DNA from: Siphonodentalium dalli
Taxonomy: Eukaryota > Mollusca > Scaphopoda > Gadilida > Siphonodentaliidae
Assembly (NCBI GenBank): GCA_032622095.1
Contig: CP136069.1
Location: 63,844,819-63,908,818 of the forward strand
Length of the DNA stretch: 64,000 nucleotides
Direction of reading: 5' to 3'
Shown: one piece after another, positions 1 through 64,000 of the stretch
Layout: the number at the start of each line of letters is the position of its first letter
How positions within the stretch are numbered: position 1 is the stretch's first letter
The notes under the pieces: generated by a model
What the model saw: the letters and a program-made list of their open reading frames with translations, nothing else
Databases searched by the model: none
What the model was told of the DNA's origin: nothing
Translations under genes and position numbers: made by a program

Positions 1-106
1 TGCAATTGATTAAAATGTTAATTATAAACAATTAATATAGGAGGAGAGTGGAGACTTAACCCCATGGAACGTGTAAGTGAGAGTATATGGGGTTGAAACT
101 TAACTA

Positions 107-570
107 CAGTAATGCCCTAAATAATCAACTCCTTAAACACACCTGAATTATTGGTAACTTTTCAGGATTTAGTTGGAAATATGGCTTGTTGCCATTCATC
201 GGAAAGCTCTCGGTAACTTTTCAGGATTTAGTCGGAAATATGGCTTGTTGCCATTCATCGGAAAGCTCTCAGTGAGAGCTTTCCGATGAATGGCAACAAG
301 CCATATTTCCGACTAAATCCTGAAAAGTTATCTTGCATGTACATTGATAGATATATATATGCGCACTATCCTAGAACGAATCCAGTGACTCGTTAAAAGT
401 TCATACACTTATATAATATATAAATATAAATATGGCTTGTTGCCATTCATCGGAAAGCTCTCACTGAGAGCTTTCCAATGAATGGCAACAAGCCATATTT
501 CCGACTAAATCCTGAAAAGTTACCCATAATTCTGCTGTAGTTAAGGAGTTGATTATATAGGGCATTACTG
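107..570. mobile_element. Family A foldback, multi-arm copy
   Basis: TA-flanked ends CAGTAATGCCCTAAATAATC. The arm 'ggaaatatggcttgttgcca' is present three times in one direction and twice in the other, so the simple hairpin has been duplicated inside. Confidence 0.85.
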
Positions 571-572
571 TA

Positions 573-1479
573 TCTTTAGACACAACAACATGCTTATAAC
601 CATGTCACTCCTGAATGGATTATCTCATTCAATTCAAAAAGTATCCAGCACAGCAAGGGGTACAGTTTGAACTCAAATAAAGCTTACAATTTGAAGGCAT
701 GATTCCTGACTGCACTTATGACCTATACTGTCCAAACAAAAAAGGGATTATCCTGGGTACTTTAAGCAATTGGGAAAAAATTATACAGTAGCGGGGTAAA
801 TTGGGAAATTTTCAAATAGAAATAATTTGTAAAGGCTTTGTACCGACTGCCCAATGATCTAATCGGTTTAAGTTTGCCACATTCTAGTGTGGCAGGTACT
901 GGGGTCTGTGTATCATTTCTGTTCGACTACTAGCAAGCTACTCATTATCATTAATGGCTAAGCCATTGATAAACATATAAACAAATAATGTGTTTTCGTA
1001 TACACAAAATTAACACATGTCTTATTGACTTTGAGCATATAGAGTTATCCTTCTTCCATAGCGATTTTCAAATACACTGTCCGTGATTCAACTGATGATT
1101 GACATAAAGTCAAGTTGGGAGAATGAGATTGGGAATTTTCAGACTGTAAATTGGGAAAAATAAATTCTATTTTGCATTGGAATGGGCCGAATATCGGCAC
1201 CTCGTGCTACCCAGGGTTATACAGGGTTATCCCTGAAAAAGGACATTAATTTTCAACATTTGAAGCAGATGAGGTAATTAACAATATTTCCGTCTTCACA
1301 AGAATGTCAATTTCTAACAGCTCGACATTTTAAACATTTGATACCACTGATTAGCTTATATAGTAAACTCGACATCTTCGTTGAACTATATCAGTGCTGT
1401 CAGATTTCAAAGGAAGACAATTCATGAGTCAAAATTAGGCGACATATTTCTGAGTTGAAAAATATTTTTGAAACCTAAA
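573..1479. other. Intergenic or 3' flank, no gene seen
   Basis: AT-rich, with several 'aaattggga' words (765-870, 1120-1180, 1230) also found near 15090-15150. Probably a decayed repeat of the type inserted at 14481. No ORF or RNA gene. Confidence 0.4.
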
Positions 1480-1687
1480 TTAACCATTTCATGATGTCAG
1501 CTGTACTGGAGCAGCATTGAGATCCTGTGCCAGTGCATTCTCTTATATATGCGTGTCTTCAATAGGGAGCCTCGCATATATAAGAGAATGCACTGGCTTA
1601 CAAGACTCATATATATACATATATATATATAAGAGAATGCATTGGCACAGGATTTTCGCAAAGAAGCTCCCATCATGGAAGGGTTAA
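1480..1687. mobile_element. Family B copy 1, shortened
   Basis: TTAA-flanked; 'ccagtgcattctcttatata' arms and 'tcatggaagggttaa' end. The middle is partly deleted. Confidence 0.75.
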
Positions 1688-1776
1688 ATAGACAGTTAGA
1701 TGAATCTCGATGAGTTAGTTATTGAAACTGTTGCTAAGACCATTATTGTTGATACATGTATATGGCATCTCAAAAC

Positions 1777-1872
1777 CAGGGACCAGCCTAGGGGGCGACG
1801 TGGGCGAAATAGTCGCCCTGTGTGGCCGCAAGTCGCCTTGAAATTACGTCAGGGAGAAGTGGATGTCTCCCT

Positions 1873-1904
<32 letters not shown>

Positions 1905-2177
1905 TATATTTTTTAGTTAAATTTTTAATCTCCCTGAAGAATTGGTGACTGGATGATCTACTGCTCAGCTTAACACTTCCAGTTTATCCTCACCCATGTA
2001 GAAAATCTATTGTGGACAATAATAACAGCTAAAACAATCAGTTCTAATGAATAGTTACTAGCGACAAATAGTCAAACTAACGCTCCACTTCTCCCTGGTA
2101 AGCCCCCACTTCTCCTTATTTTTCCCAAGAGGGGAGAAGTCACTTCTCCCTATATTTTGACCCTAGGCTGGTCCCTG
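1777..2177. mobile_element. hAT-like MITE, 401 bp
   Basis: The ends are CAGGGACCAGCCTAGGG and its exact reverse complement. They are flanked by an identical 8-bp duplication, CTCAAAAC (1769-1776 and 2178-2185). An 8-bp duplication and a CAGGG-type end are hAT hallmarks. The interior has a poly-A run (1873-1899) and repeats of cttctccct. It lies just downstream of the last exon. Confidence 0.82.
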
Positions 2178-2220
2178 CTCAAAACCACCTTGATAAAAAA
2201 TAAAAATAAAATGACATTTT

Positions 2221-2379
2221 CTACCCCGTGCTGTACTGCGTCGCTGTTAAGAGTTTGTTAGTTACCTGGAAGCTACATGTAGTAGATATAGAGCTGTTAT
2301 TTAAAGACAATTCAGGCAGATCATCTAGTGGGCGTGATGAAATGGATTGTCGTGGATGAGGATGGAACGTTATGAAATC
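2221..2379 (-). CDS. Exon 20: cytoplasmic tail, possibly the last exon
   Basis: A branch point-like TGCTAAC and acceptor ATAG precede [20 protein letters not shown], in phase with exon 19. It continues [13 protein letters not shown]. Either a donor CAG/GTAACT ends it at 2266, or it reads on to a TAG at 2221-2223 ([15 protein letters not shown]). The open end does not resemble the EYYV/EYFI PDZ ligands of neurexins and Caspr, so more exons below 1 may exist. I found no clear polyadenylation signal. Confidence 0.6.
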   Translation of the reverse strand, partial: DFITFHPHPRQSISSRPLDDLPELSLNNSSISTTCSFQVTNKLLTATQYSTG

Positions 2380-5300
2380 CTATGTTAGCATGCGGAAGAG
2401 AACAAAAAGCAATGCATTAATATTAGTAAAACATCAAAATGCATTTATATTAGTAAAACTAAACACAAAAAATTCATAAATATTAGTGAAAACATCAATA
2501 TCAATTTGAAGTAGCAAAAACATGAATGAGAGAATGAACAATAATTTCTTAAAGATAAAATAATATCAATATCAAATTAACCCTTCCATGACTGGAGCTT
2601 CCTGAATTTTTGGGCGAAAACCCTGTGCCAATGAATTCTCTTATATACGCAAGTCTCTCATAGCGAGCCTCAAATGGGAGACTCACATATATAAGAGATT
2701 TCACTGGCACAGGGTCTTTAATGCTGCATCAGCGCAGCTCCCACCTCATGAAAAGGTTAACACATTCATAATTTTCAAGCTTGAAATTAAACCTAGTAAG
2801 GCAAAGCGAAGTAAATTTCCCGTTTCTCAGTCCTGAGTGCATGGTCCAGAAACTACATGCGTGTGGTCCCGATCAATATATCAACTAACTTTTTACGAAC
2901 ATCTGGTGGTGAAATAATTGTGACGGGCAACTGATATTAGGTCCGGAGCTAGCCGATGTGGAGGTTGAATGCTTCATTGACATGTGCCACAGAAAGAAAC
3001 AAGAAAATGTAAATACGCTCAAACGGGAAACTGACTTTGCCAGGCCTAATTTTGCATTTATTTCTTAACCTTTTCATGACTGGAGCTTCCTGAAATTTTG
3101 CGAACCCCCTGTGCCAATGCATTCTCTTATATATGTCAGTCTCCCATAGGGAGCCTCGAATATATAAGAGAATACATTGGCCTAACAATATTTACCTTGA
3201 TCTTGTAAGCCAGTGCATTCTCTTATATATGGGAGACTCACATAATTAAGAGAATGCACTGGCACAGGATCTTTGATGCTGCACCAGCGCATAACTCCTG
3301 TCATGAAAAGGTTAAATCTGCTAACAATGAGTAGTCCAAAAAGAAACTCAAATATAATAAATATCAAATTTTTTCAAGATCTGAGTTGAGCTACTGCTTC
3401 TGTGCACCACTGCTTAAGACTGAGAATATGGTGCCAGACATTTCCAGAATGAGGTCCCCAAAGGGTGAATTTAGTGACACTACCCCGCATAGTAGGCTAG
3501 CATCACCAAATTCATCCTCTGGGAACCTCATTCTGCATAGCCTCATCTGCTATGGGAGACCTCAACTCATATAAGTTCCCAGATGGTGATCTGCACCAAT
3601 TGAGCACCTACATTAATGCATTGTGTCCTCTACAAATTTTGGGATACAGAGGAACTAAACTAAAAAGAAAAAGATACTTTCTAAAGAAGTTTCTAAGAAA
3701 CTAAAAAAAACTTGTTAATTTGATAATACAGATACTTTACAGAGAAGATGAGGCCTTAAAGTAGAATGAAGTTGCCAGATAGTAAATTTAGTGATGGTAG
3801 CCCGCACAGCAGGCTAGCATCACTAAATTCACCCTCTGGTGACCTCATTCTGCAAATGTCCAGCACCATAATTTCAGGCCTGACCACTGCTTATGACTGA
3901 GATTTGTTATCTTTATAAAGTAATGCCCGAAGTATATGTCCCTTTAACAACAGCATAATTATGGGAAATTTTTGAGGATTTAGTCGGATATATGGCTTGC
4001 TCTCATTCATCGGAAAGGCATATTTCCAACTAAATCCTGAAAAATTTCCCATAATTATGCTGTGGTTTAGGGGTCAGTTAATTGGGACATTACTGTATAA
4101 CTACAACATGTCTCGGTTCTACCCAACATGCAAAGAAACATTCACTACGGTATATACAAACAGTTAAATGTCATTATGATGCAATATGTTTCAAAAGTCT
4201 TCCAGCATAGATTTGCTTAGAAAAATACTCAGGCATATCACAAAACATAACCCAGTTGTTTTCAACCTTTCATGACTTGAGAAATTTAGCGAAAACCCTT
4301 TGCCAATGCCTTCTCTTATATATATGTGATTCTCCCATAGGGAGCCTAGAATATATAAGAGAATTCATTGACTGAATATTATTTACATTGACCTTGTTAG
4401 CCAGTGCATTCTCTTATATATACGAGGCTCTCCATGGGAGATTCACATATATAAAAGAATGTACTGGCACATGATCTTTAATGCTGCACCAGAGCAGCTC
4501 CCATCATGAAAGGGTTAAACAAGAGATGGACTTCGTCCAGTGCATATATACCCCTCATGTGGTATACCACCTAGTGTGGGCATACCTATAACCCAAGACT
4601 GGGATACTCAGGCAGACTAACCAAAAAAACTACATTTTCAGATAAACAAATATGAATAACTCTAGAACGAAAAAACCTGAACAAAAACAAATGAACATTC
4701 TGTTGAATGTCCTCATAGTACTGAACATCCATAATAAATTTCATTGAGATCCGAACACTACTGTTCAAAATATTTCCTGAACAGACATCGGACGGACAGA
4801 TGCACAACAGTATAGCCCCCTTTTTTTTTTTTCAAAAATGGGGTATAATTAAATATCTATAGACTATAAGAAAAATATACATTAAAACAGGAAAAAACAA
4901 TTGAACAATTACTACTGTTAATTTGAGAGAGAAAACATCGTAGTCACTAAGCATAATACATTTCAAAATAATCACATCTATTCGACCATATACTATGAGA
5001 AAAGTTGTAAATTATAAACCATGAAGTGTTCGATTTTCAGAAAATGATGCATATGATTTACATCACTGAATACATAATTCCCTTGCGATATAATGTTCAT
5101 CTGTTATAACGATAAAGATAAAAGTTATGTGAATGACACTGATACCAGTAATACCAGTAACCTAGCCTTTAACACACAAACTCTGAAATGGACGATACGA
5201 TTCAGTTCTAAAAGTATATGTTGGAATCAAGCCTTGAAATATGAGTAGGAAATGTTCAGATAGTAAGTTCAAGCCGTTTGTTGAACTTTTTATCTGAACA

Positions 5301-8300
5301 TTTCCCCACCACAAAATATAAATCCATCAAAACTTGTATTATCTTTTCATCTGTCTGTTGTCTGCTCAATTTTCCTCAACACTGCCCCCAAATGAATAAT
5401 AGACCATTCCATTTTATACTTTTATAATGAATGAATGGGTTAATCATAATCAGGATCAAGTCTGAGTTCAGTGTGCCTGTTATTTGCAGAATGAGGTCCC
5501 CAGAGGGTGAATTTAGTGACGCTATCCTGCAAAGAGAGCTAGCATCACCAAATTCACCCTCTTGGGACCTCATTCTGCATGGCCTCATCTGCTATGGGAG
5601 ACAAACTCAAATTGAAATTCCCAAATGGTGAATATTGTGATGTACATCCATTGGGAACCTTGATTATGCAATGTCGTCTACCAATTTGGGGATATAGAGA
5701 ATGTAAACTAAAAAAAAAATAGAATATATGTTTCTAAAGAAATTTTATAATAGAGAAACTTTCCAGAGAAAATAAGGCCTTAGCAGAATGAGGTCCCCAG
5801 AGTGTGAAATTAGTGATGCTAGCCCACTAAGCGGGATAGCATCACTAAATTCACCCTCTGTTTGCAAATGACAGACATGCTGTAATCAGGCTTGATCAGG
5901 ATGGGTACTTCTACTGCGGATAAAGCAACTATCAATGCTGAGGCAGAGTCTGAGGTGGAGCATGTTACATGCATTCTGCTTACTATTTCTGCTGTGATAT
6001 TTCGGGAAATGCATGTTATACAAATGATTCTTAAACCTTTCATGACGGGAGTTGTGCTGGTGCAGCATTAAATATCCTATGCCAGTGCATTCTCTTATAT
6101 ATGCCAGTCTCCCATAAGAAAATGCCCTGGTTTACAAGGTCAAGGTAAATATTGTCAGGCCAATGCATTCTCTCATATATGAGAGGCTCCCTATGGGAGA
6201 CTCACATATATAAGTGAATGCATTGGCACAGGGTTTTCGCAAAATTTCAGGAAGCTCCAGTCATGGAAGGGTTAAAGCAGGTATTTTTCTCTTTTTTTTT
6301 AAAGCCAGATAAACAAAATAGTTTGTCATATTAACAGGGTCCGTCCTGGCCGAAATTAACTTTTCCCCATGTTTTGGCAAATGAAAATATTTTTGCCATA
6401 TGCGGCTAGAAGTTGCCAAATTCTATCAGTTTCTGCAACACTGAGTCTTCTATTTCAACTATATCTATTTGAATGACATTTGATCTAAAATCAGTTAATT
6501 ATTAATAATTCTCGCCTCACAAGTGTGGTTATTCAATAAAACAACAAACCGAGTATCGAACAATAAACTTTTATAAGGGTTGGTTCATCAAGGAGGATTA
6601 GCTACGTAAATTCCACCACCATACATACTAGTAATCCCTCCCCCATCGATATTAACCCTTTACCCAACAGAACGGCCCTGTGCCAATGCATTCTCTTATA
6701 TATGCGAGTCGACCATAGGTCGCCTCGCATATATAAGAGAATGCATTGGCTTAACACATTAAAAATTATAAAATTGTTAAAGAATGTAAGAAAAAATGGT
6801 AAAAAGTGTTAAAAAAATATTTTTTTTAGGCCAATGCATTCTCTTATATATGCGAGGCGACCTATGGTCGACTCGCATATATAAGAGAATGCATTGGCAC
6901 AGGGCATAGCTGTAACCATCACAATGTGGTCAATGAGCCGGTTCCAATGATATCCATATTTGTATGGTTTTATTGAGACAGACCCAAGATAATTTAGGCT
7001 GTTGCAGCTTTATTTGGCCGTTTTTGGCCGGTTTGTTGGGTAAAGGGTTAAGGCTATCAGACAAACAGCATCTTTCGAGAGATGTTCATTTTTCCTATCC
7101 TTATTATACAGGGGTCGTTTTAATTTATAAAATTTGTATAGCATTTTGCAGCACTGAGTAGATTTTGTATAGCATTCCCTAAGAGGTGCAAATATTTTGG
7201 GGATGAGGCATTATTCCATGAGAAACGATCTATTCTGTTTATCTGACTTTAAATTCTAGCACTATTGAGCGATATTCACTGGATTGTATTTTGATTTATT
7301 GATGACACTTGGAATGATTACTTACATATGAAAGTTTCTCTCTGTCGCTCATGTTGTTCCAAATATGGTCTCCGCCCCCGGGATCGGGTATACCGAGTCC
7401 CGATAGCGAACTTTTCGGAGATTTATCAGGCACTTCTTCAGGACTATCCTCTACAGGCTCTGTAAGGCCCAAGATTGAAAGAAAAGAATGTGGTTAGGGT
7501 TACATGTTGAAACAAAAGCATCGCTAGGGCGTGGCAAAATAAGCACTTTAGCCATTTCTAATTGTACTACCGCAAAAATACAATAACAATTTGAGCTCAC
7601 AAAAAATATCTAATATACCCCTAATTTCAATGCCAAAATGCAATCAAATTCTAAGTCAAAAAAGGGCCGTAACTCATGTGAAAATAATTGGACAGAACCC
7701 ATATTCGACTTGACCTGTAACTTTAGCTGGGAAACTCACATGCCAGCTTTGGTTCAGATGAAATAAACCAAAAAGGAGTTATCGATCGGAAACCGAAATG
7801 TTATGAAATCAATCAAATTCTGAGTTGAAAAAGGACCGTAACTCATGTAAAACTTATTGTACAGAACTCATATTCGAACTTGGCCTGAATCTTTAGCTGG
7901 AAAATACACATTTAGTTCAGATCAAATAATCCCAACTGGAGTTATCAGTCGGAAACCAAAAATGTTAATGGACAGATTCCCTGACGGAAGATCGATTACA
8001 TAATACAACCTTTTTTTTAAAAGGGAAAATAAAACATGAGGGTCGTTAGATTGGGTTTAATCAGCCATGTATTTATGTATTTAATACTTTTATTGGCCCG
8101 TCTATAATTCTCTACAATAAACACATATAATAAATAGGATTATAATTTAGCAACGGAAGCCTAACTGTCCTAGTAAAGTGTAGGTCGGTAAAAATTGTCG
8201 TAAGTTGCTTGTTAAGAATGAGGTATTTGGTGAACCAATAATTTTTGTATTGAAATATTGTGCAACTGATTTTACTTGTGTTAAGCTCTTCAGGTGAATT

Positions 8301-11300
8301 TTCATATATATTAAATACTCAAAATGCATCTTGAAATCTCACCTAATGTCGATAGCTGAGCTACTATTATCTTTGAAATAGTTTTTACATTCGGGTGGAA
8401 TTTCTAACTCCTTGCCAGACGTAAATTATTGGCAAGCAGCAGCGCGATCGCATCCTAGTAAGCACTCACCTCTGTTGGCCTTCTGTCTACGTTCCAGCTC
8501 CTCGATCACTTCGGAAATCGATGAAGCAGGTCGCTGTTTTTTTCTGTTATAAATAACAGGACCATTATAATTCTGTTCATCATCTATCAGAGGCTGTAAA
8601 TAAACATGGATTTTTGTTGGAATATGGTTGTATTATCAGGGCAGGAAACAGGTTTGAGAATATCGTCATGTGAGAACCAGAATGTCCCAGCTCCACTGCA
8701 GTCGAGAATATGGTACTGGACATTTGCAGAATGAGGTTCGCAGAGGGTGAAATTAGTGACACTACCCTACATAGTGGGCTAGTGTCACCTAATTCATCCT
8801 CTGGGGACCTTATTCTGCATGGCCTCATCTATTATGGGAGACATAGACTCAGATTTAACCTTTTCATGACTAGAAAGCATTGGAACAAGGTTTTCGCAAA
8901 ATTTCAGGAAGCTCCAGTCATGAAAGGGTTCAGTTCCAAGATGGCAGATATGCAATGTGTCATTTGCCAATTTGGGGAGAAAGAGAAACTAACTAAAAAA
9001 GAAGTTTCTCAAAAAACTTTTTAATTTGACAATAAAGATACTTTTCAAAGAAGATGAGGCCTAAGCAGAATGAGGTCCCCAGAGGGTGAATATTGTGACG
9101 CTAGCCAGCTGTGCTTGATAAAATATTTGTGTATATGTGATCATGATTTTTTTTTATGTTGAAGATTTAATAAATTGAAAAATTGTTATAAAATGATTTC
9201 ATTACCAAAATAATAGTGGCACTGATTTATTTTGGAACCCTATTTTTCAATCATGTCCACAATATCTGATTGTGAGTCCATTGAACAGAGATATCAACAT
9301 TTATCTATAAAAGGTAAATTCAGGATGTGTCAGAGCGGTTCATGAGGGTCCATGTTATAAACACCAGGAGGTATATGAGCCAATTTTACTGTTACGAGGG
9401 TCCATGTTATATAAACACTGAAAAGTATGAGCCAATTTTACTGTTACGAGAGCCCATGTTATAAACAACCTAAAGTATATGAGCCAATTTCACTGTTACG
9501 AGGGTCCATGTTATAAACACCTAAAAGTATGAGCCAAATTTACTGTTACGAGGATCCATGTTATAAAAAACCTAATGTATATGAGCCAATTTTACTGTTA
9601 CGAGGGTCCATGTTATAAACACCTAAAAGTATGAGCCAAATTTACTGTTACGAGGATCCATGTTATAAACACCCTAAAGTATGAGCCAATCTTACTTTTC
9701 AATATTTCCTGTAAGTGTCATATATTGATATCAAGGGTTTTACATAACAAAACCTACCTTATATAATGATGTGTGGTTAGTTCCCACAAATAAGGTCTGG
9801 TATGTATGACAAAATATTCAATTGACGCTGATATATCAAATTTAACCACTAATGCATACGAGTATGTAGAATGAAGTGAGAAATTGTTGCCAGAGGGAAT
9901 GAAAATTGAAGCCAAAACCACAACAGCGTAGTAAATTATACCCTGCATTTTGTAATAAATTACAACTTTTTTACACATAAAATTTCCAATATGCAATTTA
10001 GGCCATAAGCCAATAAACATGTCAGATTTTAAGATGAATTAACATATATTTTGGTGAGTGATCATTACCTATCAAATAAAACAGATCAGTGCACATGTGG
10101 GCTGAGAGTGTGGATTATGATGTCGTAAAATTTCAAATGATCTGTCATATTGGCAAATGACATATACTGATAGCATGTTACTATGTCACTAGTACCTCAG
10201 TTAACCCTTTCTAATCTAAATACAGTAATGCTCTAAATAATCGACTCCTTAACAATAGCAGAATTATGGGTAACTTTTCAGGATTTAGTCGGAAATATGG
10301 CTTGTTGCCATTCATCGGAAAGCTCTCACAAGCCGACTAAATCCTGAAAAGTTACCCATAATTCTCAGTGAAAGCTTTCCGATGAATGGCAACAAGCCAT
10401 ATTTCCGACTAAATCCTGAAAAGTTACCCATAATTCTCAGTGAGAGCTTTCCGATGAATGGCAACAAGCCATATTTCCGACAAAATTTTGAAAAGTTACC
10501 CATAATTCTGCTGTGGTTAAGGAGTCGATTATTTAGAGCACTACTGTATTATATGACGAGTAGTTATCCCATAGGAACATTTCCCACCAAAGAATATGTA
10601 TACTTCTGTAGTTGTATTATATGTTTTTCTGTCTTTTGTCTGGTTTTGCATCCTGAACACCCCTTCAAATTAATAATAGACAATTCCAATATGTAATTTT
10701 ATAACTGGTTGGGAGAGTCCATTTAGTAAAGAAAGGATTATTGATAATGAAAGTAAGAATAAATTTGTTTCAAATTGTTTCATGTTCTTTTTGGTAATAA
10801 TGGTTAAAGATGCATAATCTGAATTAACGCTTCCAAATTACTATTTCTTTGACTTGGGGGGTAAAAAATATTTTATTCGAGTCGAGGAACCCACCCATCG
10901 AAGCACAGTGATCAGATATCAATTTTTGAATTTTTTTTTTATTACAGTGAAAACTGCAATTTACGACCACTGCCGTGACCGACCAACTGTCTTTTCCGAC
11001 CAAATTCCTTTTGTACGGACACTTTTCGCTATATAAACGACCTGCCGTGAGCGACCTCCTGTCTTACGCGACCACCGGTCGGTATATCGCGGCAAAAACA
11101 TAAATATTTACTTGTTATGAACGACCAATTCCATCGAAAAAATATATAATTTGTGCACGAAAAAGTGAAACTTTAAATGCACAAACTTATGTACTTTTAT
11201 TCCCCGTTCTGAACCCCCGAGTCTGTCAGTGTTTGATGCGCGTGAGGGTATTAGTTTCACATGTCAATTAAGGTTACCGGATATTTAAAGAGGTGAGAAT

Positions 11301-14300
11301 TGCTCGCTGGTGATTAAGAATGTATGAATAGAAGACACTTGAGGGTCATTTGGTAGATAAAAGGGTTTATGTAAGCAGTTAATTGTGGAGTCACTTTGGC
11401 CTCGAGAATGGATTCATGTTTACACTTCGCAGACGCACGTCTGGAATTGTATTGTTTTACTTATAATCTACGGAAAGCTTAAAATCACCTCGGCTTGTAT
11501 TACGTGGGCTTCTTCTACCTATATAGGTTCATAGACCGCAATGTCACAGTTATATTTCCAAATCTTTCTCGTGCACTTCAATTACTTATAATTAAAAAAT
11601 GCATCGTGTTGGCACTCCTTCCAAAAAGCGTAAGATTCTTAATTTAGAGGAGCGTATGAAAGTTTTAGATCGTTCGGAACATGGTGACAGTGCTCGCAAA
11701 ATCGCGTTGGACTTTAGTGTTGGGAAGACGCAAATTCAATCTATCGTTAAGGAAAAGGATATGATCAAACGTGAGTGGGAGAACGGCCATCAATCTAAGA
11801 GGAAGTATATAAAAGCCCGCAGGACAACATACGGCGACCTCAATGAACGAATGTGGACGTGCCAACACCACATCGAAATTACAACCCTGTGATGCCGGAA
11901 TCATTCAGGCTACGAAACTACAATATAGATCAGCCATGTTGAGTCACATTTTGTGCAAAATCGACGAATTCGACACCGTCACGGAGATTTCAAAATCGAT
12001 TGACATTTTGAAAGCAATAATGTGGATAAAACACGCTTGGGATGGTGTACGAGAATCAACAATTCAGAAATGTTACCAGAAGTGTGGATTCAATACAACC
12101 GAAATTGACGAAGATCCCATTGTGGAACCGACAGTTTCACCCAACGAGAAATTCAAACGTGTTCTGGACGGAGTAACAATGGAAGAGTATGTCGACATGG
12201 ACAAAGATTTGCAACAGTGAGATGATTCCGAGGATCTGAATTGGGAAGAAAACATTCTATTCGGCCGAAATGATGTGACTGCAGGTAAAGACAGTGATGA
12301 TGAGGAGTGTTCGTCAAGTGTGGATGATACACCAGCGAGTAGTGATGAAAGTGTTCTGAGTCATGGTGACTTTCGTCAAATGTTAGAGCAGATGAAATCG
12401 TACACTCTGTACCATGGCTGGGGAGACGTTTTTAACTGCGTTATGTCCACTGAGACAGCCGTAGAAGAAAGACAATTGTCAGTGAAACCTGCAGCTCAAC
12501 CAAAGTTAGACAAGTTCTTTCTTGACAAGCAATAACATTGTGGCAAAATTATTAATGTGTGTGAATAGCTGACCAGTTTAATTGTGTTTATAATCAAAGG
12601 GGAAATACTCTATTTTTTAATGAATCTAATTCCCCCCCTGTTGTGTTCCCCAATCAGTTTGTTAGGGATTCATATTTATTAAACAAAAGATACAACAAAA
12701 TGTTACATTAAATTAACTTGTTTCAATGCTCAATTAGTGATTTTAGTTCCAAAGTTTCTTCCTTCTGACGAAGTTTTGTCACGTGCCCGACGAGTTATCT
12801 GGTCAGTTGTTCTATCGTATTATTTTATTTAACATGCATATACCTGTATAATACTCTGTTTTTGTTATTATTGTTGATATTAAGTATATTCAAGATTAAA
12901 CATAAGTATAACACATATAATCTCCATTATTTTCAACCAGTGGGTATCACTCATGATATAAAAAAAAAATACAACCATAGACACATCCTACACTGATACA
13001 TAAATAGGTCAAACCCGTCGTCGTCGACCACTTGTCATGAACGACCATTTATCCTTGGCAAAATGGGTGGTCTCTCATAACAGGTTTCACTGTATTATTT
13101 CTCGAAATGAATAATTATTTGTGGCCCAGAAAATAGACGGTCTCGGTTAAAAATTTGGGATATAACTCTTAAAATCAAGTGGTAATACAGCCAAATTTTG
13201 TGATACGGCCATATTTCGTTGAACAACATGTTGATAAATAACATGTTTTGGGAAATTTTATACCATAGTTTACAGCAGTTAGCTTTATTTTGTTGTAATT
13301 AATCGTTTCTGATGACAAAAGCGTATTTTGAAGAAATGTTGTTGTTGTTGTAACTTGATGATATGGGGACCGTCTGATCAGATTGAGAACCTTTAAAAAC
13401 AAATTTTATGACTCTCCGTGACCTGCTCAAATAAATTAAAATATGTTTTCTAAGGAAGCTTTCTATGAACGACCACAAGCCATATTTATCCTGAAAAGTT
13501 ACCCATAATTCTGCTGTGCTTAAGGAGTCGATTATTTAGGGCATTACTGTAATATTAAAAATACTTACAACACTTGCATAACTGAACCTCTGATCTGGAT
13601 CTCGTAGTATTACTGGAGGAACCTTCTTCAATGTGCCACCGGCTAGAAATATAAAGACCAAAATAATAGAACACTTGTATAACTAAACCCATTAAATACA
13701 CTTGCAACACTTGTGTGTTGTTAGCTAGAAATAAAGTAAAGGCTTGAAATAACAACTAGAAGTTGGGTAGTGAGAGCTTTCCGATGAATCGCAACAAGCC
13801 ATATTTCCGACAAATCCTGAAAAATTAACCATAATTCTGCTCTGGTTAAGTAGTTGATTATTTAGGGCATTACTGTATAGTGTCAAATTGGACAGGACAT
13901 CTTTAATTGAATACCCGGTACCAATGCTCCAACACAGGCAAGTACAGCTGATTTCCTATTCTAAAATTAACAAGTAAATAATGTGCAGATCAAAAGATAC
14001 TCACAAGTAACAGGAGCAGGTACCATGCTGAATTCATCGAGTGTGGCAAGGTGCTCCTTGGGAGCTGGTGAGTAATTGTTATGTAGAGGGTGCTTTAGCT
14101 CGAGATCGGCATCATGTAGCTGCAGGACATTGTACTTGTCTCGTTGGTTCTTATATTTACTCAGCAGTATCGCGAAGCAGACGCCAACAATTATCAGACC
14201 AGCTACCACGGCAACCACGATTACTGAAATAATAAGGTTAGGCCAGATATGTAAACAAAACAGTTTGAGAAATGACAAGATGCGACATGGTTTTATTTTT

Positions 14301-17300
14301 ATAAAATAAAATCACCATCTAGCAATTCATGTTTTTGCATAAAAACACCAACCCTGTTGAATCAAGTTGAAAGGTACTCAATCCGATTAAATATCCCTAA
14401 ATTACTATTTCTTTGGCTTCAGGGGTAAAAATTATTTGATTCAAGTCGAGGAACCTATCCTTAAAAGCTCAGAGTGATCACAGCAAATGTTTATAAAATT
14501 AACAGTTAGGACAGCTGGTGAGGACGTGAAATTTTTATATTTTATGCATAACTCGGCCAAGCTTTTTCTTCTCCGCAAGATTATATTTATGTTTAAATGG
14601 AGCCCCACGCTGCCACAGTAAAAAATGTGTATTCCGGTAACCACATGGTGCATCCCCCCTAATAATGAGATAATCCTGCTGAAAACGTGCGCAAACGTCA
14701 TGGATACACGGCTTAATCGTAAACCGATGATTCCACTTTTAACGGAATGCGGGGGGATGTGTATTCTGGAAGAACATGGTGCGTCCCCTGATAATGAGAT
14801 AATCCTAGCAACCACGTGCGCGAAAGTAATATATACTGGCTTACAAGTCGGATGCGGCCACTTTCAAATGAATGTGGGGAGGTAAACACCTGGCTCGCCC
14901 TGCTATGTTTATTTGTGGGAATTCCTCTCAAGCGAGTGACGTATTTACTATAATAACTCATTCGGCAAACCTCGTCAGATTCCGTCACGGCCCGCAGAGG
15001 TCACAGGTCGAGGAGTTCAGAATGTATAATAACTGTCAAACTTTGATAATTATTCAATAAACCCGATGATATTATATACCTGTCTGCAATTGGGAATTTG
15101 GTGGTTGAAAATTGGGAATAAAGGTGCCTTTTTCCCATTGGGAATGGGGCCGTTTACCGGACCCTGAGGACACCTAAAAACATCCCTGGATCAGATATCG
15201 ATTTTTGAAGTTTGTTATTTCAATTGTTTGTGGCCCAGGAACATGCCGGCAAACGAATGGTCTCGGTGAAAATTGTGGATGAAGATGGATAACTCTAAAA
15301 CAAGTGGTAATATGGCAGATTTCGTGAATACTCAAGTGATAATAGTGTCATATTTCATTGAACAAAATGTTGATAAATAACACGTTTTGGGAAATTTGAT
15401 ACCATAGTTGACAGTGGTTAGCATTATTTTGTTGCAATTAATCGATTCCAATAACTAAAGCGTATTTTGAAGAAATGTTGTTGTATCTTGATGAAATGGG
15501 GACCCTCTGATCAGATTGAGTACCTTTAATACTGGTTTTCATTTAGAGACGAAGGTCAAATAATACGAATGAAGTTTCCATGTCTTTATAATCATTAATA
15601 TTTTATCTACACAACTTCTATTTTAAATCTGTGGGTTTGATATTAAGAGTAAATGTAATGGAAATCAGTCCTGATTCAGTGTATTGCCCATGTTTAGCAT
15701 CATTGGTAAACATGGGACTAAAATAAATATTTTATATATAACTAACTGCCTCCTCAAAAAAATTATTTGAAATAAATAAAAAATTAAAATACATGGAAAT
15801 ATTGTCCAAGTAAGTTCCATATCTCACTTAGGAGTGTGTGAGTATTGTTCAAGTCTGCAAATAATGTGCCTGTTATTAGCAGAATGAGGTGTACAGTAAT
15901 GCCCTAAATAATCGACTCCTTAACCACAGCAGAATTATGGATAGTTTTTCATGATTTAGTCGGAAATATGGCTTGTTGCCATTCATCAGAAAGCTCTCAG
16001 TGAGAGCTTTCTGATGAATGGCAACAAGCCATATTTCCGACTAAATCCTGAAAAATTACCCATAATTCTGCTGTGGTTAAGGAGTCGATTATTTAGGGCA
16101 TTGCTGTAGTTCTCCCAAAGCAGTTGAGGCCTAAGAAAGGAATTTGTCACTAAATTCACCCTCTGGGGACCTAATATTCTGCAAAAGACACTCATGATAC
16201 ACTTTTTGCAGGCTTGGTATTGGGTGAGAAAGAATTCAATATCTCCTTTTGTTATTTCCTTAATACCAACTTATATACTGGTATATAAAAAAGGTTCAAA
16301 ATAATGTATTGTGTGATTGCGTAAGGCCAATATAAATAAATTGCTAGATTTACATCCAACTCTTTAAAAAAATGGGGCGGGAGGGAACATATTTTATTTG
16401 ATACATTTTATTTCTTCCTAACATAAATGGTTATAGTCATTTCTAGAAATTGAAGCAGTATCCTAACTTATATAATACAGGGTGGTTTAGATTGTCAAGT
16501 TGATCAAAATTGACAGATTAATGTGACATTGAATCGTAATTTGACATTTAAATAAAGCATAAAAAAAAGTTCACATCAAAATTATCCAAATAAAAATAAA
16601 ATTGAGGAGGGGCTTAAATACGGTCGGGAGGGGATGTAAAGCTAGTAATTTGTTTATATTGGCCTAAGCAGTAATTAACCCTTTCAGTGCCAAGTCGGAT
16701 TTTTGTATCAACCCATATTTCCTTGATCATTTTTCAAATTTATTGATTATAATAATGTGATACATTGATGGAAAGAGCTCTAAGAGCTCTTTCCATTAAT
16801 GTATCACATTATTATAATCAATAAATTTGAAAAATGATCAAGGAAATATGGGTTGATACAAAAATTGTACTTGGCACTGAAAGGGTTAAGGTAGGAAGAG
16901 GGTATAACTATAATATTACTCACATATTGTAACTTTATCATCTTTGGTTGTGGCGGCGAACACGGCATAGGTTGCGTTAGTTGTAGTTGAGGTAGGTATA
17001 GGAGTTGCAGGTGCGACAGTAGTCGGCTTGACTGGAGGTTTACCAAAGAACAGGGTCTCAGCTGGACCTGGATTCCATGGCGGCAATGTAATAACCTGAA
17101 TCGAAAGGTACATAGATGTTATACACTCAAATCAGATTCCAAGGCGGCAATTTAATAACCTGAATCGAAAGGTACATAGATGTTATACGATCAAAAACCT
17201 TTTTTACACTTAAAGGCCGACTTAATTTTCGAGTCACTGATTATTATTTTTTATAGTGCCTTGATATACGGTTTTAATACAATCTATGCCATAAAATATG

Positions 17301-20300
17301 ATTAAAATACTATAACTCATCACAATTTGAAATGTCTGTGTCTCAGAAGATGCCCATAGAGTAATAGAAACTATCTGAAATCATAGAAAGATTCCCCATT
17401 ATGGCCCCCAGAATCAACAGAATCCAAACTAAAAATGTACTTTCATTTCAACATATGATACCAAATTAGTGTGACAAAATTGATGTTGAAACATTTCGAA
17501 TTCACAAAACCATAATATCCACATCTAACTATTATAGCTAAATATAACTAGAAATAGTTGAATTAAGGATGTGCCTGACATGTTTTTTGCCCTTTCTTTA
17601 CTAAATGGATTCTCCCACTTATAAAAGTATCCATTGGAATGGTCTACTATTAATTCATTTGAAGGGGTGTCAGGTAATAAAAGCAGATGACAGACAGCTA
17701 AAATGATAATACAAGTGCAGAAAGAATGGGAACTGGGAAATGTTCAGATAATAAATTCAACAAGCTTTAGTTTAACTTAACATTTACTGAGGGAACTACA
17801 GTAATGCCCTAAATAATCGACTCCTTAACCACAGTAGAATTATGGTAACATTTCAGGATTTAGTCGGAAATATGGATTGTTGCCATTCATCGGAAAGCTA
17901 GTCGGAAATATGGATTGTTGCCATTCATCGGAAAGCTCTCAGTGAGAGCTTTCCGATGAATGGCAACAAGCCATATTTCCGACTAAATCCTGAAAAGTTA
18001 CCCATAATTCTGCTGTGGTTAAGGAGTCGATTATTTAGGGCATTACTGTACTCGTCAATGATTATTTAGTATAGAAAAGATTAAGCACTAAATAAATGCA
18101 ATTCACTTACTTCATATCCTGGTTTAGGCGTTATTTTCTTGTTGTGACGATTGTGATGCGTTATTCCTATCTTATTCGAACATGAAGTCAACGTATCACC
18201 AAACGTGTCTATGGATACAGTGTCTGGTTTGCGTGTGTTCCACACATCTTTAAGAGGGTTGTACTTATAACTGCTTTCTCTGGTCGGCTGGTATGTCACA
18301 TCTGGAAATGAAATTAATCCAATGAAGATCGATGATGTTAAAGATGCATTAATTAATGCTCCTAAATTACTATTTCGTTAGTATTTGAATCGAGCAAGGA
18401 ACCCACCCATCAAAGATCAGAGTGATCAGATATTGATTATTTAAGTTTGTTTTTTCTCAAGATGTAAAATTATTTTTTCTTGACAAAATTGTGGATGAAG
18501 ATTGATAACTCTAAAATCAAGTGGTAAAATGGCCAAATGTTGTGATACTCACAGATACTCAAGTGATCATATGACCATATTTCTTTAAATAAAATGTTTG
18601 ATAAATAAAACGTTTTGGGAAATTTGATACCATAGTTGACAGTGGTTAGCATTATATTATTGCAATTAAGATTCTGATAACTAAAGCATATTTTGAAGAA
18701 CTGTTGTTGTTGTTGTAACTTGATGATATGGGGACCGTCTGATCGGATGGAGTACCTTTAAAGACATTATGTGCTTATTTCATTACTTCAAATTGATACT
18801 TTATATATCCTCTCTGGGGACCTCATTCTGCAAATGTCCGGCACCAAATTCTCAAACCTGTCAGAGCTTCCATTCAAAGTGGTTTACTCCAGCGACATGA
18901 GAAATAACATCAATTAATGACTTTTTGAAATAAATTGAATTTTTAACTAATATTTTAGAAAAAATCCTAACACTGGGTGCCCAAAATTAAGTATAAATTT
19001 AGCATCGGGCCTTGAAGACACACAACTATTCTCAACTAGCGCCGTAATGATTCAGAGCTTCATGATGCGATGTGCATCATGATGCAAATTTTTGGCAATG
19101 GACGGCTGTGAAAACTAGATGAACCACTTACTCATTTTTAGTATATGTATATTCTCATCAGTATTCACCTCGCATACTCATTGAAGTAATTTACAATACC
19201 TAACTAAAATGACCAAAATGCATGGCCAGATATTACAAGTACTGGTAGACTATAACAGATACATGTAATACAGTCGCCAGATCTGCCCAGATAGGAAGTT
19301 TTGAGTGGAACATTTATTATCTCTGACTATTGATAACTCTGCATACATGAATTGTTTTTGCATCACATCACAACCTCCCATTAAGATCCATTGTATCGTG
19401 AACTTTAAAAAGCGATGCATCATAATCGCGATGAATCGTTGCAGCCCTATTCCCAACCAACGTTCAGATATACTGTGAGAGAATGGAATGATTTATAACG
19501 GTGGAGTGACAATCCCCAGTTCATGTGGTATTGACGGGAACTTACTTGACAGACAGCCAGAGAAATTTCCATATTCTCTGAAGTTGAAATTGTGGGTTTC
19601 ATTGACGAAGCCTCCCACTTGAATAATGTTAGCGTCATCCAGCGTGTAGTCCGGCTCCATGGTTATGATTGGATCTTCCACATCAACCTGTCAACGCAGA
19701 TAAAATTATAACTCCCTGCTCAAAGAACGCTGAAAATACTTCAACCATAGAAATAGTTAGCAATTCCATCCAATGTAAACAAACGTTTCCAAATACATCA
19801 CAACAAGACATGTTAACCGTTTCTATACTAAATGCTCATTGATGAGTAGTTATCCTGTAGGAAAGTTCAGATAGGTCGTTTTGTTGAATATATTATCTGA
19901 ATATTTCCCTCAATAAATTGGGACTTCTTAGCACTATTATTATCTGTCGTCTGCTTATATTACCTCTACATCCCTCCAAATCAATAATAGACCATTCCGA
20001 TGTACACTTTTTAACATGGTGGGAGAATCCATTTAGTATAGAAAGGGTTAATGAATGACGAGAGGATTTGATGAGCAATTTTGCTTCTATTAATCCCCCC
20101 CTGATTGCTAATGATAAAATGAAAATCGGAATAAATAAATAGAAAAATACTTGATTATGTGATATAAAAGAGATAGAGAGAAAGATAGTAATACAGAACA
20201 GAAGACAGAAATTGGTGTATATAGAAAGACATATACAGTCAATCATTGCAATCGTATTCCAGAAAAGTGACTATGGAGTAGATATAATAATGATAATGGA

Positions 20301-23300
20301 TTAATAAATAATATGGTAGTGGCTAACCGTTATTAAAATATAAACAAATAATTTTTGTAACATTCTATTGATGCGATTGTAGGCATGATCTTTTCTTGGT
20401 ACAAGTACAATAAAGAATGTTATATATAGCAAATCAAAATCTTTATAAGAAGTTGCAAAATGGATACATTTACAGTGTTGGCTCAGATGCTTCACAACCG
20501 TATACCACAGTATTGCGCGCTCTGGGGTTGCATGGCGACAGAAAATATAGTCCCCTATTTGCCTCTTTGTTTTTGTGTCTATTTTCGTTATTGCAATGAA
20601 ATTCGACAAGAATTTAAAAAAATGAACAAAGCAATCATTTTACATTGTCTGGTGTTGGTGTCACACCAGAGCTGTTAAGTTCCACGGATTGTCCGTGAGA
20701 CTCACGGATTTCCACGGCAATTCCGCAAACACGGATAACCCCCAATTTCTCACGGATTCGTCAAAACCCCACATTGAAAATCCCAAAACGAAGTTTTTTT
20801 TATTTTTTAAATTCGTGCATTTGCGGGAATTCCCCAAATGACAGTGACTTCCTTATTTCCGGTACCGTAAATACCCACACTGGCCACACATTAACATTCA
20901 CAGAATGTATCGTCGGTAACTTTTGATTGAAGGCTCAATTTGTGGTGAACTGTGACTGATATTAATTGATTTTCACACTCTGGTGAAGCCACACGTATGG
21001 AGGGTGTTGTTTTAGTAAACAATAAGTATAATCACAAGTGTGCAAAGTTCTGGATTGTTAGGCCTCATTGATGAACATTTCTTAGTAACGGATTAGTGGC
21101 ATGCATTGCAAACGAAATAAAACAATACGTTTAATCACAAGTGTGCAGCTGTATTGTGAGGCCTCATTGATGAACATAAGTAATGGATACTTTATGATTT
21201 AAGTTCACTGATAGTGGTATGCATTGAGAACGGAATGTGTCTTTTATTTTGCGGGTAAAACTTTTAAGACGGGTCATTTTGTACTTTCGGTTTCACGCAT
21301 ACATGTCCGGTTGTAACCTGTGTAACTCGGATTCGTTTTGACTAACTTTAAACAAAGTTTCTGCTTCTTAAAATTTGTTAATAAATGGTGGAATGTGTGC
21401 ATTTCTTTTGTGGGTTAAACCGTAAGATGAGTCCATTTTGTCGTTTATTACGATGTTGTACTTTCGGTTTCGCGCATATCCGGCTGTTTCCGGTTGAATT
21501 CTGAGTATTTTTACGAAGTGTGATCTGCTTCTTTCTTTTTAATAAATGGTGGTATCTCCCACACAGAGCAGCTCTATTACAATTACCAACAGGACATTCA
21601 TTGCCATTTTATTTAGGTCTATATATTTATAAAATAGAAACTCATAAAAATTATGCAATCTTCATCATAAAAATTATTTTTGGAACATGAACATATTTGG
21701 GCATACCTCCCGCAAAAATCTCACGGATTGACATTTTCAAAACTTAACAGGTCTGTGTCACACACAACTTTTTGAAATAGAATTAATTCGCCTGAATCAA
21801 TGTAAAAGATGCATGATCATTTTGTTGGGGTTTCATGTGATATAAACTAGACACTGTATAATTGGTGAATACTGTTATTATGCTAGCTAGGGTATCAAGC
21901 TATGGTGATGGTGTAATATGTTCTGTATAAGCTTCTTTCCAAACTGTACATTATTTACCAACTATGTTTAAATTTTCAGTCGTTTCATATTATATGCATT
22001 TGGAAAAGTTGTACCTTGACTAATGACCACATAAAAATTAAGTTGCAAATTAAATATTTTTGACATCTTTCAAAGAATGTTTCTAGTTGAGCCACCATAA
22101 GGAGAGTTAATTCTGCGAATTGGTCACACATTCTTATAAGAAGTTTTGTTTACCACTGTTTACAGATTTTTCTGACGATATCAAGGCACCTCTGAAAACC
22201 TTTGTCTCAAGTTGAATATTGGCATAACACATATATTTGTATACAAAATTCACCACAAATACACAGAAAGACAAAAGACACACAAAACAAGACAACAAGA
22301 CAGATACTAACTGTGATGAGACAATGTTATATGAATAGTAAATGCATAAAATAACTGAGATACAAATAAAATGGACATGCAAACATGCCCTAATGATTTA
22401 GTGTTAGTTTTGATAGAGAGGAATATGAATTTCAACTTCTATTTATCATATGACACTATTATGTGTCATTTTCGTACGAAACGAAAAACAGCAGAATGGT
22501 TAAACTAAGATATTATGCTTCAAAAAATTTGCATGGCTGTGACGCTTCACAATGTTACGAAACACCAATCTCTACCAGAGCACACCAGTCATACTTCCTT
22601 TCTGACTGTCACCGACTGGGTACTGGTCTGTGGTTTTCTATATTTAGCACGGGTTTTTTCAGCCAAAAGTCAAATTTCCTATGTGCTTTGACAATAATTC
22701 ACGCATTAAAATCTAATTGACATAATGGAGCATTAGAGCAGTAGTTGTTGACAATTTTCGTAGCAAAACTGCAGCAAATTAGAACTCTTGTGTTTTGATT
22801 GCCATGCATGTTGTCGTCCATGTGCGTATCCACTTTTGTGTTCATAAAATAATTGGAGAACCAAATCAAACCGTTTTGCAATATAGTTCTTGAGTTCAAG
22901 AGGGACTTTCCAAACTTAAGGAATGAAATTACACAAATTTTGTTCGATATTGTGTGTGCTTAATAAGGGCAACATGTATATTAATATTGTGGAAGTCCAC
23001 CAGATGCGGGTAAAATATCGCCAGTAGCAGCAGTCTTACTGAGTCATCAAGGGAGGTAAACACTGCATGGAGTTTGAAGGAACACAAGCAACACATCCAC
23101 ACAGGAATCATAGTTCTGAGTTTCAAGTCTAGTTATGAGCTTCGCATATATAAGAGAATACATTAGCCTAACAATAATTACCTTGACATTGTAAGCCAGT
23201 GCATTCTCTTATATATGATAGGTGGATCTTTAATGCTGCACCAACGCAACTCCCATCATTAAAGGGTTAAGGCAACTTTCAATATGTATGATTATCTATG

Positions 23301-26300
23301 GACATCCTTACACCAAAATGAATTTTAAGAATTGGAGCATTTGCAGGCGACAACATTAACAAATTGGTGCAAAATCAATGACGTGTCATTAATCTATAAT
23401 ATGCTTATGAACGGTTATGAAACAATCTGTGTTCTGACTTGATGAATTTACTCTGTGTTTTTTGCGAATGGCATGTTACCAAGACCGATCACCCAGAACA
23501 TTCAAACACAGAGAATTGGCCTGGTAACGCTGTGATGTCATGTTCGTGGGTTTGGATTTTCACTCTCCGACACACGGGGAGTGAAAATAGTAACGCACGA
23601 ACATGTTCTTGTCCTGGTCTTGTCTTTGAAACATCACCCGTGAGTTGGGTCTTGCTGTTCTACTGTTCGTGAACGCACAAGAATGTGATTTGAATACATC
23701 CGCAATGGGGCAATACAGAAATGGCAGTCAACATTATACAATCATATTTTTCAAGAGAAAATTTTGATGTGCTAAAATAAAATATTATTAAAGCCAGGCT
23801 TATGAAGTCTAAACTATTCTTAGTAGCAAGAATATCCGTCCAGATCATATATAAGATGTAAATAGATAGAATGACACAAGTGTGTGAACTGGTTAACATT
23901 ATTGCATGAGCTTGTTGTGAGGCAATTGTGCGACAAAAACCATGGCACGACAAATGAATGTAATAACATTAACATGTGGTGTTCTATATTTATTGAACAC
24001 CCAGAAGATTGTAGCTTGTAATACTGAAATGTAGGTCAATATTACTTCACTTAATTGAACAAACAAGTGTTTTTTGAGACTATGTCTCATAATTAACATT
24101 TTCTGTTACAGGTGATGTCATCCAGAACATTGTCAACGTAATAGGTTTGTACTGCCCAAGGCAAGACAGATTTTTTTCATTGAATTTTTTTTAACTTTCT
24201 GTATTTTGCTGACAAAAAAAATAAAGATAGATGGGTGTGCAATAAATGCCTATTCTAATTTAATGTAAGCTGAAATATTAATGCATCTCGTACCTTCCTG
24301 AGGAAAAAATAGTATGAATTTAGTAAGGCTGGAAAATAGTAATGTCCCCAATTGCTGAGTCACCCAGATAAGTTTCTGATGTCTCAAGCTGCTCTATAAC
24401 TATAGGTTATTCAGGCATGTAATAAAGTATAGGCCCATCAGGAAGCCGGAGTTTCACACCCAACACATTAATGCTTGCCGCATTAAAACTGATACTAAAA
24501 GATTAAAATTTAAACTTGGAACAAATCATCGATCTATCAAAACCAGTGTATGTAAGTCGCATAGGCCAAGAACAAAATATGGATTTTAGACTACTCAAAT
24601 CTAATACCAGGACCAAAATTGTATTAAATTTGTCTGAAGTGTGACGTCTTTTTCAATTAGATTTCACTTAGACGCACCACTTTTAACATAATGTTCTGGC
24701 TCGTAAAATTATTATGCCATTTGTATCCATTGAATTTCTGGAATCGGAAACGGAATAATGAGCGACTATCCATGGAAAACATATGTAGTGTTATCTTAAC
24801 TGAAACAATATTAGCTTTGTGCTCTGATTTTTTTAAATTTTAATCGTAAAAATGATCTAGTCCCATAAAAGTTGCATAGCGACAACAATTTAGATTTTCT
24901 TCCATAATCCACATGTGCAATTTTTATGTAATCCAATTTTAACTGGCAGATTCAAAACAATCTCAAATTTACCAAAAAATATAAGAAACAAAACACCTTT
25001 TGTCAGCACTATATCGACAAGTTTGTTTGGAAATTAAGTATACATAATTTTGGGGTTCAAATGAGCCATGTCCATTTAAAATGAGTATATTGGGTGTAAA
25101 ACTCAATGCTTATCCCGTTACATGTCAAGCGAGTCCAGCTTTTCGATGTACAGACCTTAGTGTCATTCAGAGTATTGATCTAGATAGAGAGGAAACACAT
25201 CAGTATAATAGGCTACAAACAATACAGAAACATTATACATACAGTAATGCCCTAAATAATCGACTCCATAACCACAGCAGAATTATGGGTAACTTTTCAG
25301 GATTTAGTCGGAAATATGGCTTGTTGCCATTCATCGGAAAGCTCTCACTGAGAGCTTTCCGATGAATGGCAACAAGCCATATTTCCGACTAAATCCTGAA
25401 AAGTTACCCATAATTCTGCTGTGGTTAAGGAGTCGATTATTTAGGGCATTACTGTATAAGGCAATGTAAACTTTCCATTTCTCAGGCCCATGTGTATGGT
25501 CCCAAAACCCTGCGCATACAACCCTTTTATTCATGTTCAATCTGTTGCGAAAAGTCTTAACCCTTCCATGACTGGAGCTTCCTGAAATTTTGCAAAAACC
25601 CTGTGCCAATGCATTCTCTCTTATATATGCGGGTCTCCCATAGGGAGCCTTGCTTATATCAGAGTATACATTGGCCTAACAATATTCACTTTGACATTGT
25701 AAGGCAGTGCATTCTCTTATATAAGCGAGGCTCCCTATGGGAGACTTGCATATATAAGAGAATGCACTGGCATAAGATCTTTAATGCTGCTCCCATCATG
25801 AACCCTGTCATGAAAGGTTAAAAGTGGTGGAGTTATGATTATGAACCAGATCACATGACCCGTACAATTCAATCACTAACCAATAGCTAATTGTGAAAGA
25901 TATAATTGAAGACTCTGGGTATTATATAATCCAATAGGGCACATTAGTGACTCTGAGAATAATATATATCAACTAAAAGAATGCATGGGTATTCAAAAAA
26001 ATTATTCGATAGTGGATGATTAGTCACAGTTTCCTTCAACTTACAAGCTTGTGATTTCGGTCTAAATGCTGTTTTACATCGAATATCTGTTCCATTACTC
26101 TCCTATAACAGAGTTTATATTTGATGTGCTCATTTTAAAATTACTAATGCCATTGTTAGAATGTCACTATATCCATGTAAGTGGTATATTCCATAGAAGA
26201 TATAATATTTGTTCTAAACTCTGCACAAACTGTCAAATAAAATGGGAATATACTAGTAACAAGAAAAAAAAACACTTTATAAATAATCATATTGTTTACA

Positions 26301-29300
26301 ATAATTTGGAAGAATTTTACCAACTTAAACAAACTTGATTACTTCTACTAACACAGCAAAATCTATATATATTTTACATAAAATCTAATTTACAATGGAT
26401 GGAAAATATTAAACAAGAGTCTGCTATTGGAGAATATTGGAATGGATCTTAGACTTAAACCAACATCTATAACAACCGATCTCACACTAGCTACTTGTAG
26501 TTCAGGTAAAAGAAAACTTGGACTAATAGCTATATTTTGTGGATGTACAATAATAAGCTGAAAGAAAAGTATATTAACAATTAACAGATCTATTTGTGAA
26601 TGCAGTGTAAAGGTGCATCAGACTAGTGTAATAAGCTACGTGTAAAACTAGACCTCAGAATGCACAACTCCCATAATAACTACTCATACACTTTAGGTGC
26701 TGAAATTCTAAGCCAAGTCATTATTTTTGCGGTTCACGAACAAAATTAAACAATTACTGAGGTTTCTGCAGGTTCATGCCATCGGTTGTAAATGGAAACT
26801 AAAGATGTATTCAGGGCTCTTGATTCCCCCAACATCATCTCTCATAATAAACCTCTTAACCCTTTAATGACAGGCGCTGCGCTGGTGTAGCATTATAGAT
26901 CCTGTGCCAGTGAATTCTCTTATATATGCTAGTCTCCCATATACAAGAGAGTGCACTGGCTTACAATTAAGGTCAAGATAAATATTGTTAGGCCAATGCC
27001 TTCTCGTATATATATGAGGCAGACTTGCATAAATAAGAGAATGCATTGGCACAGGGTTTTTGCAAAATTTCATGAAGCTCCAGTCACGAAAGGGTTAACT
27101 GCTGGCTGACATCATGATGATGTGTTCTGGGCAATTGACATTATGGTCATATTGCAGTAGAAAAATAAACAGGAAAATCGCGAAAAACTGACTCCATGCA
27201 AAGGCTATTATCACAAATAATCCTGCAACATCATACACTGTTTATAACATCGAACTGAACTTTTTCAGCCTGCAGCAAATACTAATTATGATTTGGCAGA
27301 TCGAGTTATTGTTTCCATATTCACAAATCTTCTCAAACATTATAGTGTATTAAATTGAGCGATACAAAATATTTGTGCTTTATGTCATCTAACAAGTTGG
27401 AAACCTGAATACATCTTTAAGGTAACACTAAAATTGTTTCCCATTCAATAGAAAGAGAGATATGTTTATATATATATGTCCACTTAATTTTCGAATCACC
27501 AGATCACATTATATACAACATATTCCATATTATATATTATTTAAAAGAGCGATCTCCAAAACATTGTGTTATCAGCTTATCCGGTAAATTAAACTGTGAA
27601 CATGTTATTTTTGTCAAGGTTCCATGTGTTCTGTTTATTATTCTCATTGGAAGGGGAATAACTCTATATATTAGTTGTGATGGTGATGGTCTTTTCTACA
27701 AGCTTCACAGACAACGTCTACACTGAAAATAAAGAAGACAATGCACCTTAACCCTTTACCCAACAGAAGGGCCCTGTGCCAATACATTCTCTTATATATG
27801 CGAATCGACCATAGGTCGCCTCGCATATATAAGAGAATGCATTGGCTTAACACATTAAAAATTATAAAATTGTTAAAAAATGTAAGAAAAAATGGTAAAA
27901 AGTGTTAAAAAAAGATTTTTTTTAGGCCAATGCATTCTCTTATATATGCGAGGCGACCTATGGTCGACTCGCATATATAAGAGAATGCATTGGCACAGGG
28001 CTAACTGTAACTATCACAATGTGGTCAAGGAGCCGGTTCCAATGATATCCATATTTGTATGGTTCTATTGAGACAGACCGAAGATATTTTAGGCTGTTGA
28101 AGCTTTATTTGGCCGGTTTGTTGGGTAAAGGGTTAACTAATCGGGACTATCTCAACACTATGTGAATATCCCTCCAGTATATTTCAGCCAACAATAATTA
28201 CATTCATGACAATTTCATGGATTTGTCAAGATGACCATACACATATCTTAGTAATGTAGGCCAAATCGGCTGCATTAGTAATTTATGCATCGGGCCCTGG
28301 TGCTATTTTTAGCACAGCAAAAATAACAAAGTTTAATTACAAAATTTCCGCTAATAAATAATAATTAGGAAGTAACTCGATGTTTCTGTTTAATGACAAC
28401 GTATTGGCACAAATAAAATAAGGATTTAATAAGCGGAAATATATAATTAAAACATTTTGAAGAAGAACTATTTTTGATTTGTCGTCCACCTCGATATATA
28501 TAGCTTATCACACATATATTTTTAGATATCATGTTATACATATATTGTTTTAAAACTTTGACTCTGTTTTTATGGAAAAAATCATGTTAAAGTTATCCAT
28601 CATCAAAATAAAAACAGAGTCCATTCGGGAATCAATCTTCTAGAGTTTTACTATCTCCACCGGGGTCAGGTTCATAAATATATATATGTAGTAATGGGGC
28701 AAATGGCACTCCTCGAAGGCGGTTCTCTTGCAAGAGGAGGTATCTATGAAGAAGGTAAAGGTGTGAGTTATGATGCATTCTGGGGTAAATAACGGGGGAA
28801 GTCTTGTTGTGAATCTGAGAATCTCTATCTGTCGGTGGACACTCCTAGGCCACAGATGTTCCATATTCTGGTGGAATTCATATATTTTCGGTTCCTCTTC
28901 CAAATGGCTTATACATGTAATATGGAATACTTTGTGTATATGTGATCTGGGCATTCAAAATTAAATAGGCCTTTACCAAAGACCAGACTTTGCCAAGAAT
29001 GGAAATATAGTATTAAAATTTTATTTTTCATGAAACCATATGCGCATATGTGTTATATATGTAATGTAAAAGAACAAAATTCATGGCACTTAGAAGATGC
29101 GAATTCAGGAACAAAGCTTGATAAGTTGTAAAAATGCCTAATGCTTTAACATGAACAAAGCTGTGAAACTCTTCACAAAATTCAATACAGGCTAATATCT
29201 AGAAAGTCAGAGATTTGATGGTTGATTGACTTGCAATGAAATACTAAAATACTCCGAAGTAATACAGATTATTGTCCTGCAGAAACCCAATGGTCAAATC

Positions 29301-32300
29301 ATGCACAACACAAAATCAAACATGCATAAATGGGTTACGCTATTTTCAAGACAATATCTGAATTTGACGCAAGCTAAGATTGATTTTGCTGCGATTTGAT
29401 TGGCCCTTACTCACATCAGACTTAGACTGACTGTTATACGAGGTATCAGAATCATCGGTAACCTGTTAAGATTGCAAAATGTAAATGGTACTTATGAAAT
29501 ATGGTAAAAATCAGAGTAAATAAGTACAAGAACTTACATTAATGCCCTAAATAATCGATTCCTTAACCACACCAGAATTATGGGTAATTTTTCAGGATTT
29601 AGTCAGAAATATGTCTTGTTGCCATTCATCGGAAAGTTCTCAGTGAGAGCATTCCGATGAATGGCAACAAGCCATATTTCCTGAAAAGTTACCCATAATT
29701 CTGTTGTGGTTAAGGAGTCAATTATTTAGGGCATTGCACGTAATAGTAGAAATATCGTGAAGTGAATATGCTGTGTGATATTTGAACAGAATAATAATAG
29801 ACATTAAAAATTTTATGAGTTTGGATGAGAGGGAAATACGCTGCATAAACGGCCCTTTAAAATCAAGCCTTGAAATAGTGTGTCTGTCATTTGCAGAATG
29901 AGGTCCACAGAGGATGAATTTTTTCGAAAGTCGACATCTGGCAATCATAACCTTCCATTAATGGGCTCTTAGGTCGGATCTAATTATTTTCTCCTATAGA
30001 AAATGTACTACAGTAATGTCCTAATTAATCGACTCCTTAACCACAGCAGGATTATGGGTAACTTTTCAGGATTTAGTCGGAAATATGGCTTGTTGCCATT
30101 CATTGGAAAGCTCTCCCCGAGAGCTTTCCGATGAATGGCAACAAGCCATATTTCCGTAAATCCTGAAAAGTTACCCATAATTCTGCTGGGGTTAAGGAGT
30201 CGATTACTTAGGACATTACTGTATGTACAGATGGTGGTTTTATGGTGTCACACTGGACATGGCATTTTTAATTTCAAAATTCCTAATATTCACAACAAGA
30301 ATATTTCCCAAAAGAACATACCGGTAACAACATTTTACAAGCCTATCGATGATATCTTTTTATCAGTAGAAATATCACTCAGATGAATAACAGCAAAACA
30401 CTCTGTAAAAACAGTTTGAACAATTATTCATTCATAAGTTGTAAGCATCTATGAAGCTTGTCTATAAGCAAGTATCACACAATCCATGGAAAAATTCATC
30501 TATTGACAAAAACTACTAAGCTTGCATTCCTTGATGATCCAAATGTCGATTTCACCCAACTATTCTACAGGTCTGGCACAAACTGAATTTAACTGTTATA
30601 GTTAATTTTCAACTATAAATACTATGGTTGAATAGATATTAAAATTTCATGAAGTTGATGAAAGTGGAAAATTCCAAAATCAGATATTGCAGATAATGAT
30701 TAAAATATTGGATTACAAAGTAGATTGTTAATATTAATTAAATTACTCAATAGTGAAAGCCTACATGCAAATTTTTCATGACATTAACAGATTTTTAAGT
30801 GACTTAAAGCTCCATGATGGTATGAAGCCTGAACTTAAACTCAATTTGTTACATCCCGACCCAGTTCCGGGGATCAAACTAGATGAATAAAACTTTTTAT
30901 TACATGATTTCTTTACGCGGGCAAACAACGCAGTGTTACATGAAACGTCATTGCACGCATTATAGAAGCCGCTGTTAGTTTCACGTCTCAATTAATTGAT
31001 TTAAGTATGTTTTATGAAGGTTTTGGATCAATTAATAAATAAAATTTACAACTCATCCCCAGTTTATAGTGAAATTTCCAAAACTTTTCCAGTAAATTAG
31101 CTAGGTCTAGACATGCCAAATGCTTAGTCCAGACCTAATTTACTGGACAAGTGCCCGATTCTTACAGATATGATAAAATACAGTAATGCACTAAATAATC
31201 AACTCCCTAACCACAGTGGAATTATGGGTAATATTTCAGGATTCAGTCGGAAATATGGCTTGTTGTGATTCATCGGAAAGCTCTCAGTGAGAGCTTTCCG
31301 ATGAATAACAAGTCATATATCCGATGAAATCCTGAAAAATTACCCATAATTCTGCTGTGGTTAAGGAGTCGATTATTTAGGGTATTACTGTAAAGAGCAT
31401 TTGTCTCACTTCTGTGCAAAACATTTAAAACAGCTTGAAAATTTCTATGACTCTGGCAATTTTTTTCAGATTATGTTAAACCCGTGGAACCATATATTGT
31501 GTGTTTATATCTACCTATCTTATACCCTCCTTCCAAATTACTTAGACATAATTTGGACGTTCAAATGAACCATGTCCGTTTAAAAGTTGCTATGGACAAC
31601 CATCATGCGACTGGTAATATCATTCAGAATACTTGTAATTATGAATTAAAATAGTCCTCTGTAACATGCTGCAGAATAAGCGTTAAATTACTGGAAGCCT
31701 CAGGAAGCCTGCCCACTTAATCAATGCAGCTGTTTATCAAGATGCACGACCCAACAGTTTCTGTCGTTATATTTAATGTAAATATTTTGAGTGTATTGCT
31801 AATGAGAGAGGGGGTATCAGTAAATGATTTCTGCACTTGTTCCCCAATCCCGTTGCATGATATCTTTAATTTGAGGTAAATAAATATGATTCGAGAATAA
31901 AAACAGAGAAAGCATGGACTTGAAAGTGTCAAATTTAACTATAATAGTTTAATAGATCTATAACAGTTGAATTCAAAATGTACCAAACCTGATTAAGCTT
32001 GCATCCTTGCTGTCCAGATATTGAATTTTATCCAACTATGTTATGTTTTAGCATGAACTACAGCATTCTGAATGCTAGATTTCTGTTATCATGATTAATT
32101 ATTATTATGATGTGTTTATTGTGATTAGTTATCATTCTGATGTGTTTACAGTAATTGGGTTATTATTCTGATGTGCTTATTATATTATATTCCATATTCC
32201 AACTATTGTCCAGGTATAAATTCATCCACTTCATTTTCTATAATATTTTAGCATCCAGAAACGCTAGTGTTTAAACAAGATAATTACACTGAATATTTTG

Positions 32301-35300
32301 TTACGGCACACTCAAAATTAATTCTCAGGTTGCTGTCTTTCACTAAGATGTAATTATAATCCTCATTTCTTGTTTGAACAAGAAGCGCATACGAGGAGGT
32401 TAAAAGGAGATTTTGTTGTGGAAATCAGAAAAAGAGTTGAACTGCACACCAAAATCAACATTTGCTGGTGTTTTCAAAGAATCTGTCTCAAATTAATCAA
32501 TTTATTTGAGGTGTTAGCATGCACAAGTTTAGTCTTATTATTAAACAAATAAAAATAACAGCATTATTGAGTCACATTATTATTTAAATTTACTGCTAAC
32601 AATAACAATTGTTCAATATTGGAACACTGTATCAGAAATAGTTTAGCGGTATGCAGCCAATCCGAATAAAAGAAAGTCACGGGAGATAATTATTTGAAAA
32701 TAGTTAATATACATGTATATTGGTGGATTATCACAAAAATATCCACACTACTGGAACCTCAATATCATGTCAATCTTCATAGGTGTCCTGTACAGATATA
32801 TAACTTTCGGTTTCTAAAGCCACAGAAATCAAATTGATTCGGAAACAGCAAAGCTATTGCACTATTTTAAAAATATATGTTTCAAAGAAAAAAATTCATA
32901 TCAGAATCTAAATGCAAAAATATTTTGTAACAAACCGATTACATTTGAAATATGAAAGTAAGAGCAAGCAGTGATTAAATTGACAGATATGACATTAAAC
33001 AAGAACGTTGGACAATAACATCAGGAAACATATTCAAGATCATTACGATCTTAGTTGTTTATACATGTACATTTATAATGAGTATTTAAATGTGAATGTG
33101 TAAATAAAGCTATTGAAAAGTTAATGAAAACAATGTAAATATCGATTTCGAACCAATCGAACTAGATTTCATTTGATATAAGGTAAAACATAAATTGGAA
33201 AAGTCAATATCTCTATAAATAAATTCATAAACAACACTTTTCCACCAAAGCATCATGTGCAGACTCTTTGTTAATAGGTTCACAAAATTTGCAAGTTGAA
33301 TTGATATAAACTGTGGATAAAGAGGTCATTCTCACAATGCACCCCCTCACATTTCTAACCAGCTTTTCATATTCATAGACACGAGTGAGCGATATGGCAA
33401 TCATTGATGGTATAAATACTAAAATTGACGATCTACATGTAGTAACCTATTATTTGTAACTAAATCTAAACACACGTGTGTGACTGTTGCGATCAATTAG
33501 TTTGCTCCAACCAACAAGGTTTCACACGAGATTGCGCCGTCATTACTCCTGAAGAAAATAAGCTAGTAGCGGTGTCAGAATAAAACTCGTAATATATATT
33601 CATCGAATTTCAACATGCCATCGACCCGGAACAATATGTATATATCTATTGTATAATATTTCTATATGTCTATTGTTTATATAATTCTATATCTCAATAT
33701 CCTTATGTTATACATGTATTAACTTGGATGAGAGAATAAAGCATAAAGACCTAAAGGAGATCCCTTTGGAGTTTTGATGGCTAATAAGACCTTTTTAGCA
33801 TGGGGTTTCTACCAAAAACCTCACATGTCATTATATTATATTTCATTCTATTGTATTGCTAGCTAGATTACATCATAGCTGAAAATAATGGATGCCACCA
33901 TTTTTGACGCAAGCATAACTAGCAGTTTCATTTAGATCATGATAACGAGATTTGATCAAAAAGGTGACAGTCAATGTACACGACCATAAAAGATAGCTGT
34001 AATGAAAAATGATTAATTAACTACAAATCAGTGCCTTGCAACATGATCCCTTCACTAAATCTGTGTGTGCACTTTTCCCTTTAGTGTGAAAGATATAAAG
34101 ATATAAATAATGTGTGCTTTTGTTAAGACCAATAACCCTTGATTATTATGTTAGTAAACATTGATGATGTGTGTTAGTAAAGTGAACATTCACTAATGTT
34201 CTGATTATAAGTAGTCATGATTAATAGATCACATTAATCAATAATATATTGTACCCATACCTCTGAAAACAATGGTTAGGAATATCACAATTCATGTCAA
34301 TGATATTAACCCTTTGAGTGCCAGGTCTGATTTTTGTATCAACCCATATACCCTGAGCCAATGCATTCTCTTATATATGCGAGTCGACCATAGGTCGCCT
34401 CGCATATATAAGAGAATGCATTGGCCTAACAATTTTTCATCATTTGTTATTATTTTTTACAATTTTTTACAATTTTAATAATTTTTTAAATATCTAAAAA
34501 AAAAAAAAAATTTACACATCGTAAATTAGGGCCGATGAGATCGGCCCGCGGCACTCAAAGGGTTAAATTAAAATTGAAAAATAATTCATCACTGGGCACC
34601 AGTTTGGTTCCCTTATTAGTTGCCAATTTATTACATGAAAAAAAGGACCCAAAATATAGTCTAGAATGTTATCTTGATATGGAGAGTAATCTAAAATTCT
34701 ATATAGCATGTCGTACGAAACATATTTAACAGACTCGCACCCACTGACATAATTATGGAACATTATGGTCCAATTTTTGCCTGGTGGATTATTACAATAC
34801 ATGCTAAGAGAGTGAACAATCATTAGTAGTCATTCCGCTGACTCTATATTAACATAACACGGAGTATAATACATTGAGTGATGACTTACAGTTAGAATGT
34901 GTTGATTTGTGTAACGTTCATACTGAACAAAGTGGCTCTTCCCATCATTGTACGTCTGTTTAGTTCTCATGCGAGCTGAAATATATTAAAACAGTGAGGA
35001 AATAACAAATAAACCAGTTTGGCACATAATTAATTCAACTATCCTCCTGGTGTCAAAATAGGGGCCTGCGAATATTCGAGATTCGATTTAATGTCGATAT
35101 TGCTGCTATGATTCGGTGTCGGTTGGCCGATTCGAATATTCAATTTGTCTCTATCATTGGCACTACATTAAACATTTTGCTTTGGGTCATAATGAAATAT
35201 AGGAGCGATGCATTGGCAATATTTGTCGTAATTGTGTTATCGGGATTGATACAGATCATATAGGTAATTTTCTACAAATTATGTCTATTTAAGCACTTTT

Positions 35301-38300
35301 AGATTAGGTGAGTTTAAATTGAAATTATTTTCATTTGGCATATGAACCTTGTGATATGTCCATCAAACGGCTATCTCATTGAGCTTAAAGACATATTGTG
35401 GGCTTATTTAAGTAAATAAAGCTGTTAATATAGCTAAAATTGTCGAAACTTCCAAACACATTGACTGTATTACATCATCTGATTTACGCACAAATGTAAA
35501 TATTTACTCCTTCTTTTGGAATGAATTAAAGGTACTCAATCTGATCAGTAGGTCCCCATACCATCAAGATAAAACAACAACAACAATTTCTTCAAAATAC
35601 GCTTTAGTTATCAGAATCGATTTATTGCAACAAAATAATGCTAACCACTGTCAACTATGGTATCAAATTTCATTTTGTTCAACAAAATATGGCTGTATTA
35701 TCACTAAAGTATCACAAAATTTGACTGTATTACCACTTGATTTTAGAGTTATCGCTCTTCCTCCGCAATTTTATCCAAGACCCTCCATTTGACTACGTGT
35801 TTCTGAGCCAAATATTATTACACATCTCGAGAAATAACAAACTTCATATATCGCTATCTGATCACTCTGAGTTTGATGGGTGGGTTCCTCGACTTGAATC
35901 AAATATTTTTTACCCCCAAAGCCAAATAAATAGTAATTTAGGAGCGTCTGATCGGATTGAGTACCTTTAACGGCAAATAAAAATATGACAATGAATCTAC
36001 CAAAGAGAGTAACTGCATATAATCAATGAGAGTAATTGGATATAAATTCCTACATAAAAAAGATAAATATTTTCTACCAATTTGGATACAATATTTATGA
36101 AAATAACTACTCTGGGCAAGATGATCGCTATTATCTTCTGAACACCTTCAGAGTAGCGTTCCATATTAATTTAAATACTGAAAAGAAATGACTCACCGAT
36201 ACCATATCCGAGATTTGTTTCTACAATTATGCTGCCCCGCAGATCCAGGTAGATTATCACATAGTCTGGTGAGCTGCAAAACAAACATTGATACCATATA
36301 AATTCCAAACTGTGGATTAGTGGTGATCGCTTATCATATCTCATTGTGTAATCTATTATATAATAATGAAACAATCTGTGGTAAATAAGATAAAACCCTT
36401 TATTGATAGACTCGATCAGTAACTTGTAAAATAGGGAACAAAATAACAAACAATCTAGTCAACTGGAAAGACCATAATCTGAGACTAAAACAATCAAACA
36501 TGAATCTGAAAACTACCTGCATGTACAGTAATATCCTAAATAATCGACCCCTAAACCACAGCAGAATTATGGGAAATTTTTCAGGATTTAGTCGGAAATA
36601 TGGCATGCTGCCATTCTCAGTGAGAGCTTTCAGATGAATGGCAACAAGCCATATTTCTGACTAAATCCTGAAAATTTTCCCACAATTCTGCTGTGGTTAA
36701 AGGGCCATATACTTCAGGCATCACTGTAACTTCATCAGGAGTTGTTATACAGTCCTATTTTCATTAATTGTTCACCATTGTGAGACTTTTCTGGATAAAA
36801 ATTTGGGATATGATATTGATACCACAGAACGGACAATATTTTCTGGACACAAATTTTGAAAAATATTTCCAGGTCCAAGTTCAACATTTTTACATGAGGA
36901 GTTATGGGAAATTTCAATTTTCCACCAATTTTTTTGTTCATCATTTTTGCTATCTTTAGCCCAAAAAAGACACTAGATTTTTGTTGATTTTTTGCTAAGG
37001 ATAGAAGACTATGGAGCCCTGAACAAGAAAAAAGGACTTTCTGTCACAATTAATAATAATATAATATTTAGGTCTCTAACTTTATGTACAGTTATTGAAA
37101 TTAGCCACAGCAATAAGCATGCCCAAGGGAAAAAATGGCATGGCAACATTTGGAATCTAATATGCGACAGCATTAAATTTTCCATGGGACATTGGTCCTA
37201 ATTTCGAGGGCTGTGTGTGTAATAGTCTATCTATAATACAACAACACTTTAATCATAGCGGTTACATTAATAATTACCAACTAAATTTGCTACATTTTCA
37301 TGACAATCTCAGAGATCTAATACTGTCATGCATTGTTGTCTTGATGAATGTTAATATCTACCAACTATATAATGGACAGTCCTGGTTGAAAATCTATAAA
37401 TGGTCAAAGTTCGCACCCCAAGTTACAGTAATGCCCTAAATAATTGACTCCTTAACCACAGCAGAATTATGGGTAACTTTTCAGGATTTAGTCGGAAATA
37501 TGGCTTGTTGCCATTCATCGGAAAGCTCTCACTGAGAGCTTTCCTATGAATGGCAACAAGCCATATTTCCGACTAAATCCTGAAAAATTACCCATAATTC
37601 TGCTGTGGTTGAGGAGTCAATTATTTAGGGCATTACTCTAAGTGGTCCTGCTTGTTTGCCGAGATGTTGTAAATGGTGTGTCCTGCTGAATTGCTATGTC
37701 ATTAAAACAAATTGACTGAAATCCACTGATGGCCAGACGTACAAGCTGATTCATATATAGCCCCACTTAACTTTGTTGTGGTGTGTGGGGTGGGGGTAAT
37801 AATAATTTTGACCTATTTCAAACATTATAACCTTGACCTATTTCAAACATTATAACCAGGACTGCCCTTTACGTATTCAGTTATGATATTATGTATTCAG
37901 ATGAAAATGTTTGATGATAATGGACAAATCAACAATTATTGCCATGCTAGAATTAAAGATTAGAAATATCTGCAAGATTTTAGAACCACTAAACACTTGG
38001 GGCCAAATCGTCTTCAATCTAATGCCTTTTTCATGATGGCTATATATATTATGTACTATGATATTATTTTTTTAATGAAATGAATGTTATTCAACTCAAA
38101 TATCTGAAAAATATCAATGATTTTATCTTTATATAAAAAAAAATTTCAGACAACACAAATACTGTGAGGTAATAATGTAAATGTAATAAGCTGGGCGAAA
38201 AATAATATGTCTCCAAAGAGTTTAGCAATCAAAAGGAAAAAATATTGGGGTTTAATTGTGTATTAATCAATATGCAGATAGAACGGCACAAGTGTGTGAA

Positions 38301-41300
38301 CTGGTTAACGTTATTGCATGACTTTATTGTGATGCGATGGTAAAACGAGAACCATAGGTTCGAGTTTTACCTCACGGCATGACAAATGAGTGCAACAATG
38401 TTAACATGTTCATACAACAGTGTTGTTCTATGCTTATTGCACATACTGAAGATTTCAGCTTGTAGTATACTGAAATTTAAGTCAATATTAATTTATTTAA
38501 TTTAACAAACTTGTGATTTATTTAGACTATACCTCATGATTTAATGAATAAATTTTCTGTTACAGTTGACGTCGTCAACGTTATAGGTTTCTATTGTCCA
38601 AGGACAAGGCAAAAAACTAATTTTGTTGCACATTTTAAAATCTTTTGTATTTTGCAGTATTTCGCACCAATGGGTGTGTAATAAATACATGTAAACTGCC
38701 AAGTGACATTTCTGAAGTTGGTAGCATATCTATGGTTGCCACATGATGCCATTTTATTTTTATTTTATTTTTAGTTCTACTTCATGAAGTACTATGAAAC
38801 ATGCTATACTAATGCCCTAAATAATCGACTCCTTAACCACAGCAGAATTATGGGTAATTTTTCAGGATATTTGGTCGGAAATATGGCTTGTTGCCATTCA
38901 CCGGAAAGCTCTCACTGAGAGCTTTCCGATGAATGGCAACAAGCCATATTTCCTGAAAAATTACCCATAATTCTGCTGTGGTTAATGAGTCGATTATTTA
39001 GGGCATACACTGTAACTCGATCCAGTTATAAAATCATTTTCATTATAATTACCATCTTGTTTGAATCGTTCATAGAGCACATGAGTGTATTGGCACTAAT
39101 CCATGGCTCAAATTCATTTATTTGTTGCATATATTCTGTTGATTATAATAGGAGATGGTCAAATAAATGGCCTGAATTAGTGTACCATACCCCTTTAAAA
39201 CTGAGCAAAAAATATTCTGTGCAAATTTAAATAAGAGTAAAGGTAGTTTTCTATGTCTCTAATATCCTACACTGTTCCCAAAGTACTGAATGAAAGGTGA
39301 AATAATCTAAAGCTCAATACAAACAAATAATTATTTGGTGAAATTAATTAAGAAAGAAAGTACCCTTGCAAAAAGAAATCCAAGCTTTTTTAAAGTAGTT
39401 CAGAAATCCTAGGAATTCATAAGATTTCCAAGGTTTGAACCAAGCTTTGTGAATGGAAAAATATACCCTTCATCAAAGTTTGGAAATCCTTGGTTGGAAA
39501 TTTATCAAAACCTTGGTAAAGCAAAATAAAGCTTGGATCTTAACTTTACCAAGGTTTACCAAGGTTGTCACATTCAAGTGGAACCTTGGAAAAGCTTGGA
39601 AATTCTTGACTCAAGGTCAACCAAACCTTGCTAAAGCTTAGTAAATCTTGGATCAAAGTTTTACCAAGCTTTACCAAGGTTTTCACATGAATCTTTGGAA
39701 AACCTGGGTTGTTGAGAGTTACATTGACAAACCTTGGAAAAGCTTGGTAAACCTTAGTTGCAAGTCACATGACTGTGCATACATCACTGTTGTCTGTGGA
39801 AGACATTATGAATCAACTGTTGCACTGAGTTTAAATCCATGTTTTATCACAACAATCTTCAGGTAAGTTATTGCTTGTGTGGCCCTAATGTTTTCTATTT
39901 GACTCATAGAATATGGTTGTAGTGATATTTTTATTTATGATATTATTTTAACAATTATTTTACCATTTCCAAGAATAACCTTCAGGACCACTATCTACCA
40001 TTTCATTCCAAAGCTTGTCTCTATCATTATTTATTCATAGCTAATTTATCTAATTTAACTGTTTTATTACACTCCAAATACCTCAGATCCATAAAAATAT
40101 ACCTGTGAATATTATATCCTATACATTTTACATGGTATATAACTTCATAAGGTACCATTTATCTCAATCTAAATAGAATTAAACAATTCTGACTGAAAAG
40201 GAACTTTGAATGAATAATAGCATGAATGATTATATAGCATTGTTCAAGACTGTTGTAAATTTCTAGAGATTGTAGCTTTAAAGATGATGATATTGTCAAA
40301 GTTGACGTCTTGGTAGTGCCATTTGAGATTTTCACCTTTTAAATACCAAACAATTGCAAAGCTAGGCTGCAACTTTGATAAAGCTAGGCTGCAACCTTGG
40401 TAAAGCTCGATAAAGCTGGGTTTATAACCTCAGTAAAGCTGGGCTGCAACCTTGGTAAAGCTCGGTAAAGCTGGTTTACAACCTTGGTAAAGGTCGTTTA
40501 CAACCTTGGTAAAACTTGGTAAAGCTAGGCTGCAACCTTGGTAAAGCTCAGTAAAGCTGGGTTGCAACCTTGGTAAAGCTTGGTAAAGCTAGGCTGCAAC
40601 CTTGGTAAAGCTCGGTAAAGCTAGGTTGCAGCCTTGGTAAAGCTTGGTAATGCTAGGCTGCAACCTTGGTAAAGCTCGGTAAAGCTAGGATGCAACCTTG
40701 GTAAAGCTCGGTAAAGCTAGGATGCAACCTTGGTAAATCTCGGTAAAGCTAGGTTGCAGCCTTGGTAAAGCTTGGTAAAGCTAGGTTGCAACCTTGGTAA
40801 AGCTTGGTATTAAAAGCTCAGATGCAACCTTGGTAGAGCTCGGTGAAGTTTGACTGCAACCTTGGTAAAGCTTGGAAAAGCTATGATTCAAATTTTATTC
40901 CTTCGATGAGTTCGGTTATATTTGCCAAGGTATTCCAAGGCTTTCCAAACTTGAAATGTTCCAATACCGCCCAAAGGATTTCCAAGGTTTCTGATCCTAG
41001 GATATCCTAGGAATACCAAGGAATTTTCCGAACTATTCCTAGGAATTCCTTGGATATCCTAGCACATTTTGGCAAGGGTGACTTCAAATAATGCTCAATG
41101 TTGTGCCTCCAGTAAGAAATGTTCGTTTTCGGTGAGAGATGGTTTTCAATTCCAATGTTGACACAACATGAGAAATAAAAATAAAGAAAAACCAACACAA
41201 GCGCTCTTAATGTCTATCACAAGCCAGCTTCTTTATGACGAATCTTATGTTGTACAACTTAGAGAAGAGAGAAATATAATTTGAAACGATTTTGTTCAAA

Positions 41301-44300
41301 CATATACCAAATGGCCGCAGATAAACAGAACTGTCAGAAAAAACTTATAACTCATTGTTGTTAACTGACAATAATTGAATGCTTAATTGGAGCTAGTGAC
41401 ATTCCCAGCTCAAACAGTACGGTGTCCAAAGTCTACCATGTAGGTGGCGTATTGGAACACATAATAAGAAATGAGAACTGTTTTGTGCAATAAAATGGTG
41501 CCTATGTGAAGAGGAGATATCGCTTACCATGTTGTCAAAATAGGTTGGTGAGTATAGAGGTACTCATGTCTTCAAAAACTAAATTTATATCTTAACATGT
41601 GCAATTCTTTCAGTAAATCCTTTATAGGCCCGAATAACCTGGGTTTACCCCAATGTCGCATGACCAGTCGTGTGTGAGTGTGTGACCCGATTACCAAACA
41701 ACAACAAAATAGTAAAGTGAAATAACTTTAGGCAAAATAAAATGAATATTCGGTTTCTCAGACACCTGCCCCCCTCATAAAATACAGTAATGCCATAAGT
41801 AATCGAACCCTTAACCACAGCAGAATTATGGGTAACTTTTCAGGATTTAGTCGGAAATATGGCTTGTTGCCATCATCGGAAAGCTCTCAGAGAGCTCTGA
41901 GAGCTTTCCGATGAATGGCAACAAGCCATATGCCCCCCCCCCCCCCCCACAACAAAGGTGGCAGGTTTGAAGGATTTATGGGTTTCAGATCCCTATAATA
42001 CAAACAGTAGGAGTATTTGATTACACCAATATGATACAAAGCAAAGTGCATATTCACTAAATAATATGTTGCACATCTTCAAAGTGTCGAGAAAGGGTCA
42101 ATAACTCTAAAATAAAAAACATAAAATATTTCTATGTCGAAAAATGGCATTAACTCCCAAAATGACTCCGACTGTTCTAACTCAAAATCGCAGGTGCGAA
42201 GTTTCCCATGCTGGTTGACATCTGTGCCCAGATTAAAAAAAATTTAGTGGAAAATGACTAAATACAGACTCGGACAAAAGATCCGTCCCAGGAATCCAGG
42301 ATGTACGATTCTATGTCCGAAAAGGGAAATAACTCTGCCAAAATGACTCCAACTGAACTTAAAATTGCAGGTTCCCATCCTGACGCCTGGTGACAATGGA
42401 TGAAGTACTGACCATAAATTTATCTAGACACATTTCAACTTGTATTAGATATTTCCTTTTGTACTTTCTGGAATTATTAATCAGTAAAAAATAAATATGA
42501 AAACCTGCCTCCCATTTTGATAAAAAAAAAAGTGTCCAAGAAACAGATAATCAACATTAATTTTATTTGTGTGGTCTTCTAATGTGATCTATAATGAGAC
42601 TGTATTGTACACTGCAGAGTTAAAAGTGATGAGGTATGTAATGCATGATATGGAATTGGAGAGAATAACGTACGTGAACTACATGTCAGTTATGACACAT
42701 TTCTATGTTGCGGTTTAATCCTTTCTATATTATATTACTTAATGGCAAGTAGTTCCCTTAGGAAATGTTCAGATAATAAGTTCAACAAAGAACCATTGAA
42801 CATATTATCTGAACATTTCCCTCCAATGAATAGGATTCATTCTGCAGTTTCTACTATCTGTCCTCTGCTTATATTTCCTGAATGTCCCTACAGATGAATA
42901 TTAGAGCATTTCAAAGTATACTTTTATAACTGAATGGGAGAATCAAGAGTCGAGAATAATGAATGTGAACTACATGTAAGTAATGACACATCTCTATGTT
43001 ATGGTTTAATACATGGGTGTAGTGACCTACAGTAATGTCCTAAAGAATCGACCACTAAACCACAGCAGAATTATGGGGAAATTTTCAGGATTTAATCAGA
43101 AATATGGCTTGCTGCCATTCATCGGAAAGCTCTCGGTGAGAGCTTGCCATATGAATGTCAACAAGCCATATTTCCGACTAAATCCTGAAATATTTCCCAT
43201 AATTCTGCTGTGGTTAAAGGGTCATATACTTTGGGCATTACTGTATCCTTACCAGTAGATAATAAACCAGCATGTTACACTAGAAAATTCGGAGAAATTA
43301 GAAAGATTAATAGTGAATTAAAATAGGTCGGCAATGACATTATCTAATGTTACCCACAATCACCTTCAGGATGTAAACTGAACCAGATCAGTGATCTATT
43401 AACTTCTTCGCTGCTCAATGACGTTATGATGTCATGTCCTGGGCTGTTGACGTTATTGCCTTTTTCCAGTGGAAAAATATAATGGGAATATCACAAGAGC
43501 TATAAATCTCACTCAGTTGAAAGGCTATTATCGTTCACAATCGTGGAACATCATACACTGTTTGAAACTTCGAGATACAGTTATTCCGATGCACCAATCT
43601 GAGTTCCAGTTATAAGTAAAGGCCTACTGCTAGTGTGCTGAAGTAGGTCCATAGGTACTATGGACCATATAGCACATGACGTGCACTTTTTCGTCTGCAA
43701 TAGTGACAGACGTCATAGCAGCAAAGAGGTTAAAGAACTAAACATTAACAGCACCCCAACATGGAGATATCTGCAAATTAAATCATGATTATCTTTTTAG
43801 ACCTTTAACCCATAACTTTATGACCAAAGGGAAGCAACCAATCAAACTAACAATTCACATACTCAGTGTATAAAAGGCAGACCCAGGCCACATCTCACCC
43901 ACACGGTCCTCATGAACATTTGTTTATGTCAAGCCCAGAAATAGTGTGTCTGTCATTTGCAGAATGAGGTCCCCAGAGGGTGAATAAAGTGACACTATCC
44001 ACCACAGTGGGCTAGCATCACCAAATTCACCCCCAGTGAACTTCATTCTGATTAGGCCTCAACTGCTATGGGAGACCATCAGATTGATGTTCCCCAGTTG
44101 AAGTTGTTTATGTTCACCCAATAGTCACCTTGATTATGGATTTTATCTTCTGCAAATCAGGCGATATATATAAAAACTGAACATTAGGGAAAAAGTAACT
44201 AAAAACAATGTTAATTTGAGAATAAGGATACTTCCTAAAAGATGAGGCCTTAGCAGAATGAGGTCCCCAGGTGGTGAATTTGCTGTGCGGGGTAGCATCA

Positions 44301-47300
44301 CTAAATTCACCGTCTGGGGACTTCATTCTGCATTTAGTGGGAGGTACACAGAAGGTGCAGGTGTTGTTCATGGATTGTGCAGGGGAATATATCGGAGGGA
44401 AAATATTGGCAGGAGAAAAGGGACCCTAAATAATAATAAGGCAATTTTGAGCCACGAATCAACTGGGGTGTTCTCGAGTTCCACATGGAAAATATAAACA
44501 TATACATGCATTAACCCTTTGAACCCTGGCTCCCCACAACCATCAACGCCCTGACCCTGGGCTCCCAGAGGTATTTTCACTTATTGTAGACTGTGTTCAG
44601 GCATATGGTGCTGTATTGTATGCATTCTCTTCTACCATATTGTTTACACCATTGGAAAGATTATTAAATTCTGAATTCAGCACACCACAATCTATTTCAA
44701 TATCTTAAATCCAGAAAAAGTTATAAAAAATTGAAAACTTATTAGATTTATTATAGAAACTGCCAAAAAATGTTACGTAACGTCACAATCCCAACGTAAA
44801 TACATGACGTCATATGGGCTTTAGCCAAAACAAACTCTGTGTGTTCTCTGAATACCCCACCAATAACTAAAATGTGCGGCATTGTGTGGTCTATTGGCTT
44901 ATGCCATCTTAAAGACAAGATTCTGAACTTTTTTCTCGAATAAATCTATATAGCGTGTACCTTTGTGCAAAAAAATTATGATTTAATGAACTCAGAAGTT
45001 TGTTTATTCTTAAACAAAACTCGTATGACATGTGTTTACATCCGACAATCGTTAGCGCGAATTATATAATTTAGTGGGAATTTCTTCACACACATTGGGA
45101 GATAAATACCACAAGAATACGTCACTAAAGTTTCTATCTATAAATATATATTTTTAGATCTCTTATGAGCCATATAAGGCGATATGACCTAACGCGAAAC
45201 GAGAGGTCACGAGAAGCAATATGGCGGCGCCGTAATTGCAGAAATGTGATGAAATTGAGACTGTATCCGGTTTTTAATCGGCTTATACTGCGTTATGCCA
45301 AACACAACCTCGATAAATTTTGGGCAGCTAAAACAGTTATAATATGAATTTTATGCAACACTATTTTATTTTTCTCAACGTCGATTATTTATCGACATAT
45401 AAAAAATAAAGTGCAACACTGCGACGCCGACGGTAGAACGAGACTACGTCATGGCCGGAAAACCGGCCAGTCGCGTATATATGCAATTACGTTTTGGCCG
45501 GAATACCGACCAGCCGGGTTCAAAGGGTTAAATAAATCGAGACACCATGGTTTCATAAAATCGTGCGGTGTATTTCATCGGATCTTTTTGTCTTTAAGCT
45601 ATTCGGAAAATATGAGTCTTGAGGGCCGGTTTAAATTCTGAAATATCTAGTGTAGTTTTGAGAGAAATGAGGAGTTGGTTCCAAAGAAATGGCCCAGAAA
45701 CCGAAAATGTCTGATCGCCACACGTTTTGAGGTCACCAGGGTTCAGTACAACTTTGCACGCATTTCCAGACCTTAGAGGGCAGTCCGGTTCACATTGTGT
45801 GATCAATTCGGCCAGATAAGATGGACACAATTAGTAACATTTTAAAATTGATCGGATACCTGATGGGTAGCCAATGTATACTTTCAAGAACTGGCGAAAT
45901 GTGATAAAATGGAACACTCTGCACCATCGAAAGTCACACATCAAATTAATGATGATTAGCTACTAGAACGGTGCACTTTTTTATTCAAGTGATAATAATA
46001 AATGACCATTTATGTTGATATACGTTACTGGCTATACGTATATCAGTTTTAGTGATTCCCATCCGTGAACATTTCCATTATCGATGGTCCCATATTTTGG
46101 TTTTTCAATTTGGCCAAAGTTTCTGTAAAATGGCCAAAAGTTCAGAAAAGGTCTAAAAATTGGCCAAAATGATATCTGAGTGGGTTCATGTGAAATAACA
46201 TAAAAGTCTGTAAAACAAGTTTGACTTTGTTCTTATTTTCATTATAACCCTTTCATGAAAGGAGCTGTGCTGGTGCAGCATTAAAGATCATGTGCCAGTA
46301 CATTCTCTTATATATGCAAGGCTCCCTATGCATTTTAACCCCTTCGGGAGCTGCACTCGTGCAACATTAACAATCCTGTGCCAGTGCATTCTCTGATATA
46401 TGCTCCCATAGAGAGCCTCGCATATAAAAGAGAAAGCACTGGCTTACAAGGTCAAGGTAAATATTGTTAGGCCAATGCATTCTCTTTTACATGTGAGGCT
46501 CCCTATGAAAGACTCACATATATAAGAGAATGCATTGGCACAGGGTTTTCACAAAATTTCAGGAAGCTCTAGTCATGAAAGGGTTAATAACTCTCCAATA
46601 ATGAGATCTCACATGTCAAAACCATTGTTATGTAAACATTACTGTTACAGTGGAATTACCAATAAAAGTCCAATTAGTCCAATAGCTACCAAAAAACTTG
46701 ATCATGAACATTGGAAAAGGCCAAAGCACTGAACAATATTCTGAAAATCATATTCAGACTTAAAATATATGGAATTACTACACAATTAGCCATGTTGACA
46801 AATCAAAGTAAGGCGACACCAATTTTTAAGTCTGGTTTACAAACACCTCCTACAACTTTTTTTCCATTTCATGAAAAAAAATAAAACTTTTTTCTCCCAA
46901 ATTTTTTTAACACGCGTACTGATTTTCATGTGCTGTCGCATCCGGTTCTGCTTATGATCATTTACAGATCCATATTTTCATGTATTTCATGACAAGAAAT
47001 GTCTTGTTTGGTTCAGAATTTCATTAAAAAAAAAAAATTCACAATTTTTGTAAAATTTAGGTAAAATTATTTACTTGATATAAATTGGGGAGGGGGGGGG
47101 GACAATTTTTTTTTTCCCCCCCTCCTGCATCTATTTTTTTTCTCCCCACATGTTCGTAAACCAGACTTAAAAATTGGTGTCGCCTAACAATGGTTTCAAT
47201 ACAGAAAACTTTGTTGTTGGAAAACTATCACTAATGAATATAAAAACAAAGTTTTCTATTTCTGTATGTTTTTACAGACTTTTATATTTTTGCACATTCG

Positions 47301-50300
47301 CCCAACAGTGAGTGCCTTGGGCCCCTTTAAGAAAATTTATACTATACTGTTTGCTTACCTGGTGCTAGTAACAAACGCAAGAACCTGTCTCTTTCTAGCG
47401 CCTCTAGATGCACCAACTTTAAATGTGAAGGAGAGCTTCTCGGTCGTCGTCAGCTGAAATTCTTTGTTCTTGTTTACATATCTGTATACAACCACAGTAT
47501 TACCACGGAACTTCCCAGATGGTTCTACAAGAAAACGGTAAAAATTCTGTGTTAACTCATTCTATACTAATTATATTCCCTTAGGAAATGTTCATATAAT
47601 AAGTTGTTTGTTGAACTTATTATCTGAACTTTTCCCACCAATCGATAGGATTCCTTCTGCAACTTAAATTGTCTTGTCTTCTGCTCATAATTCCTGAACA
47701 TCCCTCCAGATGAATAATAGACCATTCCAATGTATATTTTAGTGACTGAGTGGGAGTATCCATTTAGTATAGAAAGGTTTAAAGATTTATCCAGGGTTCC
47801 ACATAAATTTTTATGAAACCTATTTTAGTTCTTATAAAGATCTTAGTGTTTAACCCTTCCAAGACTGGAGCTTCCTGAAATTTTGTGAAAACCCTGTGCC
47901 AATGCATTCTCTTATGTATGCGAGTCTTCCATAGGGAGCCTCACATATATAAGAGAATAATTTGACCAAACAATATTTATCTTGACCTTGTAAGCCAGTG
48001 CAATCCCTTATATATGCGAGGCTCCCAAAGAGAGACTCACATATATAACAGAATGCACTGGAACGGGATCTTTAACTCTTTCGATGCCAAGCTCGCATAA
48101 ATGCGAGTTACCCAGTCGCTGCCAAATACGCATTTATGCGAGTTCGGGGGTGCACCTGGTTTACGGGTCGTAATTATATTGTTTTGTTGCATTACAACGG
48201 GGGTTCATTTATTTTATGTAGAGTGCTGGTGTGCGCTGACAATTTAGAAGAAAGGTCAGTCAAAGTCATGCTACTCCTGAAGTTCTATGAGTACAGTCCG
48301 AGCCAGAATACACCATTGACAAATTAACTTTTGGTGCATGGGATGCGATATATGAGTGGAAAATAAACATCATAATTGACTTGGCGGCCTCCTTTCTGCT
48401 GATCAGTTTAGCGTCCAAAAATTCTGTCGGAATGAGGTCGGTGAAAAATACGGAATAGTAGCCGGAATATGATTAACTGGTGAAGCATTAATTAATGGGA
48501 TAGAACAAAAAACAAACATTTAATCATATATGAATTGAAAAAAATTACCGAAAAACATAAATTAAAGCAAATCCAAGATGGCCGCCAATGGCACGTGACC
48601 CAAAGGCTTTGATCTTGAATGGATCTCCACGTCGGGGCAGGTGATAGGTCATTGTCATATATACCCACATGTGAAGTTTCAACTAAATACACCGATAATT
48701 ACCCGGTAGTCATTGCATTACCCACATATACATAAAATACTTGTATTTACACCCAGAATGCTTGGCACTGGTGAGTATGTCCATGTGGCGGGGTGGCAGC
48801 GAAAGAGTTAATGCTGCACCGTACAGCTCCCGTTATGAAAGGGTTAAACCCTATTTTACAGTCGCTGATACTACAGTCACACTGATAATCTGTGTACTTA
48901 CCGACATTACAATGATCGCCGGCGAAGTCACTGATACTACAGTCACACTGATAATCTGCGTATTTGAAATATTCTTGGCAAGTCCCCTCATTGTAGCAGA
49001 CGGTATTTTTGCATCCAGAGATACAAGCTGGCTCAATATCTGCAGAAGAGAAAATATTTGATCAACATCAGTGTTCACTCTGACCCAAAAGTAGCATGTA
49101 GTCTCAAAAGACAACACACACATATTAAATTTTTGATGAGCTATGGTATTGATGGGTGAGAACACCCAAAGTATACACAACAACTTAACCCTTTACCCAA
49201 CAAACCGGCCAAAACCGGCCAAATAAAGCTTCAACAGCCTAAAATATCTTCGGTCTGTCTCAATAGAACCATACAAATATGGATATCATTGGAACCGGCT
49301 CCTTGACCACATTGTGATAGTTACAGTTATACCCTGTGCCAATGCATTCTCTTATATATGCGAGTCGACCATAGGTCGCCTCGCATATATAAGAGAATGC
49401 ATTGGCCTAAAAAAAATCATTTTTTAACACTTTTTACCATTTTTTCTTACATTCTTTAACAATTTTATAATTTTTAATGTGTTAAGCCAATGCATTCTCT
49501 TATATATGCGAGGCGACCTATGGTCGACTCGCATATATAAGAGAATGCATTGGCACAGGGCCCTTCTGTTGGGTAAAGGGTTAATCAGACGCACATTCAA
49601 ACTGCAGTGAGATTACTGTCTTGTGTGTAACTGCAATTAGCCGCATTCGTGGTAATTAGATCCGTGACAAAGACGGCATGAAACCACCGCCACTGTCTTC
49701 TATGTATGCTGTCTATGTATGCCAGGGGGAATATGCCTTTTTCTCCATTTGACAAGTTATTTTAATCATTTCTATTTATTTTTCTATTTTATTAAAATGG
49801 CTGATGGCAGCACGAACACTGATCAATATCTAAATATATTTAAAACATACTAAATTTAGATTTCAAATTTCAAGATGGCTGCTGGCAGCCATGTTTTTCA
49901 ATGAATTTCGGAAACAATTTATGGCAATGATCTTGAGCTCACCCTGATTATTCATATGAAGTTTGCTGATGATCGGAAGAGGGATGTGCCATGTAGGGTG
50001 TGCCAAATGAAATTTTGATGGACTGACGCCCGTCTGCATGGACACCAACTTGTCAAGTTGAGTTAAAATGGTTAAATTTTGTATGCTGTTGTTGACATAG
50101 TTTATAAGTTTGTATATATTAGATTGGGTTCTGACTAACCTGGATTGGACATGGCTGCTTCCTGTAGCGAGAATATTTTACTGCCGATCTTCAGACCTCG
50201 AACACATCCATACCAATACTGGATGGGCGTGGTCCCAGGTGGGGCTCCTCCAACCCAGACATGGACAAATGGTGTAGGAGCCTCCTTCGTTCTGATTGGA

Positions 50301-53300
50301 TATACTGACTCTATAAAATAAAATAAATAGAGGTTAGTTCAAAGTTCAATGGAATAGAAATAACATCATTTTAAAAGAGCGTCTAGTGATTTGAGGATCA
50401 GTAACACCTGGTAATCACTTGATCAGGTATAAATATGCAAATCAACCGAAATGGGCAAATGTTTTGCAGAACATTATCTCCGTAATAACACACTGACACC
50501 AACTGATAACTCTTTAACCCTTTCACTAAAAAGTACTCATTGATGAGCAGATATCCCTTAGGATATGTTCAGTTAATAAGTTTGTAGAATAGGACTCCTT
50601 CTGCACTTCTATTAACCCTTTACCCAACAAACCGGCCAAAAACGCCCAAATAAAGCTTCAACAGCCTAAAATATCATCGGTCTGTCTCAATAACACCATA
50701 CAAATATGGATATCATTGGAACTGGTTCATTGACCACATTGTGATGGTTACAGTTATTCCCTGTGCCAATGCATTCTCTTATATATGCGAGTCGACCATA
50801 GGTCGCCTCGCATATATAAGAGAATGCATTGGCCTAAAAAAATCTTTTTTTTAACACTTTTTACCATTTTTCTTACATTCTTTAACAATTTTATAATTTT
50901 TTCTTACATTTAAAAAAAAATTTATAATATTTTTCTACATTCTTTGACAATTTTATCATTTTTAATACGTGTTAAGCCAATGCATTCTCTTATATATGCG
51001 AGGCGACCTATGGTCGACTCGCATATATAAGAGAATGCATTGGCACAGGGCCGTTCTGTTGGGTAAAGGGTTAACAGTCATCCTGAAAACCCCTCCAGAT
51101 GAATAATAGACCATTCCAGTTTATACTTTTATATCTGAGTATAGAACGGGTTGAAAAGTTTTGGACAGTTACATATTTCTTGCATACAGTAATGCCCTAA
51201 ATAATTGACTCCTTAACCACAGCAGAATTATGCGTAACTTTTCAAGATTTAGTCGGAAATATGGCTTGTTGCCATTCATGTGAAAGCTCTCAGTAAAATA
51301 TGGCTTGTTGGCATTCAACTGAGAGCTTTCCGATGAATGGCAACAAGCCATATTTCTGACTAAATCTTGAAAAGTTACCCATAATTCTGATGTGGTTAAG
51401 GAGTCTATTATTTAGAGCATTACTGTATAATGAGAAATTTTTCACTTTAATCAGCTAAAACGTCATTACTCATTACACTAACCTTGACCCTTGAATGGAT
51501 GTTGTTTGTATTTATTCAGCTTCAACCGCTCAACTGGAATCATCTCAAATCTATCATCAACTGATATCCGAGTACCCTCCACTTTAAATGTTTCATCAAT
51601 TATTCTCTCGATAACCAGTTGTTTCCATTCCCCATTATTCAGACCTGCAAATAAAACAAATAGATTGATTTAGTCTGCTCTGCCTACAGTAATGCCCGAA
51701 GTAAATGACCCTTTAACCACAACAGTGACAGCTTTCCGATTAATGGCAGCAAGCCATATTTCCGACTAAATCTTGAAAAATTTCCCATAATTCTGCTGTG
51801 GTTTAGGGTCGATTATTTAGGGCATTACTGTAACTCTGAAGCTAGGCATATATTAGTCTCTTTCCTGGCTCAGACTCTCCACTCACTGCTCTGTGCAACT
51901 CTGAACATAACACTTCTGCCAGCAGAGTCCAGTAAGTGCCACCATATTAGGCCAATAAATAAAAAAATTGTGTTGTCAAGCACTTCCCTCATCACTGAAA
52001 TATTCTTTTAACACGTTGAGTGCCGGAAATCAATTAGTAATCTCGCCAGTTTGCCAAATCGTGGCAAGATAGCTACCCGTAGTAGACCATAATTTGGCTT
52101 CAATGAAGCAAGAATTGGACGACGTCGCGACTTTAGATGACAGAAACGGCGATTGATAGTACTACGAGATAACTCGTAGCCGGCAATGGCGGAAGGAATT
52201 TGGGTATTCCCACCACCAGTGCCAACTACGAGTTATCTCGTAGACACAATTGGACACGTTTGAGCAACAAATATGAAGTAGAATGTAACCCAAACAAGTT
52301 ATTTTGGTGGTCAGCATATTTATGCAGGTGTGTCTGTCCTTGTGGTGGTTATAGCTCGTTATATAGTTATATTATGGCTGATGCACGCTGGAGCAAATTA
52401 CTTATATGAGCATGCATGGCTACAGACGGTGAATCCGATGTGGAATCGGGTGAACTTGTTTCCTGTGAGGATGAGTTTATTTCGTCCATGACTACGAGCA
52501 TGCATCTTCTGTTGTTTCGGGCATTGTAAGTTATCTCCCATATAGCCTGATTTAGGCCTATGCTAGGCCCGGTTCCAAAGTACCGCCCGAAATAATAGTG
52601 TAGGAATAATGGTCAGCACAAAATTAAATCAACGATGCAACAGTAGCCAAATAGATCCCTGTACATTCATGAGTGTGCTACATGTAACGATTCCATATCA
52701 TCCATCCGTCTGGAAATAAGTTACCCTTACCCCAAACCTCTATGCTACACAAAAACATTTATCCGTACATACATGTGGAACAGCTTGATGAACTGCATGA
52801 CGTCTAGAGTACGGTTTTTGTTTTGCTTTCCATTATCCAACACGTTCGGAAGAGGGTACAATGTAGCTTTGGGGAATAGTTCCGCTTTACTTGAATTATA
52901 AATAATAAAATACCTAGCCCCCAAATGGAGCCGCACAGTGTAGGCCTATTCCAAAAACAACTGCTGTGTTCCCTAATAATGAGATAATGGTAGCATCAAC
53001 GTGCGTAACGTCATGGATTATCCGCTTATTTTGTATTGGATGCGTCCAGTCGCACATGCGTGAGAGGGAACATATTTGGCAGGCCTGTGTGACGAGTGTG
53101 GGTGGTTGTGCGAAGTTTCAATGTGTTGAAACACAACGATGTAACCATTCCTCGAAACTGCCTTCGCATGTTTGTACATTGTGAATATCCACCCCCCCCC
53201 TGACTGTGTTTGCAAGCGTGCATGCACATTATCAGTCTATTGAATACCAAAAACCCAGTCCAATTGCCCACACATGACTGCCTCTGGTGGTCACTCAGTG

Positions 53301-56300
53301 AGACAGTGTCAGCTGTATTCACTCACAACTGGATCATTTTGAGTAGAATATATGTGCTCATGGTGCTCACCTCTGTTGAACAATGCAAGGAGAGCCAAAC
53401 TATTTATTTTATAAAATCATTGTTCTGGTGTCCCGAGGCAGGTTTTCGTGGTACATCGACCTATTCCACTGCTTCCGTTTGTCAGTTACACGACATGGAA
53501 ACCACTACGAGATAACTCGTAGTGGCAACCTGCGAAGGTTGCGTACTACGAGATAACTCGTAGTGGCACTCAACGTGTTAAAAAGCCTTGTCAAACATAT
53601 TATATTATTTCAATGGCCTTAGTGGGGGGAATTCCGCCCATTCCTATTTTCAAATCCATACTGCTTTCCTATGCTCCAGTACAGCTAGGCACTGGTTAAC
53701 TGGGGGGATTTCTGGTAACCCCCAGAAAAGCAATGGTGGCACTTACTAGTCGCTACTTGCGGGAGCATTGCGGATTAGCACAGAGGCTGGGCAGTGGGAA
53801 TGAGTCCAGACATTTATACCGCTCATGCAAAAAAATATATCAGGTACATTGGGACCTGGTGCTGTGGGAAGCCCTATTCACTCTTATATTGATTCCGATG
53901 CAGATATCTTATATCTTAAAGCCAGCACTTAAAATACACTTTGTTAACAGATTGCACATTGATTTTAACTATTTCATGATGGGAGATACGCTGGTGCAGC
54001 ATTAAAGATCCTTTGCCCATGCATTCTCTTATATATGCGAGGCTCCATATATAAGAGAATGCCCTGACATACAAGGTCAAGATAAATAGTTAGGCCAATG
54101 TATTTTTTCTCCCTATGGGAGACGTTCATATATAAGAGAATGCATTGGCACAGGGTTTTTGCAAAATTTCAGGAAGCTCCAGTCATGGAAGGGTTAAAAT
54201 AAAAATGATTACTAGTTATTTTGACAGAACAAACCAAGCTTGGATATATATGTGTGTCTGACATTTGCAGAATGAGTTCCCCAGAGGGTGAATTTAGTGA
54301 TGCACAGCGGGCTTAGCATCACCAAACTCACCCTCTGGGGACCTCATTATACTTAGGCCTCATCTTATGGGAAGTATCTATATTCTTAAGTTAACATTGT
54401 TTTTAATTACTTTTTCCCTTCTGATCAGATTCTATATCCCCTAATTTGGAGAATAAGAAATACATAATCGAGGTAACTAATGGGTGAACATCACCAACTT
54501 CAACAGGGTAACTTCACTATGATCCTAGGTCTCCAATAGCAGTTGAGGCCTAAGCAGAATGAGGTTCCCAGGTGGTGACTTTGATGATGCTAGCCTGCCG
54601 TACAGGATGAGGTCACTAAATTCAACCTCTGGAGACCACATTCAGATGCAATATATTTAAAATTCGTTGTGATATGGCTTTGTTGCTAAAACAACGTTAA
54701 ATTCCAATCAATCAATCATATATTTAAAATAAATGAATAAATAATACACAGGCATCTCTGTATTGTATAAAATAACTTGCCAACGACCATGTTACATGAC
54801 ATTATGTGGGACTGGAGTGTATTTCTATATAAAATGATGATTTGAACTCACCTCTTATTTTATTGATATCTTTTTTATAAATATTATTAAATGAATTGTA
54901 GGTCACTGTGAGTCTGTTCGCACGGAAGTGCACCTGGAGAAAGTTGTTCAGGTCGTCGTATATATACAGCAGGAGACCGTCTTCAGCAAATGTACGGAAA
55001 CTTAGAACAATTGTCTCGTCCAGCACATCTCGGTATGACGATGAATCCAGAACGAGATACGATGTGTTTGTTCCAATGAATGTTATATTATCCTGGTTTA
55101 TATCTGCAAATAAAAAAACAAGAACATAACCCTTTCTATAATCAATGGATTCTCCCACTCAGTTATACAAGTATACATTGGAATGGTCTATTGTTCATTT
55201 GGTCCTGAGGGGTGTTCAGCAAGCCTGGATATAGTGTGTCTGATATTTGTAGAATGAGGTCCCCAGAGGGTGAATTTAGTGACGCTATACCCCACACAGC
55301 AGGCTAGCATCACAAATTCACCCTCTATGGACCTATGTATCTATAGTATGTAATTAACATTGTTTTAGTTTCTTTTTCACTTATGTTCAGTTTCTATATA
55401 TATACCCTAATTTGCAGAAGATAAAAATGCATTATCAAGGTGACTAATGGGCGACCATCAGCAAATTCAATCTGATCCTAGGTCTCCCATAGCAGTTGAA
55501 GCCTAAGCAGAATGCGGTTCCCAGAATGTGAGTTTGGTGATGCTAGCCCACCTAGCAGGATAGTATCAGTAAATTCACCCTCTGGTGACATCATTCTGCA
55601 AAATCAGACACTCTATTTCCAGGCTTGTTCTCTCCCAAAGTTATAAAATTATACATTGGAATAGTCTATTATTCAATTGGAGGGGTGTTCAGGAAATATA
55701 AGCAGATGACAGTATGACGAAAAGACTTGGAAATTCTGAAGGAATTCTTTGTGGGAAGATAGCCATATTTTAATTTCAATGTGAGACGACAGAAAAATTA
55801 CGACTCGTTGCCTCCATCATAATGAACTCTCATTTATTTTTTACATCTGTTTTTCATTCCATGCTAATTCTTAAAGGCAGGGATGGCCTTCACAGTGGGT
55901 ATTGTTCAAATAGTCACACCCATTAAAACTGCCATAAACAGAAAGATTATTAAAATATAGACATATTTTGTTCTTATTCCAATTAAAGATATTGCATAAA
56001 TAGTATGTTATTGTCAAGTTCATATGTTTTGTTATGTAAACAAAAGCCAGGTTCTGTAACGTTTTTGGCTCTTGTTTAATACATAACAAAGCTTACTAAC
56101 TTGACAACAGAATATTATTTACGCGATACTTATGATAGGTATAAGAACAAATTATGTCTATATTTTAATATTCCTTCTGTTTCTGGCGGTTTTAACGGAT
56201 GTGACTATTTTAACAGCAATGCCCACCGTGAAGGCCAATTGTGCCTTTAACCCTTTGAGTGCCAGGTCCGATTTTTTTATCAACCCATATACCCTGTGCC

Positions 56301-59300
56301 AATGCATTCTCTTATATATGCGAGTCGACCATAGGTCGCCTCGCATATATAAGAGAATGCATTGGCCTAACAATTTTTCATCATTTGATATTATTTTTTA
56401 CAATTTTTTACAATTTTAATAAATTTTTTATAAATCTAAAAAAAAAAAAAAAAACATATTTTTTTATTGTTTTAGGGCCGATTTTACAGACTGTAAATTA
56501 GGCACTGAATAATGAAATGTTCAGATAATTAGTTCAGCAAACGACATTGGTTGTCTCTCTGTCGTCTGCTTATATTACCTGAATATCCTTAAAAAAAAAA
56601 AAAATTACTTGGGTTTTGATTAAATGTATTTGAAAAAAAATTTGAGGACTAATTCTATGATGCGCATTGAAATCAACATGGCTGGCATCTTTCCAAACAT
56701 GTCCGGAAACTAGTTTGTGCATCAGTGCATTTTGGAAGAGCTCTTGACTGACATCTAAATCATTAATTAAGTGACAACTAATTGATAGCTTTTAATAAAT
56801 AATTAACACTTTGGCGGGTCGGTATCCCATCTACAATGTCAGCACAATGTCAGTATTTCTATTTTAATTATAAACCTTGGTCTGCATGTATTGACCGACA
56901 CTTTTCATTTAATAGGCTGATTTTGCAACATTTTGTGCGCGCAAATACGTCACTATTATAAAACTATTGAAAATGACATAAATGTTGTTGCACCAACCAA
57001 CAGTATGATGACATAAATGTAATGAGGTTCTACCCGACAAAGGGTTAAATTATTGTGGAAATAAATAAACATGATCAATATATTTGACAACATATATGAG
57101 GGTGTCCCCCCCCCCTCTTTTTGATTCTCTCTGTTAATTGGTATTCAGAGGGGTTGAGGGTGACAACGTCATATATTGCTGAGCAAATAATGGATCAGAT
57201 TGAAGGGACTGACCTGTTTCACAATTCGTTCCAAACTGTGCCCACTTGTTTTTACATGTACATGTATACGACCCCCATCGCTCCAGACATGAGCCGCCAT
57301 GATGACATGGATTTGGCCAGCAGGATGATTGACAGCCAGCAGACAGACCAATGGCACTGGAAGATAAAACAAGAAATGTCACTCGGAAATGACTATGTCC
57401 CGTAATGAAGCAACTCCTGAGCGAATTTATACCCTGACCTCCAATAATTTGTAATGTCGCGTTCCATGAAGTATTTTTTAATATAATACCACCATACTTT
57501 CATGATTTAGAGTATGGGCCCAAGGATATATAGAGAATGCATTATGAAAATAGGCAACATCATCACATCATTTCCATATAAGATATGTGCTGGTTTTGAA
57601 AATATATATAGTTACAATCCGTTGAGTCTGTTAACCCTTTGAGTGCCAGGGGCCGATCTCATCGGCCCTAAACCTACAAAATAAGTCTGTTAAAGGATAT
57701 AAGAATAAATTATTAAAATTGTAAAAAATTATAAAAAAAAAACAAAACAAAAAATTTAAGCCAATGCATTCTCTTATATATGCGAGGCGACCTATGGTTG
57801 ACTCGCATATATAAGAGAATGCATTGGCACAGGGTATATGGGTTGATACAAAAATCGGGCCTGGCACTCAAAGGGATAACACATCTGACTTTGACAAATC
57901 ACAATGCACACATATCACGACACACCGTCACCCTTAGGTTAACCATCACGACTTGTCTCGTTGATATCATGTGACGTACAGACACGAAGGGTAGTATCTG
58001 TAACTTAATCGAGAGAACGACCTTGTCATGTGACCTTGACCGTAACCTTTTGGAAAACAAATTGTCAGACACATCGTCCCCTTAATAACTATGGCAAGTT
58101 TTAACATAATTCAATAAAGCATCGTGATGTTATGGAGCAGACATGAATGGTGCAAGAAAATATGACTGGTGCAGATGATGCCCAAGTTTGAAAGCACCCT
58201 GTGACCTTGACCTTTGACAAACCGCATTGCACACATAACGTGACACACCATCACCCTTAGGTTAACCATCACGCCTTGTTTTGTTGAAATCATGTGATGT
58301 ACACAAAAGTTATGGAGCGGAAACGAAGGGTAGTATCTGGTGACTTAATTGAGAGAATGACCTTGTTCTGTGAGCTGGAACTTTAACGATTGGAAAAATA
58401 TTTTGTGCGTGACACATCGTCTCCTCATTAGGAACAACTGTGCCAAGTTTCATCAGAATGCAATAAAGCATCAAGATGTTATGGTGCAGACATGAGGGTG
58501 CAAGAAAATATGACTGGTGCAGATGAAGTGTAAGTTTGAAAGAACCCTGTGATCTTGACCTTTGACAAACAGAATACACACATATTGCGAGACACCGTCA
58601 CCCTTAGGTTAACCATCACGCCTTGTTTTGCTGCAATCAAATGTGCCAAGTTTCAACAGAATCCAATAAAGCATCGCGATATTATGGAGTGGACACAAAA
58701 GCTTATGGACGGACGGACAGACAGAAAAGACAAACACAATATGCACCCGAAAAATGTTTTCAGGCACATAAAAATACCAGTAATATCCAGACGACAGAGC
58801 ACTATCACTGAAAAATATAAAAATAATTAACAATTTTATTTCATTATTCAACTTTATCATGTAATGTATCACAAAATTCAGGCTACAAGCGGTTTCAAGT
58901 CCTGTGGAATTTAAGTTATTATTCATAATTTTATTTTTATCATCGTTCAAAAAAACTAGAAGAAAAATACATAGTGGTTTGGAAAGGGTCTTAAAAGTGG
59001 TAAAACTTTATCACCTCATCAATTCACATGGTCTCGTTTATACTCAAGTTTAAAAGTTGCCACGATTATGAGTGATGTCTTCATGAATCGCAGAATACTT
59101 TCTCCTCATGCAAGCTTGTAATGAAACACTCAGTAGGCCACATCAAAAAGAGAGTTGTTTTTGCATCACTGGATACACTGTGGATGGACAGATTTTTCAC
59201 TGTCAACATAAACACTTGTTCTCTATAAATGCTCAGTAGTACATATGTTACCAAAACATTACAAACAAAACAAAACAAGAAGTAGCACCCAAAATTTAAT

Positions 59301-62300
59301 TCCAAGAATAAATTAAAGTTTAAAAAATGATCTACAACCTACGCTATTTGAAAACCATCCTAGAAAGTTCCTCATGTAAAACATGGAATTGACAAATCGT
59401 CGATCAGGGACGTAATTACAAACTGCGATGAAGGCCATCATAAAGTCAGTCGTAAATGTTCAATAATCCAAACACCCGGTCACTCTGAAGGGTATTCGGT
59501 CTGGAGAGGTACGTTTTACTGTAAAAACGTTGGTGCTTCTAGAGCTTTTGGTGATGCTGAACAAAAGTACATGTATAATGATCTATTTAACACGTTGACT
59601 GCCACTTCAAGTTATCTCGTACTTTTTGTGGGCAACTGAATGGCAGAACACGATTTCCGGCAGTGAACGTGTTAAATGCATTTTTTTAGACCCTATATTT
59701 CTTTTACTATCCTTTCTTCTCTGATTTTCAACTCACAAATGTTCTACAATTGACTCCACTATTTCCCTGTTTCTATTTTACATACAGTATGTTAATTATT
59801 ATTATATCACACATGTATCTGTTCGTTGATTTTTTTTTAAATGAATGATACTGATCAGACCAAAAAAAGTCTAATGCTATTTTTGCAAAGTTTGATGTGA
59901 AATCAGAGATGAAGGAACTTTGAACTAAAAATCACCTTGTATTGACGAGTTTGGATAGGTCTCTGAATTCTCCATTGTAATTAAGGCCCCTCATACAACC
60001 TGTCATCCCTGACTGCCGGATCCGTTTCTCTGTGGAAATTCTGAAAGAATAAAAATTATTAGAAAATAAGGTAAAAATTAAATGTTTCTTAAACAAAAAT
60101 TTGCAATATAAACTGAAAAAAAAATAGGCAACAAAAAGAAAAGGATCACCGTATTTAATTATAAGTTTTGGGCCAAGTTTTTAAAGGGGATGATGTAGTC
60201 ATGGTGAAATGTGAAAAGGGCTTAGTGACTTTTAAAACAGAAGTTTCATTTAAGCTTGGTTGGTTGGTTGCAGCAATATGTCAGTTGTTCAAAAAAGTCA
60301 GTCGTTATTGCAGGAAATATATGCATGGAAATCAAGTGTTTTTTCTGTCTCTCATCGTAACATCAAGAAAAGAATAAAACATTCCAATCTATTTAGGAAA
60401 TAACTCTCGTTCAGGATTAAGTTTATGCAGTTATAATTTAATCACAAGCTGTCAATTCACGAAATACAGTAATGCCCTAAATAATCAACTCCTTAACCAC
60501 AGCAGAATTATGGGTAACTTTTCAGGATTTAGTTGGAAAGTTCTCACAGAGAGCTTTCCGATGAATGGCAACAAGCCATATTTCCGACTAAATCCTGAAA
60601 AGTTACCCATAATTCTGCTGTGATTAAGGAGTTGATTATTTAGGGCATTACTGTACTGTAAAACAATTGGTTGTCTCTTAATCAGCCATTAAAGTTAATT
60701 CTTGATAACTCCTAATCGGTGTCGGTCACTCTTCCTGAAAGCACAGGTGGCAGCGGACGTGTTGGCACAATGCCAGAATTGTTTATATTGAAATTGGGCG
60801 ACCAAAGAAAATTGTCAATATGAAGTTTCTAATCAACTAGATGCATGATTGATAAATGTTTGTTCCCAAGACATAATTGTTGATAGCGAGAAATGTTTCA
60901 ATTTTATGGAAATATATTGGTGAAATCTAGATGTATTTCCCCAATACTGGGATTAAATTATAATAAATAACTCTTGTTTAGATAAAGGTTATGAGTTATT
61001 ACCGAATCATATGAAGATAAATTTACTATAACAGCATAATCTTAATTGAAATAAAAGAGTTATTTCTTAAACAACCAAAAAGTTAGAAGAAATTTTAGAT
61101 TATCGAGAATAACCTTAACTCATTCAGTACCATGTCTCCTGGTGGGGACAGCTATCTGTAAACCAGCTCTCCTGGGGAAAAACACTATTTTGACTAACAC
61201 TATATTTAGATTGATTATTAAAATCAGAAAGAATCGAATTGACAGCAGGGATTGCTGGTATAGGCCCTACCCATGAACAGCTTTGAAACTCCATGTCCGG
61301 TACTGTAGAGGGCCATCATAGGTCAAAACATTCATGTTGCCATGGCAACAATAACTTCAAATTGACACCGATTGTGTTAAATTACAATTTTTTTGTGTTA
61401 TGTGGCCAACTAAATCATTTGTTCAGTGTTGTTTTGGACATTAATTTTGCTTTTGGAACAACATATTTTGTTATGGCAAGGATGTGGGGTGTGTGTGTGT
61501 GGGGGGGGGGGGGGGGGGGGCTAATCGGTGAGACCAAACAAATTTTCTAATGGGATGTTTACAATAAACAATCTCCGCGAAAAGAAGATAACAAAACTGG
61601 AAATGAACTGTCTGCATTTTATATGCCTACAACAGTCGCACTATCCGCAGTGCGGCATACTTCTAGTTCGTGCTGTAGCTACGATGTCAATGACACACCT
61701 TTGGGACATCAAATTAACCCGGTGACAATTCTGTCTGATTCAGCGCATCGAAAAATCCCAAATTTCGGTTTGATATCGTTAACACCATTAGAGCAGTCTA
61801 TCGACAAATTTTTTCTATAGTAAATTCTCATTGTAATTTGGCGAACCCCTTAAGGTACATAGTTTGATTGACATAATGTACACGTTGTCGACATTAGCGT
61901 TCCTAGGTCGTTTGGCGCCAAACCAAGTCTATGATGGATCAGTGTATGCCCGACTTGGTAGGAATCGACGTTTACACAATAAAAATTTGTTTCCAATTAA
62001 CATATATGTACCCTGTATACGTTGACCTCTCAGAGAGTTTGAACTCTGCAAGACTTAGTCACGCCCACATAGCACATCAATTTTCACCACTTATATTCAG
62101 ATGGCTGTATCTCCTAAACGCCTCGACATGCAGAGCTGCCTGATGCGTCATTTTAACGGCGACATACTCAGCTATATCATGATGTACAATCTTGTATATA
62201 TAGATCCAATTCCCCTCGTCAATGAGTATTTAGTACAGAAAGGGTTAATTCTTACTTGCTGTCTAATCCACCGAGATACAACGGTCCATGAAAGGCTGGA

Positions 62301-63322
62301 AAATTCTTGATATAGCTCGGCATGTCCAGCATGCGTTCAGCAGTATCAGCCGTCAGTCGTATGTTGTTGCTGTCCCACTCAACTGCACACGAATGCCACT
62401 CGCCATCATTGAATTTAGCTGAAGTTCGCAGTGTTTTCCTCAGCCGACTTCCTCCAACAGAAATGATAAACTGGATACTGTTTTCTGTAATAAAACAAGC
62501 GATTATCAGTAGGGGGGTGTACTTTTTAAACATTAGGATAGTGTTGAAATGATTTGTCGATTAGTAAACGAATTGTTCACCAAAAGTCAACTCCAGAATC
62601 TCAAGTCGATGAGTTGCATTAAATTGAGCTGTGCACTATGTTTTAATAAACCAACAACGTCAAGGACAGTGTTAAAATTTAAAACAAAAGCTGCGCTATT
62701 TAGTAGAATTACTTACAGAAACACCATTCATTTTCAGAATGAGGTCCCACCATCTGGGAACCTTATAGGAACCTATTCTGCTTAGGCCTCAACTTCTATG
62801 GGAGACCTGGGATAAGACAGAAGTTCCCCCAGCTGAAAGTGGTAATATGTTCACCCACTAGTCACCTCAATTATGCAATTTATCTTCTGCAAATTAGGGG
62901 ATTTAGAAACTGAACAGAAGGAAAAAAATTACTAAAAAAAATGTTAATTTGAGACAATAGATACTTCACAGAAGATGAGGCCTAAGCAGAATGAGGTCCA
63001 CAGATGGTGAATTTAGTGATGCTAGCCCATTGTGCGGGGTAGCATCACTAAATTCACCCTCTAGGGACATTATTCTAGAAATGACAGACACACTATTTCC
63101 AGGCTTGAATACAGGAAATCCTTAAAGCGTTACGTAACTTACCCCCTGTCATGATGATACTCATGTAGCTGTCAACCGTCTCCGACCCACTCTGATAGAC
63201 CAGAACACCAGTTTTCTGGAATGTCCGGAAACTAATATAAAAGTTCCCAGCAATCCATGGGAGCAGCGTGATGAGGGCGTCCACTCGGGTGAAGGTCACA
63301 GACTTCTTAGGGGCAAGATCAT
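2221..63322 (-). CDS. Neurexin/Caspr/axotactin-like LamG-EGF transmembrane receptor (gene span, 5' end outside window)
   Basis: I assembled twenty exons by hand from GT-AG borders; the codon phase matches at all 19 junctions. The order is LamG (exons at 63.2, 62.4, 60.0 kb), EGF (57.3), LamG (55.0, 51.6, 50.2), EGF (49.0), LamG (47.4, 36.2, 34.9, 29.4, 19.6), LamG end plus stalk (18.2, 17.0), membrane helix (14.1), cytoplasmic tail (13.6, 8.5, 7.4, 2.3). About 990 residues are visible. LamG/EGF ectodomains of this family act in cell adhesion and synapse or axon-glia contact at the cell surface. Strict LamG-EGF alternation without a fibrinogen-like segment differs from Caspr, and the lack of paired LamG domains differs from alpha-neurexin; axotactin is another candidate relative. 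I do not recognise the cytoplasmic tail. Start, signal peptide and possibly the true 3' end are not in view. Confidence 0.85.
2577..2760. mobile_element. Family B copy 2, one cassette
   Basis: Starts TTAACCCTTCCATGACTGGA and ends AAAAGGTTAA. Only one hairpin remains (about 2624-2715). Confidence 0.8.
3065..3315. mobile_element. Family B copy 3
   Basis: TTAA-flanked, with two hairpins separated by 'caatatttaccttgatcttg'. Typical full-length form. Confidence 0.83.
3402..3900. mobile_element. Family F repeat copy
   Basis: Two inner foldbacks built from 'gaggtccccagagggtgaat' type arms lie at 3449-3540 and 3770-3860. The ends carry 'cactgctta.gactgag' as a longer repeat. Confidence 0.7.
3918..4095. 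mobile_element. Family A foldback, variant subfamily
   Basis: Ends 'agtaatgcccgaagtatatg' (left) and a right end 'gggacattactg'. The arms are partly eroded at the centre. Confidence 0.78.
4261..4518. mobile_element. Family B copy 4
   Basis: Two hairpins. The right TTAA is intact; the left end has mutated to TTCAA. Confidence 0.8.
4555..4835. repeat. Dispersed repeat ending 'gacggacagatgcacaacag'
   Basis: It ends with 'ggacggacagatgcac', 'tatagccccc' and a T run, the same style of end as the array near 58730. Possibly a SINE-like or Helitron-like fragment; not classified. Confidence 0.4.
4836..5244. other. Intron, nothing recognised
   Basis: AT-rich single-copy-looking intron sequence. No exon-like stretch in phase. 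Confidence 0.4.
5245..5440. repeat. Family G dispersed repeat
   Basis: It has 'aaatgttcagatagtaagtt', 'gttgtctgctc', 'gaataatagaccattcca' and 'acttttataa' in the family order, with a short inverted repeat 'gttcagata...tatctgaac'. Confidence 0.65.
5457..5895. mobile_element. Family F repeat copy
   Basis: Ends 'caagtctgagttcagtgtg' and 'catgctgtaatcaggcttg', with two foldbacks inside (5488-5580, 5778-5862). Confidence 0.7.
6031..6275. mobile_element. Family B copy 5, reverse orientation
   Basis: TTAA-flanked; one of the two hairpins has lost part of an arm. Confidence 0.8.
6652..7051. mobile_element. Family C copy 1 (TTAA, two hairpin cassettes)
   Basis: Ends TTAACCCTTTACCCAACA. Two cassettes in inverted orientation (6683-6750 and 6830-6897) flank a central A/T block of about 80 bp. 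Confidence 0.87.
7326..7459 (-). CDS. Exon 19: cytoplasmic tail
   Basis: Acceptor CTTACAG, donor TAT/GTAAGT, phase 1 in and 0 out. It reads [20 protein letters not shown], then [20 protein letters not shown] and EKLSY. SP pairs make proline-directed phosphorylation plausible (inference). Confidence 0.77.
7625..7990. repeat. Tandem pair of about 170-bp mollusc-style repeat
   Basis: Two diverged copies, each with 'cgtaactcatgt', 'ggacagaac.catattcg', 'ctttagctgg' and 'gagttatc..tcggaaac'. The same style appears at 42070-42400. Repeats with such 'ataactc' words are frequent in bivalve and gastropod DNA (from memory). Confidence 0.6.
8470..8593 (-). CDS. Exon 18: cytoplasmic tail
   Basis: Acceptor TTTACAG, donor AGAG/GTGAGT, phase 0 in and 1 out. 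It reads [20 protein letters not shown], then [20 protein letters not shown]. The basic RKKQRPASS segment precedes a short acidic/charged helix-like stretch. No known tail motif is recognised. Confidence 0.78.
8692..9115. mobile_element. Family F copy, right end lost
   Basis: One complete foldback (8727-8822); the second is cut at about 9115. A family B remnant is inserted at 8855. Confidence 0.68.
8855..8930. mobile_element. Family B remnant inside family F
   Basis: Only both ends survive ('ttttcatgacta', 'aggaagctccagtcatgaaa'); the hairpins are deleted. Confidence 0.65.
9342..9692. repeat. Tandem repeat, 7 units of 50-54 bp
   Basis: Each unit contains 'gagggtccatgttataaaca', then 'agtatatgagccaatttt' and 'actgttac'. 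Units alternate between two sequence versions ('gaggatccatg' and 'gagggtccatg'), suggesting duplication of a two-unit block. Confidence 0.88.
9693..10222. other. Intron, nothing recognised
   Basis: A minus-strand open frame at 9754-10020 has no splice sites that fit the gene's phases and no domain; I regard it as chance. Confidence 0.4.
10223..10546. mobile_element. Family A foldback, multi-arm copy
   Basis: TA-flanked. One left arm faces three successive right arms, separated by 'cagtgaaagctttcc'-type units. Confidence 0.83.
10555..10740. repeat. Family G dispersed repeat
   Basis: 'agtagttatcccataggaa' to 'gagagtccatttagtaaaga'. The inverted-repeat middle is missing. Confidence 0.65.
10945..13092 (+). 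mobile_element. Tigger/pogo-like DNA transposon, internally deleted
   Basis: A 2.15-kb element flanked by TA, with terminal inverted repeats starting CAGTGAAAACTG (left) and CAGTGAAACCTG (right, reverse strand), plus related 'ACGACCA' subterminal repeats at both ends. It carries the transposase remnant at 11599-12535 and is inserted in a family P MITE, whose two halves flank it. Confidence 0.85.
11599..12535 (+). pseudogene. Tigger/pogo transposase remnant (DDE core deleted)
   Basis: The first frame begins [20 protein letters not shown] and has a CENP-B-like helix-turn-helix ([18 protein letters not shown]). After about 85 residues it runs, in another frame at about 11843, straight into [14 protein letters not shown], the motif that normally follows the second catalytic Asp of Tigger transposases. 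A third piece (12275-12535) carries the acidic, Ser-rich C-terminus ending [10 protein letters not shown]. Roughly the central 200-250 residues with the catalytic triad are missing, compared with the usual length of about 500 residues. Stops also separate the pieces, so no active enzyme can be made. Confidence 0.85.
13452..13549. mobile_element. Family A half-element
   Basis: Only the right arm is present, ending 'agggcattactg' next to TA. It lies less than 100 bp from exon 17. Confidence 0.75.
13569..13642 (-). CDS. Exon 17: cytoplasmic tail
   Basis: Acceptor TTCTAG, donor GTT/GTAAGT, 74 bp, phase 1 in and 0 out. In the phase set by exon 16 it reads [20 protein letters not shown] and then YASV. 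A longer open frame in the same DNA is out of phase and is rejected. Confidence 0.75.
13770..13875. mobile_element. Family A half-element
   Basis: Right arm from the loop ('tgagagctttccgatgaatc') to 'agggcattactg'-TA. Confidence 0.75.
14005..14223 (-). CDS. Exon 16: transmembrane helix and proximal cytoplasmic tail
   Basis: Acceptor ATTTCAG, donor ACTT/GTGAGT, phase 1 in and 1 out. The helix is about [20 protein letters not shown] and is followed by the basic stop [10 protein letters not shown], fixing a type I topology. The tail continues [20 protein letters not shown] and then [13 protein letters not shown]. Confidence 0.9.
14367..15529. mobile_element. Family P MITE, split by a second element
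   Basis: It starts AAAGGTACTCAATCCGATTA and ends 'gattgagtacctttaa'. The insert is 14481-15188. Confidence 0.78.
14481..15188. mobile_element. Non-autonomous DNA element inserted in family P copy
   Basis: It interrupts a P MITE between two copies of GATCA (14476-14480, 15189-15193). Ends CAGCAAATGTTT and CAGGGATGTTT (reverse strand) are similar. The interior has a direct duplication of about 130 bp (14612-14744 and 14745-14870, 'taatgagataatcct' in each). Part of it matches 52926-53190 inside another element. Confidence 0.6.
15849..16217. mobile_element. Family F remnant split by family A
   Basis: 'gcagaatgaggt' stands left of the A copy, and 'aattcaccctctggggacct' right of it. Confidence 0.6.
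15894..16106. mobile_element. Family A foldback, 213 bp, inside a family F remnant
   Basis: Near-perfect palindrome, TA on both sides. Family F sequence continues on either side. Confidence 0.85.
16675..16889. mobile_element. Family E: TTAA-flanked full palindrome, 215 bp
   Basis: Ends TTAACCCTTTCAGTGCCAAG, with the arms complementary almost to the centre (tagagctct... around 16781). Its outer 45 bp match family D, but the inside is different. Confidence 0.85.
16924..17095 (-). CDS. Exon 15: Pro/Thr-rich juxtamembrane stalk
   Basis: Acceptor GATTCAG, donor TAT/GTGAGT, phase 0 in and 1 out. It reads [20 protein letters not shown], a likely O-glycosylated stalk, as found before the membrane in neurexins. 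Its acceptor and first 22 bases are duplicated about 62 bp upstream (see findings). Confidence 0.85.
17590..17795. repeat. Family G dispersed repeat, reverse orientation
   Basis: 'ctaaatggattctcccactt' to 'atgttcagataataaattca'; a family A foldback follows directly. Confidence 0.65.
17799..18048. mobile_element. Family A foldback
   Basis: TA on both sides; the left arm end is partially repeated ('gtcggaaatatggattgttg' twice). Confidence 0.83.
18111..18301 (-). CDS. Exon 14: end of LamG domain 3 and start of stalk
   Basis: Acceptor TTCCAG, donor GAA/GTAAGT, phase 1 in and 0 out. It continues GCLS with [20 protein letters not shown] and later contains a single-cysteine segment, [11 protein letters not shown], then a His/Lys-rich stretch [13 protein letters not shown]. 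Confidence 0.85.
18338..18761. mobile_element. Family P MITE
   Basis: 424 bp between TTAA sites; ends 'gatcggatggagtaccttta'. It starts only 37 bp upstream, in gene direction, of exon 14's acceptor. Confidence 0.78.
18795..18875. mobile_element. Family F fragment
   Basis: Only 'ctctggggacctcattctgc' and the following end sequence remain. Confidence 0.55.
19546..19687 (-). CDS. Exon 13: LamG domain 3, C-terminal part
   Basis: Acceptor CTGACAG, donor CAA/GTAAGT, phase 0 in and 1 out. It reads [20 protein letters not shown] and then YGNFSGCLS; 'iqvGGf' and 'FsGCLs' are the closing LNS motifs. Two N-x-T/S sequons are present. Confidence 0.87.
19812..20050. repeat. Family G dispersed repeat
   Basis: Full-order copy from 'gagtagttatcctgtaggaa' to 'tttagtatagaaagggtta'. 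Confidence 0.7.
20667..21755. mobile_element. hAT-like non-autonomous element, 1089 bp
   Basis: Ends CAGAGCTGTTAAGTT and CAGACCTGTTAAGTT (reverse strand) are flanked by an exact 8-bp duplication TGTCACAC (20659-20666, 21756-21763). 'ctcacggatt' repeats are subterminal. The interior has two tandem-like repeats: 'gcctcattgatgaacat' (around 21063 and 21161) and 'gtactttcggtttc.cgcat' (around 21280 and 21460). No transposase ORF is seen. Confidence 0.85.
21764..23135. other. Intron, nothing recognised
   Basis: AT-rich. A hydrophobic open frame at 22134-22382 (minus) is low-complexity and unsupported. Confidence 0.4.
23136..23270. mobile_element. Family B copy, left end missing
   Basis: It begins inside the first hairpin and ends 'catcattaaagggttaa'. 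Confidence 0.72.
23271..23864. other. Intron with one imperfect palindrome
   Basis: 23541-23604 forms an inverted repeat (CATGTTCGTG and ATTTTCACTC with their complements). Otherwise nothing. Confidence 0.4.
23865..24255 (+). mobile_element. Second copy of the SINE-like repeat
   Basis: Homologous over about 390 bp to 38278-38690, sharing 'acacaagtgtgtgaactggt'. The B-box-like segment is deleted here. Both copies end with 'gggtgtg.aataaat'. Confidence 0.5.
24256..25241. other. Intron, nothing recognised
   Basis: AT-rich unique-looking sequence without exon-like segments. Confidence 0.4.
25242..25454. mobile_element. Family A foldback, 213 bp, near-consensus
   Basis: TA on both sides; arms match almost completely around the centre 'agctctcactgagagct'. 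Good reference copy. Confidence 0.87.
25557..25821. mobile_element. Family B copy
   Basis: Two hairpins and TTAA on both sides. It lies about 100 bp from a family A foldback. Confidence 0.82.
25822..26855. other. Intron, nothing recognised
   Basis: The open frame at 26066-26338 is Ile/Leu/Lys-rich, without any domain or fitting splice sites. Confidence 0.4.
26856..27098. mobile_element. Family B copy, reverse orientation
   Basis: TTAA on both sides, with diverged hairpins. Its right TTAA is also the left TTAA of the family I copy. Confidence 0.78.
27095..27345. mobile_element. Family I copy, right end lost
   Basis: It matches the left three quarters of 43399-43733 ('gaaaggctattatc', 'catacactgttt'). 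Its TTAA is shared with the end of the adjacent family B copy. Confidence 0.65.
27748..28136. mobile_element. Family C copy 2
   Basis: Nearly identical to 6652-7051, including 'aagtgttaaaaaa' in the centre. Both TTAA ends are intact. Confidence 0.87.
28137..29414. other. Intron with a 63-bp hairpin
   Basis: 28559-28621 begins GACTCTGTTTTTAT and ends with its complement. The rest is AT-rich without signals. Confidence 0.4.
29415..29462 (-). CDS. Exon 12: 48-bp symmetric cassette-like microexon in LamG domain 3
   Basis: Acceptor TTAACAG, donor GTGAGT, exactly 16 codons, phase 0 at both ends. It encodes [16 protein letters not shown], a polar, Ser/Asp-rich loop insert. Without it the neighbours join as [13 protein letters not shown], which gives a regular LNS strand. 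It may be alternatively spliced, like neurexin splice inserts. Confidence 0.75.
29537..29740. mobile_element. Family A foldback
   Basis: Arms diverged and one 9-bp arm deletion. It starts about 75 bp upstream, in gene direction, of the 48-bp cassette exon. Confidence 0.8.
29866..29925. mobile_element. Family F fragment
   Basis: Only the terminal 'caagccttgaaatagtgtgt' and the start of the first arm remain. Confidence 0.6.
30011..30221. mobile_element. Family A foldback
   Basis: TA on both sides; centre 'agctctccccgagagct'. Confidence 0.83.
30222..31180. other. Intron with a short hairpin
   Basis: 31088-31145 is an imperfect inverted repeat ('ccagtaaatta' / 'taatttactgg'). Nothing else is recognised. 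Confidence 0.4.
31181..31390. mobile_element. Family A foldback
   Basis: TA on both sides; the arms carry several mismatches, so this is an older copy. Confidence 0.82.
31391..34305. other. Longest repeat-poor stretch (intron)
   Basis: About 2.9 kb without any of the dispersed families, apart from a small tandem repeat at 32090. No in-phase exon was found on the minus strand. Worth an eye for conserved non-coding DNA. Confidence 0.4.
32090..32190. repeat. Short tandem repeat, unit about 33 bp
   Basis: Three imperfect copies of 'attctgatgtgtttat' with 'gtgattagttatc'-like spacers. Confidence 0.65.
34306..34566. mobile_element. Family D copy 1 (TTAA, one hairpin cassette)
   Basis: Ends TTAACCCTTTGAGTGCC on both sides. 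The left part 'atttttgtatcaacccata' is shared with family E, then comes the hairpin cassette (34346-34423) shared with B and C, then an A/T tail. Confidence 0.85.
34890..34975 (-). CDS. Exon 11: LamG domain 3, third part
   Basis: Acceptor TTTCAG, donor GTAAGT, 86 bp, phase 1 in and 0 out. It reads [20 protein letters not shown] and then HILT; '[13 protein letters not shown]' corresponds to the NDG-x-x-H strand of neurexin-type LNS domains. Confidence 0.85.
34976..35525. other. Intron, possible decayed repeat
   Basis: 35059-35180 has 'cgaatattcgagattcg' words like the ends of some hAT elements; too weak to classify. Confidence 0.3.
35526..35970. mobile_element. Family P MITE, intact, 445 bp
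   Basis: Ends TTAAAGGTACTCAATCTGAT and TTAAAGGTACTCAATCCGAT (reverse strand). TTAA at both ends points to a piggyBac-type target. Best reference copy for the family. Confidence 0.83.
36197..36273 (-). CDS. Exon 10: LamG domain 3, second part
   Basis: Acceptor TTTGCAG, donor GTGAGT, 77 bp, phase 2 in and 1 out. It reads [20 protein letters not shown] followed by LGYGI, a pair of LNS beta strands. The intron upstream is about 11 kb and holds the large minisatellite and TTAA elements. Confidence 0.82.
36526..36726. mobile_element. Family A foldback, variant subfamily
   Basis: The right end 'ggcatcactg' follows 'gggccatatacttc', the variant ending also seen at 43030. Confidence 0.8.
36727..38277. 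other. Intron around a family A copy, otherwise unremarkable
   Basis: 37803-37860 has a 31-bp direct repeat ('gacctatttcaaacattata' twice). No gene. Confidence 0.4.
37426..37638. mobile_element. Family A foldback, near-consensus
   Basis: 213 bp with well matched arms; TA on the left, and the right border reads 'actcta'. Confidence 0.84.
38278..38690 (+). mobile_element. Possible tRNA-derived SINE
   Basis: It has 'tgtgaactggttaacg' (A-box-like) and 'ggttcgagttttacc' (B-box-like) about 50 bp apart, followed by a tail shared with the copy at 23865-24255 ('aacattaacatg', 'ttctgttaca', 'aataggtt'). RNA polymerase III origin is an inference. Confidence 0.45.
38809..39012. mobile_element. Family A foldback
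   Basis: Both arms present; a few bases are deleted in the right arm ('atttcctgaaaaat'). Confidence 0.82.
39361..41081. mobile_element. CCTTGG-rich foldback-like element with internal minisatellite
   Basis: Ends TACCCTTGCAAAAAG and TCACCCTTGCCAAAA (reverse strand) are similar. Both arms are saturated with CCAAGG/CCTTGG and AAGCTT words (39362-39760, 40870-41070). The middle 39780-40360 is ordinary AT-rich DNA, and 40360-40880 is a tandem array. No ORF is credible. Confidence 0.6.
40360..40880. repeat. Minisatellite, unit about 43 bp
   Basis: Direct repeats of a unit built from 'gcaaccttggtaaagct' followed by 'cggtaaagctaggct'. About a dozen imperfect units are visible; some are shortened by one half-unit. 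Confidence 0.85.
41082..41784. other. Intron, nothing recognised
   Basis: AT-rich; no in-phase exon or family repeat. Confidence 0.4.
41785..41932. mobile_element. Family A foldback, right arm lost at a C run
   Basis: Left arm and loop are intact; the right arm breaks off at 'caagccata' and passes into a C homopolymer (41933-41949). Confidence 0.8.
42070..42400. repeat. Tandem pair of dispersed repeat ('aactc..caaaatgactcc')
   Basis: Two copies, at about 42130-42200 and 42310-42380, share 'tatgtc.gaaaa.gg' and 'caaaatgactcc.actg'. It is a diverged dispersed repeat with no ORF. Confidence 0.55.
42715..42950. repeat. Family G dispersed repeat
   Basis: It contains the inverted repeat 'gttcagataata' / 'tattatctgaac' around a 'gttcaacaaag' loop. 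Confidence 0.7.
43030..43243. mobile_element. Family A foldback, variant subfamily
   Basis: TA on both sides; subterminal 'gggtcatatactttgggc' differs from the main family. Confidence 0.82.
43399..43733. mobile_element. TTAA-flanked element, family I
   Basis: Ends TTAACTTCTTCGCTGCT and TTAACCTCTTTGCTGCT (reverse strand), followed by ATGACGT-type repeats on both sides. 335 bp, no ORF. Confidence 0.75.
43930..44336. mobile_element. Family F copy
   Basis: Left end 'caagcccagaaatagtgtgt'. Two foldbacks, at 43961-44056 and 44253-44334. Confidence 0.7.
44511..45531. mobile_element. TTAA-flanked element, 1.0 kb (piggyBac-like ends)
   Basis: Ends TTAACCCTTTGAACCCTGGCT and TTAACCCTTTGAACCCGGCT (reverse strand). 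Subterminal palindromes are CTGGGCTCCCAG near the left end, and GGCCGGAAAACCGGCC (45453-45468) and an imperfect copy (45496-45511) near the right end. No transposase. Confidence 0.8.
45594..45903 (-). pseudogene. 3' tail of a non-LTR retrotransposon reverse-transcriptase ORF
   Basis: The minus strand reads [20 protein letters not shown], then after a frame change [14 protein letters not shown] and [20 protein letters not shown], ending LKTHIFRIA and a stop. These are the standard C-terminal landmarks ('H.tPvL..lHWLP', 'aPsYLaeli', 'fs..gp.lWN.LP...r') of Jockey/CR1-type ORF2 proteins. The usual 'lLlTYKalnGla' segment is lost at the frame change. The 5' part is absent, as expected from truncated integration. 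Confidence 0.8.
45904..46244. other. Intron, nothing recognised
   Basis: 46090-46170 has repeated 'ttggccaaa' words; otherwise plain. Confidence 0.35.
46245..46587. mobile_element. Family B composite (two 5' ends)
   Basis: A first start at 46245 breaks off in a hairpin; a second start, 'ttaaccccttcgggagct', follows at 46337 and runs to an intact right TTAA. Confidence 0.75.
46812..47184. mobile_element. PIF/Harbinger-like MITE
   Basis: Inverted ends GGCGACACCAATTTTTAAG continue to at least 30 bp (through TCTGGTTTAC), flanked by TAA on both sides. A 3-bp TAA duplication is typical of PIF/Harbinger. The interior is low-complexity, including G and C runs around 47090-47125. Confidence 0.7.
47359..47524 (-). 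CDS. Exon 9: LamG domain 3, first part
   Basis: Acceptor CTTGTAG, donor CCAG/GTAAGC, phase 1 in and 2 out. It reads [20 protein letters not shown] and [20 protein letters not shown], like the start of the last LNS domain of neurexins. Skipping the donor would hit TAA in the GTAAGC itself, so the donor choice is firm. Confidence 0.83.
47570..47785. repeat. Family G dispersed repeat
   Basis: 'cccttaggaaatgttcatat' to 'tttagtatagaaaggttta'. It lies just upstream, in gene direction, of exon 9. Confidence 0.7.
47849..48847. mobile_element. Family B copy split by the element at 48072-48811
   Basis: The left part is 47849-48071, the right part 48812-48847. Both outer TTAA ends are intact. Confidence 0.85.
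48072..48811. mobile_element. TTAA-flanked element, 0.74 kb, inserted in a family B copy
   Basis: Ends TTAACTCTTTCGATGCCA and TTAACTCTTTCGCTGCCA (reverse strand). Palindromes CTCGCATAAATGCGAG (48092-48107) and CGCATTTATGCG (48129-48140) lie just inside the left end. Removing it with one TTAA restores 'ggatctttaatgctgcacc' of family B. Confidence 0.88.
48902..49039 (-). CDS. Exon 8: EGF-like domain 2
   Basis: Acceptor TCTGCAG, donor TCG/GTAAGT, phase 1 in and 1 out. It reads [17 protein letters not shown] and [15 protein letters not shown], with the same seven-cysteine layout as EGF 1. The 3' half of the exon is duplicated at 64-bp period into the intron just past the donor (see findings). 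Confidence 0.88.
49185..49584. mobile_element. Family C copy 3, reverse orientation
   Basis: Both TTAA ends and both cassettes are intact. It starts about 145 bp upstream (in gene direction) of the EGF 2 exon. Confidence 0.87.
50140..50310 (-). CDS. Exon 7: LamG domain 2, C-terminal part
   Basis: Acceptor TTTATAG, donor CAG/GTTAGT, phase 1 in and 1 out. It contains [15 protein letters not shown] ('vwvGG') and [20 protein letters not shown], the closing '[11 protein letters not shown]' motif that supplies the domain's cysteine. Confidence 0.88.
50515..51150. repeat. Family G repeat split by family C copy 4
   Basis: G sequence at 50515-50611 continues at 51075-51150 once the TTAA insertion is removed. 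Confidence 0.72.
50612..51074. mobile_element. Family C copy 4, inserted in family G
   Basis: Both TTAA ends and both cassettes are present. The central A/T block is expanded by internal duplication. Family G sequence continues on both sides (50515-50611, 51075-51150). Confidence 0.87.
51187..51424. mobile_element. Family A foldback with extra arm piece
   Basis: TA on both sides; an extra 'aaatatggcttgttggcatt' sits at the loop. Confidence 0.82.
51483..51644 (-). CDS. Exon 6: LamG domain 2, middle
   Basis: Acceptor TTTGCAG, donor GTTAGT, phase 1 in and 1 out. It starts [15 protein letters not shown], matching the 'lndGeWh.v.v.r' strand, and ends [11 protein letters not shown] truncated family A foldback (51687-51830) sits only about 43 bp upstream of the acceptor. 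Confidence 0.87.
51687..51830. mobile_element. Family A foldback, left arm deleted
   Basis: Left 35 bp and the complete right arm remain, TA on both sides. It lies close to the acceptor of exon 6. Confidence 0.78.
52008..53581. mobile_element. TTAA-flanked element H, 1.57 kb, with four 18-bp palindromes
   Basis: Ends TTAACACGTTGAGTGCC on both sides. The palindrome CTACGAGATAACTCGTAG occurs at 52162, 53505 and 53546, and a near-identical one at 52226. So there are two near each end. 52926-53190 resembles part of the element at 14481. No transposase is seen. Confidence 0.85.
53965..54197. mobile_element. Family B copy, reverse orientation
   Basis: TTAA on both sides; one hairpin is shortened. 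Confidence 0.8.
54245..54650. mobile_element. Family F copy
   Basis: Two foldbacks (54268-54352, 54555-54645). The ends are eroded. Confidence 0.7.
54852..55103 (-). CDS. Exon 5: LamG domain 2, first part
   Basis: Acceptor TTTGCAG, donor GTGAGT, phase 1 in and 1 out. It reads [20 protein letters not shown] and then [18 protein letters not shown], the canonical LNS strands 'lsFrTf..dGlLlY' and 'fl.v.l..g.l.v.y'. The donor lies next to an A/T-rich intron. Confidence 0.9.
55125..55740. repeat. Two family G pieces around a family F copy
   Basis: 55130-55219 and 55628-55735 both contain 'tacattggaat.gtctatt' and 'ggggtgttcag'. The G segment is thus duplicated on either side of F. Confidence 0.6.
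55220..55627. mobile_element. Family F copy with both ends
   Basis: Ends CAAGCCTGGATATAGTGTGT and CAAGCCTGGAAATAGAGTGT (reverse strand). Flanked on both sides by family G sequence. Confidence 0.75.
55741..56246. other. Intron, nothing recognised
   Basis: AT-rich; 55910-56010 and 56130-56220 contain related inverted segments ('acatattttgttcttattcc'). Confidence 0.4.
56247..56510. mobile_element. Family D copy 2, right end decayed
   Basis: Same order as 34306-34566, with cassette at about 56299-56367. The right end reads 'ggcactgaataatg', so the terminal TTAA is lost. Confidence 0.8.
56512..56595. repeat. Family G fragment
   Basis: 'gaaatgttcagataattagt' and 'gtcgtctgcttatattacct' remain. 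Confidence 0.55.
56803..57048. mobile_element. TTAA-flanked element, 246 bp
   Basis: Ends TTAACACTTTGGCGGGTCGG and TTAACCCTTTGTCGGGTAGA (reverse strand). Non-coding. Confidence 0.65.
57214..57356 (-). CDS. Exon 4: EGF-like domain 1
   Basis: Acceptor CTTCCAG, donor CAG/GTCAGT, phase 2 in and 1 out. Cysteine pattern C-x3-C-x4-C-x5-C-x8-C-x-C-x10-C with NPCHHGGSC and YTCTC. The first cysteine is additional to the six of EGF and probably pairs with the LamG cysteine upstream. No calcium-binding DxDE motif is seen. Confidence 0.9.
57631..57879. mobile_element. Family D copy 3, reverse orientation
   Basis: It starts TTAACCCTTTGAGTGCC; the cassette is at 57764-57830. The distal end is 'aaagggataac', one change from TTAA. 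Confidence 0.8.
57885..58745. repeat. Tandem array of about 300-bp repeat ('gaccttgacctttgac')
   Basis: Three copies, each with 'tttgacaaa', 'cacacata', 'caccgtcacccttaggttaa' and 'ccatcacg.cttgt', starting near 57890, 58200 and 58550. The array ends with 'gacggacggacagacagaa'. Non-coding. Confidence 0.75.
58746..59586. other. Intron, nothing recognised
   Basis: AT-rich; open frames are short and have no domains. Confidence 0.4.
59587..59675. mobile_element. 89-bp TTAA miniature related to element H
   Basis: Ends TTAACACGTTGACTGCC and TTAACACGTTCACTGCC (reverse strand), one to two bases from element H. The inside carries 'agttatctcgta', which is half of the H palindrome. It looks like an extreme internal deletion of H. 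Confidence 0.75.
59936..60040 (-). CDS. Exon 3: LamG domain 1, C-terminal part
   Basis: Acceptor CTTTCAG, donor AAG/GTGATT, phase 2 in and 2 out. It reads [20 protein letters not shown]; '[10 protein letters not shown]' is the conserved closing motif of LamG domains. No other ORF covers this exon. Confidence 0.85.
60467..60653. mobile_element. Family A foldback, loop region shortened
   Basis: TA on both sides; the left arm lacks the 'tatggcttgttgccat' part. Confidence 0.82.
60654..62255. other. Intron with a G homopolymer
   Basis: 61501-61520 is almost pure G. 61115 may start a TTAA element. No exon in the needed phase. Confidence 0.4.
61115..61200 (+). mobile_element. Possible left end of another TTAA element
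   Basis: It begins TTAACTCATTCAGTACC, followed by the palindrome-like GTCTCCTGGTGGGGAC, as in the other elements of this group. No matching right end was found. Confidence 0.35.
62256..62484 (-). CDS. Exon 2: LamG domain 1, middle
   Basis: Acceptor ATTACAG, donor GTAAGA, phase 1 in and 2 out. It contains [20 protein letters not shown], the 'NDGeWH' strand signature of LamG, and then [11 protein letters not shown], the 'lylGG' strand. The exon lies between unrelated AT-rich intron sequence. Confidence 0.87.
62735..63106. mobile_element. Family F copy next to exon 1
   Basis: The right end is 'cacactatttccaggcttg'; the first foldback is damaged. It ends 37 bp from the LamG exon donor at 63143. 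Confidence 0.72.
63143..63322 (-). CDS. Exon 1 in window: LamG domain 1, first part
   Basis: Acceptor TTTCAG, donor GTAAGT, entered and left in phase 1. It reads [20 protein letters not shown] and then [20 protein letters not shown], the typical LNS opening 'isFrTf..GvLvY'. The exon entering this one must lie beyond 64000. Confidence 0.85.
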
Positions 63323-63794
63323 CTGAAATATATGAATAACGCTAAGTCAGGCATACAGAATTTGTTAACTTTTTAGATGTATTTATGGTTCCAGACTTTC
63401 AGTTACAACAACAACATCAAATTATAATTTGGCATCCCTTATCGCTTCTATTCACTGAAACAAATATTAATTAAAAATTCAAAAAATAATTATTGGTGTC
63501 CCTGTAGATAAAATTTAATATCAAACAAGATCGTGTCTTCCAGGTGGACCATCTCATTCCAAACATGTTATTTTATACACTAAAATACTTATAAGAGGTA
63601 AAATAGGTTTAATGAAGATTGGTCTGGAACCCTGAATAGAAATTTAAATATTTATGGGAAAAAAATTACTTTTCAGTTTATTTTTGTACAAACTGAAGAA
63701 ACATGAGCTTCGAATTACCAGGATTTGAGACAGCGCCGAATTGATTTTATAGATCCTAATCAATACTTCAATCCCCTTCACAGACACAAACTGT

Positions 63795-64000
63795 TTAACC
63801 CTTCCATGACTGGAGCTTCCTGAAATTTTGCAAAAACCCTGTGCCAATGCATTCTCTTATATATGCGAGTCTCCCATGGGGAGCCTCACATATATAAGAG
63901 AATGCATTGGCCTAACAATATTTACCTTGACATGGTAAGCCAGTGCATTCTCTTATATATATATGCTAGTCTCCCATTGGGCGCCTCACATATATAAGAG
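63795..64000. mobile_element. Family B copy cut by the window end
   Basis: It starts TTAACCCTTCCATGACTGGA; the second hairpin is cut at 64000. Confidence 0.82.

Follow-up and report, generated by a model that had tools for sequence, protein, structure and literature searches.

We analyzed a window of 64,000 nucleotides on contig C9 (63,844,819-63,908,818) and searched the 2.23-Gb genome, comprising nine contigs, to which it belongs. At 34306-34566, on the plus strand, lies a 261-bp element of family D, flanked by TTAA on both sides and carrying perfect 17-bp inverted ends, TTAACCCTTTGAGTGCC. Its left outer end module (34306-34350, plus strand), which is common with few differences to a family we call X, is followed by CCCTGA at 34351-34356 and then by a palindromic cassette of 69 bp (34357-34425, plus strand). 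An AT-rich core (34426-34526, plus strand, right boundary approximate) lies 3′ of the cassette, and a right outer end module on the minus strand (34527-34566), which contains the small palindrome GGGCCGATGAGATCGGCCC, closes the element. The arms of the cassette, 33 nt each with 3 nt between them, are 97% complementary, and as single-stranded DNA it is predicted to fold at -35.4 kcal/mol (z = -15.57). The junction in this element reads CCCTGAG, as against the CCCTGTG typical elsewhere.

At ≤3 mismatches, the window contains 62 copies of the cassette arm, CCAATGCATTCTCTTATATA, where 0.03 are expected. These arms fall in 19 elements (12 of family B, four of C and three of D), some of them incomplete or extending past the window edge, in agreement with an earlier note that had described one internal palindrome in about 20 elements with B, C and D ends. 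Genome-wide, the exact arm 20-mer is present 157,092 + 157,108 = 314,200 times and its reversed control 0 times; recurrence of the cassette is real and far beyond chance. Besides the element described above, family D is represented on the plus strand at 56247-56520, where the right end is not recognizable and the end coordinate is approximate, and on the minus strand at 57631-57879, where the left terminus is mutated to TTATCCC. C elements, which carry two cassettes in opposite orientation where D carries one, are found at 6652-7051 and 27748-28136 (plus strand) and at 49185-49584 and 50612-51074 (minus strand). B elements occupy the plus strand at 2577-2760, 3065-3315, 4261-4518, 25557-25821, 47850-48160 (right end lost, end coordinate arbitrary) and 63795-64000 (extending past the window edge), and the minus strand at 1480-1687, 6031-6275, 23060-23270 (right-hand end alone recognized, other boundary arbitrary), 26856-27098, 46244-46587 (with an additional internal arm) and 53965-54197. 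TTAA stands at both ends of the D element at 34306-34566, of all four C elements and of many B elements, with mutated ends in some copies. The elements in the window measure approximately 180-460 bp, are non-coding, have inverted ends and are present in high copy number, the features by which MITEs are recognized. One further element, X1 (16675-16889, no strand assigned), begins with the D outer end, with few differences, and ends likewise, and encloses an unrelated, fully palindromic interior without the cassette.

Several other features accompany these elements. At approximately 8855-8932 a B left end and an opposing end of the TTAACC type are separated by only tens of bases, with no cassette between them, probably a very short B derivative that has lost its interior. 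On the minus strand, exon-like frames at 54802-55158 and 57134-57499 match Laminin_G_2 (E 0.00036, falling slightly short of the curated cut-off) and EGF (E 3.4e-7) and probably belong to an animal adhesion-type gene. A remnant of a DDE_1 (pogo/Tigger-type) transposase is found on the plus strand at 11813-12220 (E 2.3e-12), and tandem repeats occupy 9344-9696 and 40379-40883, with periods of ~51/102 and 32 bp.

We read 90 palindromes from the window and 100 further loci. A T:C mismatch near the center gives each of them a direction: in most, the outward side is CCCTGTG or a near form and the inward side is C/T-TAACA, the outward CCCTGTG being absent from the tandem array at L026 and L027 and from a few damaged copies, such as L058. 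In the typical layout, C and E (a family described below) have two palindromes facing each other across a core, D has one, and B has two with a short spacer. The palindrome had been described as the same in B, C and D. This holds for C and D, which share an identical consensus; B has a distinct version, with a CTCCC/GGGAG center in place of the CGACC/GGTCG of the other families, and its right-hand cassette copy reads CCAGTG/CACTGG. The array at L026 and L027 (C1:541750-544900) repeats the B-type cassette with a 97-bp period and adjoins a 33-bp minisatellite of B left ends (TTAACCTTCCATGACTGGAGTTACCTCC).

Outside the cassette, the families part company. The terminus TTAACCCTTT is common to B, C and D, and beyond it their ends match one another like shuffled sequence: with the first ten bases removed, pairwise scores among the outer ends of B, C, D and E resemble those of shuffles (p 0.26-1.0), which bears out the earlier description of the three families as different on the outside. 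The same comparison finds the two ends of C alike (0/500 shuffles) and the two ends of B alike (p 0.006). The change from one end to another is abrupt and falls at CCCTGTG. Inside this point, C, D and E have one and the same 69-nt cassette consensus, drawn from 18, 44 and 35 copies, of which 14, 27 and 10 equal it. Since the cassettes of C, D and E carry too few differences for trees, we permuted family labels over the 97 cassettes of 69 nt that are gapless and have C, D or E ends; the mean distance is 0.0190 within families and 0.0185 between them, and 698 of 1000 label shuffles reach the difference.

Conservation extends past the palindrome. With one sequence taken per family, and C read from its right-hand cassette, the AT-rich core is common to C, D, E and F against dinucleotide shuffles (z of 8.0 for C-E, 8.6 for C-F and 12.7 for D-long-E, each 0/300 shuffles; 6.1 for D-long against F). 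Reading the core from the other side of C gives no match, as expected for a single oriented core, and the short spacer of B has no detected match to the other cores except a weak one to the right side of E (p 0.043). In D-long and E a second core accompanies the cassette and the AT-rich core. The shared unit, as defined by these alignments, is thus the interior, comprising CCCTGTG, the 69-bp palindrome and the AT-rich core, and the earlier proposal that the cassette alone is shared was too narrow.

Family E came to light among arbitrarily chosen arm sites that we read near the start of contig C1. Its ends, TGTGACCCGCCATATCAAATCCAGTCGTAAGTCGGGATTTTTTTTA, are followed by CCCTGTG and the same palindrome as in C and D, the interior standing behind TGTGACCCGCC ends, and its junctions read TTTA-CCCTGTG...CACAGGG-TAAA. 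TTAA directly flanks 0 of 22 E copies. TA is present on both sides of 13 of the 22, or 11 of 19 after removal of duplicated places; the other 8 of the 19 distinct copies do not have TA on both sides, and the flanks suggest a possible target duplication. The window contains no E end at ≤4 differences. Family F has both outer ends of B, palindromes of the C/D type and a long AT-rich core; one element (L137) was read end to end, and left ends were read in four more (L132, L133, L135 and L136). In L134 and L136, the palindrome centers are half of one version and half of the other. One interior thus stands behind unrelated ends, in C, D and F with TTAA flanks and in E without them.

Exact patterns place the E end with the cassette at 17,622 positions genome-wide, the C end at 40,783 and the D end at 7,951, among 156,886 interior starts (CCCTGTGCCAATGCATTC) in all. 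An end of the form TTAACCCTT lies 11-41 nt before CCCTGTGCCAATGCATTC at 62,042 positions, with B, C and D-type ends among the 100 matches listed. We also surveyed hits to the ends themselves in 219,020 bases, made up of the window, random pieces and piggyBac loci. The cassette adjoins 3/3 E ends, 14/14 C right ends, 13/15 C left ends (one miss at a locus edge, the other a cross-hit to the C right end), 11/12 B left ends, 10/11 B right ends and 5/7 D left ends, the two D misses being both ends of X1.

Most of the copies compared lie near the start of contig C1, a region with segmental duplications, and nine loci were left out as duplicates or re-fetches (L027, L028, L029, L030, L032, L067, L102, L103 and L117). 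In this part of the contig, three pairs of E copies (L101/L102, L037/L103 and L116/L117; C1:1.8-12.5 Mb) have the same flanks in inverted orientation and are segmental inverted duplications. Cassettes at C1:820017-926261 are spaced ~11.2 kb apart, which suggests a long tandem duplication.

Families with a common interior and different ends could descend from one old family, B, C, D and E having kept the interior while their ends diverged. The TTAACCCTTT terminus shared by B, C and D would fit such a history, as would F, which joins the ends of B to a C/D-type cassette, and the half-and-half centers of L134 and L136. We nevertheless consider common descent very improbable. The outer ends score as shuffles do, with an abrupt change at CCCTGTG; TTAA does not flank E; and the end of D also encloses the unrelated interior of X. 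F links B to the other families by combining parts rather than by gradual change of the ends, and the graded ends and intermediate forms that the earlier note had named as evidence for a single family were not seen.

Elements of mixed composition also occur. The second core of E (ACCCATACAGAGCCCC...GGGGCTCCCTGCAGGG) lies behind a D left end at 22 places by exact pattern. Among 13 places with a D left end and an E core that we read, eight have the D right end as well (L119, L120, L121, L123, L125, L128, L129 and L130; on contigs C5, C7, C8 and C9), and six of these eight carry TTAACCCTTT at both ends. Intact TTAA ends at several separate places suggest that this combination has been mobile. The remaining places are less regular. 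In L126, a D left end is joined to a complete E interior from which the last bases of E are missing, and L046, L122, L124 and L127 hold truncated or irregular combinations of D left end and E core. L126 (C8:131416570-131417340) lies between imperfect direct repeats of 20 bp (TCCTGCTRAGATTCTAGTCT) and may have arisen in an aberrant one-ended event. L124 (C7:209855730-209856500) contains a tandem array with diverged E second cores (GAGCCTCC...GGGGCTC), from which the second core looks like a further separate module.

The converse arrangement, one end with different interiors, is found in X. The junction of a D-type end with the foldback interior has 8,904 exact matches genome-wide, and at 10 of 10 places read (L138 and L139 being one duplicated place) TTAA stands at both ends and the centers of the foldback interiors vary in length. 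Long inverted repeats run over most of X, as in foldback elements; inverted cassettes stand on both sides in C and E, and D combines short inverted ends with one cassette. One interior found with different ends, together with one end found with different interiors, argues strongly against gradual divergence, and the structures indicate that ends and interiors have recombined both ways.

This exchange has limits. In a search that misses mutated copies, B outer ends enclosing a C/D center give 11 matches in the genome, of which 4 are C elements nested in B, and free mixing is rejected on these counts; because B ends almost never meet a C/D center, exchange appears to be rare. The earlier proposal that the cassette is exchanged apart from the ends stands in part. 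C, D and E cassettes are undifferentiated by end, and the chimeras and X agree with it; free exchange does not hold, and the cassette on its own is not seen to be mobile.

A related account treats the interior or the cassette as a transposon in its own right, bounded by CCCTGTG...CACAGGG and inserted separately into unrelated MITEs and then carried along with them. The junction falls at CCCTGTG in every family, in C and E a cassette lies at either edge of the interior, and the E junctions would suit a TA target. A transposon of this kind should also be found alone. The form flanked directly by TTAA, TTAACCCTGTGCCAATGC, has 345 matches against the 156,886 of CCCTGTGCCAATGCATTC, not above background, and we reject a TTAA-flanked solo family; all 7 palindromes recovered from 80 kb of random sequence (20 pieces) sit behind B, C, D or E ends. 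Ten places that the patterns left unassigned proved to be four C elements, three D elements (one duplicated place), one E interior with its outer part altered, and two others, L148 and L149, which are copies of one duplicated place with an unrecognized flank and could be a solo copy. The junctions of F and C also lack TA, and we think a nested transposon quite unlikely.

The abundance of the interior behind several end types (156,886 starts) raises another possibility, that the palindrome is kept for its dyad symmetry, which might serve either to form a hairpin or to bind a dimeric protein, of the host or a transposase, that would aid amplification. This reading is compatible with module exchange, and both can be true. 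The B and C/D/E versions differ by compensated pairs at columns 30-40 and 31-39, and at 5-65 in the right-hand copy of B. In an alignment of 28 sequences, 15 of them picked from the B group, double-change cells number 32 against 14.7 and paired cells reach 93.2% against 89.6% (0/500 shuffles each), values that are inflated by related copies, since the shuffles leave relatedness in. These cell counts are suggestive of selection on the hairpin, not proof of it. Five pairs are changed on both sides, a number that 298 of 500 shuffles reach, and columns 8 and 62 fail to pair in 8 of 27 rows. A set of 106 single cassettes contains one pair changed on both sides, with 0.39 expected, and its two letters do not pair; arm-to-arm correction is not seen in these copies and we reject it for them.

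Sites 15-69 of the cassette differ from consensus by 0.3-1.7%, compared with 2-4% for the outer ends of D, E and C-right, a figure to which subfamily structure and the partial selection of D copies for unusual outer ends contribute. We confined this comparison to positions 15-69 because most copies were chosen with exact patterns, in which the first 13-20 nt of the cassette are fixed. D-type ends, moreover, are about equally numerous with the X interior, and within 34200-34700 the best Rfam match scores 40.3 bits against a gathering score of 171, so that no known structured RNA family is recognized there. A functional palindrome is on this evidence a tentative proposal, and we lean against it.

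Which enzymes moved these elements can be approached through their termini. The genome has 128 matches to piggyBac transposase, many in frames of ~600 codons and a few representing halves of one gene, and we read 20 piggyBac loci. One family (L006, L007, L010 and L012) begins exactly at TTAACCCTTT, as do B, C and D, and codes for DDE_Tnp_1_7 (E 4.7e-91 in L006); the first ten bases are all that these elements share with the B, C and D ends. Groups of piggyBac copies, this family and others, are 94-99% identical over ~3 kb with long open frames, and piggyBac may have been active recently in this genome. The arm is present in 0 of the 20 loci at ≤4 mismatches, so the cassette is not supported as part of an autonomous piggyBac. 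Nor did these 20 loci yield an autonomous parent with B, C, D or E ends, inverted TTAA ends around the transposase, or right ends of the piggyBac elements themselves. From their termini and flanks, B, C, D, F and X would have been moved by piggyBac-type enzymes, and E may have been moved by a Tc1/mariner-like enzyme.

We consider it probable, on balance, that these MITEs are assemblies of exchangeable modules, joined by rare template switching and then amplified. Long palindromes provoke breaks. A break arising after excision of an element, or after cleavage of an extruded palindrome, could be repaired by ectopic template switching that copies the interior of another element and so joins it to new ends. 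Each successful combination would then be amplified by a transposase that recognizes its ends, of the piggyBac type for TTAACCCTTT ends and perhaps Tc1/mariner-like for E. Repair-associated template switching would account for the abrupt junctions, the reciprocal combinations and the chimeras; among the copies read, no donor-to-recipient event was seen directly. The palindromic interior might even be a passenger that spreads between transposon superfamilies and is in effect a parasite of MITEs. Its cruciform would cause breaks in or near host MITEs, into which it would be copied during repair, and the interior would outlive any single transposase by switching ends. We regard this stronger proposal as unlikely.

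Names of MITE families usually follow the ends or clusters of whole sequences, and each family is assumed to descend as a unit from a single autonomous parent. Here, a very abundant interior stands behind unrelated ends with apparently different target sites, and one end type encloses two unrelated interiors. If modular exchange of this kind is general, trees of complete MITE sequences would confound separate histories. With tens of thousands of copies in a single genome, whether interiors influence amplification can be tested.

Among known systems, MITE derivatives of piggyBac resemble these elements in TTAA flanks and in termini, TTAACCCTTT being the left end of complete piggyBac elements in this genome; they differ in that the interior described here also occurs in a family, E, without TTAA flanks, and in that none of the 20 loci is an autonomous partner whose ends are those of B, C or D. 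Galileo of Drosophila mojavensis, a foldback-like member of the P superfamily, forms chimeras that combine the inverted repeats of one subfamily with an interior from another, for which the authors invoke ectopic recombination and conversion (PMC3573991). As here, copies combine the ends and interior of different groups. The parts of Galileo, however, all come from one transposon (PMC3573991), whereas our ends cannot be aligned, the flanks are TTAA versus TA, and copies number tens of thousands. MER6 is a Tc1/mariner-type MITE that contains the V domain of SINEs, and thus has a conserved interior domain behind the ends of another kind of mobile element (PMC6887750). There, one MITE took up a retroelement domain; here, several DNA-transposon families in one genome have a palindromic interior. 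The same source portrays the highly conserved central domains of SINEs, in which one domain is joined to varied heads and tails and module exchange has been proposed, similar to one center with different outer parts (PMC6887750). SINEs are retroelements that move through RNA, whereas the present elements have inverted ends, with TTAA flanks in B, C, D, F and X. Whether interiors influence amplification is a question also open for these SINE domains, and the mobility of mPing is reported to depend on internal as well as terminal sequences (PMC9921582). Tetris resembles the present elements as a modular, non-autonomous foldback with internal repeats, which feed tandem arrays and satellites; it shares its ends with the MITE DAIBAM, whereas here the interior is the shared part (PMC4079207). 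Among the matches listed from the open-access literature, judged by title and the opening of the abstract, we recognized no paper on one interior behind ends of different superfamilies. The present case resembles these systems in its workings but joins families with unalignable ends and apparently different target sites, each in thousands of copies, and suggests that the ends and interiors of such elements are mixed and matched, apparently even across different types of target site.
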